In this document: positions 1 through 51,782 of the stretch, one piece after another | Layout of the letters: each line of letters starts with the position of its first letter | Position numbering within the stretch: the stretch's first letter is position 1 | NCBI GenBank assembly: GCA_903912485.1 | Contig: CAIWHR010000377.1 | Coordinates: 1 to 51,782, forward strand | Reading direction: 5' to 3' | From: an uncultured beta proteobacterium | GTDB lineage: Bacteria; Pseudomonadota; Gammaproteobacteria; Burkholderiales; Casimicrobiaceae | DNA length: 51,782 bases | The notes under the pieces: model-generated | What the model saw: the letters and a program-made list of their open reading frames with translations, nothing else | Database searches by the model: none | What the model was told of the DNA's origin: nothing | Program-made: the position numbers and the translations under genes

Positions 1-578
1 GCGGCCGGGAAGGCGCTGGCGCCGCCTGCCTCGCGCCGATCGGGCGCCGATGCTTCGCCCGCAGCGGTCGCTGCCACGGGAGGGCTCGCGTCGTCGTCGG
101 TCCGAAGCCTGGCGCGCGCTCCGCTGCCGGGCGCCCGCGGCGCGGCCGCCTCCGGTGCCGAGGCGATTGCGCGCGCGGGTTCGGCGGCTGCGCGCTTCGA
201 CGCCGCCGGCCCGGGGGCCGCGGCACGATCCGCAGGCGCCTCGCGCTCGCTCTTCGGTGCGGCGTCTGCCGGCATGTCGGACACCGTGGCCGGCTCGATC
301 GCCGGCGCGCCGTTCCTGTCCGGCGGTCCGAGTTGAAGGATCCCGATGGCGATGGTCCCGATCGTCGCCGCGGCGGCGAGCGGCCACCACCAGCGCAGCG
401 GCCGCGTGGCCTCGCGCACGCGCTGCGGTCCGGCGTCGACCGCGCGCCGCGCCGCGGCGAGGATGGCGTCGTCGAGCGCCGGCGGCGGAAGCTCGTGCGA
501 CGCCGCACGCCAGGCGGCATCGAAGCCTGGGTCGGACAGCGGTGGCGCCGGGTCGGCGCCGGGTCGGCGCATGGTCAT
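1..578 (-). CDS. Putative anti-sigma factor, C-terminus cut by window edge
   Basis: Reverse frame from ATG at 578 (MTMRRPGADPAPPLSDPGFDAAWRAASHELPPP...RWWWPLAAAATIGTIAIGILQL) is open to the window edge. It has one TM segment and overlaps the sigma factor stop by 4 nt. Confidence 0.65.
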   Translation of the reverse strand, partial: MTMRRPGADPAPPLSDPGFDAAWRAASHELPPPALDDAILAAARRAVDAGPQRVREATRPLRWWWPLAAAATIGTIAIGILQLGPPDRNGAPAIEPATVSDMPADAAPKSEREAPADRAAAPGPAASKRAAAEPARAIASAPEAAAPRAPGSGARARLRTDDDASPPVAATAAGEASAPDRREAGGASAFPA

Positions 579-1174
579 TGCAGGTCCTGGAGGTCGATGC
601 GCAGCTTGGCGAGCGCGTAGCGGACGCGGCTCTTGATGGTTTCGACGCCGACGCCGGTCAGCGCCGCGATTTCCGACAGTTCGAGTCCGCCTTCCTGGTG
701 CAGCAGGAAGGCGTCGCGCTGCGCCGGCGGCAGGCGGGCAAGCGCGGCGGCGAGTCGGTCCGACTGCTCGCGGCCGGCAGCGCGCACCTCGGGCTCGTCG
801 CTGCGCGGGCCCGGAATCGCTTCGATCGGGTCCGCATCGCCGTCGTCGGAATCCACCGGCACGAATTCGGCGAGGCCCTGTGCGCGCCAGTGGTCGACGA
901 CGCGGTTGTGCGCGATCCGGTAGAGCCAGGTCGCGAACCTTGCGCTCGGCACGTACGCTGCGCGCGCCCGGATCACGCTCGTCCACACGTCCTGGAACAT
1001 CTCCTCCGCCGTGCCGGCGTTGCCGCAATGGCGCAGCAGGTAGCGGTACACGCCGCCCCTGTGCCGCGCATACAGCGGTTCGAAGGCGGCGGCGTCGCCT
1101 GCGGCGTACGCCTGCATCAGGTCTTCGTCCCCGGCGACGTTCGGGGCGACGCAGGCGGGGGCGCGGATTGGCAT
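575..1174 (-). CDS. ECF-type RNA polymerase sigma factor
   Basis: Sigma-70 region 2 (LMQAYAAGDAAAFEPLYARHRGGVYRYLLRHCGN...ATWLYRIAHNRVVDHWR) and region 4 (LPPAQRDAFLLHQEGGLELSEIAALTGVGVETIKSRVRYALAKLR). The ORF extends to 1267; the MPIRAPA start is preferred. Confidence 0.92.
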   Translation of the reverse strand: MPIRAPACVAPNVAGDEDLMQAYAAGDAAAFEPLYARHRGGVYRYLLRHCGNAGTAEEMFQDVWTSVIRARAAYVPSARFATWLYRIAHNRVVDHWRAQGLAEFVPVDSDDGDADPIEAIPGPRSDEPEVRAAGREQSDRLAAALARLPPAQRDAFLLHQEGGLELSEIAALTGVGVETIKSRVRYALAKLRIDLQDLQ

Positions 1175-1227
1175 CGCCCGCGAGTATGCGAGCGGCGCGC
1201 GCGGTGCGCAACCGGCGCCCGTCAGAC

Positions 1228-2088
1228 TCACCGCGGCGGCGGATCGGGCACGAACCGCGGTGTCCACGCCGGGAACGGATTCGGCGCACGCGCCACGGCC
1301 GGCGGCGGCAGGATGCCCATCGCGATCAGGTTCTCGCGTCGATCGTAATGGATGGCGAGCGTCTCCGCCGGCGTCGCGCTCGCGCGCTCGAAGCGGACCA
1401 TCTGCGTCGGCGAGCTCTCGGTGCGGCCGTGGCCGGTGCCGAGCTTCGCCAGCGGCGCCGACGGCACCGCTGCCGCCTCGTCGCGGGCCGAACTGCCGAG
1501 CACGCCGGGGCTCGCCGCGCGCGCCACCGGCCCGTCACCGCGCGCCTCGCCCTGCAGGACGCCGAGACGCTCCCTCCAGGCGATCGGCTGCGGCTTCTCG
1601 GGGAACAGCGCGACGCCGACGACGCCGACGTTTTCGGGGCGGCCGGTGCGCGCGGCGTAGGCGTCGGGCAATTCGGTGAAATAGAACGCGGCGGTCTGCG
1701 CCATGGTCTTGCGCCAGCCGCCGACGTCGGTGCACTCGTACGCACTGAGCACATAGCCGGACTGCGACGGCGCCGCGGTGTCGCCGGTGATCACGTTGAC
1801 GCCGTCGACGCTGACGACCATGAGCATCCGACCCGCGGTCGTGTTGCAGACGCGGACCGAGTATTCCTGGCCGGGGGTGCCGACGACCCAGCGGCGCCCG
1901 TCCCTGGGGTAGACCGGCAGCACGCCGCCATCGCGGCGACTGACGAGGTCGAGGCTGCCGTAGCTGCCGACCGCCTCAGCCGAAGGGGCCGCGGTGCTGC
2001 AGGCAGAAACCACGGCCGCGACGGCCAATGTAAGGACACACTTCCTGCATTCTGCCGGCCATCCTGCGCTGCTCGTCGTTCGTCCCAT
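1228..2088 (-). CDS. Hypothetical secreted lipoprotein-like protein
   Basis: Signal/lipobox-like N-terminus (VLTLAVAAVVSACSTAAPS). Long ORF with coding-like composition. Confidence 0.65.
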   Translation of the reverse strand: MGRTTSSAGWPAECRKCVLTLAVAAVVSACSTAAPSAEAVGSYGSLDLVSRRDGGVLPVYPRDGRRWVVGTPGQEYSVRVCNTTAGRMLMVVSVDGVNVITGDTAAPSQSGYVLSAYECTDVGGWRKTMAQTAAFYFTELPDAYAARTGRPENVGVVGVALFPEKPQPIAWRERLGVLQGEARGDGPVARAASPGVLGSSARDEAAAVPSAPLAKLGTGHGRTESSPTQMVRFERASATPAETLAIHYDRRENLIAMGILPPPAVARAPNPFPAWTPRFVPDPPPR

Positions 2089-2371
2089 GTCGATCTCCGC
2101 GTTGGTTGTTCGTGGCGGCGAGGCCTTGGCTCCTCGCACAACTCCTTGAACGAGCGCCGCGGCGCGGCGGGGTTAAACCTGCGAATTCATGTGCAACGGT
2201 CAAGCGCGACGGCATCCGCGATGCCGCCGGAGCGACGCACCGAAAGCGGAACAGGGTTCCCGGACAGGCCGACGATCGCCGGACCGCCGCGACCGCTGTT
2301 GTTGCGGACCGTTCGATCGCGTACCCTGACCGTCGGCATCTCGGGCGTTCCCGGCCGCCAGCGCCGGCACC

Positions 2372-2815
2372 ATGATCATCTACGAACTCGGCTGCACGCA
2401 GGGTCATCACTTCGAAGGCTGGTTCGCCTCGGCGGCCGACTTCGCCCGCCAGGCGGGACTCGCCATGGTGCGCTGCCCGGTGTGCGACGACGGCAAGGTC
2501 GCCATCGTGCCGTCGGCAAAGGTTCGGGTGGCGCGGCACGGCGCCGTCGCCAAGCCGGAGCCGGCCAGCGCCCCCGCGCCGGCCGAGGCCGTCGCCGCGA
2601 TGCCGCCGGAACTGCTGCGCAAGCTGCGCGAGGTGATCAGGGCGACCGAGGACGTCGGCGCCCGCTTCCCCGACGAGGCGCGCAAGATCCACTACGAGGA
2701 GGTCCCCGCGCGCCCGATCCGCGGGCAGGCGTCGCGCGAGGAGGCCGATGCGCTGCACGACGAAGGCATCGAGTTCGCGCTGCTGCCGGCGATCCTCACC
2801 CGCGACCAGCATTGA
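2372..2815 (+). CDS. DUF1178 family protein
   Basis: MIIYELGCTQGHHFEGWFASAADFARQ...VRCPVCDDGKV matches the DUF1178 N-terminal signature. Confidence 0.88.
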   Translation: MIIYELGCTQGHHFEGWFASAADFARQAGLAMVRCPVCDDGKVAIVPSAKVRVARHGAVAKPEPASAPAPAEAVAAMPPELLRKLREVIRATEDVGARFPDEARKIHYEEVPARPIRGQASREEADALHDEGIEFALLPAILTRDQH

Positions 2816-2829
2816 GCGTCGCCGCCGCG

Positions 2830-2857
2830 CGGACACGCCGGGCCGATCGACTATAAT
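2830..2857 (+). promoter_or_regulatory. Candidate tRNA-Lys promoter (CGGACA - 16 bp - TATAAT)
   Basis: TATAAT at 2852-2857 is 17 nt upstream of the tRNA 5' end. Confidence 0.5.
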
Positions 2858-2874
2858 TCATCGGTACTGTCCGG

Positions 2875-2950
2875 GGGGCGTTAGCTCAGTTGGTAGAGCA
2901 GCGGACTTTTAATCCGTTGGTCGCAGGTTCGAGTCCCGCACGCCCTACCA
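2875..2950 (+). tRNA. tRNA-Lys(TTT)
   Basis: Cloverleaf GGGGCGTTAGCTCAGTTGGTAGAGCAGCGGACTTTTAATCCGTTGGTCGCAGGTTCGAGTCCCGCACGCCCTACCA; anticodon TTT, encoded CCA. Confidence 0.95.
2904..2950 (+). repeat. attL (47-bp direct repeat, within the tRNA 3' end)
   Basis: gacttttaatccgttggtcgcaggttcgagtcccgcacgccctacca, identical to 19475-19521. Confidence 0.93.
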
Positions 2951-3012
2951 CTGGATAATCAAAGGGTTAGGAAGATATTCCTGGCCCTTTTTCTTTGGCA
3001 TTTTCGCCAAAT

Positions 3013-3031
3013 GGGACACTGGCGGGACACT
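3013..3031 (+). promoter_or_regulatory. Putative integrase arm-type sites (2 x GGGACACT, 11-bp phase)
   Basis: GGGACACT at 3013-3020 and 3024-3031, just inside the left end. Confidence 0.5.
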
Positions 3032-3154
3032 CCGCCAGAGAAAGCCAACCGTAGCCGCCACGGGCCCGGCACTTCCGTCTGTTTCCCGCACGACATCGAA
3101 TGCTGGTGAGCCTCGGCGCTTGCGCCTGTGGATAAGTCGCGGAATTCGGCACGG

Positions 3155-3174
3155 AGTGTCCCATGCGTGTCCCA
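3155..3174 (-). promoter_or_regulatory. Putative integrase arm-type sites, inverted (2 x GTGTCCCA, 11-bp phase)
   Basis: AGTGTCCCATGCGTGTCCCA upstream of int. Confidence 0.5.
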
Positions 3175-3306
3175 TGACAACTTTTTTGTGTAACAGTTTA
3201 GCTATGACAGCATATCGTTTTGTCGGCCGATTGCCTATCCGATGTTGTGCTTTTCTCTCGATTGTCGTAGACTTCGCTTGTCACCTCCCACAAGCGAGCA
3301 AACGCC

Positions 3307-4386
3307 ATGGCGACCATCGAGAAGCGGACTGCGGATAACGTCACTGCCTACCGGGTCAAGGTGCGGCTGCGCGGGTTCCCGCCGGAGACCGCGACCTTCG
3401 AGCGCCTGACCGACGCGCGCGCGTGGGCGAAGCTCACCGAGTCCAATATGAAGGCTGGTCGGCACTTCGGGGCGAGCAAGCGCCATACGTTCGCGGACCT
3501 CGCCGACGAGTACGCGCCGCACGCCAAGGACCCGGAGCGCCTCGCATACTGGCGCGGGGTGTTCGGTTCAGACCTGTTGTCTGCAGTCACCCCGGAACGC
3601 ATCGCCAAGGCGCGAGACAAGTTGCTGGCCGAGGAAACGTCCCGGTTCGCTACTCCTGCGACCGGCGACGAGGCACTCGACGCGAAGCGCCAGAAGGCGA
3701 AGCGCAGCGGTCCGACCGTCAATCGCTACGTCGCGGCGCTGTCCGTATGCCTCGCTCACGGGGTCAAGGAGCTGCGCTGGATTGAGCGGAACCCGTGCGA
3801 ACTGGTCAAGAAGCCGAAGGAAAGCCGGGGCCGCGTGCGGTTCCTGTCCGACGACGAGCGCACGAAGTTGCTCGATGCGTGCCGTCCGCACGCAGACCTC
3901 TATCTGGCGCTGGTGCTGGCGCTGACGACCGGGGCGCGGCAGTCGGAGGTCATGTCGCTGCGGTGGGGTCAGATTGACTTCACCCGGCAGGTCATCACGT
4001 TGCACGACACGAAGAATGGTGAGCGTCGGGCGCTGCCGCTGGTGGGCGAAGCCTTCACGCTCCTCCAGGCACGCGCCAAGGTGCGGACGCTCAAGGACGA
4101 CCGCATCTTTCCGCCGACCGAGAGGGCGAAGAAGGCCACGCACATCGACCTCCGCACCCCGTGGGAAGACGCACTCAAGATCGCGGGCATCACCGATTTC
4201 CACTGGCATGACCTCCGACACACCGCGGCGAGTTACCTCGCCATGTCGGGCGTGTCGCTGGTCGAGATTGCCAAGGTCCTGGGGCACCGCACGTTGGCGA
4301 TGGTGGCGCGGTACAGCCACCTGTCTGACGGCCACATTGTTGCGACGGGCGAGAAGCTGGCCGCGCGGCTGGGGGTTGGAGCATGA
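3307..4386 (+). CDS. int: Tyrosine recombinase/integrase of element 1
   Basis: Catalytic motifs TTGARQSEV, HWHDLRHTAASYLAMSG, LGHRTLAMVARYSHL. Confidence 0.95.
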   Translation: MATIEKRTADNVTAYRVKVRLRGFPPETATFERLTDARAWAKLTESNMKAGRHFGASKRHTFADLADEYAPHAKDPERLAYWRGVFGSDLLSAVTPERIAKARDKLLAEETSRFATPATGDEALDAKRQKAKRSGPTVNRYVAALSVCLAHGVKELRWIERNPCELVKKPKESRGRVRFLSDDERTKLLDACRPHADLYLALVLALTTGARQSEVMSLRWGQIDFTRQVITLHDTKNGERRALPLVGEAFTLLQARAKVRTLKDDRIFPPTERAKKATHIDLRTPWEDALKIAGITDFHWHDLRHTAASYLAMSGVSLVEIAKVLGHRTLAMVARYSHLSDGHIVATGEKLAARLGVGA

Positions 4387-5321
4387 ACATCGCGCCCCCC
4401 GTCTATATCCCTTATCAGAGAGGGAAGGCATTGCTTCAAGCCAAATGGGAAGCAAGTCCCGCGGAGATCGCGGGCTGGGTGATGCTTGGGCCGAACGTAG
4501 AGACAGCAAAAGAAGAGGAAGGAGCCAAAGAAGCAATTGAAGTGCAACTGCCGAACACCGGTGGGCTCGCCGCGTATTTCTTCCACGAGAAGAGCGCCGA
4601 GTACCGCCAGTTCGACTTCGCGCTTGCGCTCCTTGGATCGGGCGATGTCGATTATCTTCGCGTGCTGCAGCAATGCTGGTTCGTGCAGGAAGACCTTGAC
4701 ACTTTCAAGCCGACGCATCGATTCCTAACGCGCGCCGCGCTCATCGAACGGTGGAGCAGGTTGCCTTCGAGCTTCGGGAATGCGAGCGTGGTTGATGCCG
4801 GCGCATCCGCCGATCCCAATGCCACCAAGGAAGTCATTGATTTCCTCAACAACCAAATTCGCGCCGAGCACTTGACCGACCTACACCCCGCGCTGGGCCT
4901 CGCCCACTTCGCGGTATCGCAAGACCACGTGACCAGAGACCAAGCTCTCTTCTTCGTAAATGAAGTTGAGGCGATCGAGCGAGCCCACTTGGGGGTCGCT
5001 GGAGCCGTGGAAGTACCAAAGTCTCCCGTGACCGGCATCACGCGGAATCAAGTCATTGGCGAGTTCCGAGTCTGCCCCAAGGTCGCTGAAAATGAGCGAT
5101 ATTGGGGGGGCCGTCTGGGCGATCCACCGAAATGGTTACGTCCAGCGCGCATGACGTCAGGTAGTAAGGGCAAATCCGCGCTCTGGGATCCGGTCCTCCT
5201 CGCCCATGCGCTGCTGGCCGCGAAGTACATGACCACTCGCCAATTGGATGCGGTGATGCGCGAACGGTTCCCGAGCCGGTTTGAGGAATGGCGGGAGTAC
5301 ACGCGGGACATAGACCGGTAG
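4383..5321 (+). CDS. Hypothetical protein coupled to integrase
   Basis: 312 aa; ATGA overlap with the integrase stop; no family recognised. Confidence 0.75.
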   Translation: MNIAPPVYIPYQRGKALLQAKWEASPAEIAGWVMLGPNVETAKEEEGAKEAIEVQLPNTGGLAAYFFHEKSAEYRQFDFALALLGSGDVDYLRVLQQCWFVQEDLDTFKPTHRFLTRAALIERWSRLPSSFGNASVVDAGASADPNATKEVIDFLNNQIRAEHLTDLHPALGLAHFAVSQDHVTRDQALFFVNEVEAIERAHLGVAGAVEVPKSPVTGITRNQVIGEFRVCPKVAENERYWGGRLGDPPKWLRPARMTSGSKGKSALWDPVLLAHALLAAKYMTTRQLDAVMRERFPSRFEEWREYTRDIDR

Positions 5322-5336
5322 CGGAGCTTGCCGGCT

Positions 5337-5402
5337 CGACTTACCGGGAAAGTTGCCGGCTGTCCGGCGCTTCATCAATGACGACTTACCGGTGGTAAGT
5401 CG
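5337..5402. promoter_or_regulatory. Putative operator: 21-bp perfect palindrome plus upstream half-site
   Basis: CGACTTACC-GGT-GGTAAGTCG at 5382-5402; extra CGACTTACC at 5337-5345. Confidence 0.6.
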
Positions 5403-5467
5403 GGAAACATACCTGTTGCGTACACAGGAGACTCGACCACAGCGCACGAGCGCAAGGAAGTCTCCAG

Positions 5468-5803
5468 ATGACCCAGAAGACGCAGTTCGCCCCCAGTCCA
5501 GAGGTCGCGCAAGAGCCCGCAACCTCTTGCTACAGTCCGAGGTTACACACCGTCGCGCAGTTCTCGAAGGCCAATCCGGCATTTACGATATCGGCGCTGC
5601 GAAACCTGATATTCAAGGCAGACCCTCGCCAATCCTCCGTCGGCGAAATTCCTGGCAACGGCCTTCTCGAAGCGGGGGCCATTGTTCGTCTCGGGCGCAA
5701 GGTCATGCTCGACGAGGCCCCATTCTTCACCTGGATACGGCGCGGTCAGCGTGAGTATGTGCAGCCAAGTCCCGTGAGCAATCGCCGCCGGGGCTCGAAG
5801 TGA
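5468..5803 (+). CDS. Excisionase-like / HTH DNA-binding protein
   Basis: HTVAQFSKANPAFTISALRNLIFKA...NGLLEAGAIVRLGRKVMLDEAPFFTWI resembles integrative-element excisionase-like proteins. Confidence 0.65.
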   Translation: MTQKTQFAPSPEVAQEPATSCYSPRLHTVAQFSKANPAFTISALRNLIFKADPRQSSVGEIPGNGLLEAGAIVRLGRKVMLDEAPFFTWIRRGQREYVQPSPVSNRRRGSK

Positions 5804-6030
5804 GCCGCCGCTCAACGGGATCGCCCCCCAGGCGTGGCGAAGCCCTCGGCAAGGAGGGCTCCGGTACAGCGGCAAAACAGACAGACAACACTTCGAATCC
5901 TACCGGCGATCCCCGCGAACTTCAAGACATCGGCACCGCGCGCCACGCTAATCAACCGGGGCCACGCTGGGAGCCGCCGCCGGGCGCCGCCGCGGTCGCG
6001 ATGCTCCAGCGCTGCTGGGGGTCGCTATGA
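5800..6030 (+). CDS. Small hypothetical protein
   Basis: GTG start; 4-nt overlaps with both neighbouring genes. Confidence 0.45.
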   Translation: MSRRSTGSPPRRGEALGKEGSGTAAKQTDNTSNPTGDPRELQDIGTARHANQPGPRWEPPPGAAAVAMLQRCWGSL

Positions 6031-6716
6031 CTGGCCCCACGCTGAAAATTCACCCGCTCGCCGCCGCGCTGCCGGCGATGCTGCGCGACGAGTACGTCGA
6101 ACTCGTGGCCGACATCAAGGCCAACGGACTGCGCGAGCCGCTGATGCTGTTCGAGGACCAGGTCCTCGATGGCCGCCACCGCTGTCGCGCTTGTGTCGAC
6201 CTCGGCATCGCGCTGAACACCAGGACTTTCACCGGTACCACCGCCGACGCGAAAGCCTACGTCGTGTCGCTGAACGTCCATCGCCGACACCTGACGTTCG
6301 AGCAGAAGCAGGAGGTGATCGACGCCGAACTGAAACGCGACCCGAAGCAGTCGGATCGGTCTATCGCGAAGAAGGCTAAGGTCGACCATAAGACGGTTGC
6401 CAAGGCACGGGCAAGAGCGGTCGATGGTGGGGAAATTCCCCACCAACCCGAACGTGTCGGCGTCGATGGTGTGAAGCAACTAGTGGCAAAGCCAACGACG
6501 GCTGCGGCAACCACGGCTTCGCCGCCGCGACCGAAAGTCCCGGTCGCGATGCATGGAGTAGTGCCTAGTGCCAAGCCTTGCATCGGAATGCAGTACGCGC
6601 GTATGGCAATCGAGCGTCTTGAGGAAATCCCGCACGACGACATCGAGCGTACTCAAGCGCTCGTAGCGGTCCAAGAGTGGATTGGCAGGAACACGGTTTC
6701 CGGTGAGGTGGCGTGA
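6027..6716 (+). CDS. ParB/sulfiredoxin-like domain DNA-binding protein
   Basis: ELVADIKANGLREPLMLFEDQVLDGRHRCRAC...VVSLNVHRRHLTFEQKQ is typical of ParB N-terminal domains. Confidence 0.85.
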   Translation: MTGPTLKIHPLAAALPAMLRDEYVELVADIKANGLREPLMLFEDQVLDGRHRCRACVDLGIALNTRTFTGTTADAKAYVVSLNVHRRHLTFEQKQEVIDAELKRDPKQSDRSIAKKAKVDHKTVAKARARAVDGGEIPHQPERVGVDGVKQLVAKPTTAAATTASPPRPKVPVAMHGVVPSAKPCIGMQYARMAIERLEEIPHDDIERTQALVAVQEWIGRNTVSGEVA

Positions 6717-9289
6717 TGACTGCCGACGCTGCGGTCACAGGCGCGAGCTCCGACACATTTCATGCTCGGCCGCCAGAAAGCGATGAAACCAACGAAACCA
6801 ACTACTGCCTCACCAACGACGCTTTCCTCGCCGCCGTGTTCGGCGACGTCCTGAGCGACGACCGTCCAATGGTCGTCAGCTTCAAAGGCAACCCAGCGCC
6901 TCTCCCCAACGGTGAAAAGGACACGAGGTGGTTTGGGCGTGATTGGCATGGCGACTCCGGCCTGTCGCCCGCGGCCAACAACTACTTCAGTCTTGCCAGT
7001 TTCCGCCCCGATGAGGCGGGCAAGTATCGCCGGCAAAAAAGGCACTTCAAGGCATTGGGTGCGATCATGCTCGACGACGTTGGAACCACTGTCGCTCGGG
7101 AGCGGGTTACCTTGCCACCGTCGTGGATCTTGGAGACATCCGACGGCAACCATCAGGTTGGTTACATCCTGCGCGAGCCTTTGGAGGATGGTGTGGTCGC
7201 CGACAAGCTCATGGACGCTGTCATCGCTGCCGGCCTATGCGATCCCGGCGCGAATGGCCCATGTGCGCGGTTGGCAAGGCTGCCTGTGGCCGTCAACGGC
7301 AAGCATACGCCGCCCTTCGCGTGCAAAATGGTCGCCTGGTTCCCTGATCGCCGCTACTCGGTTGAAGAATTGGTCGACGGGTTGGACTTGGAAATGGTTC
7401 AGCCACGGGCGAAGCGGCAGACGAGGAAGGCTACTGGTACGGCGCGCGAGCGCCCGCACGACGGCGACGACGTATTCATCGCTGAACCTGACGAAAATGG
7501 CGTGCTGGTGGCCCTGAAGAATCGCGGCCTACACAAGTCACCGTTGGGCAGCGGCAAGCACGACATCACCTGTCCTTGGGTGACGGAACATACAGATGCG
7601 GTCGACGGTGGGACCGTCTACTTCGAGCCCGACGACAACTGGCCCATCGGCGGGTTCAAGTGTCTACATGGACACTGTGCTGGTCGCCACGTCCGCGACC
7701 TGTTGCGGTTCCTTGACGTCGCGGTGAGTGACGCGCGCATGAAGCCGAAGATTCTGGTTGTTTCCGGGGAGATTCACCGGATCGTCGACCGGGCCGAGTT
7801 CGAACTCGCCCGGACCGGTCGTCACTATCAGCGCGGCTGCCAAATCGTTACTGTCGTCACCGACCCTGGCACCCGCGAAACTCTGGTGCAGGACGTGAGT
7901 CAACCCGCCCTAGTGCGTGCCCTCGCTGGCGTTGCCACGTGGGAGCGGTTCGACGGGCGCAGCGAGCAGTGGGTGAGAACCGATCCCCCAGCTCGGCACG
8001 CGGGTGTGCTGTTTGACTCGAGCGGCTACCCCCACCTGCCAGTGCTGGCTGGGTTGACTCGGCAGCCCTATCTGCGCCCTGACGGCAGCTTGATGACGAC
8101 GGCCGGCTACGACTCAGCGTCGGGAATGTTCGGCGTCTTCAACCCGCGACAATTTTCCATCCCCGACAGGCCGACGCGAAAACAGGCGGAAGCGGCGCTA
8201 GCGGCGCTAGATGAGTTGCTCGCGGAGTTCAGCTTCCCGCGCGAAAGCGACCGTGCCGCCGCGCTGGCCGCGGTGCTGACGGCCGCGGTCAGGCCCAGCC
8301 TACCGCACGCTCCGATGTTCCACGCGCGTGCTCACTCGGTCGGCTCGGGAAAGTCATACCTTTGCGCGCTGATTTCCGCCTTCGCCACGCCGCAGCGGGG
8401 AACACCGACGACATTCCCAGCCGACGACGAGGAGTGCCGGAAGCTGCTGCTGGCCGAATTGCTGAGAGCGCCCGCCGTCATTGAGTTCGACAACTTGACC
8501 GGCGACTTGGTTGCCCATAAGAGCCTTTGCACGGCGTTAACCTCCGAGAACATCAGCGGGCGCATCCTCGGTGTATCCAAGACCGCGACCGTCGGCACCC
8601 GTGCTCTGTTCCTGTCCAGCGGGAACAACGTTGGGCCGGTGCAGGACATGACCCGCCGCTGCATCACCATCCACCTCGACCCGGCGTGTGAAGTACCGGC
8701 GGCACGCACTTTCAAACGCCCTGATCTGGTCCGCGACGTGCTGGGTGACCGTGGCCGGTATGTCTCGGCAGCGTTGACCATTGTTCGCGCGTGGATCGTG
8801 GACGGACGACCCCAGACCGCGTGCAAGTCGTTAGCTGGATTTGGGGAGTGGTCCGACCTGTGCCGGCAGCCGTTGCTCTGGCTCGGGCTGGCGGATCCGA
8901 CAGAATCTGTGTTCGAGGCGATGGCCGAGGACCCCGACCGGGAAACGCTGGATCGATTGCTGACCGCGTGGCAAGCGGTCTTCGGTCGGGCGCCAGCGAT
9001 GGTGCGTGAGGCTGTCAGGATATCGTCCGAGTTTGGCGCCGACGCGAACGTTGAACTGAGCGAGGTGCTGCGGGATATCGCAGACGAGCGCGGGGCGATC
9101 AATCGGAAAAGGCTCGGGCGCTGGATCAAACGGCACGCTGGGCGGATCGTCAATGGTCGGCGCTTTGCCCGTGCTGACGGCTCGCGGGCGGCGGAGGCTT
9201 GGCGGGTCGAGTTGGTTTCATCGGTTTCGTCGGGTCCTTCCGGTCCAAATGAAGAATGTGTCAACGATGATGTCACGATTGAGATATGA
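6713..9289 (+). CDS. Primase-like / P-loop NTPase replication protein
   Basis: 858 aa. N-terminal RepB/primase-like region (IMLDDVGT...TSDGNHQVGYIL...ARLARLPVAVNGK) and a C-terminal ATPase with Walker A-like HSVGSGKSYL. Confidence 0.75.
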   Translation: MMTADAAVTGASSDTFHARPPESDETNETNYCLTNDAFLAAVFGDVLSDDRPMVVSFKGNPAPLPNGEKDTRWFGRDWHGDSGLSPAANNYFSLASFRPDEAGKYRRQKRHFKALGAIMLDDVGTTVARERVTLPPSWILETSDGNHQVGYILREPLEDGVVADKLMDAVIAAGLCDPGANGPCARLARLPVAVNGKHTPPFACKMVAWFPDRRYSVEELVDGLDLEMVQPRAKRQTRKATGTARERPHDGDDVFIAEPDENGVLVALKNRGLHKSPLGSGKHDITCPWVTEHTDAVDGGTVYFEPDDNWPIGGFKCLHGHCAGRHVRDLLRFLDVAVSDARMKPKILVVSGEIHRIVDRAEFELARTGRHYQRGCQIVTVVTDPGTRETLVQDVSQPALVRALAGVATWERFDGRSEQWVRTDPPARHAGVLFDSSGYPHLPVLAGLTRQPYLRPDGSLMTTAGYDSASGMFGVFNPRQFSIPDRPTRKQAEAALAALDELLAEFSFPRESDRAAALAAVLTAAVRPSLPHAPMFHARAHSVGSGKSYLCALISAFATPQRGTPTTFPADDEECRKLLLAELLRAPAVIEFDNLTGDLVAHKSLCTALTSENISGRILGVSKTATVGTRALFLSSGNNVGPVQDMTRRCITIHLDPACEVPAARTFKRPDLVRDVLGDRGRYVSAALTIVRAWIVDGRPQTACKSLAGFGEWSDLCRQPLLWLGLADPTESVFEAMAEDPDRETLDRLLTAWQAVFGRAPAMVREAVRISSEFGADANVELSEVLRDIADERGAINRKRLGRWIKRHAGRIVNGRRFARADGSRAAEAWRVELVSSVSSGPSGPNEECVNDDVTIEI

Positions 9290-10011
9290 CCCCTGCGGCA
9301 ATCATCGAGCAAGCCGCATCTGACGGCGTCTCGCTAACCGTGACTCCTCACGGGACAATCAAGGTAAGCGGCAAGGACGTAGTCGTAGAGCGGTGGCGCG
9401 CACTCCTCGCTGCCAACAAGCTTGGAGTCATTGCGTTGTTGACGCATCTTGCAGACGGGCAGAAGGAAACCGACATAACCGATTTAACCAACTCAACTGC
9501 ACATGGTTGGCCGAGCGGCTCCCGGCGGTTCGGCGTCTCCGAAGCCAACATCGAACGGCGCGCTCCGGGAACCGACGCCGTGCCTGTCTATGGGCAATCC
9601 GGAATCGAGCCGCCGCCCCGGCGATCCGCGACCGTAGACGAGGCGGCTGAACTGCGGGCGTTGATCGAGGCCGTCCTCGCCGACGCGCCGGAAAAGTGGG
9701 ACGAGGTCTTCCGCATTGCCTGTGCCGATCCGGAGTCAGCGTTGATCTCCTGGCGCTCGTTGATCGTGGGCGTGCCTCCGGTAGTGCCGCCATTCCCTGA
9801 TCCGCCGACGTGCCGGCAATGTTTGAACGTGTGGCGGTGCAGAAAGCCACCCCCGATAGGCTACGCCGACTCCCGGAGCGCGCTCACCAGCCCGCCATAC
9901 GACCCGGCGATCGACGTTGGGCTGCGCTGCGAGTCATACCGACCAAACGCTGCCGATCCCGACCAAAGGCCCGCCTGGGAGCGCTGGCCGGATCTACTGG
10001 AGCGTTCCTGA
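9286..10011 (+). CDS. Hypothetical protein
   Basis: 4-nt overlap with the upstream gene. N-terminus AAIIEQAASDGVSLTVTPHGTIKVSGKDVVVERW resembles a short domain seen in integrative-element proteins. Confidence 0.65.
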   Translation: MTPAAIIEQAASDGVSLTVTPHGTIKVSGKDVVVERWRALLAANKLGVIALLTHLADGQKETDITDLTNSTAHGWPSGSRRFGVSEANIERRAPGTDAVPVYGQSGIEPPPRRSATVDEAAELRALIEAVLADAPEKWDEVFRIACADPESALISWRSLIVGVPPVVPPFPDPPTCRQCLNVWRCRKPPPIGYADSRSALTSPPYDPAIDVGLRCESYRPNAADPDQRPAWERWPDLLERS

Positions 10012-10307
10012 TGGCGACTAATTGTGCAGTCCGCGAGCCGCAGACCATTGACGGGGCTACGTTGGCGATCGTACCCACCCCCAAGCGTCGCCGGGCGCAG
10101 CTCGATCGGTTGGAAGGCGTCCGCAGCGAGATGAGCCGAGTCTACCGGGAGATGGAGTCCGGCAAGCGTGACAGCCAGGACGGATCCAGGCTCGTGTACG
10201 TCCTGACCCAGATCGCAAAAATTCTGGAGCTAACCGAAATCGAGCGCCGGCTGATCCGGCTGGAGGAACACCATGGCAAGGTACGCGGCGCGCCTGGACG
10301 TACTTGA
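10011..10307 (+). CDS. Small hypothetical protein
   Basis: Overlapping TGATG start; predicted helical/coiled-coil protein. Confidence 0.55.
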   Translation: MATNCAVREPQTIDGATLAIVPTPKRRRAQLDRLEGVRSEMSRVYREMESGKRDSQDGSRLVYVLTQIAKILELTEIERRLIRLEEHHGKVRGAPGRT

Positions 10308-10500
10308 AGAGCAGCTTGGCTTCGGAGAGTGCGGCGACGAGCCTTGCGATAAGTGCGTCATCAACCACGCCATTGCCAGCTTTCGCGGCGTTCCGTGGGC
10401 AGGATGCAACGGACGCCCCGATGCGGAATCAGACCTATGCGGGGCATCCGCCGATGAAGTCAGGCGGATGATGGCCGACCTCGAAGCGGCGAGCCAGTAG
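10273..10500 (+). CDS. Small hypothetical Cys-containing protein
   Basis: MARYAARLDVLEEQLGFGECGDEPCDKCVINHAIASFRGVPWAGC; overlaps the upstream ORF. Confidence 0.45.
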   Translation: MARYAARLDVLEEQLGFGECGDEPCDKCVINHAIASFRGVPWAGCNGRPDAESDLCGASADEVRRMMADLEAASQ

Positions 10501-10728
10501 GTCGGTCTCTCTCCTGGGCCGACCCGTAGAGATCGGTCGCGTAGCTGTACGGGGTCGCCGCCGCAGGTCCGCGGCTGAGTCGAGCGGAGCCCGCGCAGCC
10601 ACCTGTTGCCAGCAGCCAGCAACCGCCAGCAGCCGCTCGTTTGCGTATGCGCGTCAGCGGAACCTATACTGCGCCGACGAGCAACTCGTTCCGGCGTCCG
10701 TCGGTCCGAGCCACGAAAGGGAGATGTG

Positions 10729-11229
10729 ATGAAGCCGGGAATCACCGTTCGCCGCATCATCGTTGTCCTGGTCGGGTTCGTCGGTGCGGTATCGCTGGTT
10801 GCGGTCGGAGCCAACAATCAGACAATCACCACGTCATTTTCAAGCCAGTCTGGGGCGATCAATGCAATCTACGTAGCCTTCGAAGACCTGATTGGCCCCG
10901 GTGTCGTCAATGTCGGCACGCTGAGCGGGTGCACACTGGTCCCGCCGCCATCGCTGGCCAATTGCAGCCCCGCCGGCGGCTCCGGCACGGTGAACGACCC
11001 CTATCAATGTTCGCCGACGACGCTGGTCTTTGCAGGGTGCAGCGGTGGGCAGCCGTTTATCGTGTTGGCTGGAACGGTGAACCTCAATACCCACGTGCAC
11101 ACCGTCACCGCCGTCGCCCCAGTCGTCACAGCGCAGTCGGTACCGCTATCGCCTTGGGTCCCGCTCGCCAGCGTCGCCGGCGTTCTGCTCGTGATTCTGC
11201 TGCGGCGGCGCGACGCCACGCGCGGCTGA
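10729..11229 (+). CDS. Secreted protein with IPTL/CTERM-like C-terminal sorting tail
   Basis: N-terminal signal/TM; C-terminus VPLSPWVPLASVAGVLLVILLRRRDATRG (Pro/Trp motif - TM - Arg cluster). Confidence 0.7.
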   Translation: MKPGITVRRIIVVLVGFVGAVSLVAVGANNQTITTSFSSQSGAINAIYVAFEDLIGPGVVNVGTLSGCTLVPPPSLANCSPAGGSGTVNDPYQCSPTTLVFAGCSGGQPFIVLAGTVNLNTHVHTVTAVAPVVTAQSVPLSPWVPLASVAGVLLVILLRRRDATRG

Positions 11230-11420
11230 TGATGAACGCGAGCCTGACCGCGCTACGCGCGAGCAAGGCCGACGATGGTGACTTCCTGGTGGCGCTGTAC
11301 CAGCAGTTGACCGGACGCACGCCGACCGCCAAGGAGATCGGGAACGCCCGCAAGCGGCTGGACAGGACAGCCACGCTGCCACCCAGCAGACCGACGCGCG
11401 ATCCGTCCGAATCCGAGTAG
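11229..11420 (+). CDS. Small hypothetical protein
   Basis: Overlapping TGATG start; MMNASLTALRASKADDGDFLVALYQQLTGRTPTAKEIGNARKRLDR. Confidence 0.45.
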   Translation: MMNASLTALRASKADDGDFLVALYQQLTGRTPTAKEIGNARKRLDRTATLPPSRPTRDPSESE

Positions 11421-11658
11421 TAACGCTGGCTGCCAACCCCGTAGGACGGCCCACGATCGACGCTACGGACATGGGACGTGCTACATACTCACGGCAGTTC
11501 CGCGCGTGGCTGGCGTGGATCTGGGACGGCGAGCGCGAGCAGGACGGCGTGCAATACCGCGGCGACCATCGCTGCGACCTCGGCTTCCGGCTCCTGGTCC
11601 TCAAGTCGACGCTGCTGCGCCTCCGGGGATCGGATCAGACGCCACGACCGCACGCGGA

Positions 11659-11732
11659 TTCCGGTGCGACAAACCGTCCGTCGCCAGGAGGCGCCTCATT
11701 GGCCCCCGCGGACGCCACGGCACCGTGTCTGT
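11659..11732. repeat. Dispersed imperfect repeat R1, copy A
   Basis: ttccggtgcgacaaaccgtccgtcgcc...gacgccacggcaccgtg; partner at 14870-14932. Confidence 0.7.
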
Positions 11733-11822
11733 GGAGCGTCGCGCCAACCATGTTATGAGTGCGAGACTCGGGCCGTAGGTGCGGCGTAACGAGCCCGCGC
11801 GTAGTTGCACCCCACAACGCTC

Positions 11823-11881
11823 CAGTCATCACCGTCCACCTTGCGCCAGATCAAACCCGGGGCGCGAAAGACGTAGACACT
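11823..11881 (+). promoter_or_regulatory. Conserved upstream block R2, copy A
   Basis: About 49 of 59 positions identical to 15800-15858 by hand alignment. Lies about 70 bp upstream of a secreted-protein gene. Confidence 0.55.
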
Positions 11882-11950
11882 TGCACGGCAACGCTAGATC
11901 CCCTATGCGCAATACGTCGTTTCCTCACCTGTCGTACGAGGTCGCTCCTC

Positions 11951-13465
11951 ATGCGTCCCAAGAAGTTCGTTCCCCTCGCTCTGATCTTTGCCGTCACTAC
12001 TGCCGGTGCAATGGATTACGGTCATGCCAGTCCCATGTCTGGAAGTACCGCGATCACGGATGGCGTACTTGAACTAATTCAAGCTGCCGCGAGCGGTCGT
12101 TCGGCTCAGAAGGTCGACGCGAACGACAAGGCGGCGACCGTGCTGGACATCACGAAGTATCTTCCACTCCAGGCCGGCAACCAATGGAATTACGTGAATG
12201 GGAGCTACGCGACGCAAAGTGCGACCGTCGGCAGCGCGGTCGCCCTGCCGAGCGGCACGTGGACGATACCGATGACGAGCGTCAAGTCGGGCGAATCGGG
12301 AGTTACAACCACGTATTCCACGAATGATGGCAACGGCCTTCGCCGCCACCAAGAGTATGTCAGCACCGTCTACGTAAACGGGTATGGTTACACGTCCTTG
12401 ACTAGCGTGTATTCCCCTCCGTTGACATTGGCCCCCGCCGCGGTGACCGTCGGGAACACGTACCCGTCAGCGGGGCAAGTCAGTCTGACCTACACGAATG
12501 TCGGGTCAGCTACGTTGAACTACAGCGCCACAACCCAGATCGCCGGCTTTGAAACCGTCGCAAATTCCCAGGGAACAACGTCCTGGTCGGCGCTCAAAGT
12601 CATCACGTCGATCACCGTTTCTGGCACCATCAACGGCCAATTCTTAACCGTTACCAGCTCATCCACGAGTTGGCTTGTCGAGGGTATTGGCTCGGTGCGT
12701 ACGATGACCCCGAATGCGGCCGGGATCACCGAGACATGGAAGCTCAGTTCGACGAACGTATCGCCACCGCCCGTAATCACGGCACCGAGCGCCCCAACCT
12801 CAGTCGTCGCAACAGGAGCGAACTCACAGGCGACCGTCAGCTTCGCCGCGCCTGGGAACAACGGTGGGGCAGCCATCACTTCCTACGCAGTAACGTCAAG
12901 CCCCGCCGGCGGCGTCGATGGAGGTGCGGGCACGACCGCGACGTCACGTACGATCAGCGGATTGAGCAATGGTATCGCCTACACCTTCTCCGTAATGGCA
13001 ACCAACGATGCCGGCACCAGCGCACCTTCGACACCATCGAATAGCGTGACTCCCACGGCCCCGGCAGCACCACCGTTGACCAATGTCAACTTCCAGGGCC
13101 TCTGGTGGAACCCGAGCGAATCGGGCTGGGGCATCAATTTCACACACCAGGGCAACATCATCTTCGCCACGTGGTTTACCTATGATGCGTCGGGTAGTCC
13201 TTGGTGGCTCATCGCGCAACTCGAGAAGGCCGCCCAAGGCGTCTATACGGGCGGTGTATCGACGGTAACCGGCCCGCCGTTCAACTCGGTGCCGTTCCCG
13301 CCCGGCGGCAGCCCCGGCGGAGCCATCGAGACCCCGATCGGCACGATGACGGTCACCTTCAGCACGGCCAACGACGCTACCCTCTTCTACTCGGTGAATG
13401 GAGTAACGCAGACCAAACTGATCACGAAGCAAATCTTTGGGCCGCTACCTGTCTGCACGATGTAG
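11951..13465 (+). CDS. Secreted protein with fibronectin type III domain and C-terminal WWNPxESGWG domain
   Basis: Signal peptide MRPKKFVPLALIFAVTTAGAMDYGHA; FN3 (APTSVVATGANSQATVSFAAP...SYAVTSSP...SNGIAYTFSVMATNDAG); C-terminus GLWWNPSESGWGINFTHQGNIIFATWFTYDASGSPWWL. Confidence 0.82.
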   Translation: MRPKKFVPLALIFAVTTAGAMDYGHASPMSGSTAITDGVLELIQAAASGRSAQKVDANDKAATVLDITKYLPLQAGNQWNYVNGSYATQSATVGSAVALPSGTWTIPMTSVKSGESGVTTTYSTNDGNGLRRHQEYVSTVYVNGYGYTSLTSVYSPPLTLAPAAVTVGNTYPSAGQVSLTYTNVGSATLNYSATTQIAGFETVANSQGTTSWSALKVITSITVSGTINGQFLTVTSSSTSWLVEGIGSVRTMTPNAAGITETWKLSSTNVSPPPVITAPSAPTSVVATGANSQATVSFAAPGNNGGAAITSYAVTSSPAGGVDGGAGTTATSRTISGLSNGIAYTFSVMATNDAGTSAPSTPSNSVTPTAPAAPPLTNVNFQGLWWNPSESGWGINFTHQGNIIFATWFTYDASGSPWWLIAQLEKAAQGVYTGGVSTVTGPPFNSVPFPPGGSPGGAIETPIGTMTVTFSTANDATLFYSVNGVTQTKLITKQIFGPLPVCTM

Positions 13466-13763
13466 TTAGGGTACGCTCGTCGGACAGCGGTGGACCCGCT
13501 GATCGCCGCACCAGCAACAGGCACCCTTTTCGACGCCATGCCGAGCCGACTGTGCGTATTCCGGACCAACGTGACCGGTGATTCCGATCGATCGTGACCG
13601 ATTCCTGCGCTCGATCGCGCGAATGACCTGCTGGATACCGTAGCGATATTCCGCTCCCGTCAGCTTCCCGGCTTCAAGACGAGTCTCCAGCGACTTGAGC
13701 TTCTGCAGCGCGTTGGCACGGACCGGATCGGGAATGACCGTTTCGTCCAGCCAGCGCCGCGGG

Positions 13764-13791
13764 ATGTCGTTCAGGGTATGTCGTTCAGGGT
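13764..13791. repeat. Tandem duplication, 2 x 14 bp (atgtcgttcagggt)
   Basis: Exact adjacent copies at 13764-13777 and 13778-13791. Confidence 0.95.
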
Positions 13792-14741
13792 ATTGACGAC
13801 GTCCGCTTCTGTCTTTACACTTGGATTGAGCCTCTGAATGGTGTTCGCCTCGGGCAATTGGAGCCCGAGCCCATGAAGCCATTCAGGGGCTTTTTGCGTG
13901 TTGTAGTAGCGCAATCCGCCACGCATTCCACGCTCAATAGTTGCCGTCCCGTCCTTCCCGTAGATGCTGGCGATGTTGTTGACGCGGTGGAAACGGATCC
14001 GGCAGCTTGCGCTCGGCAGCCTTGTGCATATCGGCAACCGCTTCGGCCGCGGTCGAGCCAGAGCCCATGATCGGGACATCGCCCTGCTTGATGAACGCCC
14101 TGGAGACGAATGACTGGTCGCCCATGTTGCCGGGATTCGCGCGCCGGGCGATGCTCGGAGCGGTGATCTTGTCGGCAATGGCCGGGGGAGCAGGAATAGC
14201 ATAGCCGGCGGAGTGATCGGTCGGAGATACCGTTACCGGCTCGGTCGGATGCGTTATAGCTTCGGCGGCAGGTTGGGCGTTGTCTCTCGGAGCGGCAGGG
14301 GCTACACTTGGTATGCTCTCACTAGCGTCTGCTGTCCCCGCTCCGGCACCAATGGCGGCGGCAGGAAAGGTGGCATCCGAACCGGAGGATGCGGCTTCTG
14401 CGAGAGGCCAGAGCGAATTCGTACCGCCTCGCTGTTCGTACGGCTGACCTCTCGGGTTGGCGTCCTCCAAGAACAGCGTCGTCACTCCATAACAGCTTCC
14501 GTGCGGTTGAAGTTCAACCACCGAAAACTTTGCGCGTCCGTTTCTCTTGACCAAGAGAAGGCGACCGTTTTTCTGCTCATAAATGTGCGTGTAGTGCTGC
14601 GCCACGTCCGACAGCATCTCGGCCTCTGTGGCGTAACCATTCTCCTGAAATTGCCGTATCTTTTCCGAGATCCGCGTCGAACCGTCGCTCAACAACTTGA
14701 TGCCCGATCCGTCGTCATAGAAATGCCAATACTCCACGACC

Positions 14742-14762
14742 GTCGGCGGTCGGCGGTCGGCG
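14742..14762. repeat. Tandem heptanucleotide repeat (GTCGGCG x 3)
   Basis: Three perfect 7-bp units at the 5' end of the 14737 reading frame. Confidence 0.95.
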
Positions 14763-14869
14763 CCTCTGCGGCTTCTGATTGGGCTTGGCTTCCTCCAGCG
14801 GCATCATTGTGCGCGTCGCCATCGGGTCGGACGTTGAACCGGAGGCTTGCTCTCCCTGGTTCCGGTGCG

Positions 14870-14932
14870 ATAAACCGTCCGTCGCCGAGAGCCGCTTCGT
14901 TGTCTCCATAGACGCCACGGCACCGTGCCTGT
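14870..14932. repeat. Dispersed imperfect repeat R1, copy B
   Basis: ttccggtgcgataaaccgtccgtcgcc...gacgccacggcaccgtg; partner at 11659-11732. Confidence 0.7.
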
Positions 14933-14949
14933 CCTTCGCTACCAAGTCC

Positions 14950-15294
14950 CTATTGTCTTATCTTGTACTGGTAGCCCCGCGTGCGCAGACAAGCGATGTT
15001 TGCATCGGCCCGCATCCCAGCGTTCACATCGCTCTGCGGGGGCGCCGTGTAAGCCCCTGGGGTCGTCGTGCAATTCGTCTGATTACCATTACGCGTGCAG
15101 TTCGTAGTGTCGGGCGCTTGGTAGCCACCCCCGGACGATTGCATTAGTGTCGGGTATGTTCGCGCAGCTTCCATACTGCATTCATAGGAGTCACGACGGA
15201 ACTCTGCTTCTGTAGTGTTTGGGCGCGTCCATCCGCCGCATCCGGTTAGCACAATTGGCGCGACAAGAAGAAACAAGCGGGGAACGCGGATCAT
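14950..15294 (-). CDS. Small lipoprotein
   Basis: MIRVPRLFLLVAPIVLTGCGGWTRP; lipobox LTGC. Confidence 0.75.
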   Translation of the reverse strand: MIRVPRLFLLVAPIVLTGCGGWTRPNTTEAEFRRDSYECSMEAARTYPTLMQSSGGGYQAPDTTNCTRNGNQTNCTTTPGAYTAPPQSDVNAGMRADANIACLRTRGYQYKIRQ

Positions 15295-15372
15295 AACTAT
15301 CTCATCCTGTCGCATTACGGTTGGGTATCGTATCCCGTGGTGCCCTGTACGGCAAGCCACCAGCATTGGCGG

Positions 15373-15618
15373 ATGGCTCGACCCTCCCCCGTACACGCTG
15401 GCGATCCTGCGCTCGTGGCCATCGGCCAGACCATCCGCGGACTCCGCTCAAAGCAAGGCTTGTCGCAGGAAGCCTTTGCGGACGAAGCGGGCGTCGATCG
15501 CAGCTACATGGGCGGCGTCGAGCGTGGCGAGCACAACGTGACCATCATCAACCTGCTGCGGATCTGCCGAGCGCTCGACATGACGACCAGCGACTTGCTG
15601 CGCCGGGCCGGGCTGTAA
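15373..15618 (+). CDS. XRE/Cro-type HTH transcriptional regulator
   Basis: IGQTIRGLRSKQGLSQEAFADEAGVDRSYMGGVERGEHNVTIINLLRICRALDMTTSDLL. Confidence 0.92.
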   Translation: MARPSPVHAGDPALVAIGQTIRGLRSKQGLSQEAFADEAGVDRSYMGGVERGEHNVTIINLLRICRALDMTTSDLLRRAGL

Positions 15619-15799
15619 GCATCTGCTGGGACCCTTCGTCGTCACACGAAGATTGACCAGCGGGCATCGGTCGCGACCCTGAGGCAATTTCCTGCACCTA
15701 CCCCGCCGTCGTTTCGTTCGGGGCAACCGAGCGCGTTGTAGGGCCATTGGGGGAGCAGGGATCGGCAAGGGCAGCGAATGGTTGCGCCGGACAACGGGT

Positions 15800-15858
15800 C
15801 AGTCATCGCCGGCGACCTTGCGCCAGATCAGACCTGGGGCCAGAAAGGCGTATAGACT
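15800..15858 (+). promoter_or_regulatory. Conserved upstream block R2, copy B
   Basis: Matches 11823-11881; upstream of the IPTL-CTERM protein gene. Confidence 0.55.
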
Positions 15859-15973
15859 GTCGGCTGCCGTAAAGCGCCTTACGTGTGATCAGGCATCCCC
15901 TGATTTAGTCCTCACGTACAAGATGCAGCGGGTAGGAAATTCAGCATCGCCGCGCACCGCGCGTTACGAGCTG

Positions 15974-16678
15974 ATGACGGGGAGCCGGATGGGTCTGCGA
16001 ACGAACGTCTACACGGGCGTGGCATTGGCTGCGCTCTGCCTATCCCTCTCAGGACCAGCGTTAGCCGCTCAAGTCGCGGTCCCGTTGGGCAACACGATGA
16101 ACGTGCCGGGCGTCGGCATGAATCTGGCGTGCGCTGACCTCAAGGTCGACGGCACGCTCAACGCCGGATCGGCACAGATCAACCAGACAGCTTCGATGAT
16201 GATCGGGGCAACTGGGCAAGTGCTCGCGGGCAGCGCGACGATCACCATCGCCGGGAACTGGAACAACCTCGGCCTGTTCTCGGCCGGTAGCAGCACCGTT
16301 GTCCTCGGCGATGGCTGCCCCGGCTCGTCTGCGCAACTGACCGGCAGCACCACGTTTTTCAACCTGACGGTCGTCAGTGCCAAGGGTAAGACGTTCAATT
16401 TCCCGCCCGGTGCACAGATCACGGTACTGGGGACGCTGACACTGCAAGGGGTGCCCGGTGCCCCGGTGCACATAGCCACGCTGCCCGGTCAGGCAGCGAC
16501 GATCACCCTCGCCCCCGGCGCGACTCTGGTTCAGTCCAATGCGGAAATTGGCCCTACCGTTCAGATCACGTCGGGCGGGCATTCGATACCCACGCTCGCG
16601 TCATCGGCGTTAGTGGCACTGTCGATGATGATCCTTGCCCTGATGGGAATGGCAAGACGGCGCAGAACAAGAACGTAA
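15974..16678 (+). CDS. Secreted IPTL-CTERM sorting domain protein
   Basis: Signal peptide (VYTGVALAALCLSLSGPALAA); C-terminus SIPTLASSALVALSMMILALMGMARRRRTRT. Confidence 0.8.
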   Translation: MTGSRMGLRTNVYTGVALAALCLSLSGPALAAQVAVPLGNTMNVPGVGMNLACADLKVDGTLNAGSAQINQTASMMIGATGQVLAGSATITIAGNWNNLGLFSAGSSTVVLGDGCPGSSAQLTGSTTFFNLTVVSAKGKTFNFPPGAQITVLGTLTLQGVPGAPVHIATLPGQAATITLAPGATLVQSNAEIGPTVQITSGGHSIPTLASSALVALSMMILALMGMARRRRTRT

Positions 16679-16717
16679 TCCAGTTCGTCAACAACAAGCT
16701 ATTCGTGAGGTGTTTTC

Positions 16718-17683
16718 GTGCGTAGACCAATCGCGGTCATGACTGTTGCCGTCGTCGCAGGGGTGTCGTTGCAAGCCATCGCTGCCGACATCGAGATGGT
16801 GCCCCTGCCGGGCGGTGCGTTCAGCGTCAAGAGTAGTGACGGGGCGAACGTACGGTTCAAGGTCAACGAGACTGGCGACGTGGTTATACCGAACCTCCCC
16901 GCTGCGCTGGCGGGTAAGCCGCTGTGCTGGGATCAGGCGACCGGGGTGCTTCGCGCGTGCCCCGAGGCTGTGGGAACTGATTTTGTGCCGCCGACGATCA
17001 CGATCAATGCACCTGCCGTGGCCTCGGAAACCGCTACGCAATATACGACAAGCTTCTCGGACAACGTCGAGCTTGCATACAGGATATTCTTCGCCGCCTC
17101 CGGGGCACCTGTCACTATGCCCTTTGCACCGGGGCTGACGTCCGCAACAACACAAAGCACTCTCAATGTGCCGCTCGGAACGATTGTGGACGTCTTGACG
17201 CTCGCGGTGGACACGTCAGGAAACGTCGCCAAGAAAGCTACTAGCATCGCAACACCCCAAACGGCGTTCAAGCTGGGGACGTACAACATTCTCGGCGGAA
17301 GTCCACTACCTGCACAATTCGACTGCCGCGCTGGTGCAAGCGATCTAAACAACGCACCGGCGTCCTCTGCAACAATCTCATTCGCTGATGCGTGGAGTCT
17401 CTCGGGGGGGTACACGCCTATTGCGCGCCTAATGCTGTCGAATGGCTTATCAGTTCAACTGCCGGCGATGCCGTCTACAACGCTCACTGCGCTCGACGCA
17501 ACATCATTCCTATACGGCGATACGATTCCGATGTACGGAAGGGCAGTGTACCGAGGCGAGGTCAAGATGCTCTCAGCATCTCCGGCGAAGCTTCAGATCG
17601 ATATACAGATGAAGTGCGGGAACGACACCGAAGGTTGGACATACGGCGACAAGGCGACAATCACCGCCGAACTCATCCCGTAG
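16718..17683 (+). CDS. Hypothetical secreted protein
   Basis: GTG start; signal peptide MRRPIAVMTVAVVAGVSLQAIAA; long coding-like ORF. Confidence 0.75.
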   Translation: MRRPIAVMTVAVVAGVSLQAIAADIEMVPLPGGAFSVKSSDGANVRFKVNETGDVVIPNLPAALAGKPLCWDQATGVLRACPEAVGTDFVPPTITINAPAVASETATQYTTSFSDNVELAYRIFFAASGAPVTMPFAPGLTSATTQSTLNVPLGTIVDVLTLAVDTSGNVAKKATSIATPQTAFKLGTYNILGGSPLPAQFDCRAGASDLNNAPASSATISFADAWSLSGGYTPIARLMLSNGLSVQLPAMPSTTLTALDATSFLYGDTIPMYGRAVYRGEVKMLSASPAKLQIDIQMKCGNDTEGWTYGDKATITAELIP

Positions 17684-17844
17684 GGTGGCAGGACCTTCCG
17701 TAGGATTGCTTCTAGGCCGTTCTACGGACAACTTTTCGTTGTTGTGTAACCGTCCGAGCGTACGACGCGGAACCACCGACTGACGTGGTGGTCGGCAAGG
17801 TGACGTGGATCATTGCCGCCCACGCTGCGATTGAGGTGTCTCGA

Positions 17845-18654
17845 ATGCCTGTTCGTTTGCGCAGACTCTGCGTCGTGTTGCTGCTCGTGGCCATGGGTTT
17901 CTCGACCTCCGCGTTCGCGCGTATCGACACGAGATCACTATCCGCGGACCCGCCGATGGTCACGCTGGAGTTCAATGACACCATCGACCCAACCGATCTT
18001 GCCCGTTTCCAGAATGTGATCGCTGGCATGGAGCAGGTGATCAAGGCCACAGGCCAGAAGCAGTATGGTCTCTTCGTGCGCCTGAACAGCGACGGCGGTG
18101 ACGTGGCGACCGCCATGAAGCTCGGCCGGCTTATCCGCAAGCACGCTTATGCGGTCGCGGTGGAATCCGGGGCGTCGTGCGTCAGTTCATGCGTGTTCTT
18201 GTTGGCGGCCGGACAGCGGCGGACTATTGAAGATGGCGGCAAGGTGGGCATTCACCGCCCCTACCAAGCGGAGGCGGTCGCAACATCACCCGATGCGGAG
18301 CAGAAGAAGTACGCCGCGATCGGCCAAGCCGTGGAAGCGTACCTACGGGACATGAACGTCGATCCGCGCCTGTATGCCGACATGCTGCGCATTTCGCCGC
18401 AGCGTGTGCGTTACCTGTCCGATCAAGACATGATCAACTATGGACTGCTCGGGGACGACCCATATGTGGAGGAGGCCGACGCCATGGAGGAGGCGAAACG
18501 CTTGGGCATATCTCGCGCGGAACTGGTCCGACGCAAGGCTATCGAGTCCCAAGTCTGCGGCGGCTATCCGAACAACAAGAACTCGCCGCAATACGATGCC
18601 CTGATGGTCAAGCGCCTCGAATGCGGAAATCGTGTTCTGAAAAAGGGTCGCTGA
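17845..18654 (+). CDS. Periplasmic ClpP/crotonase-fold protein
   Basis: Signal peptide; LNSDGGDVATAMKLGRLIR, ESGASCVSSCVFLLAAG (Ser position), GKVGIHRPY (His position). Confidence 0.8.
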   Translation: MPVRLRRLCVVLLLVAMGFSTSAFARIDTRSLSADPPMVTLEFNDTIDPTDLARFQNVIAGMEQVIKATGQKQYGLFVRLNSDGGDVATAMKLGRLIRKHAYAVAVESGASCVSSCVFLLAAGQRRTIEDGGKVGIHRPYQAEAVATSPDAEQKKYAAIGQAVEAYLRDMNVDPRLYADMLRISPQRVRYLSDQDMINYGLLGDDPYVEEADAMEEAKRLGISRAELVRRKAIESQVCGGYPNNKNSPQYDALMVKRLECGNRVLKKGR

Positions 18655-19351
18655 CTGATCATTCGTCACCTGTCCAGCACCCGCTGTGGATGGTCGTCAT
18701 TTCTGTTGACTCCTTTCCACAATTACGTCGCGATTTGCTTTGCGCTATCTGCCCGTGGCTGCGACCTTCATTAGTCGACTCTCCTTCGCGGTCATTGACC
18801 CGCGGTCACAGCAGCCATGAACGGGCGTGGTTCTTGAATGGTTCCGCGTTGCGCACGTAGCAATAGTACATCCCGAGCATCCGAGCCGGGCAACAAAGCC
18901 CCATCCGGTATATCTGGTGCAGCTTCGTCAACGGGTGACGGGTTGGACATCCAGCCGATGGATGGGGACACGACCAATATACCGCCAAGGCCCGCCGAAA
19001 CCAAGGACACCGACAGGGCCCCGGCGCTGAACTCAACTGCAGAGCGGGGCGACATGGCCAGCGTGACGGCGGTCAGCGTTCGACTTGCACGCAGCCGAAG
19101 CCAAGATGATCGCGCTGCCGGTCGGTGACCGCTACCTCGAGTTACTGCACGACTCGCTGGACGACATGAGGGCGGTCATCGACGGGCCGTAACAGGCGGG
19201 CAGCACGGCCGGGTACATTGCCGATGATGACGGAGTTCGCCGGCACTCGACGTTGCCAACCACGGTGCTGCGAAGCGAACGCCGGCAGCGTGTCTGGCGT
19301 CGTGCCAGCCCGGCGCCATCCCCACTTGCATTCACGTTACGCGTTACGCGT

Positions 19352-19370
19352 GGGACACTGGTGGGACACT
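19352..19370 (+). promoter_or_regulatory. Putative integrase arm-type sites at right end (2 x GGGACACT, 11-bp phase)
   Basis: GGGACACT at 19352-19359 and 19363-19370; same motif and phase as the left end. Confidence 0.5.
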
Positions 19371-19474
19371 CAGCCCCAGAAAGTGGCAACAAGCGAGAAG
19401 ACACCGGAACAGTTAACCCGATGATTGCATTGTTGTTGTGTGTTTCTGATTGCTCTGGTTTTCTCGTCCCGCGA

Positions 19475-19521
19475 GACTTTTAATCCGTTGGTCGCAGGTT
19501 CGAGTCCCGCACGCCCTACCA
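19475..19521 (+). repeat. attR (47-bp direct repeat of tRNA-Lys 3' end)
   Basis: Identical to 2904-2950; lacks the tRNA 5' half. Confidence 0.93.
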
Positions 19522-19569
19522 ATAAAAACAATATGTTAGTACCGATTCCGGTGCTTCAAATGGCCTAAT

Positions 19570-19609
19570 TGGCACATATGTGGCACACTCCTCCGAAGGA
19601 GGTGTGCCA
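19570..19609. promoter_or_regulatory. Putative second-integrase binding repeats and RBS-containing hairpin
   Basis: TGGCACA at 19570-19576 and 19581-19587; inverted TGTGCCA at 19603-19609; stem GGCACA(CT)CCTCC-GAA-GGAGGTGTGCC at 19582-19608 contains the SD. Confidence 0.55.
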
Positions 19610-21003
19610 TGGCCAGCATCACCAAGCGCGGCAGGTACTGGCGGGTGCAGGTGCGGCGGCAAGGGTACGAGCCTGAGCAGGGTTCGTTCGATACCAAGAA
19701 GGAAGCCGAGACCTGGGCCTCGACCGTTGAGTCGCGCATGTTGCGGCGCGTGTTTCATGACAACAAGCAGGCGTGGGCGACCACGTTTGCCGACGCGCTG
19801 ACTCGGTACAAAGAAGAAATCTCGGTCCACAAGAAGGGGGCCAAGCAGGAGTCCACGCGCATCGCGCGGTGGCAGGCCCATCCTCTCGCCACCCGGCAGC
19901 TCGGCAGTCTGTCGAGCAATGACTTCGCCACTTACCGGGATGAGTTGCGCAAGGCGGGCAAGGCGACGAATACCATTCGGCTCGATCTGGCGCTGGTCTC
20001 TCACCTCTTCACCATTGCGCGGAAGGAATGGGGCATGCCGAGCCTGCTGAACCCGCTGCAGGGGATTCGTATGCCGGCAGCTTCGAACGCGCGGGAGCGG
20101 CGTATCGGGGCGGCCGAGTTGAAGCGGATACTCGACGCATCCGATCAGAGCGCGCTGCCGGCCGTGCTGCGGTTGGCCGTGGAGACGGCCATGCGCCGAT
20201 CCGAGATCGTTACCACGCTGGCGTGGAACCAGATTGATCTCGGCGCGCGTACCGCGCACCTCCCGGACACCAAGAGCGGCGTTCCACGCAACGTGCCGCT
20301 GTCATCAGTGGCCGTCGCCCTTCTGGAAGCTTTGCCTGGCCACCGCAAAGGCCGGGTGTTCGATGTGACGCCGGACGCCATATCGCGCGCTTTCGGGCGG
20401 GCCCGTAAGCGGGCGCGCGCACTATACGAGAGTGAGTGTACCGAGACCGGTACCGAACCCGATCCCAAATTCCTGATGAACATTCGCTTTCACGACGCGC
20501 GCCATGAGGCCACCTCGGCGCTGTTCGAAAAGGGCCTCGATATCATGGAAGCGGCGGCGGTCACCGGGCACAAGAATCTGGAAATGCTGAAGCGCTACAC
20601 CCATCTGAAGGCGGGGAACATCGCGGCCAAGATCGACGCCGCATCTGCCGCGGCTGTCGACTCGAACATTCCCGCTCCTCACCCCGGCGAGAAGCTTCGT
20701 GAGTACCTCCCCACGCCCTCCAAGATCGCCCTGATTTCCAAGCAAATCGGCATCCCGAAGCGTGAGCTAATGGAGATTATCGCTGGTCGGGGACGGATCG
20801 ATGCCGGTCTGGCGGTAAAGCTTGAGGTACTGGGGCCGCGCGCCGAGATGTGGATCGAGATGCAGGCTCACAACGACCTGCAGGTGGTGCGCCGCCGCAG
20901 GGATGCCGCGAAGGCCGGTAGTGAACATCATCATGGACGAACGGGGGCTGACGTTCACAAGTTCTCTGAGGGCGACTCCCCCGTAGACCCTCAGTTACTC
21001 TGA
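19609..21003 (+). CDS. Tyrosine recombinase with C-terminal HigA-like HTH antitoxin domain
   Basis: Recombinase motifs (ETAMRRSEIV, IRFHDARHEATS, TGHKNLEMLKRYTHL), then HPGEKLREYLPTPSKIALISKQIGIPKRELMEIIAGRGRIDAGLAVKLEVLGPRAEMWIEMQAHNDLQVVRRR, which resembles HigA/VapI. Confidence 0.9.
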   Translation: MASITKRGRYWRVQVRRQGYEPEQGSFDTKKEAETWASTVESRMLRRVFHDNKQAWATTFADALTRYKEEISVHKKGAKQESTRIARWQAHPLATRQLGSLSSNDFATYRDELRKAGKATNTIRLDLALVSHLFTIARKEWGMPSLLNPLQGIRMPAASNARERRIGAAELKRILDASDQSALPAVLRLAVETAMRRSEIVTTLAWNQIDLGARTAHLPDTKSGVPRNVPLSSVAVALLEALPGHRKGRVFDVTPDAISRAFGRARKRARALYESECTETGTEPDPKFLMNIRFHDARHEATSALFEKGLDIMEAAAVTGHKNLEMLKRYTHLKAGNIAAKIDAASAAAVDSNIPAPHPGEKLREYLPTPSKIALISKQIGIPKRELMEIIAGRGRIDAGLAVKLEVLGPRAEMWIEMQAHNDLQVVRRRRDAAKAGSEHHHGRTGADVHKFSEGDSPVDPQLL

Positions 21004-21039
21004 TCAAGACCTGCCCGGCGCACATCAGTCTTCTTGATC

Positions 21040-21190
21040 GCGCTCACCGGGTGGCGGTCGATCAGCATTTCCCGGGCATCCCGCACATCGCGGACCGCTT
21101 CCACGTTGTCCGCTTGGCATCCCCCGCGCTGGAGAACGTGCGCTTGAGCGTACGGCAGCGCCTGAACCGAGGCACTCGCGGCTCAAGACG
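21040..21190 (+). mobile_element. ISL3-family transposase remnant
   Basis: VAVDQHFPGIPHIADRFHVVRLASPALENVRLSVRQRLNRGTRG resembles the ISL3 transposase core; the rest is missing. Confidence 0.65.
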
Positions 21191-21479
21191 GATCAAGCGC
21201 AGCCGGAAGGTCGCGGCTGCCATAGACGATTCGCTCGATTCGCAGGGTATCGTGGTCGATCCGGAACAGGATCACGTAGCGTCCCGTCGTGGCCATCCGC
21301 GCCTCGTCGCCGATGTCAGGGCGGAGTTGGTACATGAGGGGATTGCTCTGGATGGTGCGGAACGTGGCCCGTATCTCGCGGACGAAGGTAACGGCGCGCA
21401 GCGGATTGTCCTGTGCGATGTAGGCGGCGATGTCGTCGAGATCGCTTTCGACGAAACCCGAGAGTTCCAGCCGTATCAC
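21183..21479 (-). CDS. parE: ParE-type toxin (RelE/ParE superfamily)
   Basis: MIRLELSGFVESDLDDIAAYIAQDNPLRAVTFVREIRATFRTIQSNPLMYQLRPDIG...GRYVILFRIDHDTLRIERIVYGSRDL. Confidence 0.9.
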   Translation of the reverse strand: MIRLELSGFVESDLDDIAAYIAQDNPLRAVTFVREIRATFRTIQSNPLMYQLRPDIGDEARMATTGRYVILFRIDHDTLRIERIVYGSRDLPAALDPS

Positions 21480-21763
21480 GACACGCCACCCCCGGCGTCG
21501 GCGAGGGCCTGATACTTGCGCTCAAGCCGGTCAAGCACATCATCGGCCGAAACGCCGGGAGTCTTGTCGCGCAGCGCCTCCTGCCAGAGCTGGCGCAGCT
21601 CGACGATCCCTTGCTGGCGCAAGCTGCGCTTGTGAGTCCAGTCGCGCAGCGCATCGCGCACCACTTCGCTGCTCGACGCATATTCACCGGTGTCGACCGC
21701 ACCGCGAATGATCGCCACCATTTCCGGCGGCAGGGCGATGCTGATCTTCTCAACGGTGGCCAT
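21476..21763 (-). CDS. parD: ParD-type antitoxin (RHH)
   Basis: MATVEKISIALPPEMVAIIRGAVDTGEYASSSEVVRDALRDW; 4-nt overlap with parE. Confidence 0.92.
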   Translation of the reverse strand: MATVEKISIALPPEMVAIIRGAVDTGEYASSSEVVRDALRDWTHKRSLRQQGIVELRQLWQEALRDKTPGVSADDVLDRLERKYQALADAGGGVS

Positions 21764-21783
21764 GGGGCGCTCCTTCGTGTGAC

Positions 21784-21802
21784 GGTAGGAATTATTCCTA
21801 CC
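21784..21802. promoter_or_regulatory. Putative ParD operator, 19-bp perfect palindrome
   Basis: GGTAGGAAT-T-ATTCCTACC, 21 nt upstream of parD. Confidence 0.65.
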
Positions 21803-21889
21803 AATGTAGCAAGGCCGGGAATCCTTGGCAACTCTCCTGGCCGAGGAATGTGGCCCAGGAATGCCATCCACATTCCCGCCGTTAGCGTC

Positions 21890-22787
21890 ACCTGATCGCA
21901 AGTCGCACCGCAGCCTTGATACGGCGGCGGCGAGGGACGGCACCTTCGCGCCCGGCGAGGACGTGAAGTACGTCGACGTCCCGATCATCGGCAACTCGAC
22001 GATCCAGCCCGACCGCACGGTCAAGCTCGTCCTCAGCAACCCGAGTCCGGGCGGCGTCAGCATCGTCCGCGGCGCCGGCATCGGCAAGATCATCGACGAC
22101 GATACGCCGACCTGCCGCTTCTCGGCTCCGACGACGCTGCCGAAAGCTGTCGTCGGCACCGCGTACGGACCCATCGACTTCATTCCGTTCGGCGGCGACG
22201 CCATCAACGATTTCAGCGTCGTGCTGCACGCGGGATCGGTGGCACCGCCGGGGCTGAACTTCGCACTCGTCGATCCCGCCGGCATCATCAACGCGTACGG
22301 CAGGATCAACGGCACGCCGAAGAAGGCGGGGTCCTACACGTTTACGCTCGACCTGACCTGCCCGCTGCAGGAAGGCGGCATGGAGAACTATTGGCAGACG
22401 TTCACGATGAACGTCGAGACCGGACTGTCGAAGGTGTTCGTCACGATGCCCGACCAGCAGGTGGTCGAAGGCAACGCCGGGTTCACGCCGGTGCAGATGA
22501 CGGTGACTCTGTCGGCGACGCGGGGGAGCGACACCACGTTCAGGATCGTGACGACGGACGCCGGTGCCACCGTGCTCGACAACGATTACGTCCCGATCGC
22601 CAACCAGCTGGTGACGGTGCCGGCGGGGCAGTTGCAGACCACGTTCAACGTCAACGTCGTCGGCGACCTCATCCCCGAAGGGAACGAACAGTTCATTGTG
22701 TCGATCTATCACACCGTCGGCTCGCTCGACCTGGCCTTGTCGCTGCTCCTCGCGCTTGGCTTCGCGCTCGTCCGCCGCCGGGAGTGA
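21890..22787 (+). pseudogene. 5'-truncated Calx-beta domain protein with C-terminal TM/Arg tail
   Basis: Begins mid-domain (GTFAPGEDVKYVDVPIIGNSTIQPDRTVKLVLSNPSPGGVSIVRGAGIGKIIDDD); ends LDLALSLLLALGFALVRRRE; no signal peptide upstream. Confidence 0.65.
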
Positions 22788-22856
22788 CGGGCGTGCCGGG
22801 GCGATCCCGGCACTGCGGGGAGCTTCTCGGTGCCCGGATGACTCCTTCGACGGGGG

Positions 22857-23984
22857 TCATTGCCCTGGCACGGATCGCCGGGTCCCTTTCGCGTCCAGGT
22901 ATTGGTTAGCATCGGCGCCGACCCATTCGCACAGACGGCGAAACTGCGCAACGCGCTCGCTGCGCCTGTCGGTGTTGAACTCCAGGCAGAACGGACGCTG
23001 GTTCCAGTCGAACGGGGATGTCGCCTGGCGATGTATGAACAGCAGCATCGCCGCGAAGTGCACCGCCACCTCTCCGCTGCGCGCCACCACGCCGCGAAAC
23101 AACGCCTCGACCACCGCCGGCGGATGAAAGTCCTCGACCTGCGACAGCGCCTGCGTGAGCCCGCCGTAGATCTCCGCATCCTCCAGCGCCTGCACCAGCC
23201 ACGCGCTGCGGACGGCTGCGCCGAAGAGTTCGGGCGCGTACCGGGCGAGTGCGGTGCGCACCCGGTGATCGGCCCTCGGCGCCGCCGCGCGCAACGCCGC
23301 CCGCGCACGCGGCGAACCGAGCGCAGCCAGCGCTTCGACGTCACGCCAGTCCTCCACGCCGTGCGCGAGCAGCAGCGCTTCGATCTGCTCCCTTTCCTCC
23401 GGCGTCGCCGATTTCATGAGCGCCAGATCGTAGCCGACGCCATCGTGCCATCTCTCGTGATCGATGGCCATGCTGCTCCGGAAGCGCTCGAGCACGCCCT
23501 CGGGTCGGGATGCAGAACGGGGGGCCGGCGACGGTGTTCCAAGCGGAGGAGGGGGTGCCGATGCAGCCTGCGCTGGTCCGTCCGACCGGTGTCTCTCGGG
23601 CTGCGCAAGCCCCGGTCGGCGGCCCGCCCGCCGGGTAGCCGCGTCCAGTTGCCGGGCTGACAACTCCGCCCGTATCGTGTCGAGTTCCGGCTCAGGCAGC
23701 GGCGGATGCGGCGGCTCGAGAACGAAATGGAAGCGCTTCGCGTCGGTGAATTCGCCGGAGTAAGTGGGCATGTTCCGGTCGTAGAAGGCGAGCCCCCCCG
23801 AACTCCTGCGCAGGCGGGTGCTGACGGGCTTTGCCAAGCGAATCCAGGCGCCGGCGGGCGGCGCCGGAAAACAGCCGGCAGCCTCCGCGATGGCGTTGCC
23901 CGCCGCGAGCTCCGCTTCGACCAGAGCCCGCAAGCGCGCCGGAAACCCGGCGAGCATTTCGCGGTACTCGCGGGGCAGTTCCAT
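22857..23984 (-). CDS. Conserved-looking hypothetical protein
   Basis: Start MELPREYREMLAGFPARLRALVEAELAAG; about 375 aa; C-terminal helical/HEAT-like region. Confidence 0.65.
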   Translation of the reverse strand: MELPREYREMLAGFPARLRALVEAELAAGNAIAEAAGCFPAPPAGAWIRLAKPVSTRLRRSSGGLAFYDRNMPTYSGEFTDAKRFHFVLEPPHPPLPEPELDTIRAELSARQLDAATRRAGRRPGLAQPERHRSDGPAQAASAPPPPLGTPSPAPRSASRPEGVLERFRSSMAIDHERWHDGVGYDLALMKSATPEEREQIEALLLAHGVEDWRDVEALAALGSPRARAALRAAAPRADHRVRTALARYAPELFGAAVRSAWLVQALEDAEIYGGLTQALSQVEDFHPPAVVEALFRGVVARSGEVAVHFAAMLLFIHRQATSPFDWNQRPFCLEFNTDRRSERVAQFRRLCEWVGADANQYLDAKGTRRSVPGQ

Positions 23985-23991
23985 CGAGGCA

Positions 23992-25311
23992 TCACTTCGG
24001 CGGCGGATCATCGGGAAGGGGTACGATTCCGGCCCACAGGTTGGCGTAGTAGCTCGCGACGCGCCGCACGTCGTTTCGCAGCACGTAGCTGTCGGCGCGT
24101 ACCCGCGAGAGCTCCAGAATGGCGACCAGTTCGGGGACGAGATTCGCCCCGCTGACTTGTCGCAGCGCCCGCGCCGCCACCATCCAGGCGCTGAACCGGA
24201 TGGAGATGTCCGCTGCACCTTGAAGACTCGGGTCCTCCTCGACCGGTGTGGCGTTGACCTTGTGCAGCAGCGCGGCAATCCGGCGACCCGCGGTCGCGAC
24301 GGAATCCGTCAGCGCGGCAGGCGGGTTGGGCAGAAACTCGACCAGGTAAAGGGCTTCGGCAGCCGTCCGCGCGTCGTCCACGAGCATGAGTGCGCCGAGT
24401 TCCGCGACATATCCCGGCTTTTCCGTGATCGCCCGGATCGCTTGCCCGCGTCTTTCCTCGGATGCGTCGTAGCGGGTGTAGGGAAACCAGGCGCCAATCG
24501 GAGCATCCCGCGGCACGGCTTCGAACGCGGCCTGCTGCTTCGCGGCCTCCTGCGCCTGCGATTCCTCCGGTGTCGGCGCCGGCGACGGCGGGGCGATGCG
24601 CACGACGCGGAAGCGATACGAGGCAGCCGTTTCCGGCCACGGCTGACCCGCAGGATCTTCGCGCGGGCCCCAGTCGCTCCACTGCAGGAATTCGGAGCCC
24701 GGCCGCGCCGGGAGCGGAACGATGAATCCACCGGCGCGCTTGCCCCCCAGCTGCACGTCGATGGAGCGCTGCCCGCGTGCTGTGAACAGGAAGACGGACG
24801 CCGGGATGATCCAGCGCCCATCGTCCAGCCGCGCCGCGTCCAACTGCAGGTTGCCGGTACCCGCCGCACGCCGCACGTGATCCACGACCGAACCCAGCGC
24901 GAACGAAGCGGCGCCGGGGATGTCGCCAGGCGGAGTCGTCTCGCCGCGGGGCAGCCGCAGCTCGATTTCGAGCATGAGCTCCTGACCGGCAATCCGCGGC
25001 GGAATGTCCGCGAACGTCCACGCTGCGAGCGCCACGGCGCTTGCGCAGACGACGATGATCGCCAGCGAAATCCCAAGCGCCGTGAGGAATCCGGCCGCGA
25101 TCATCGCCGCTACGACGCGTGCGGTGACCAGCCCGACTGCGGCACCGGCCAAGCCGCCGATGAGCGCGCTCGACAGCACCACGTAGCCGGCCTTGCCCTC
25201 GAAGCCCGAAACGCGATACCAGTCGGCGCACAGGTTGGCGACGAAGCCTGCAGCAACCAGGCCGAGTACGCCGGAGATCGCCGCTACGACCCAGGATGCG
25301 AACCAGCCCAT
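23992..25311 (-). CDS. Hypothetical multi-pass membrane protein
   Basis: Start MGWFASWVVAAISGVLGLVAAGF; several TM segments followed by a soluble domain. Confidence 0.7.
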   Translation of the reverse strand: MGWFASWVVAAISGVLGLVAAGFVANLCADWYRVSGFEGKAGYVVLSSALIGGLAGAAVGLVTARVVAAMIAAGFLTALGISLAIIVVCASAVALAAWTFADIPPRIAGQELMLEIELRLPRGETTPPGDIPGAASFALGSVVDHVRRAAGTGNLQLDAARLDDGRWIIPASVFLFTARGQRSIDVQLGGKRAGGFIVPLPARPGSEFLQWSDWGPREDPAGQPWPETAASYRFRVVRIAPPSPAPTPEESQAQEAAKQQAAFEAVPRDAPIGAWFPYTRYDASEERRGQAIRAITEKPGYVAELGALMLVDDARTAAEALYLVEFLPNPPAALTDSVATAGRRIAALLHKVNATPVEEDPSLQGAADISIRFSAWMVAARALRQVSGANLVPELVAILELSRVRADSYVLRNDVRRVASYYANLWAGIVPLPDDPPPK

Positions 25312-25496
25312 GCTTTCTCCTATCCCTTTGCCTGGCCATCGCCCGCGGCGCCGCGCCCGGACGTCGTCGTGTACATCGTCCACCGTTTTCGGCGAGAATC
25401 GCGCCAATCGTCCTGGTGTGGCAAGGGCGCAGGCCGCGATCCGGCTGCAGGGCGATGGCCGCGGATCATCAGATCGCAATCGACGGGGGGCAGGCC

Positions 25497-26117
25497 ATGA
25501 AGGTTCTCGGCGTACTGCTGGCACTCGCGGCGCTGTGCGTCGCACCGATCGCAACGGCCGAAGAGCCGGACCACGCGGTCCACGAGGAACTGCGCGGCGT
25601 CCTGCACGCGATCACGGCGGCGATGAACACCGGCCAGTACGACAGCATGCTGCCCTATCTGACCGAGAACGTCGAGGCTACCAGCATCACGCAGGAGGTC
25701 ATGTCCAGTCGCGCCGACGTGTCGAACTATTTCCGGGAATGGTTCGGACCGACCGGTTACATGCGGAGGATGGAGATCCGCCTTGTCGCCGACAAGCTCA
25801 CCGAACTGTCGCCGGACAGGCGCTGGGGCCTCGTGCGCGGAAAGGCGCTCGAGCATTACGAAGCGAAGGACGGCGACCTGTTCGACTTCGACACGCGATG
25901 GACAGCGGTGATGGTCCTGGCCGATGACGGCAAGTGGCGGCTGCGCGCGATCCACTTCGGGACCAACGACCTCGACAACCCGGTGCTCACCAAGGTGCGG
26001 CAGACGCTGGTGCGCTATGGCGTCATCGCGGGAGTGGCGAGCCTGCTGATCGGCCTGGGCCTCGGTTGGTGGTTCGGGCGCCGGCGGGGCCGCGGTGCTC
26101 CCGCGGCGCAGGCATAG
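25497..26117 (+). CDS. SnoaL/NTF2-like secreted protein with C-terminal TM
   Basis: Signal peptide; LRGVLHAITAAMNTGQYDSMLPYLTENV...TRWTAVMVLADDGKWRLRAIHFGTN; C-terminal TM. Confidence 0.7.
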   Translation: MKVLGVLLALAALCVAPIATAEEPDHAVHEELRGVLHAITAAMNTGQYDSMLPYLTENVEATSITQEVMSSRADVSNYFREWFGPTGYMRRMEIRLVADKLTELSPDRRWGLVRGKALEHYEAKDGDLFDFDTRWTAVMVLADDGKWRLRAIHFGTNDLDNPVLTKVRQTLVRYGVIAGVASLLIGLGLGWWFGRRRGRGAPAAQA

Positions 26118-26134
26118 CGCAGGCCGGACGAGCG

Positions 26135-26758
26135 ATGGACCGGGGAGGGTCGCGGTTGTCGATCTATGCGTTGAAGCCGCAGTTCCGGAATCTCCTGCGC
26201 CCGCTCACGCGCGTGCTCGCGCGCGCGGGCGTCACCGCGAACCAGGTCACCGTCGCCGCCGCCGCGATCTCGGTGGCGCTGGGCGTTTTCGTCGCATCGC
26301 AGCTGCCGGATGCGCGCGCGTTCGTGCTGATCCCGATGTGGATGGTCGTGCGCATGGCGTGCAACGCGATCGACGGCATGCTCGCGCAGGAATTCGGCCA
26401 GCGGAGCCGGCTGGGCGGCTATCTCAACGAACTGGCCGACGTCGTGTCCGACACGGCGCTGTACCTCCCGTTCGCGTTTCTGCCGCCGTTCTCGCCGAAT
26501 TGGACGGCGACGGTGATCGGGCTGGCGGTCATCAGCGAATATGCGGGCGCGCTGGGACCTCTCGTCGGCGCATCGCGCCGGTACGACGGCCCGATGGGAA
26601 AGAGCGACCGCGCCTTTGCCTTCGGCGCGCTCGGGCTCTGGGTCGCACTCGCTGCGCCGCTGCCCGATTGGGCGGCGCTCGCGATGCCGGTGGTTGCGGG
26701 AGCGCTGATCGTCACGATCGTCAACCGCGTGCGCGGCGGGCTGAAGGAGGAGAGCTGA
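26135..26758 (+). CDS. ynbA: CDP-alcohol phosphatidyltransferase family (YnbA-like)
   Basis: MACNAIDGMLAQEFGQRSRLGGYLNELADVVSDTALYLPF is a variant CDP-OH-P transferase motif; operon context. Confidence 0.85.
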   Translation: MDRGGSRLSIYALKPQFRNLLRPLTRVLARAGVTANQVTVAAAAISVALGVFVASQLPDARAFVLIPMWMVVRMACNAIDGMLAQEFGQRSRLGGYLNELADVVSDTALYLPFAFLPPFSPNWTATVIGLAVISEYAGALGPLVGASRRYDGPMGKSDRAFAFGALGLWVALAAPLPDWAALAMPVVAGALIVTIVNRVRGGLKEES

Positions 26759-26760
26759 CA

Positions 26761-28538
26761 TGAACGACATGGCCGTGGGCCCGCAGTTGCGGCCGTCTGT
26801 CGAACGCACGTTCCGTACGCACGACGGGGTCGATCTCTTCTATCGGCACTGGCCGGCGATTCACGGCCCCGCGCGCGGCGCCATTCTGCTCTTCCACCGC
26901 GGCCACGAGCACTCGGCGCGAATGGCGCACATCGTCGACGAGCTGGCGCTGCCGGAATTCGATTTCCTCGCCTGGGATGCGCGCGGCCACGGCCGCTCGC
27001 CGGGTGCACGCGGCGACGCGCCGAGCTTCGGCACGTCGGTGCGCGACGTGCAGACCTTCGTCGATCACATCGGGGCGCAGCATGGCATCGCTCCCGAGAA
27101 CATCGGCATCATCGCGCAGAGCGTGGGCGCCGTGCTCGTCGCAACGTGGGTCCACGACTACGCGCCGGCGATTCGCGGCATGGTGCTCGCCTCGCCGGCA
27201 TTCCGGGTGAAGCTCTACGTCCCGCTCGCGCTGCCCGGGCTCGCATTGATGCGAAAGCTCCTCGGCAATTTCTTCGTGACGAGCTACGTCAAGGCGAAGT
27301 TCCTCACGCACGATCCGGCGCGCATTGCGAGCTACGACGCGGACCCGCTGCTGTCGCGATCGATATCGGTGAATGTCCTTCTCGGCCCCCAGGCAGCCGC
27401 CGACCGCGTGGTCGCCGACGCGCAGGCGATCACCGTACCGACGCAGCTTCTGGTGTCGGGCGCCGACTGGGTCGTGCACCATGGCCCCCAGCACGCGTTC
27501 TTCGACCGGCTGGGCGCGCGCGAAAAGGAAAGGCACGTGCTTCACGGGTTCCTCCACGATACGCTCGGCGAGCGCGACCGAGCACCCGCCCTCGATCGTG
27601 TCCGCGCGTTTCTCGTTCGCGTCTTCTCGGCGCCGCGCGCCGGCGTGAGTCTCCTCGATGCCGACCTGCACGGCCCGACACGCGAAGAGGCGGACGCGCT
27701 TGCGGCGCCGCTGCCCGCGCTCTCGCCGCGCGGCCTCTATTGGGCTGCGACGCGTGCGAACCTGCGCTTCGGCGGGCTGCTTGCCGACGGCATCCGTCTG
27801 GGCCACGCGACTGGGTTCGATTCCGGAAGTACGCTCGACTACGTCTATCGCGACCAGGCCAGCGGCCGCACGCCGCTCGGACGCTGGATCGACCGCACTT
27901 ATCTCGACGCAATCGGCTGGCGCGGCATTCGGCAGCGCAAGCTCCATGTCGAAGCAATGCTGCGGGAGGCGATATTGAGTCTGCGCTCGGCCGGTGCGCC
28001 GGTGCGCATCGTCGACATTGCCGCCGGGTACGGCCGTTACGTGCTCGACGCGGTCGCCGAACTGCCGGTCCGGCCCGAATCCATCCTGCTGCGCGATTAC
28101 AGCGCGCTCAACGTCGCACGCGGCACCGCACTGATCCATGAGCGGGGGCTTGCCGACGTGGCGCGCTTCGAGCATGGCGACGCATTCGATCGCGCGAGCC
28201 TCGCCGCGCACTCCCCGCGGTTCACTCTCGGCGTCGTCTCGGGCCTGTTCGAACTGGTGCCGGACAATGCGCCGGTGCGCCAGGCGCTCGCCGGCCTCGC
28301 CGACGCCATTCTGCCGGGCGGATTCCTCGTCTATACCGGGCAGCCGTGGCATCCGCAGATCGAGTTGATCGCGCGTGCGCTGACCAGCCATCGCCGCGGC
28401 GCCGCATGGGTGATGCGCCGGCGCACGCAGGAGGAGCTCGACCAGCTCGTGACGGCAGCCGGGTTCCGCAAGGTCGCGCAGCGGATCGGCGAATCGGGAA
28501 TCTTCACCGTGTCGCTCGCGCGGCGCGTGACCGAATGA
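26761..28538 (+). CDS. ynbC: Bifunctional alpha/beta hydrolase - SAM-dependent methyltransferase (YnbC-like)
   Basis: N-terminal lysophospholipase-like hydrolase (AWDARGHGRSPGARG, GIIAQSVGAVL); C-terminal class I methyltransferase (VRIVDIAAGYGRYVLDAV). Confidence 0.87.
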
Positions 28539-29902
28539 CCACGTCCGACAGCGGAGGGCCGCGGCCGTGGCGGCGTGCACTGCTGTGGCTCGTTTTTCTC
28601 GGCCCGTTCTTCTTCCTGACCTACGGGCTCGCCAACTGGTCTGCCGCGCAACGCGCGGACGTTCCGTCGGTGGTCTTTGCCTGGGAAGCCGGCATACCGT
28701 TCTGGCCATGGACGATCTTTCCGTACTGGACAATCGACCTGCTCTACGGACTGTCGCTTCTCGTCTGCACGACGCGACGCGAGCTCGACACCCATGTCCG
28801 GCGCCTGCTGACCGCACAGGTGATCGCGATCGCATGCTTTGTCGTCGCGCCGCTGCGCTTCTCGCTCGAACATCCTGTCGCCGACGGCCTTTCGGGCGAC
28901 ATGTTCGCCCTGCTGGCCGGATTCGACCGCCCGTTCAACCAGCTTCCATCGCTGCACATCGCACTGGCGGTCATTCTCTGGGCGATCTACGCACGCAAGC
29001 TGTCGGGCGCCGCGCGTCTCGCGATGGAGGCGTGGTTCGCGCTGATCTGCGTCTCGGTGCTGACGACCTATCAGCATCACTTCATCGACATCCCGACCGG
29101 CCTTCTGCTCGGCGCGGTCTGCCTGTGGGCATGGCCCTTCGCGGACGAGGGCAACGGTCGCGCCATCGTCGAACAGTGGCATTGGGCGCGCGATCCGCAG
29201 CGCCGCCGTCTGGCCGGCGCCTACGCAGCGGGGGCGGCGCTGCTGGGTGCCGGCGCGTTGCAGGCGGGCGGGTGGGCGCTGTGGCTGCTGTGGGGCGGCG
29301 TGTCGTGCCTGCTGGTCGCGCTGGCCTACGCGGCGATCGGGGCTGGCGCATTCCAGAAGGGCGCGGACGGCCATCTGTCGGTGGCGGCGCGGTGGCTGTT
29401 TGCGCCATATCTCGCCGCGGCATGGCTGAATTCGCGCGCCTGGACGTGGCGCGACAAGAGGCACGTGGGCGTGGCCGACGGCGTCTTCCTCGGCCGCGTG
29501 CCGACGGAGCGTGAGCTTGCGGCGTCGCCGTTTGCCGGCGTGGTCGATCTGACCGCCGAGATTGATGTGTGCGCGGGCGCGTCCGCGCTTGCCGTCGTGC
29601 CGATGCTCGACCTCGTGCGACCGGACGCCGACGCGCTTGCGCAAGCGGCGCAATCGATCGAGCGATTGCGCGCGAACGGCCCGGTGCTCGTGTGCTGCGC
29701 ACTGGGGTATTCGCGCAGTGCGTGCGCAGTGGCCGCGTGGCTGCTGGCCTCCGGACGTGCGTGCGACGTCGAGACGGCGATCGCCGCGGTGCGCGCCGCG
29801 CGCGCCGTCGTGCTCGATGCGGGCCACGCTGCGGCGCTGGGCGGCATTGCCGCGGCGGACGTGCGCGGCCGCGCGGCCGCATGTCTGCGCAGCGCGGACT
29901 GA
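28535..29902 (+). CDS. ynbD: PAP2-type phosphatase fused to dual-specificity phosphatase (YnbD-like)
   Basis: PAP2 motifs (FNQLPSLHIAL, YQHHFIDIPTGLLLG); C-terminal DSP signature VLVCCALGYSRSA. Confidence 0.87.
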   Translation: MTTSDSGGPRPWRRALLWLVFLGPFFFLTYGLANWSAAQRADVPSVVFAWEAGIPFWPWTIFPYWTIDLLYGLSLLVCTTRRELDTHVRRLLTAQVIAIACFVVAPLRFSLEHPVADGLSGDMFALLAGFDRPFNQLPSLHIALAVILWAIYARKLSGAARLAMEAWFALICVSVLTTYQHHFIDIPTGLLLGAVCLWAWPFADEGNGRAIVEQWHWARDPQRRRLAGAYAAGAALLGAGALQAGGWALWLLWGGVSCLLVALAYAAIGAGAFQKGADGHLSVAARWLFAPYLAAAWLNSRAWTWRDKRHVGVADGVFLGRVPTERELAASPFAGVVDLTAEIDVCAGASALAVVPMLDLVRPDADALAQAAQSIERLRANGPVLVCCALGYSRSACAVAAWLLASGRACDVETAIAAVRAARAVVLDAGHAAALGGIAAADVRGRAAACLRSAD

Positions 29903-29912
29903 TCGCTTTCGG

Positions 29913-30872
29913 ATGCCGGTCGTGACCATTCCCGATCCGCTGCAGCAGATGGTTGCGCTCTTCGCGGGCATCGGCGTCGTCCTGGTGGTCGCGTCGACCA
30001 TCGGCCTGGTGCTGAAGGCTTCCGTCGCCCACGGCCAGCCGCACGGCGGGATCGACAATCTGAATGCCCGCATCAAGGCATGGTGGGTGATGGTACCTGT
30101 CGTCGGTTGCGCATTGCTGCTCGGCCGTGCCGGGGTGACGCTCCTGTTCCTGTTTGCTTCGATCGCGGCACTGCGGGAATTCATGTCGGTCACATGCGAG
30201 CCGTCGCAGGGCCGTCGCGGCGTTGCGACCGCTTGCCTGATCGTGCTGCCGATGCAATATCTGCTGGTCTACGTCGGCTGGTACGCCGCTTACGCAATCT
30301 TCGTCCCCGTCTGCGCGTTTCTCGTCCTGCCGATGATCGTCGCCGCGGCAGGTGATGCCCGGGGTGCCGGCGGATTCGCGGCACGGATGCAGTCCGGCCT
30401 CATCATCTGCGCGTACGGCATCTCGCATGTGCCGGCGCTGCTCATGCTGGATGTCCCGGGTTACGACGGTCGGGGCGCGCTGCTGATCGTCTTCTTCATT
30501 CTGGTGGTGCAGTCGAGCGACGTGCTGCAGTACGTCTGGGGCAAGCTGTGCGGCCGGCACAGGCTGGCGCCCGTCGTGTCGCCGTCGAAGACCTGGGAGG
30601 GGCTCGTCGGAGGTGTCGCGAGCGCAACGGCGCTCGGCGCGGCACTCTACTGGATCACGCCGTTCGCGGCGTGGCAGGCCGCGCTGATCGCGCTGGCGAT
30701 CACGACGACCGGATTCATCGGCGGGCTCGTGATGTCGGCGATCAAGCGCGATTGCGGCGCCAAGGACTGGGGATGCATGATCGAAGGGCACGGTGGCATG
30801 CTGGACCGCCTCGACTCGGTGGCCTTCGCGGCACCGGTGTTCTTCTACCTGACGCGCCTGGGATGGGCCTGA
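29913..30872 (+). CDS. ynbB: Phosphatidate cytidylyltransferase (CdsA/YnbB-like)
   Basis: C-terminal signature SPSKTWEGLVGG...SAIKRDCGAKDWGCMIEGHGGMLDRLDSV. Confidence 0.9.
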   Translation: MPVVTIPDPLQQMVALFAGIGVVLVVASTIGLVLKASVAHGQPHGGIDNLNARIKAWWVMVPVVGCALLLGRAGVTLLFLFASIAALREFMSVTCEPSQGRRGVATACLIVLPMQYLLVYVGWYAAYAIFVPVCAFLVLPMIVAAAGDARGAGGFAARMQSGLIICAYGISHVPALLMLDVPGYDGRGALLIVFFILVVQSSDVLQYVWGKLCGRHRLAPVVSPSKTWEGLVGGVASATALGAALYWITPFAAWQAALIALAITTTGFIGGLVMSAIKRDCGAKDWGCMIEGHGGMLDRLDSVAFAAPVFFYLTRLGWA

Positions 30873-31131
30873 GGCGGGCACTGGCGAACTGAAGTGTCGC
30901 GCCACGACTCGACGCAGACGATCAGGAGCAATGGGCACGCGCTTCACGGCGACATCCTCGACCGTTCTGCGCACGCCGTCTATTCGATCCGACGGCCGGC
31001 AATGCGTCGACCGGGATCGGTTGCCCCGCCTTGTTCCGGTCCCGCAACAGGACCAGACTCACGACGAGTTACATCTCTAGTTTGCCAAAACCGGACATTA
31101 CCGCGTTGCCGTGACAGCGGATTTCGTTTCC

Positions 31132-31160
31132 TTGACAAGACGAGAACATGACTTTAGGCT
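31132..31160 (+). promoter_or_regulatory. Candidate sigma-70 promoter (TTGACA - 17 bp - TAGGCT)
   Basis: Located 58 bp upstream of the 31218 CDS. Confidence 0.45.
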
Positions 31161-31217
31161 CTTCGCGTCAGGGCGATTGGCAAAATCGCTCCGTTATCGA
31201 GACCACGGGAGGGCTAT

Positions 31218-31871
31218 ATGGCAAATGTGATCGTCGCAGTGCAGCATTCGACTCAGAGAAGAGGCAGGAGATTTTTGTCTGCCGGTTCCTGTTTCCTTCT
31301 TTCCCTGTTCTTCCTGGCGGCTGTGGCGGTACCGGCAGACGCGGCAATAACGAAATCGGTTTCATTCCAGGCGGGCGCCCCTTATCCGGGATCGACCGTC
31401 ATCTACACTATCGATTACAGCTTCACCCTGGGCAGCCGCGAGACGGTTGCCATTGGCAATGCTACCCTCGACGATACGGTGCCGACAGCCTCTCTGTCTC
31501 TTGTGACCAGGACCCTTGACAGCACTTTCAATGGTTCCACCTGGGCGACTCCGGCACTCCAGTGGTCTAACGGCAGTACGCTTAACCTTGCCAGTTATTC
31601 CGGCTCGGTTACCTATACCGCAACCATCAACGGCAACGTAGCCCCCGGCACAGTTGTCACCAATCCGGTATGCCTGAATTTGAATACATTCGTGACACCC
31701 GCATTGGTCGCCCCCCGCGCGATTACTCAAGAGTGCGCTCAGAACCAGTTCACGGTAGTCGCTCTCCCCTCCACGCCTGTGCCCACCATGACAACGTGGG
31801 TCATGATCATATTTGTTCTCGCTGCCGGGCTGGGGCAAGCCTATTATCTCAGGCGTCGTGCTGCAAGCTAA
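31218..31871 (+). CDS. Secreted IPTL-CTERM-like protein
   Basis: Signal peptide; DUF11-like beta domain; C-terminus STPVPTMTTWVMIIFVLAAGLGQAYYLRRRAAS. Confidence 0.75.
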   Translation: MANVIVAVQHSTQRRGRRFLSAGSCFLLSLFFLAAVAVPADAAITKSVSFQAGAPYPGSTVIYTIDYSFTLGSRETVAIGNATLDDTVPTASLSLVTRTLDSTFNGSTWATPALQWSNGSTLNLASYSGSVTYTATINGNVAPGTVVTNPVCLNLNTFVTPALVAPRAITQECAQNQFTVVALPSTPVPTMTTWVMIIFVLAAGLGQAYYLRRRAAS

Positions 31872-31904
31872 GAGCCGCCGGAACGGTCTTTCCGGGATTC
31901 CAAG

Positions 31905-31931
31905 GGCGAGAGTGATCCTCTCGCCTTTTTC
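31905..31931 (+). terminator. Rho-independent terminator
   Basis: GGCGAGAG-loop-CTCTCGCC followed by a T run. Confidence 0.85.
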
Positions 31932-32077
31932 TTTTCGGGCCGGACTTGCCTCGTCGTGCCGAGACCGAAAGACCGGAAGCGATCTGATGCCGTCTCTGCT
32001 TTGCAGCGGGCGCGGACGTCAAGAGCTGCCCGCAGCTTGAGTGCCCTCCTGGGATACAGTACGACTCCGCATTCAAC

Positions 32078-32698
32078 ATGGACGGCCGATCCATGAGCGC
32101 CGCGCAGCTTCCGCCATCTCCGATTCCGAACTGCCGTCCCCTCGAGCTGACTTCAGGGTTCGTGCCGCTGCTCCAGCAATTCTTTGACGCGAACCCCGAA
32201 TATTTTCTTGCGGTGCAGGGAGAACCGGCGACTGCCGGCGAAGCACACGAGGAAATTTACGGGGAGTTGCCGCCCGGTATCGCATTCAGGAAGAAGTGGG
32301 TCATCGGATACGTGGGCCCGGATGACTCGATGGTCGCGGTGGCTGGCTTGGTCTCCGACATATTCGCCCCGGGAGTGTGGAATGTCAGCACATTCATTCT
32401 GGCTACCTCCCGGCATGGTTCTGGCGATGCTCAAGCCCTGTACTCAAGTATCGAGTCGTGGGCAAAGGCCAACGGAGCGTGCTGGCTTCGTCTTGGTGTC
32501 GTACAGGGAAATATTCGGGCCGAGAGGTTCTGGTCTTCTCGTGGTTTCGTTGAAACTCGAAAACGCCACGGATATCAGATTGGGCGACAGGCCAATACAT
32601 TGCGGGTGATGTTCAAGCCGCTTGCCGATGGAACCCTGGAAGAATACTTGTCTCTGGTGCCACGAGACAGGCCGGAAACTTCACAAGCGCCTGGCTGA
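32078..32698 (+). CDS. GNAT family N-acetyltransferase
   Basis: VAGLVSDIFAPGVWNVSTFILATSRHGSGDAQALYSSIESWAKANGACWLRLGVVQGNIRAERFWSSRGFVETRKR. Confidence 0.85.
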   Translation: MDGRSMSAAQLPPSPIPNCRPLELTSGFVPLLQQFFDANPEYFLAVQGEPATAGEAHEEIYGELPPGIAFRKKWVIGYVGPDDSMVAVAGLVSDIFAPGVWNVSTFILATSRHGSGDAQALYSSIESWAKANGACWLRLGVVQGNIRAERFWSSRGFVETRKRHGYQIGRQANTLRVMFKPLADGTLEEYLSLVPRDRPETSQAPG

Positions 32699-32799
32699 CC
32701 ACTTGGCCCGGCAAACACGGTGTCTCACAGCGCAGCCAGGCTCAGCCTCGAGCCGACCGTCGCCACCCGGCACGTTCCGTCGAGGGGAAACGCGCATGC

Positions 32800-32945
32800 G
32801 CGGCGTTCGTTCGTTGCTGCTGGTCCACCCACAGGGCAAGCCGTGGTGGCTGATCGCGGTCTAGTCCAGGACGGCGGCCGGGGTCTACTCCGGCAGCGTT
32901 TCGACGGTGACCGGCCCGGCGTTCGAGCTGGTTCGTGGCAGCGCG
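32800..32945 (+). pseudogene. Relic of the WWNPxESGWG-type C-terminal domain
   Basis: GKPWWLIAV*SRTAAGVYSGSVSTVTGPAFE, with in-frame TAG at 32862-32864, parallels GSPWWLIAQLEKAAQGVYTGGVSTVTGPPFN of the 11951-13465 protein. Confidence 0.65.
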
Positions 32946-33225
32946 TTTGGCTGTCTGGGGTCGAGACCTCGAGTTCGGCCGGCGGGGACGAGCGGCTCCC
33001 CGCAGTCTCATGCCGTTGCCGACCACGGCCCGACCGCCGGATGCTCGCATTCCCGGCGATGCGCGTGGCAGCTTCCTCCGGCGTATTGCGTGCCGTTCAG
33101 GCTTAGAATGCCTACGGGTACCGCTGGTAACCAGAGTGCATGCTGTCCGCAAGCGCGTGAGCGCCGAAGCCCGACAGCGCTTCCCGAGCAGGCGAGCGCA
33201 ATGGGCGCCTGCCAAGGGGAGACCG

Positions 33226-34215
33226 ATGAATAATCGCCGCAAATTGCTTCTTGCTCTTGGCGCAGGTGCATTTGCCGCCCCGCTCTCGGCCTTCGCGCAA
33301 CCGACGGGGAAAGTCTTCCAGATCGGCTATGTCGGCAACTCGGCGCCGGCGGCGGAAGCCGCCTATGTGGAGGCGTTCCAGCAAGGTCTGCGCGAACGCG
33401 GCTACATCGAAGGCAAGAATATCGTCGTGAATTACCTATGGGCGGGCGGCAGCAACGAGAAAGTTTCCGAGATAATCGCGGAATTCGTGAAACGCAATGT
33501 AGACGTCATCGTTACCTCCGGGACTTTTGCTCCCCTTGCCGCCAAGAAGGCGACTTCCACCATCCCGGTCGTCATGGCATCCGTCGGCGATCCGGTGGGT
33601 ACGGGTATCGTGGAGAGTCTCTCGAGGCCAGGAGGGAACATTACCGGACTGTCGTCCCTGGAACAGGGGCTCATGGGCAAGCGGCTCGAGATCCTGCGCG
33701 ACTTCATTCCCGGTCATAACCGCGTCGCCGTGCTCGCCAATCCCCTGCAACCTTACACACAAGTGACTTTGAGAGCAGCACGATCCGCGGCAGAGGCGCA
33801 ACGCATAACGATCCAGGTGTTCGAAGCCGGCACCTCGGGCGAATTGAATTCTGCCTTTGCCGCGATCGCCAGGGCAAAGCCCGACGCACTGATGGTTCTT
33901 CCTGACAAGCCGTTCTTCTACTCGAATATCGAGATCATTGTGCGGCTTGCGGAAAGACTGCGCATTCCGGCCATCTACCCGTTTGTGGAATTTGTCGAGA
34001 AAGGCGGGTTGGTGCATTACGGAACGAATGTTCCAAGCATGTTCTACCGTGCTGGAGGCTATGTCGACAAGATCCTGAAAGGGGGAAAGCCGAGTGACTT
34101 GCCGATTGAACAGGCCACCCACTTCGAGCTCACCCTCAATTCGAAAACCGCCAAGACCCTGGGCATCAAGGTTCCGCAGACAATCCTGGTGCGCGCTGAC
34201 AAGCTGATCGAATGA
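33226..34215 (+). CDS. ABC transporter substrate-binding protein
   Basis: Signal peptide; GYVGNSAPAAEAAYVEAFQQGLRERGYIEGKNIVVNYLWAGG...TSTIPVVMASVGDPVGTGIVESLSRPGGNITGLS. Confidence 0.9.
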   Translation: MNNRRKLLLALGAGAFAAPLSAFAQPTGKVFQIGYVGNSAPAAEAAYVEAFQQGLRERGYIEGKNIVVNYLWAGGSNEKVSEIIAEFVKRNVDVIVTSGTFAPLAAKKATSTIPVVMASVGDPVGTGIVESLSRPGGNITGLSSLEQGLMGKRLEILRDFIPGHNRVAVLANPLQPYTQVTLRAARSAAEAQRITIQVFEAGTSGELNSAFAAIARAKPDALMVLPDKPFFYSNIEIIVRLAERLRIPAIYPFVEFVEKGGLVHYGTNVPSMFYRAGGYVDKILKGGKPSDLPIEQATHFELTLNSKTAKTLGIKVPQTILVRADKLIE

Positions 34216-36590
34216 ACCCGGGCTGGCGCCTGTTCCCCAAGTACGCCACGCTGATCAGCGCGCTGGTCGGCGGCATGCTGGTGGCGAGCGGCGGCCTCGG
34301 CCTGTACTTTTCCTACATCGAGAATCAGCAGCACCTGATCGCGCTGCAGCGCGAGAAGGCGCAGGCCGCCGCCACACGCATCGAGCAGTACGTCCGCGAC
34401 ATCGAGCACCAGCTCGGTTGGACCGCACTGGCTCAGGCTCGCGCGGGCGACAACCTGATCGAACAGCGCCGCTTCGAATACCTGAAACTGCTGCGCCAGG
34501 TGCCGGCGATCACCGAAGTGGCCTGGATCGACGCAAGCGGCCGCGAGCAGATCAAGGTGTCGCGCCTTGCGATGGACGAGAGCGGAAGAGATACCGACCT
34601 GTCAAAGGCCCCGGAATTTCTCGAAGCCAGGTCAGGCAAGGCGTGGTACAGCCCGGTGTACTTCCGCAACGAGACCGAGCCCTACATGACGATTTCGCGC
34701 CCCGCCGGCGGCGGGGGCGTCACCATCGCCGAGGTAAACCTCAAGTTCGTCTGGGATGTGGTGTCGCGCATCAGAATCGGGCAGGCCGGAGTCGCCTTCG
34801 TGGTCAGCGCTGAGGGCACGCTGATCGCGCACCCGGACATCAGCCTGGTGCTGAAGAAGACCGACATGTCCATGCTCCCCCAGGTTGCAGCCCTGGCAGC
34901 CGCCACGGACGCCGATGCGGATGGCGCCGCGCCATCCATCGCGCGCGACTTGAAGGCTGTCGAAGTCCTCACCGCTCACGCCCGCATCCCGACGCTCGAC
35001 TGGACCGTGTTCGTCGAGCTGCCGCTGGCCGAGGCGTTTCAGCCGGCTTACTCGTCGTTCCAGCGCCTGGGGGTGCTCCTGCTTGCGGGTCTGGTGGTGT
35101 CGATGCTGGCGAGTTTCTTCCTGGCCCGACTCATGGTGCGGCCGATCCGCGCGCTGCAGGAAGGCGCGCAAAGGATCGGAGAGGGCAAGCTCGAGCAGCA
35201 AATCGACATTGGCACCGGCGACGAGCTCGACGCTCTCGCCGGGCAGTTCAACCAGATGGCGGCGCGGCTCAAGGAGAGCCATGCCGGACTCGAACGCAAG
35301 GTCGAGGAACGCACCCACGATCTTACCGAGGCGCTGGAGCAGCAGACCGCGACCAGCGAGATCCTGCGGGTGATCTCGAGTTCGCCGTCGGATGTCCAGC
35401 CGGTCTTCGATATCATTGCGGAGTCGGCCGTTCAGCTCTGTCGCGCCCAGTTCTGCGCTGTCTTGCGGCTTGACGGAGATCTGCTCCACCTCGTCGCCCA
35501 CCGCGGGTTGTCGGGTGCAGGCCTGGAAGCCTATCGTCGGGTGTTCCCGACGCCGGTTTCGAGCGGCACCGTGGCCGGCCGCTCGCTGCTCGACCGCGCC
35601 GTCGTTCAGGTCCCGGATGTGCACGCCGACCCCGACTACGCGTACAAGTCTGTCGGGCTCGCGACCCCGTATCAGGCGATCTTCGGCATACCGCTGCTGC
35701 GCGAAGGTCAGCCGCTCGGCGCCATCGCGGTCTCGCGCATCGATCCCGGCTCTCTTTCCGAACGCGAGGTCGAGGTCCTGAAGACCTTCGCCGACCAGGC
35801 GGTCATCGCCATCGAGAACGTCCGTTTGTTCAACGAAATCCAGGAAAAGAGCCTGCAACTGGAGCTCGCAAACCGCCACAAGTCGGAATTCCTTTCCAAC
35901 ATGTCGCACGAACTGAGGACGCCTTTGAACGCCATCATCGGCTTTTCCGAGGTGCTGTTGGAAAGGATGTTCGGGGAGATGAACGAAAAGCAGGAGGACT
36001 ACCTGAAGGACATCCACTCCTCGGGCCAGCATCTGCTGTCGCTGATCAATGACATCCTCGACCTCGCCAAAGTCGAGGCGGGACGCATGGAACTGAATCT
36101 CACCACGTTCGATCTGCCCGCCGCGATCGACAATGCTCTCGCCTTGATTCGCGAGCGAGCCATGCGCCACCGCATCGCGCTCGCGGTCGAGATCGATCCG
36201 CAACTGGGCCCACTGAATGCGGACGAGCGCAAGCTCAAGCAGATCCTGCTCAATTTGCTGTCGAACGCGGTGAAATTCACGCCCGAGGGCGGCCGGATTG
36301 CCGTCACCGCGCGTCGGACTGGGCGCATGGTCGAAATCGCCGTGAGTGACACGGGCATCGGCATCGCGCCTGAAGACCATGCCGCAGTATTCGAGGAATT
36401 CAAGCAGGTCGGCACGGACTATACGCGCAAGGCCGAGGGCACCGGACTGGGCCTCGCGCTGACGAGCAAGCTGGTGAAATTGCACGGCGGCGCGATGCGC
36501 CTGGAGAGCGAGCCCGGCAAAGGCTCGACCTTCGCCTTTACGCTGCCGTTGAATATTGGGGTGCCGGGATCGGCCGCAACACCCGCCTGA
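34212..36590 (+). CDS. Sensor histidine kinase (periplasmic sensor - HAMP - GAF - HisKA - HATPase)
   Basis: FLSNMSHELRTPLNAIIGFSEVL; NLLSNAVKFTPEGG; DTGIGIAPEDHAAVFEEFKQ; GTGLGLAL. Confidence 0.94.
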   Translation: MNPGWRLFPKYATLISALVGGMLVASGGLGLYFSYIENQQHLIALQREKAQAAATRIEQYVRDIEHQLGWTALAQARAGDNLIEQRRFEYLKLLRQVPAITEVAWIDASGREQIKVSRLAMDESGRDTDLSKAPEFLEARSGKAWYSPVYFRNETEPYMTISRPAGGGGVTIAEVNLKFVWDVVSRIRIGQAGVAFVVSAEGTLIAHPDISLVLKKTDMSMLPQVAALAAATDADADGAAPSIARDLKAVEVLTAHARIPTLDWTVFVELPLAEAFQPAYSSFQRLGVLLLAGLVVSMLASFFLARLMVRPIRALQEGAQRIGEGKLEQQIDIGTGDELDALAGQFNQMAARLKESHAGLERKVEERTHDLTEALEQQTATSEILRVISSSPSDVQPVFDIIAESAVQLCRAQFCAVLRLDGDLLHLVAHRGLSGAGLEAYRRVFPTPVSSGTVAGRSLLDRAVVQVPDVHADPDYAYKSVGLATPYQAIFGIPLLREGQPLGAIAVSRIDPGSLSEREVEVLKTFADQAVIAIENVRLFNEIQEKSLQLELANRHKSEFLSNMSHELRTPLNAIIGFSEVLLERMFGEMNEKQEDYLKDIHSSGQHLLSLINDILDLAKVEAGRMELNLTTFDLPAAIDNALALIRERAMRHRIALAVEIDPQLGPLNADERKLKQILLNLLSNAVKFTPEGGRIAVTARRTGRMVEIAVSDTGIGIAPEDHAAVFEEFKQVGTDYTRKAEGTGLGLALTSKLVKLHGGAMRLESEPGKGSTFAFTLPLNIGVPGSAATPA

Positions 36591-36619
36591 ATGCGAACGC
36601 CATCGAGGGCACCGATGTC

Positions 36620-36999
36620 ATGGCAAACGAACTCATCCTGATCGTCGAGGACAACGAGAAGAATCGCAAGCTCGTGCGCGACGTGCTGCAGTTCAAGGGC
36701 TACCGCACTATCGAGGCGGAAACCGGTGAAGTCGCAGTGACGCTCGCAAAGCAGCACAAGCCTGATCTCATACTGATGGATTACCAGCTGCCCGGCATCG
36801 ACGGCATCGAGACGTTTCGACGAGTCCGCGGCGAGGCATCGACTGCGCATATCCCCATCGTGGCGGTTACGGCTTCGGCCATGCCGGAGGATGCGAAGAA
36901 GATGATGGACGCCGGCTTCGACGGCTTCCAGACCAAGCCGCTCAACGTGAAGCAATTCATGCAGGCGGTGGCGGACCTGTTTTCCGCAAAGGCGGCCGG

Positions 37000-37003
<4 letters not shown>
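36620..37003 (+). CDS. Single-domain response regulator
   Basis: [23 protein letters not shown]...[15 protein letters not shown]...[25 protein letters not shown]. Confidence 0.93.
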
Positions 37004-38118
<1,115 letters not shown>

Positions 38119-38352
38119 GCCGGTGGCGCGACCGCCTCACCGAAGTGCGAATGATCGTCGAGCCCGGCGCGTGCCGTCTTGCCGCGGAGTCGGCGAGCGA
38201 GGCGAGCATGCCGGTCCTGCGGCAATTCCCGAAGCGCTCCGCTGACGGTAAGATCCGTCTGCCCTGCGTGTCCATCGGCGCCGGGAATTGTCGGCTTGCG
38301 GATGGCTCGCCGGACGACCCGAAGCATACATTTCCACACAGGAGAGAAGGAC

Positions 38353-38739
38353 ATGCGGGTAGCCAAGGAAAGCGTGGACATCAGGATGGAGATTCCCGGC
38401 GCGGTGATCCGTCAGCGAACGGACTTCGGCGATGCCACCGGCCTGGGGAAGATCAGTGCCGAGTACTTCAGTCTCTCCGCGGGCGTCGATACCACCCCGC
38501 TGTTCAAGGGGCTCGACGGTGACCTGTGCCAGTGCCCCCACTGGGGCTTCGTCCTGCGCGGGCAGCTCACGACGACCGACGCGACCGGCGTGCAGGAGAC
38601 GGTCGGAGCGGACGACCTGTTCTACTGGCCTCCCGGGCACAACGTGAAGGTCGACGCGGACGCGGAGATCATCATGTTCAGCCCGCAGCGCCAGCACACT
38701 CACGTCATCGACCACATGATCGGGAAGGTGAAGGGTTAG
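38353..38739 (+). CDS. Cupin-like hypothetical protein
   Basis: CPHWGFVLRGQLTTTDATGVQETVGADDLFYWPPGHNVKVDADAEIIMFSP. Confidence 0.7.
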   Translation: MRVAKESVDIRMEIPGAVIRQRTDFGDATGLGKISAEYFSLSAGVDTTPLFKGLDGDLCQCPHWGFVLRGQLTTTDATGVQETVGADDLFYWPPGHNVKVDADAEIIMFSPQRQHTHVIDHMIGKVKG

Positions 38740-38802
38740 GTCCGGCACCCGGGCGGCGCATCGAGCCGGGGGAGAGAGCGAAAGTCAGCTTTCGACGTCG
38801 GC

Positions 38803-39618
38803 TCAGCCGGTGCGCACTTCGTCGGTCCAGACGCTGAAGCTCGTCAGCGTGGAGGGGCCGAACGCGGTGCTGATCGCGACATCGGCCGCGTCGCGGCCTC
38901 GCGCGACGAGCACCCTGCCGACCCGCGGCGTGTTGTTGCGGGCGTCGAACGTGTACCAGTGGCCGTCGAGGAAGGCTTCGAACCACGCCGAGAAGTCCAT
39001 CGGGCCGTGCGGCGGCGGCACGCCCATGTCGCCGAGGTAGCCGGTGCAGTAGCGTGCCGGGATGTTCATGCACCTGCAAAAGGCCACGGCGAGGTGCGTG
39101 AAGTCGCGGCAGACGCCGGCCTTGTCGTGGAAAGCCTCGAGCGCCGTTCGCGTCCTGCGCGCGTGCTCGTAGCCGAAGGTGATGTGACGATGGACATGGT
39201 CGCAGATCGCCTGAACGCGGCCCCACCCCGTTGGCGCCTGCCCGAAGAGCTTCCACGCGGTCTCGGACAGTCGATCGGTTTCGCAATACCGGCTTCCCAT
39301 CAGGAACAGAAGGGCTTCGTCCGGCAGCGCCTGCACCGGAAGTTGTCGCGCCAGCGGAACGATCACATCGGGCGCTCCGCTGTCGTTCACAATGGCGTTG
39401 GCAAAGACGCGCGTGCGGCCCTGCGGTGCAACGATGCGGGTGCACCAGTTGCCGAAGCTGTCACGATAGGCTGCGACCGGGACTGGCGGGTCGAAAACCA
39501 GATCGTCGCGACCGACCAGATCGGAGACGCGCGTGTAGTGGACGTTCAGGTTGAAGATCATCGGGGTTGGCTGCGGACAGTCGTAGATCATTTCAAAGCC
39601 GACGCGAATCTTCATCAT
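38803..39618 (-). CDS. Transglutaminase-like protein
   Basis: KAGVCRDFTHLAVAFCRCMNIPARYCTGYLGD...HWYTFDARNN; Cys-His-Asp triad. Confidence 0.9.
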   Translation of the reverse strand: MMKIRVGFEMIYDCPQPTPMIFNLNVHYTRVSDLVGRDDLVFDPPVPVAAYRDSFGNWCTRIVAPQGRTRVFANAIVNDSGAPDVIVPLARQLPVQALPDEALLFLMGSRYCETDRLSETAWKLFGQAPTGWGRVQAICDHVHRHITFGYEHARRTRTALEAFHDKAGVCRDFTHLAVAFCRCMNIPARYCTGYLGDMGVPPPHGPMDFSAWFEAFLDGHWYTFDARNNTPRVGRVLVARGRDAADVAISTAFGPSTLTSFSVWTDEVRTG

Positions 39619-39689
39619 GGTCTCCGGTTTCCGCCAGACGGGGCCGAGCAGGGCCGCCGCCGCTTTCAGCCGCCCGACGGCGGATCCGC

Positions 39690-40487
39690 TCACGAAGCCG
39701 CAATCTGCCCGTCGACGACCTCGATGGTCCTGTCGCAGCGATCGGCGAGCACGGCATTGTGCGTGACGAACAACACGGTCGTGCCGTGGTCCCGATTGAA
39801 TCGGCGCAGCAGTGCAAACACCTCGTCGGCGCTCCTGGTGTCGAGGTTGCCGGTGGGCTCGTCCGCGAGCAGCAGCGGCGGGTCCATCGCCAACGCGCGC
39901 GCGAGCGCCACACGCTGCTGCTGGCCGCCGCTGAGGTTTCCGGCCGGATTGTCCTGCCAGCGCTTCAGGCCGACGGCGTCGATCAGGACGGCGGCACGGA
40001 CGCGCATCGCGTCGTTCGGAAATCCGGCCGCGCCGAGCATGGGCATCATCACGTTCTCGACGGCGGTGAACGCCGTGATCAGATTGTGGTGCTGGAACAC
40101 GAACCCGATGCTGTGTCCGCGCAAGCGCGTCAGCGCGCCGTCGTCCAGGCGGGTGGTTTCCCTGCCGCATACAGCCAGCGTCCCCGACGTGGGTCGGTCG
40201 AGGAGTCCGACGATGTTGAGGAGCGTGCTCTTGCCCGATCCCGAAGGTCCCACGACCGCGCAGAATTCGCCGCGTTGAACGACCAGGTCGATGCCGTGCA
40301 GCACCTCGGTCGCAATCGGGGTGCCGGCATGGTAGATCTTGCGCACACGGCGAAGCTGCACGACGACGGGACCTGCGACTGCGTCCGGCGGAGCGCGGTC
40401 ATCCGCATCCGTCGGAACGCCAGCGGCGGCGACCGGGCGTCGAGCATCAACCACGGATCGCGACCACGGGGTCCAGACGCGCCGCAC
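39690..40487 (-). CDS. ABC transporter ATP-binding protein (LolD/MacB type)
   Basis: Walker [10 protein letters not shown]; signature [15 protein letters not shown]; Walker [12 protein letters not shown]. Confidence 0.94.
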
Positions 40488-41688
40488 GTCGCGCCGGTGC
40501 TACGGCGGACAGCAGGCCGGTGGCCGTTGCAAGCAGCAGCGCCACGGTGAACAGCGCGGGATCGAGCACCAGCGGGAAGAGCGCGGTCCCGTCGGCATTC
40601 TTCGCCGCGCGCTGCCAAAGGAAGAGGCCCAGCGCGCCGGCAGCGCTGCCGACGACCGAGCCGCCCAGCCCGAGCAGGGCACCCTGGAGGAGAAACAGGC
40701 GCAGGATCTGCGCCCGGGAGATGCCCATCGCACGAAGGATGCCGATTTCGCGCGACTTCTGAACCACCGCCACGGCAAGCACGCTGGCGATGCCGAAGGC
40801 GACGGACAATCCGACAAAGAACCGGATCGCGGTGTTGGCCGTGGTCTGCGCGCTGACGGCAGTGAAGAACTGGGCATTGGTCCTGATCCAGCTGTCGGCC
40901 TCGACGCCGGTCGCGGTGGTGATGCGCTGCGCGATGACCTCCGCGGCGTAGACGTCCGCTACCGACACCTCGAGACTGGTCGCGCCACCGGGGAGGCCGA
41001 GCAGGCTTTGCGCGGTATGGAGCGCCATGTAAGTGATGCGCTGATTCGCCGGCTTGTTGCCGAGATCGAATATTCCGAGGATCGTCAGCGTGCTGGCGGT
41101 GCCGTCGGCGGTCGCCACGCGCAGCTTGTCGCCGAGGTCGACGCCGAGGTCGCTGGCGAGTTCGGTCCCGACCAGGATGTCCGCGGCGGCAACCTGCGCA
41201 CTGCCCCGGACGATCTTGTCGCCGATGTCGACGATCCGGAGGTACGCGTCGGGCTCGATTCCCGCCACGGTTACCGCGCGGCTCGCAGCGCCGCGCACGA
41301 CCAGCGCGGAGCCTCCCGCCACCGGCGACACCACCAGCACGTCGGGCATCGCCCGGATCTGGGTCGCCACCGTCTGCCATTGGTCGATCGACTTCAGGCG
41401 CTGCAGCGGCGGCTGCACCGTCGGCCCCTCGACTTCGCCGCCGGCGGCATCGCCGCCCTGCCGCAGCGGTCGCGACACCTCCTGCGGCGGCAGCAGCTGG
41501 ATGTGGGCCTGGGCCGACAACACGCGATGGATGAGATTGGTCTGGAGGCCGGCCATCAGTGCCGACATGAACACGATGACGGCGACCCCGAGCGCCACGC
41601 CGGAGACGATGAACAGCGTCTGCAGCCGACCCTCGCGCAGGAAGCGGATCGCGACGATCCACTCGAACGGCAGCCAGGGCTTGAACAT
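40447..41688 (-). CDS. ABC transporter permease (FtsX/MacB-like)
   Basis: N-terminal TM, periplasmic domain, C-terminal FtsX region ([39 protein letters not shown]). Confidence 0.92.
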
Positions 41689-41705
41689 GGCGCGCGATCA
41701 AGCGG

Positions 41706-43109
41706 TCATGGCGGCGACGGCGCCGCGGGTGCCAACCGGACGTGCGCGCCGGCCACGATCGCTGCGTCGACCGGGATCACATGGTCGCCCTCGGCGAGCC
41801 CTTCGAGCACCTCGGCGAAGCCGCCGCTGTTCAGACCCAGCCGGACCGGCCGCCGTACGGCCCGGCCGGCCTCGACCCGAAGCACCCACGGTGTCGCGCC
41901 ATCCGCGTCGTGCACCGAACTGGCTGGAATCAGGAGTGCGTTCGGCCGGCGTGCCACGGCGATGTCCACCGACACCGTCATGTCCTGCCGGAGTCCCGGA
42001 GGGGGAGAATCCACGTCGAGCTTCACTTCAACCGCGCCGGTCTGCGCGTTCACGCCGGGGTTGATGTAAGCCAGCTGGACGGGAAACCGCTGCTTTGGAT
42101 AGGCATCCGCCGACGCCAGAGCCTGCTGGCCCAACGCGAGGACCCCCAGGTTCTTCTCGTCGATCTCGACGATGAGTTGCGTGCGCCCCTGCGGTGACAG
42201 CGTCATCAGCAGCTTGCCGGGCTGCACCACGTCACCCGCCTCGACATTGCGCCCGATCAGCGTGCCGGCGACCGGCGCGACAATGACCGAGTAGCCGGTG
42301 CGGGCCTGAGCCGCCTGGACGCCGGCCTGCGCTCCGACGATGTCGGCTTCGGCAAGCGCGCGGCCGCTGCCCGAGGCGCCCGTCGTATCGAGCTGCTTTC
42401 CGGCTACGCGCAGCTGAGCGTCGGCCAGGTCGACCGCCTTGCGAAACTCGTCCAGCGCGGCGGCACTGATGAAACCGCTCTGGGCGAGCTTCTGGTTCCG
42501 GCCGAGCGTCGCGCGTGCGTTGTCGAGGCTTGTCTGCGCCTGCCTGAGCGTCTGCTCGGCCACCGGCTGCTGAACTTCGCGCAGTTGGCGAAGGCGCAGC
42601 TGCGCCTGGACGACTGCCGCGTCGGCCTGGCGTCCCGCGGCCTTGAGTTCGGCGGATTCGAGCTCGACGAGCAGGTCGCCAGCCTTCACGACCTGGCCTT
42701 CGGCAACGGGCACGCGCAGTACGGTTCCGGTCATCTGCGAACCGACGTCGATGCGATGCGGCGTCTCGACGTGGCCGCTTGCCACCACCGTCTGCACGAA
42801 GTCGCGCCGCAGGACTGCGTCGGAAGCGACCAGCGGTCCGCGCCACCAGAGCACCAGCACCGTGGCGAGCGCGACTGCAGCGAGCGGAATCGCCAGCAGC
42901 TTCCAGCGAAATCCGGGGGTCGGCGGATCACCGACGATCGCATCGGGGCTCGTTGCCGCCGGCGGACTCGAAGGACGGGTCGAGGGCACTGCCGGCGTCG
43001 GGGGCGATGCGATCACGGCCAGTTCCGATCGGTCGGAAGTTGCGTCCCTGCCTTCCTGCTTCATCACGACTTCCAAGAATTCGCGGAGTTCCTCCAGCTT
43101 GCGCGTCAT
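41706..43109 (-). CDS. Periplasmic adaptor (HlyD/MacA-like)
   Basis: GHVETPHRIDVGSQMTGTVLRVPVAEGQVVKAGDLLVELE...APVAGTLIGRNVEAGDVV. Confidence 0.92.
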   Translation of the reverse strand: MTRKLEELREFLEVVMKQEGRDATSDRSELAVIASPPTPAVPSTRPSSPPAATSPDAIVGDPPTPGFRWKLLAIPLAAVALATVLVLWWRGPLVASDAVLRRDFVQTVVASGHVETPHRIDVGSQMTGTVLRVPVAEGQVVKAGDLLVELESAELKAAGRQADAAVVQAQLRLRQLREVQQPVAEQTLRQAQTSLDNARATLGRNQKLAQSGFISAAALDEFRKAVDLADAQLRVAGKQLDTTGASGSGRALAEADIVGAQAGVQAAQARTGYSVIVAPVAGTLIGRNVEAGDVVQPGKLLMTLSPQGRTQLIVEIDEKNLGVLALGQQALASADAYPKQRFPVQLAYINPGVNAQTGAVEVKLDVDSPPPGLRQDMTVSVDIAVARRPNALLIPASSVHDADGATPWVLRVEAGRAVRRPVRLGLNSGGFAEVLEGLAEGDHVIPVDAAIVAGAHVRLAPAAPSPP

Positions 43110-43179
43110 GCGCCGCCGACTCTGTGCGGCAGCGCTCACTGCACCGGCGATCGTGCGTGGTCGGCCGCGAAACAGCCGC

Positions 43180-43854
43180 CTAACCCAGCACCGCGGCGGC
43201 AACGCTCGTATAGAACGGTATGCCGAGCAGGATGTTGAGCGGGAACGTGACGCCGAGCGACATGCCGAAGTAGAGCGACGGACTCGCCTCGGGAATCGCG
43301 TAGCGCAGCACCGCCGGCACCGCGATGTACGAGGCGCTCGCGGCCAGCACCATCAGGAGCGCGCCGTTGCCGGGCGACAGGCCGGCCAGCACCGCCAGCG
43401 CCAGCGCGAGCGACGCGTGGACAAGCGGCCCGAGCACCGCGTAGGCGAGGAGCGCCGGCGGTTTGCCGCGCAGCTTGCCGAAGTTGCGCGCAGCGGTGAG
43501 GCCCATGTCGAGCAGGAAAAAGGCGAGCATGCCTTTGAAGAGATCGCCGGTGAAAGGCTGCATCACCGTCCTGCCCGCCTCGCCGGTCAAGACGCCGATC
43601 GCCATCGAGCCCAGCAGCAGGAGCTGCGCGCCGTCGGTGAAGGACTCGTGCAGGATCTTGCGGACCGACATGCCCGCGCCCGGCGGCAGACCCGGCACCG
43701 CGACGGCGGCGCCGCCTTTCAGCCCGAGCGCCATCAGCAGGTAGAGCGAGAGGAAGCGGGAGACCTGCGGCGGGATCTCCAGGTTGGAACGTGCGAGCCC
43801 CGCCGCGGCGCCGAACACGAAGAAGAGGATGGCCGGATCGAGAAGGCTTTGCAT
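43180..43854 (-). CDS. sbtA: Sodium-dependent bicarbonate transporter-like permease (SbtA family)
   Basis: DPAILFFVFGAAAGLARSNLEIPPQVSRFLSLYLLMALGLKGG; FFLLDMGLTAARNF; divergent LysR gene. Confidence 0.83.
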   Translation of the reverse strand: MQSLLDPAILFFVFGAAAGLARSNLEIPPQVSRFLSLYLLMALGLKGGAAVAVPGLPPGAGMSVRKILHESFTDGAQLLLLGSMAIGVLTGEAGRTVMQPFTGDLFKGMLAFFLLDMGLTAARNFGKLRGKPPALLAYAVLGPLVHASLALALAVLAGLSPGNGALLMVLAASASYIAVPAVLRYAIPEASPSLYFGMSLGVTFPLNILLGIPFYTSVAAAVLG

Positions 43855-43945
43855 CGGACGCTCCCGTATGGAATGCGGGAATGTTATGGGGTGATGAACA
43901 TAGAGTAAAATCAATAATTCGTTTGTTGTACATCGAACTTTCTCT

Positions 43946-44845
43946 ATGCACACCACGCTGCGCCAGATGCGGCTCTTCGCCGCGCTCGCGGAACACGGCA
44001 GCATCACGGCGGCCGCGAAGGCATGCCACGTGACGCAGCCGACGGTGTCGATGCAGTTGAAGGACCTGACCGTTGCGGTGGGGCTTCCGCTCTACGAGCG
44101 GGTCGACCACCGCATCCACCTCACGCAGGCGGGGGAGGATCTCCTGCAGACGGCGCGGGCGATGAGCGACGAGTGGGCGGCGTTCGTCCAGCGCATCGAC
44201 GCACTGAAGGGGCTCACGCGCGGCCGCCTTCGCGTCGCGCTCGTCAGCACGGCCAAGTACTTCGTGCCGCGCATCCTGGGTCGATTCTGCGCACGGCATC
44301 CTGACCTCGACATCGCGCTGGAGATCCTCAATCGCGACGGCGTCATCGCCCGCCTGCGGGAAAACCGCGACGACCTCTACATCATGTCGACGCCGCCCGC
44401 CGACATCGCACTCGAGCGCCATCCGTTCCTGCCGAATCCGCTGGTCGTCATCGCTGCCAGCTCGCACCCGCTCGCAGGCAGGAAGCGGCTGCCGCTGGTT
44501 CGGCTCGCCAGTGAGCGGTTCATCCTGCGCGAGCCGGGCTCGGGCACCCGCCTCGCCTGCGACGCGCACTTCGCACGGGCCGGCTTCGTGCCCGACCTGC
44601 GTCTCGAGATCGGCAGCAACGAGGCAATCAAGGAGGCGGTCGCGGCCGGCATGGGCATCGCGGTTGTGTCGCGCCACGCGTTGGGGGGCAGGTCGGCCGG
44701 GCCGGGCCTCGCGATCCTCGGCGTCGCGGGTTTTCCGCTGCACTCGAACTGGTGGATTCTCTACCCGCGCGGCAAGAGCCTGTCGCCCGTCGCGACGAGG
44801 TTCCTCGACGAGCTCACCCGTTCGCGGCTGGCTGCGCGGGGATGA
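43946..44845 (+). CDS. LysR-family transcriptional regulator (CbbR/CysB-like)
   Basis: TLRQMRLFAALAEHGSITAAAKACHVTQPTVSMQLKDLTVAVGLPLYERVDHRIHLTQAGEDLL. Confidence 0.94.
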   Translation: MHTTLRQMRLFAALAEHGSITAAAKACHVTQPTVSMQLKDLTVAVGLPLYERVDHRIHLTQAGEDLLQTARAMSDEWAAFVQRIDALKGLTRGRLRVALVSTAKYFVPRILGRFCARHPDLDIALEILNRDGVIARLRENRDDLYIMSTPPADIALERHPFLPNPLVVIAASSHPLAGRKRLPLVRLASERFILREPGSGTRLACDAHFARAGFVPDLRLEIGSNEAIKEAVAAGMGIAVVSRHALGGRSAGPGLAILGVAGFPLHSNWWILYPRGKSLSPVATRFLDELTRSRLAARG

Positions 44846-44929
44846 CGACGCTGCGGTTGGCGACCGCGGCGTACCCGCCGATCGAATGGCTGTCGGGTCG
44901 GCGTCTCGGCAAGCCGCTGACAGCGCTGC

Positions 44930-47059
44930 TCAGGCCGACAGCGTGAACGTGATGCCGGCGCCGGGTGCGCCGAACGCGAGGACATAGGCGCCGGCCGGCG
45001 CGGACACGGCGCCGGCGCCGCCGTCGTACAGGGGCTCCGGGGTGAGATCGGGACGGTAGAGCTTCCAGGCGCTGGCTCCGGCAACGGCAAGCACCCCCGG
45101 CCGCGCCAGGCGGCGCCATTCCGCGTATCCGTCGGCGCCTATCGTCACCGTCGATCCCAGCGCCGGAACCGTCTCGAGCGGCCGGAACCACGCGCTGCCC
45201 GACCTCAGCCAATCCTCGCCGAAGCGCAATTCGGCGACCAGATCGGTCAGATCGCGCCCGGCGTCGGACGGAATCTTCAGGCACATGCTGGCGATGTCGT
45301 CGCTCGCCGATGCGTCCAGCGCCTGGTCCATCACGTTGTTGCTGATCGCGCTCAGGAACAGATAGCCCGGCAACTCGGGCAACGCGGCGAGGCTCAGTAC
45401 CGGACCACCGATCGCCAGCAGGTACGAATCCGGAAACGCGTTGACCGTCAGCCACCGCCGACCGAGGCGAGTCGTCCACGCCGGCGACAGCGCGGCGCGT
45501 GGCGGCAGGCTCTGCCCTGCGTACTCCGGGTAAAGCATGAGCCCCATGCCGTGACGACGGTATCGGATGAGACTGCGCCTGCCATCCAGCAGCGCGACGC
45601 GAAAGGCGCTGTCGGGCGATGCGTCGCTCGCGAAGCTCCCGTCGGCTCGCAGCCTGAGGCCCGCCAGCGGTGGCTGCTGCCACTGCTCGCCCGCGTATTT
45701 CTCCACCGAAAGGCTGCCATCCGGCTCCGCGCGTACGCGTTGAAGACCGACCCGGGCCGCGTAGAATCCCTCCGCACCGGCAAGCTGTCCGCCGCTGACG
45801 GCGGCCATCGGCGCCGTCACCGGCGCCTGCGGGGCAGGGATGGCGGCGATGCGCCCGCTCTCCCGCAGGGCATGCAGCAGAATGCGCTCGGCAAGTGCAC
45901 GCGACCCGTACGATCCCGAGGTGCCGGTGATCGTTACCGCGAGCCCTTCGTCCGGCGCCACGAAGAAGTCGGTGCTGTAGGTGAGGGTTCCACCGTTCTT
46001 CTGCCACGCCCTGACTCCCGCCAGCGCCAGCGCGTCCTCGCGCACGCTGTCCCAGCCAAGCCCGAAGTCGTCGCACCGATCGACCGGAAGCAGCGACTGG
46101 CCGGCCGATTGCCCGCGACCCATCTCGGCGACCGACTCGGCCGCGAGCACGCGTCTGCCGTCGAGCAGCCCGCGATTGAGCAGCATCCGGGCCAGCCGCC
46201 CCATCTCGGAGGGAGTCGTGAAGAGACCCCCGGACGCGTAGGTGTCGTTGTACTCCTGCGGTTGCTTCACGTCCCCCGCGTAGCCCGGGGCGTAGCTTCC
46301 GTCAGCGAAGGCGCCAAGCGCAAAGCGGCTGAGCCTCATGCCCAGCGGGGCAAGGATCTCCGCAGCGACGAACTCCGTATAGGCAAGCCCCGTGACTTCA
46401 CGAACCAGCGGCTCGACCATCGTGAAGCCGTCGTTGCAGTACGTGGCCATCTCCCCGGGGGCATGCTTGAGCCGGGAAACGGCAAGCGTCGCCAGCGTCT
46501 GCTGCGCGACCAATCCCGGGTGGGGACCGCTCAGAAAGACCACCCGCCAATCGGTTCCCGGAAAGCCGGAGGCATGGCTGAGCAGCATGCGCACCGTGAT
46601 CCGCGTGTACTCCGGCGAGGCCATCCGGAAGGCGGGAACATAACGGACCAGAGGTTCGTCGAGTCCGACCCGGCCACGATCGACGAGGATCATCACGGCC
46701 ACCGCAGCAATGACCTTGCTGCACGATCCGATGCAGAAGAGGGTGTCGTTCGTCGCCGGAATGCCGGATGCCTTGTCGATCAAGCCGAACGCCTCGCTCC
46801 AAAGCGTTCGCTCGCGATCGACCAGCGCGACCGAGACCGATGGCGTCTGCGTGTCGGCCATCGCCTTCAGGATCGCCGCGCGGGCGTCGGCGATGGTCTC
46901 GCCGTACGTCAGCGCTACCGGCGCGTCGGCGCCACCACCAAGGCAACCGGCCAGGCCAGTGTGCGCCAGCGCGGCGAGCCCGCCGAGCTTGAGGAGGTCG
47001 CGACGTACCGGGTTCGGAAAACCCTGGCGCATGCTCGCCGGGCGCGTGATTCGATGCAT
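44930..47059 (-). CDS. Beta-lactamase-like serine hydrolase
   Basis: FCIGSCSKVIAAVAVMILVDRG (SxxK), YCNDGFTMVEPLVREV (YxN); Tat/lipoprotein-like N-terminus. Confidence 0.9.
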   Translation of the reverse strand: MHRITRPASMRQGFPNPVRRDLLKLGGLAALAHTGLAGCLGGGADAPVALTYGETIADARAAILKAMADTQTPSVSVALVDRERTLWSEAFGLIDKASGIPATNDTLFCIGSCSKVIAAVAVMILVDRGRVGLDEPLVRYVPAFRMASPEYTRITVRMLLSHASGFPGTDWRVVFLSGPHPGLVAQQTLATLAVSRLKHAPGEMATYCNDGFTMVEPLVREVTGLAYTEFVAAEILAPLGMRLSRFALGAFADGSYAPGYAGDVKQPQEYNDTYASGGLFTTPSEMGRLARMLLNRGLLDGRRVLAAESVAEMGRGQSAGQSLLPVDRCDDFGLGWDSVREDALALAGVRAWQKNGGTLTYSTDFFVAPDEGLAVTITGTSGSYGSRALAERILLHALRESGRIAAIPAPQAPVTAPMAAVSGGQLAGAEGFYAARVGLQRVRAEPDGSLSVEKYAGEQWQQPPLAGLRLRADGSFASDASPDSAFRVALLDGRRSLIRYRRHGMGLMLYPEYAGQSLPPRAALSPAWTTRLGRRWLTVNAFPDSYLLAIGGPVLSLAALPELPGYLFLSAISNNVMDQALDASASDDIASMCLKIPSDAGRDLTDLVAELRFGEDWLRSGSAWFRPLETVPALGSTVTIGADGYAEWRRLARPGVLAVAGASAWKLYRPDLTPEPLYDGGAGAVSAPAGAYVLAFGAPGAGITFTLSA

Positions 47060-47469
47060 GGGGGCGTGCCCTCCTCGATCAACAACGCACCGGCAGATGG
47101 TCGTCGGCAGAAGGATTCCGCGCTCGCGACCATCGTCTCCATCTTCATTGTAGGACTCGCCCCCGAGCGGGCCTTGCGTGAGGTCAAGCTCCTCCGCCCG
47201 GCGGAGCGTTTCCGAACGTCCGGATTGCGCAGTTCGGCGCGATGCTTCGCGCAACTCCCGGCGTCTGCCCCCACGTCAGCGGACGCCTGCACATCGGCGC
47301 CGGCCTCGGCGAAGTGCCACAGTTCCCGAGCCTGACGATGTTCGAACGAAGGCCCCGGGGTCGGCTGCCTGGCGCCGCCCGCGACGACGACGACCAGGCG
47401 GATTTCGGCATCCCGTTGATCTTGTCCGGATCGACGATCGCAAGTCACGCCGCGGAAGCAAGGCCATAG

Positions 47470-48036
47470 ATGCCGGTCATGGACGGGGTGACGGCGACAC
47501 GCGAGATACGCAAGCTGCCCAAGTGGTCGACGCTGCCCATCGTGGCCATGACCGCCAACGCCATGGCCGGCGACCGGGACCGCTGCATCGAGGCGGGCAT
47601 GAACGATCACCTCACCAAGCCGATCGATCCGGATCGACTGTGGAGCGCGCTGCGGCGATGGATCAAGCCGCCGCCGGATTCACGCGCGCCCTTGCCCGGC
47701 AGCGTGGGGCCTGCCGGCTCGGCGCCGGCGTTCGCAGCCATCGAGCCGATCGCAGGGCTCGACGCGACGGCCGGCTTGCGCCATTCGGCGGGCCGCGAAG
47801 CGCTTTACCTGTCGTTGCTGCGCAAGTTCAGCGCCGGGCAGCGGGACTTTCCGGCGCGATTGGCCAACGCGCTCGCAGCGGACGACTGGCAGACGGCCGA
47901 GCGTCTGGCGGCACTGATCGCCGCCATCGGCGACCGCTTGCCGCTGGAGGGATCGGCGGCCATTCACGGCTTCGATTTTTCGCTTGCCCTGGATCGGTTG
48001 CGGGAGGCCGTGGCAGGACATGGCATCGAACTGTAG
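47470..48036 (+). pseudogene. Truncated REC-Hpt fragment of a hybrid signalling protein
   Basis: Starts inside REC (MPVMDGVTATREIRKLPKWSTLPIVAMTANAMAGDRDRCIEAGMNDHLTKPID) and continues into an Hpt-like region; stop codon immediately upstream. Confidence 0.65.
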
Positions 48037-48159
48037 GCCGCAGCCGCGATCGCTGTCGCTGTCGGCCGCGGTGTCGAAGCCGACGGCGTCAGATGCCGCA
48101 GAACGAATGCAAATCGGAGTCAGGGAAGGGCGCGCCGGGCTGTGGTACGCTTGCGCGCC

Positions 48160-48768
48160 ATGAACAAGCCCAAGCTGATCTACTTCGACGCTCCCGTGAG
48201 TCGCGGCGAGGAGTGTCGCCTCGCTTTGCACCTCGCGGGCATCGACTTCGAGGACGCGCGCATCAAGCCTGCCGACTGGCCGGCGATGAAGGAGCAGATG
48301 CCCTACGGCGGCCTGCCGGTGCTCGAATTGCCGGAATGCACGCCGCTCGCGCACTCCAACGCCATCCTCGTGCTGATCGGACGCCGCTACGGCCTCCACC
48401 CGGCCGACGACGTCGAGGCGGCGCGTCACGAGGGGATGATGCAGCACGTGGAGGACCTCCGCGCCGTCGTCGGGCCGACGATCCGCATGGGTGACGCCGA
48501 GAAGAAGGCCGCGCGCGAGGCGCTCGTGGCCGGCTTCCTGCCGGCGTGGGCAAGGTCGGCGGAGAAGAACATCCTCGGGGAGCCGTTCTTTGGCGGCGCC
48601 AGGCTGCACGTTGTGGACCTCAAGCTGCACATGGTCGTGCGCTGGCTCGTCGGCGGCAAGGTCGACCACATTCCCGCGACCATCTTCGCCGGCTACCCCA
48701 GGCTCATGGGCGTCCACGACGCCGTGCGCGACCATGCCGGCGTGAAGTCCTGGTACTCGAAGTCCTGA
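48160..48768 (+). CDS. Glutathione S-transferase family protein
   Basis: KLIYFDAPVSRGEECRLALHLAGIDFEDARI...MPYGGLPVLEL...LAHSNAILVLIGRRYGL. Confidence 0.9.
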   Translation: MNKPKLIYFDAPVSRGEECRLALHLAGIDFEDARIKPADWPAMKEQMPYGGLPVLELPECTPLAHSNAILVLIGRRYGLHPADDVEAARHEGMMQHVEDLRAVVGPTIRMGDAEKKAAREALVAGFLPAWARSAEKNILGEPFFGGARLHVVDLKLHMVVRWLVGGKVDHIPATIFAGYPRLMGVHDAVRDHAGVKSWYSKS

Positions 48769-48796
48769 GTCCCGATCCCGTCGGACGGGACGGCCT

Positions 48797-49006
48797 TCAG
48801 GCAAGAGCAAACAGCCGCACTCGCCCGTTGGAGACGGTCACTTCGTAGGAGCCCACGACGGCGCCGTCCTGATCTTCATCCCAGACCTTGTCGGGCAGGA
48901 GCGGGAGATACCTTCGGACGAATGCCTCGGCCTCGCTGAGCGATGCGAACGTCTTTCGGACATCGTCGTACTGCAGGACCATCAACAGCACAACGGGTGC
49001 TGGCAT
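48797..49006 (-). CDS. Small hypothetical protein
   Basis: MPAPVVLLMVLQYDDVRKTFASLSEAEAFVRRYLPLLPDKVWDEDQDGAVVGSYEVTVSNGRVRLFALA. Confidence 0.5.
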   Translation of the reverse strand: MPAPVVLLMVLQYDDVRKTFASLSEAEAFVRRYLPLLPDKVWDEDQDGAVVGSYEVTVSNGRVRLFALA

Positions 49007-49291
49007 CTGACCTCCCTGGCGCCAGGATGGCGGCCGTCGTGACGCGGCGAAGCGCTGTCGCATCGGCTTCGTCGGGTACGGCTTCATCCTAGCGCGGGGG
49101 CGTGCCCGCCCATCCCCGGAACAGCGATGACGAGCCCCGCCAATTGGGCCGCCACGGCCGCGTGGAGCGCCTGCCCGAGGCGGCGCAGGCAGCGGATGAC
49201 GAAGCGCCCTGCAGCGCCGAAAGCGCGGCCCCGGGCGGGCGCTTCGTGGCGGCAGCCGTCATAATGGCGGCTCCACAACCTGCCGACACCC

Positions 49292-50917
49292 ATGTATCAA
49301 AGCTACTTTGGGCTGGCCGAGGCGCCGTTCTCGATTGCGCCCGACCCGCGCTACCTCTTCCTGAGCCAGCGCCACCAGGAGGCGCTTGCGCACCTGCTCT
49401 ACGGAGTGAGCGGCGAAGGCGGGTTCGTCCTGCTCACCGGCGACGTCGGGGCGGGCAAGACGACCATCTGCCGCTGCCTGCTCGACCAGATTCCGGAATC
49501 CTGCGATGTCGCCTACATCTTCAACCCCAAGTTGACGGTGGACGAGTTGCTCTCGACCATCTGCGTCGAGTTCGGCATCGCCTGTCCGCCCGGCAATGCG
49601 AGCATCAAGGTGTTCGTCGACTGCCTCAACGAGCACCTGCTCGCGGCCAATGCGCGGGGCAGGCAGGCGGTGCTGATCATCGACGAGGCGCAGAACCTCT
49701 CGGCCGACGTGCTTGAGCAGATGCGGCTGCTCACCAATCTCGAGACCAATCAGCGCAAGCTGCTGCAGATCATCCTGCTCGGCCAGCCGGAGCTCGCCAC
49801 GATGCTGGCACGCCCGGAACTGCGGCAGCTGGCGCAGCGCATCGTCGCGCGCTATCACCTGGGCCCGCTGACCAAGACGGAGGTGGCCGCCTACGTGCGC
49901 CACCGCCTCGAAGTCGCCGGCACCACGCGCCAGCTCGTCCCTGCATCGCTGATGGGGCGCCTGTACCGGTTGAGCGGAGGCGTCCCACGCGTCATCAACG
50001 TCATATGCGATCGTGCGCTGCTGGGCGCGTTCGTGCAGGGCAAGGAGCGGATCGACGCGACCACGCTCGCGAAAGCAGCCCGTGAAGTGCTCCACCAGCC
50101 GGGAGTCCGGCGCGGCCGCAGGCAGCGCGCGCTTGCCGTCGGGCTGATCCTGGTCGCCGGCGCCGGGCTCGTGCTGCTGCTGAGTCGGCTCGGGCAGCGT
50201 GACAGCATCCCGCCCGCGCCGCCGACCGTCGCAGGACCCGCCGTCGATGCCGCGCAGTCCGAGCGGCCCGGCGCGAGCGCCGGCGCCGCCGTGGCAGCCG
50301 ACCCGGACTGGCCGGGCGAAGCACAGCGGTCGCGCAGCCAGGAGCTCGCCTACGCCGCCCTGTTTCGCGCGTGGGGCCTGGATTATCCGGGAGGCGACGC
50401 CTGCCGCGAAGCGGTGCGCCTGGGGCTGCGCTGTCGGGTCGCGCGGGGCGGGCTCGACGAGCTGCGCCGCCTGAACCGGCCCGCCGTGCTCGTGATGCGA
50501 AACCGCCGGGGGCAGGAGTTCCACGCGGCGCTCACCGGCCTCGACGACAACGGCGCCACTCTGGCGATGGGCCCGGAAGCGAGGAAGCTGTCGCTCGACG
50601 CTCTCGCTGATCGATGGTCGGGACACTACACGCTGCTGTGGCGCATGCCGCCGGACGCCAGCGAGACCATTCGACAGGGAGAGCGCGGGCCGGCCGTGGC
50701 ATGGCTTGGCCGGCAGCTCGCGCAGGCGCAGGGCCGGACGGTGGACGCAGGCACGGACCCGGTCTTCGACGAGGCCCTGGTGCGCCAGGTGAAGCAGTTC
50801 CAGCTCGCCGAGGGATTGATCCCCGATGGCGCCGTGGGACCGCAGACGCTCGTGCGCCTGAGCGGAATCGCGGACAAGACAGCGCCCAGACTCGTGCCGC
50901 AGGCCGGGGAACCCTGA
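49292..50917 (+). CDS. gspA: General secretion pathway protein A-like AAA ATPase with peptidoglycan-binding domain
   Basis: MYQSYFGLAEAPFSIAPDPRYLFLSQRHQEALAHLLYG; GDVGAGKTTICR; C-terminal PG-binding domain. Confidence 0.92.
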   Translation: MYQSYFGLAEAPFSIAPDPRYLFLSQRHQEALAHLLYGVSGEGGFVLLTGDVGAGKTTICRCLLDQIPESCDVAYIFNPKLTVDELLSTICVEFGIACPPGNASIKVFVDCLNEHLLAANARGRQAVLIIDEAQNLSADVLEQMRLLTNLETNQRKLLQIILLGQPELATMLARPELRQLAQRIVARYHLGPLTKTEVAAYVRHRLEVAGTTRQLVPASLMGRLYRLSGGVPRVINVICDRALLGAFVQGKERIDATTLAKAAREVLHQPGVRRGRRQRALAVGLILVAGAGLVLLLSRLGQRDSIPPAPPTVAGPAVDAAQSERPGASAGAAVAADPDWPGEAQRSRSQELAYAALFRAWGLDYPGGDACREAVRLGLRCRVARGGLDELRRLNRPAVLVMRNRRGQEFHAALTGLDDNGATLAMGPEARKLSLDALADRWSGHYTLLWRMPPDASETIRQGERGPAVAWLGRQLAQAQGRTVDAGTDPVFDEALVRQVKQFQLAEGLIPDGAVGPQTLVRLSGIADKTAPRLVPQAGEP

Positions 50918-50919
50918 CC

Positions 50920-51648
50920 ATGTCCTACATCCTCGACGCTCTGAAGAAATCCGAACAGCAGCGCCAACGCAGCGCCGCGCCGTCGCTCCTGGCCGCGCAG
51001 GTGGCCGACGCGGCGCCGCGCCAGCCCGCGGTTCTGATCTACGGCCTGGCCGTGGCAGCGCTTCTGGTGGTGGGCATTGGCATCGGGATGCTTCGTCCCT
51101 GGAAGGCCGAAGCGCCCGCACCGCAGCCGGTCGCGGTGAAGCCGCCCGAAGCGGTCTTGCCGCCGACACCGCCGGCGCCGGCGCCGGCACCCGCACAGGT
51201 CGAGATAACGATCAAGGCGGAGCGGCCGACACCGGCGCCGGCGACGCCGCCGGCCCCGTCGCCGGCAGGCGAGGTCGCCAAGGCGCAGGTGCCGGCGCCC
51301 GCAGCACCCGCGCAAACTGTCGCGCCCAGATCGGCAGCCGCCCCGGAGAACAAGGCGTCGTCGCCCGCGCCGGAAAAGTCCGCCGGCGCCCGCGCTGCGA
51401 ACGCCGCGCCGGAGCGCGCGCTGACGACGTTCGCCGAACTCCCGCCGTCGATTCAGCAGGAGATCCCGAAGCTGTCGATCCTGTTCCACATCTATTCGGG
51501 CACTCCCAAGGACCGTCTCGTCGGCATCAACGACCGCATACTGCACGAAGGCGAGTCGGTGGAGCCCGGCCTGGTGCTCGAGCAGATCACCCCCGACGGA
51601 ATGATCCTGACCTACAAGGGCTACCGATTCCTGCGCGGCCCCCGCTAG
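50920..51648 (+). CDS. gspB: General secretion pathway protein B-like
   Basis: MSYILDALKKSEQQRQR N-terminus, TM, Pro/Ala linker, C-terminal GspB domain. Confidence 0.9.
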   Translation: MSYILDALKKSEQQRQRSAAPSLLAAQVADAAPRQPAVLIYGLAVAALLVVGIGIGMLRPWKAEAPAPQPVAVKPPEAVLPPTPPAPAPAPAQVEITIKAERPTPAPATPPAPSPAGEVAKAQVPAPAAPAQTVAPRSAAAPENKASSPAPEKSAGARAANAAPERALTTFAELPPSIQQEIPKLSILFHIYSGTPKDRLVGINDRILHEGESVEPGLVLEQITPDGMILTYKGYRFLRGPR

Positions 51649-51782
51649 GAGTCTGGGCGGCAGAATTTACGGAAGCCGCCCATTGACGGTGACACCGCAT
51701 CCGGCGGCGCCTGAACGCTGCGCTGGGCCGCCGCGATGGTTGCCATCGGTCTGATCGGCGCGGGATGGACCGCCGACGGGTA

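Follow-up and report, generated by a model that had tools for sequence, protein, structure and literature searches.

Many tRNA islands lack a known way of moving, and a 16.6-kb element (2904-19521) seated in a tRNA-Lys gene of a betaproteobacterium raises the question of how such an island might travel. The source genome is a 644-contig assembly, and the window referred to below is the whole 51.8-kb stretch analysed, contig C377. We consider it probable that the element is a phage satellite that excises and replicates and whose DNA a helper phage packages, as in the PICI and PICMI way of life. This reading draws on what the sequences themselves display, namely integration and replication modules, the absence of recognisable virion genes, relatives located at tRNA genes, and the adjacency of TerS and primase genes in relatives.

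The element and its ends

The first-pass annotation had placed the ends of the element at exact 47-bp repeats, and a repeat search confirmed these at 2904-2950, within tRNA-Lys(ttt), and at 19475-19521, with no third copy in the window and none expected from shuffled sequences. Across all 644 contigs of the source genome, the tRNA-Lys gene itself is the sole full-length exact match, and attR is the only other exact match to its 3' part. The motif TGGGACACT occurs in pairs starting at 3012/3023, 3155/3166 (inverted) and 19351/19362, each with 11-bp spacing. These three pairs are the only ones in the 51.8 kb (shuffle mean 0.05), all lie just inside the element ends, and they look like integrase arm-type sites. 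Since they occur at both ends and are conserved in a sister island, we take 2904-19521 to be a real element. In its acceptor stem the tRNA-Lys (2875-2950) carries the pair G4-C69, whereas the congeners carry C4-G69; the double change is compensatory, and C69 is also present in the attR copy.

The sister island occupies the same tRNA-Lys in the congener G003. Its integrase is 85% identical to that of the window, as are its last 171 bp through attR, and each of the three motif pairs has a counterpart there. The gene after its integrase overlaps int by 4 nt and does not match 4383-5321 of the window in sequence. The sister island also carries a homologue of 5468-5803 (64% identical), and no copy of the island primase was found in G003; the integration chassis and the replication module thus appear to have been exchanged separately.

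The first-pass annotation had looked to related genomes for empty sites, and the congener G002 has an intact, unoccupied tRNA-Lys with a lipid-kinase-like gene (by eye) next to it and no integrase. In the congener G001 the tRNA-Lys is also unoccupied over the 450 bp available. The left flank of the island is common to the family and the right flanks vary. An exact empty site was sought and rejected, as the left flank is syntenic but the right flank is different in every congener, and we therefore limit the claim to an unoccupied tRNA-Lys.

Table 1. Features of the element and its tRNA target, in window coordinates.
Feature	Position	Strand	Support
tRNA-Lys(ttt), integration target	2875..2950	+	ARAGORN
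attL, 3' 47 bp of tRNA-Lys	2904-2950	+	repeat search
Putative arm-type site pair, TGGGACACT x2, 11-bp spacing, inside left end	3012..3031	+	conserved in sister island L072
Putative arm-type site pair, inverted, upstream of int	3155..3174	-	conserved in L072
Tyrosine integrase	3307..4386	+	PF00589 E 3e-31; 85% identical in G003 sister island
int-overlapping gene (ATGA), position of PICMI 'iolg'	4383..5321	+	no HMM match
Small putative DNA-binding gene, AlpA/excisionase position	5468..5803	+	position; 64% homologue in sister island
ParB-like protein, translationally coupled to primase	6027..6716	+	TIGR00180 E 0.0026 (weak); phrog_21315 1e-22
858-aa AEP (RepB-type) primase + D5-like helicase	6713..9289	+	PHROG; structure/Foldseek; conserved motifs
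241-aa coupled gene	9286..10011	+	C-terminal domain 43% identical to one in another same-genome element
98-aa helical-hairpin protein (predicted)	10011..10307	+	homologue in contig C369
75-aa ORF, end of replication operon	10273..10500	+	ORF call; no HMM match
Cargo: secreted or membrane-anchored protein	10684..11229	+	signal peptide and C-terminal hydrophobic segment by eye; no HMM
Cargo: secreted fn3-domain protein	11951..13465	+	PF00041 E 1e-9
Cargo ORF, no assigned function	13934..14737	-	ORF call
Cargo: putative lipoprotein	14950..15396	-	LTGC lipobox by eye
XRE-type HTH regulator	15337..15618	+	PF13560 4e-11; PADLOC control-protein 6e-20
Cargo: secreted protein, IPTL-like C-terminal tail	15989..16678	+	by eye; no HMM match
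Cargo: secreted protein	16718..17683	+	signal peptide by eye
Cargo: exported ClpP-fold protein	17785..18654	+	PF00574 E 0.0013; NF045542 3e-7, below cut-off
Putative arm-type site pair inside right end	19351..19370	+	conserved in sister island L079
attR, exact 47-bp copy of tRNA-Lys 3' end	19475..19521	+	repeat search

Gene content

The integrase reported by the first-pass annotation is intact, with the R-HxxR-Y residues present by eye. The product of 5468-5803 had been called excisionase-like; its position and its sister homologue favour that call, but no Pfam or PHROG model matched it, AlpA and HTH models included. No called gene of the island gave an above-cut-off match to capsid, portal, terminase, relaxase or T4SS models in Pfam, PHROG or NCBIfam, in agreement with the first reading, and the HMM search brought out no hidden structural or transfer genes.

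The description of the cargo as secreted proteins draws on one fn3 domain, recovered by HMM, and on signal peptides and a lipobox recognised by eye. The IPTL-CTERM tail of 15989-16678 is likewise a by-eye reading without HMM support. We rejected 17785-18654 as a prohead protease, as NF045542 scored 30 bits against a cut-off of 120, all head-maturation-protease matches fell below curated cut-offs, a signal peptide was recognised by eye in the protein, and its neighbourhood holds no head genes; it reads as a periplasmic ClpP-fold protein. Short stretches recur as diverged copies (about 80%) at 11659-11881, 14860-14932 and 15781-15858; they occur in the island only, mostly upstream of cargo genes, and are possible seams of cargo acquisition.

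The replication operon

The integrase and the gene after it overlap at ATGA, the ParB-like gene and the primase at GTGA, and the primase and the 241-aa gene again at ATGA, while the 241-aa and 98-aa genes meet at TGATG. The earlier ParB-like assignment has weaker support, from the matches to TIGR00180 and phrog_21315 in Table 1. The primase/NTPase assignment was borne out by phrog_29234 (1e-98), by the DNA primase family phrog_4861 (3e-13) and by a fold match; the gene has no Pfam match. A structural model built from 28 sequences had a mean pLDDT of 71, with residues 560-647 of the helicase half at low confidence. In Foldseek comparisons the predicted N terminus matched the AEP domain of the cyanophage S-2L PrimPol and the RepB' primase, and the remainder of the model weakly matched D5/E5 helicases. 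The primase alignment shows conservation of a Walker A motif (VGSGKS) and of AEP-type motifs. No convincing iterons of a PICI-type origin were seen near the primase. Taken together, the ends, the arm sites, the integrase, the coupled operon and the relatives at tRNA genes give good support to the first-pass view of an integrative element that may replicate after excision.

Relatives of the primase

The primase recurs elsewhere: among 85,462 species genomes scanned, it is present at 40 loci, several of them at tRNA genes. The 27 relatives that were aligned are 44-74% identical to the window primase over nearly its full length, and their other genes differ widely. A small HTH-type gene lies directly upstream of the primase at 20 loci, a tyrosine integrase of one broad cluster is present at 19, and an HTH gene and a recombinase follow immediately downstream at 13. 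Three relatives have defined bounds: a 13.0-kb locus of Legionella santicrucis (L031, tRNA-Asn repeats), an 11.8-kb locus (L039, tRNA-Glu repeats) and a 13.3-kb locus (L044, tRNA-Ala repeats), and further relatives begin beside tRNA-Met, -Ser or -Cys. A plasmid record of Legionella adelaidensis holds a homologue in the annotated order int, FRG protein, hypothetical protein, AlpA, RepB-type primase. Genes for anti-phage defence are frequent among the cargo of the relatives (type I and III restriction enzymes, HmaA, a YhcG-type nuclease), which also includes, by eye, a beta-lactamase-like gene and metal efflux genes.

Among 50,697 phage records none had the primase at a similar level of identity; the best among the matches listed are partial and at most 37% identical. 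In IMG/VR, a first scan gave no relative and an alignment-based scan gave one close relative (L115). Phyla are mixed among MAGs in the primase tree; as bins may be contaminated, we make no claim of cross-phylum transfer from it. No description of a lineage marked by this primase was found in the literature searched, the coverage of which is incomplete. We would tentatively suggest that the primase-helicase may mark an undescribed, widespread satellite lineage of Pseudomonadota and possibly other phyla, with varied cargo (defence, efflux, resistance, secreted proteins), many target tRNA genes, at least two integration modules, and packaging genes exchanged after the primase.

The link to packaging

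At four loci (L024, L029, L031 and L038) TerS is the gene directly after the primase, with matches to PF20901 (E 9e-21 and 1e-33) and to PHROG families (8e-35 and 7e-26). L031, being bounded at 13 kb, thus holds int, an HTH-type gene, the primase and TerS together with no other virion gene by eye, which is the PICI signature. TerL follows the primase in L033 and in L115, a viral contig and the sole close IMG/VR relative. The place after the primase is therefore a packaging position in part of the lineage, and the presence of TerL on two primase-bearing contigs means that the primase is not exclusive to satellites. The 12.9-kb contig of L033 (L033:4766-9300) has an integrase, this primase and a T4-type TerL, with no other virion genes by eye.

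In the window, the place after the primase is occupied by the 241-, 98- and 75-aa genes. The first-pass description of the element as satellite-like gains from TerS in four relatives, from the viral contig joining primase and TerL, and from a PICMI-like syntax, but no TerS is recognisable in the window itself. The AlphaFold model of the 98-aa protein is a two-helix hairpin, a fold that is not specific. A homologue (66% identical) lies in the integrase-bearing contig C369 of the same genome, where a Mor-like late activator precedes it and a weak head-protease match (E 0.001) comes directly after it, a context that is suggestive but no proof. The 98-aa protein, considered as a TerS, matched nothing in PHROG or in phage records and stays a candidate only. 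We also rejected 9286-10011 as a homologue of the post-primase gene of L115, as the two did not align. No clear helper prophage was found in the source genome, which gave only a TerL match at 7.8e-5.

Neighbouring and other elements

A second, distant integrase (19609-21003) lies just right of attR, and beyond it are transposase-like debris and the gene of a ParE-type toxin. As there is no third att copy, this integrase is most simply a remnant of an older neighbour outside the element. It has an unusual C-terminal fusion to a HigA-like antitoxin HTH (phrog_1381 E 4e-9, residues 352-438). The transposase remnant at 20958-21200 (ISL3-like by eye) includes 93 bp that are 97% identical to a locus on contig C18 of G003, and the ParE-type toxin at 21183-21770 (PF05016 2e-14) has an antitoxin-like gene upstream, beside the degraded second island.

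The locus on C369 (L106, G000:C369:1-14185) holds an integrase, a primase-like fragment, a helicase, the Mor-like late activator and the weak head-protease match, and is possibly a prophage or a capsid-forming satellite. Elsewhere in the same genome, L114 (G000:C489) has an integrase 36% identical to that of the island, beside tRNA-Thr. The IMG/VR contig L123 (278-13918) carries a tandem of two modules, each led by an integrase; in one of them the integrase is 49% identical and has an adjoining gene, and the primase is followed by a DUF5681 gene.

Proposed way of life and alternatives

We infer a cycle of induction, replication in vivo and packaging with the aid of a helper. The integrase would recombine the 47-bp tRNA-Lys core by way of the flanking arm sites. 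Upon induction, probably by the helper phage, the protein in the AlpA position and that of the int-overlapping gene may aid excision, and the ParB-like/primase-helicase operon would replicate the excised circle. Particles made by the helper would then package the DNA of the element and carry it to a new tRNA-Lys site, with the secreted-protein genes as cargo.

Alternatively, the island could spread by conjugation from an oriT lacking its own relaxase (iOriT), or by transformation, with the primase only maintaining the excised circle. A plasmid-like circle would suit the primase and ParB-like protein as well, distant relatives of the helicase are on plasmids, an oriT is easily overlooked, and no terminase gene lies in the window. 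We nevertheless regard this route as unlikely, given that models of relaxases, coupling proteins and T4SS gave no match, that the same primase adjoins terminase genes in several relatives, and that the gene syntax is PICMI-like. Also, the element could be a decayed satellite or prophage remnant, now immobile, its intact genes being recent survivors. The degraded island adjoining on the right, the diverged short-repeat copies within the cargo and the lack of TerS would fit such decay, but the two att copies have kept full identity along their 47 bp, the arm sites are conserved, and the integrase, primase and coupled operon are uninterrupted with conserved motifs, which makes an immobile remnant quite improbable.

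We give very little credence to a self-replicating defence or adaptation island with an undescribed movement of its own, neither by phage nor by conjugation: no gene hints at a transfer machine and the terminase neighbours indicate phages, even though the primase lineage occurs with varied integrases, integrase positions and cargo, and one subfamily has a downstream HTH and recombinase pair in place of TerS.

One replication gene links tRNA islands from Legionella to groundwater betaproteobacteria, with a terminase neighbour in some. This makes packaging by helper phages a testable route for islands whose cargo is a restriction system, Hma defence, a beta-lactamase-like gene or metal efflux, and the primase offers a single marker gene for counting such islands.

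Comparison with known systems

The island has no recognised TerL, portal or capsid gene of a prophage and no recognised relaxase or T4SS gene of an ICE or relaxase-bearing IME, and none of its genes matched the P4-like satellite core (sid, psu, delta, alpha primase) in PHROG or Pfam. The tmRNA islands that a jumbo phage moves (I55; PMC12595487) are similar in having a tyrosine integrase at an RNA gene, direct repeats, AlpA and no transfer genes, and their defence cargo resembles that of the island's relatives. Unlike the island, they have AlpA at the 3' end, and the word primase does not occur in the text of that paper (PMC12595487).

PICIs are typically 12-15 kb, carry no structural or lytic genes, use att sites never used by prophages, and depend on a phage for induction and transfer (PMC6092414). 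The island shares with Gram-negative PICIs of the EcCICFT073 type (PMC6092414) a left integrase, a rightward operon, a regulator in the AlpA position, pri-rep and accessory genes. Its integrase, regulator and replication module follow the PICI organisation, the regulator by position only, and no phage structural or lytic genes were found in Pfam or PHROG. At 16.6 kb it is slightly above the PICI range, its bounded relatives being 12-13 kb. As to the PICI packaging route, TerS is present in four relatives, whereas the window has no recognised TerS and there is no helper for a cos/pac comparison. The island also differs in its primase family, which has no Pfam match, and in a host outside the groups covered in PMC6092414.

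PICMIs of Vibrio/Vibrionaceae carry int, an int-overlapping gene, AlpA, often one gene, and a primase, with no TerS (PMC10803314). The overlap is usually ATGA, the overlapping gene is required for excision, and its place is filled by 13 families (PMC10803314). The island has the same syntax of int, ATGA, overlapping gene, AlpA position, one gene and primase, neither system has recognised TerS or virion genes, and the island and its sister also fill the overlapping place with unrelated genes. The gene order thus fits int, AlpA and primase, though AlpA is assigned by position and was unmatched by HMM. The PICMI model primase is DUF3987/DUF5906 and the site is fis, whereas the island has a RepB-type AEP with a predicted D5-like fold and sits in tRNA-Lys; its 16.6-kb length, large cargo and betaproteobacterial host are also unlike PICMIs. 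Since the primase and site depart from PICMIs and neither a packaging signal nor a helper came to light, we do not file the island as either a PICI or a PICMI. The L. santicrucis locus L031 differs from the island in its cargo and in having TerS right after the primase, but it shares the same primase (~63-65% identity), an int with an overlapping gene, and an HTH-type gene before the primase.

Follow-up and report, generated by a model that had tools for sequence, protein, structure and literature searches.

Toxin-antitoxin genes often adjoin integrases, and many antitoxins bind DNA. The locus described here raises the question of why an integrase gene would carry an antitoxin-type domain within its own reading frame. 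In the window, by which we mean the whole 51,782-nt stretch of DNA that was analyzed, the ORF from 19609 to 21003 encodes 464 aa with no internal stop codon. The first-pass annotation had read it as a tyrosine recombinase fused to a HigA-like domain, and both profile searches and structure prediction bore this out. In the gene, here named int-higA, a complete tyrosine recombinase continues without a frame change into a HigA-type domain, and the layout is as follows.

19609-21003, plus strand: int-higA fusion gene, 464 aa, a single ORF with profile matches to both domains
19609-20637, plus strand: tyrosine recombinase part, residues 1 to 343 (PF00589, invariant columns, end point of relatives)
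20638-20673, plus strand: linker, residues 344 to 355, without an in-frame start codon
20674-20895, plus strand: HigA-type helix-turn-helix (HTH) domain, residues 356 to 429 (profiles, alignment, predicted structure)
20896-21003, plus strand: C-terminal tail including the stop codon, with low model confidence past about residue 440

The profile PF00589 (Phage_integrase) matched residues 166 to 334 (E = 4e-24; 85.7 bits, cut-off 27.1), and residues 5 to 355 matched phrog_1, a large PHROG integrase family (E = 2e-55). In an alignment of 45 homologues, R196, H295, R298, and Y330 were invariant and H321 was nearly invariant, while K222, read from the sequence, sits in the usual DTKSG motif. Thus, the catalytic set of a tyrosine recombinase (R196, K222, H295, R298, H321, and Y330) is complete. 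Furthermore, 56 of the 65 columns conserved at 90% are kept, a count near the bottom of the range seen in the relatives. Since the catalytic residues are present and the conserved columns fall inside this range, the gene does not resemble a pseudogene. The nearest relatives of the integrase part are about 50% identical to it. Relatives stop at about residue 343, and the HigA tail was found in none of them.

The HigA profile TIGR02607 matched residues 356 to 429 (profile positions 4 to 80 of 81; E = 3e-11; 42.9 bits), and phrog_1381 also matched this part (E = 4e-9). Its sequence matches in the PDB were HigA and GraA entries (best E = 2e-4). An AlphaFold model of residues 339 to 464, made with 24 stand-alone HigAs, showed block pLDDT values of 94 to 98 across the core helices, and Foldseek ranked GraA and HigA first. 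In VIA-align, 3cec was the best match (Z 13.6; 2.0 A, 89 residues), followed by 3trb and GraA (12.4 each). Z values of 10.5 to 13.6 were obtained for the first 18 entries, almost all of which are HigA or GraA by name; the next fold, RodZ, reached 8.8, and other XRE/Cro folds reached about 6.5 to 8. With a confident model and HigA and GraA as its top matches, the HigA-like fold postulated for the C-terminal region holds. The full-length model contained both parts, with high confidence in the recombinase part and disorder in the last 24 residues.

The domain shares its fold with the HigA antitoxins (TIGR02607; PDB 3cec, 3trb, 6f8h [GraA], and 7csy), but unlike them it is neither a separate gene nor accompanied by a HigB partner, and its score is lower. 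Ten stand-alone HigAs scored 94 to 118 bits with TIGR02607, whereas the fused domain scored 43 to 45 bits; the curated cut-off of 47.7 bits was reached neither by the full protein nor by the tail alone (45.3 bits). Seven residues never vary in the HigA alignment (H, P, G, A, W, Q, and L), and the fused domain has all of them. Of the 15 columns with at least 80% conservation it retains 11, a lower count than in each of 24 stand-alone HigAs, and it is, judged by its sequence, the most diverged HigA among those compared. The low HigA score and column count, together with the low-end position of the integrase and its only about 50% identical relatives, indicate that both parts have diverged.

Is the fusion found elsewhere? 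No other int-HigA fusion was seen in over 1,100 genomes; the samples, which overlapped, comprised 369 genomes at class level, 149 relatives, 398 genomes at phylum level, and 399 at order level. Likewise, none was seen among the best 80 loci when 84,980 species genomes were scanned, among 80 viral loci, or among the phage and plasmid matches listed, so that this absence refers to the best matches returned. Three junction-spanning candidates (G919, G1110, and G1016) were rejected, each being an integrase alone or a HigA alone, and two putative decayed copies in the own genome were an integrase fragment without HigA (L004) and a separate HigA (L005). A published report of such a fusion was not found in the open-access literature. 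Since no second fusion was seen among these genomes and best matches, there is no evolutionary proof of selection keeping the tail.

The only tRNA gene in the window is tRNA-Lys(TTT) at 2875-2950, and its 3' end is duplicated directly upstream of int-higA. The features of this region are given below.

2904-2950, plus strand: 47-nt 3' end of the intact tRNA-Lys(TTT) gene
3012-3032: tandem repeat of the TGGGACAC type at the left end of element 1, with one mismatch to the right-end copy
3307-4386, plus strand: int1, the integrase of element 1, about 30% identical to the fusion integrase and without a HigA tail
19351-19371, plus strand: tandem repeat of the TGGGACAC type at the right end of element 1
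19475-19521, plus strand: attachment-site repeat, an exact copy of the last 47 nt of tRNA-Lys, which closes element 1 on the right and adjoins int-higA

Element 1 extends from 2951 to 19521, between the two 47-nt copies. The int-higA gene starts 88 bp past the second copy and is placed and oriented relative to the tRNA sequence just as int1 is. An integrase next to a duplicated tRNA 3' end is the layout of tRNA-targeting islands, and many relatives in other bacteria show the same order of tRNA 3' end, about 90 to 165 bp, and int, at tRNA genes for Leu, Ala, Asn, Met, Lys, and others. Because of the exact tRNA-Lys copy and this shared layout, int-higA most likely belongs, as its integrase, to another tRNA-Lys element (element 2) that follows element 1 in tandem. 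A third copy of the attachment-site repeat (3 or fewer mismatches) was not found in the window, where the contig ends at 51782. The tandem repeat upstream of int-higA was present in one copy in the whole assembly, without a second set. With neither a right end nor a second set of arm sites found, element 2 may be degraded or dead.

Comparison with congeners showed that the tRNA-Lys flank is conserved in one of them (G371), which carries a homologous integrase (83% identity to int1) beside the same tRNA and the matching right end on another contig. In the few congeners compared, the window from about 19.5 to 34.2 kb had no DNA match, while the part from about 34.2 kb onward was conserved. Element 1 with its tRNA (2875-19521) looks complete, with int1, arm-type repeats, and attachment-site copies at both ends. 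It contains an 858-aa protein without a Pfam match (6713-9289) and an XRE-type HTH regulator (PF13560/PF01381; 15337-15618). The proteins at 15782-16678 and 10606-11229 end in sorting signals that look like the IPTL-CTERM type (IPTLASSALVALSMMILALMGMARRRR; VPLSPWVPLASVAGVLLVILLRRR). In addition, an 85-nt direct repeat (78% identical; 11797-11881 and 15774-15858) lies at the starts of two genes of the secreted or surface type.

Two overlapping sequence features lie upstream of and at the start codon of int-higA.

19570-19587, plus strand: tandem repeat TGGCACA-N4-TGGCACA (TGGCACATATGTGGCACA) with an 11-nt period, probable arm-type integrase sites
19581-19609, plus strand: imperfect palindrome over the Shine-Dalgarno sequence and start codon, with the second repeat copy as left arm and GTGTGCCA at 19602-19609 as right arm

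Direct repeats 6 nt or longer with an 11-nt period were detected within the 110 nt upstream of int in 61 of 68 relatives without HigA, as opposed to one control slice. Based on this family layout, the 11-nt-period repeat is probably an arm-type binding site of the integrase. Among known systems, tyrosine integrases of the Pseudomonas phage PAJU2 and proteobacterial tRNA-island type come closest; they belong to the same recombinase family (46% identity) and share the upstream repeats and, in many cases, the order of tRNA 3' end and int. They differ in ending at about residue 343, with no HigA tail in any that was found.

What, then, could the HigA part do? A role of the tail in integration is possible and is the reading we prefer. 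According to this reading, a higB-higA pair would have contributed its second gene, higA, which was appended at the 3' end of int; with higB and the stop codon of int lost, a single frame would have resulted. If produced, the integrase part would recognize the tRNA-Lys 3' core and the upstream tandem arm sites, like its relatives. The HigA HTH could provide a second DNA-binding or dimerization surface on the same protein and thereby alter the tightness or the geometry of integrase binding to the DNA of the element. That the HigA part became such an accessory module of the integrase of the second tandem element is, in our estimate, an evenly balanced proposition. If correct, int-higA would directly exemplify how a recombinase takes over the DNA-binding domain of an antitoxin. 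No DNA target of the HTH was identified in our analysis. With a single occurrence and an activity that is only predicted, int-higA is a curiosity and not a new system.

A precedent comes from the Rci shufflon invertases of IncI-type plasmids, which invert pilV segments, belong to the same recombinase family (about 41% identity), and also have an extra C-terminal domain. This additional domain is presumed to act in cooperative binding to asymmetric sites (PMC11852207), so that Rci offers a precedent for a C-terminal add-on with an effect on DNA binding. The kind of domain differs, however; the Rci tail had no significant Pfam or PDB match. One E. coli Rci-like recombinase (L240) matched a HicB-like antitoxin profile (HicB_lk_antitox) with its C-terminal domain at 865-1155 (E = 0.03). 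If true, this would be a second antitoxin-like tail in the family, but a match in one relative at this E value is too weak to claim. Of shufflon-type repeats, only the short TGGCACA copies at the int start were seen near int-higA and none downstream, in a search that was not exhaustive for sfx-like 13-mers.

The main rival to an accessory role is that the tail is a passenger: loss of the int stop codon would have joined a decaying higA to int, leaving a tail without a function in an island that is itself degraded. The single occurrence of the fusion, the divergence of its HigA part to below the curated cut-off, the lack of a detectable right end of element 2, and the unstructured end after the HigA domain are all in line with this view. 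On the other hand, the frame has stayed open across the entire HigA fold, the seven invariant HigA residues are all kept, the predicted fold is confident, and the integrase part itself is intact. We therefore consider a passenger tail a real but somewhat unlikely alternative.

In a further reading, the HigA part could act as a control domain built into the integrase, and the same protein would then carry out recombination and also repress or direct the reaction, for example replacing a separate excisionase or repressor. This would mean that an antitoxin was recruited to control a mobile element after toxin loss, which we regard as unlikely.

The HigA domain could also bind the start region of int-higA and repress the gene. 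Free HigA represses higBA, a HigA-fold domain is present, and the imperfect palindrome at the Shine-Dalgarno sequence and start codon has a right half that is private to this locus and was not seen in the relatives. However, its left half is explained by the integrase-family tandem repeat, which also occurs in relatives without HigA, and the RNA hairpin was only mildly more stable than shuffled sequences (z = -1.8; 11 of 200 were as good). The palindrome is therefore not evidence for a HigA operator. Moreover, a sigma-70-like promoter was not found on the plus strand upstream of int. Autoregulation at the palindrome, for which the first-pass annotation pointed to 19560-19610, thus finds no support there, and we hold an autorepressor to be decidedly unlikely.

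Could the tail still act as an antitoxin, so that loss of the element frees a toxin? Apart from the HigA homology of the tail, a candidate target is a ParE toxin, a member of the RelE/ParE superfamily, encoded 180 bp downstream.

21183-21479, minus strand: ParE toxin (PF05016, E = 2e-14), converging on int-higA
21476-21763, minus strand: ParD antitoxin (PF01402, PF03693), the ParE partner, with a 4-bp overlap

This ParE has its own overlapping ParD, and the parDE pair (21183-21763, minus strand) looks intact. Most stand-alone HigAs examined have a recognizable HigB directly upstream; here, the integrase takes that position, and no HigB adjoins int-higA at the locus. The only PF05015 HigB of the assembly lies on another contig (C508), where a proper HigA partner (110 bits) comes directly after it. 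In addition, no in-frame ATG, GTG, or TTG was found between codon 326 and the HPGE motif, so the HigA domain is not made alone unless translation initiates at codon 326. The missing HigB neighbor, the separate HigA on C508, ParD, and the lack of a start near HPGE all argue against an antitoxin role, as does the divergence of the tail. Toxin release upon element loss, which had also been put forward, is thus unsupported and very improbable.

An assembly or binning artefact that joined two unrelated sequences, as might be suspected from the fragmented assembly (644 contigs) and the single occurrence, is the least probable explanation, since the join is in frame and far inside the 51.8-kb contig, the codon composition is of the coding type and alike by codon position on both sides, and the alignment with HigA begins at the usual N-terminus, right where the two parts meet.

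Further downstream in the window, an alpha/beta hydrolase fused to Methyltransf_20 (PF12146 and PF12147) was noted at 26760-28538.
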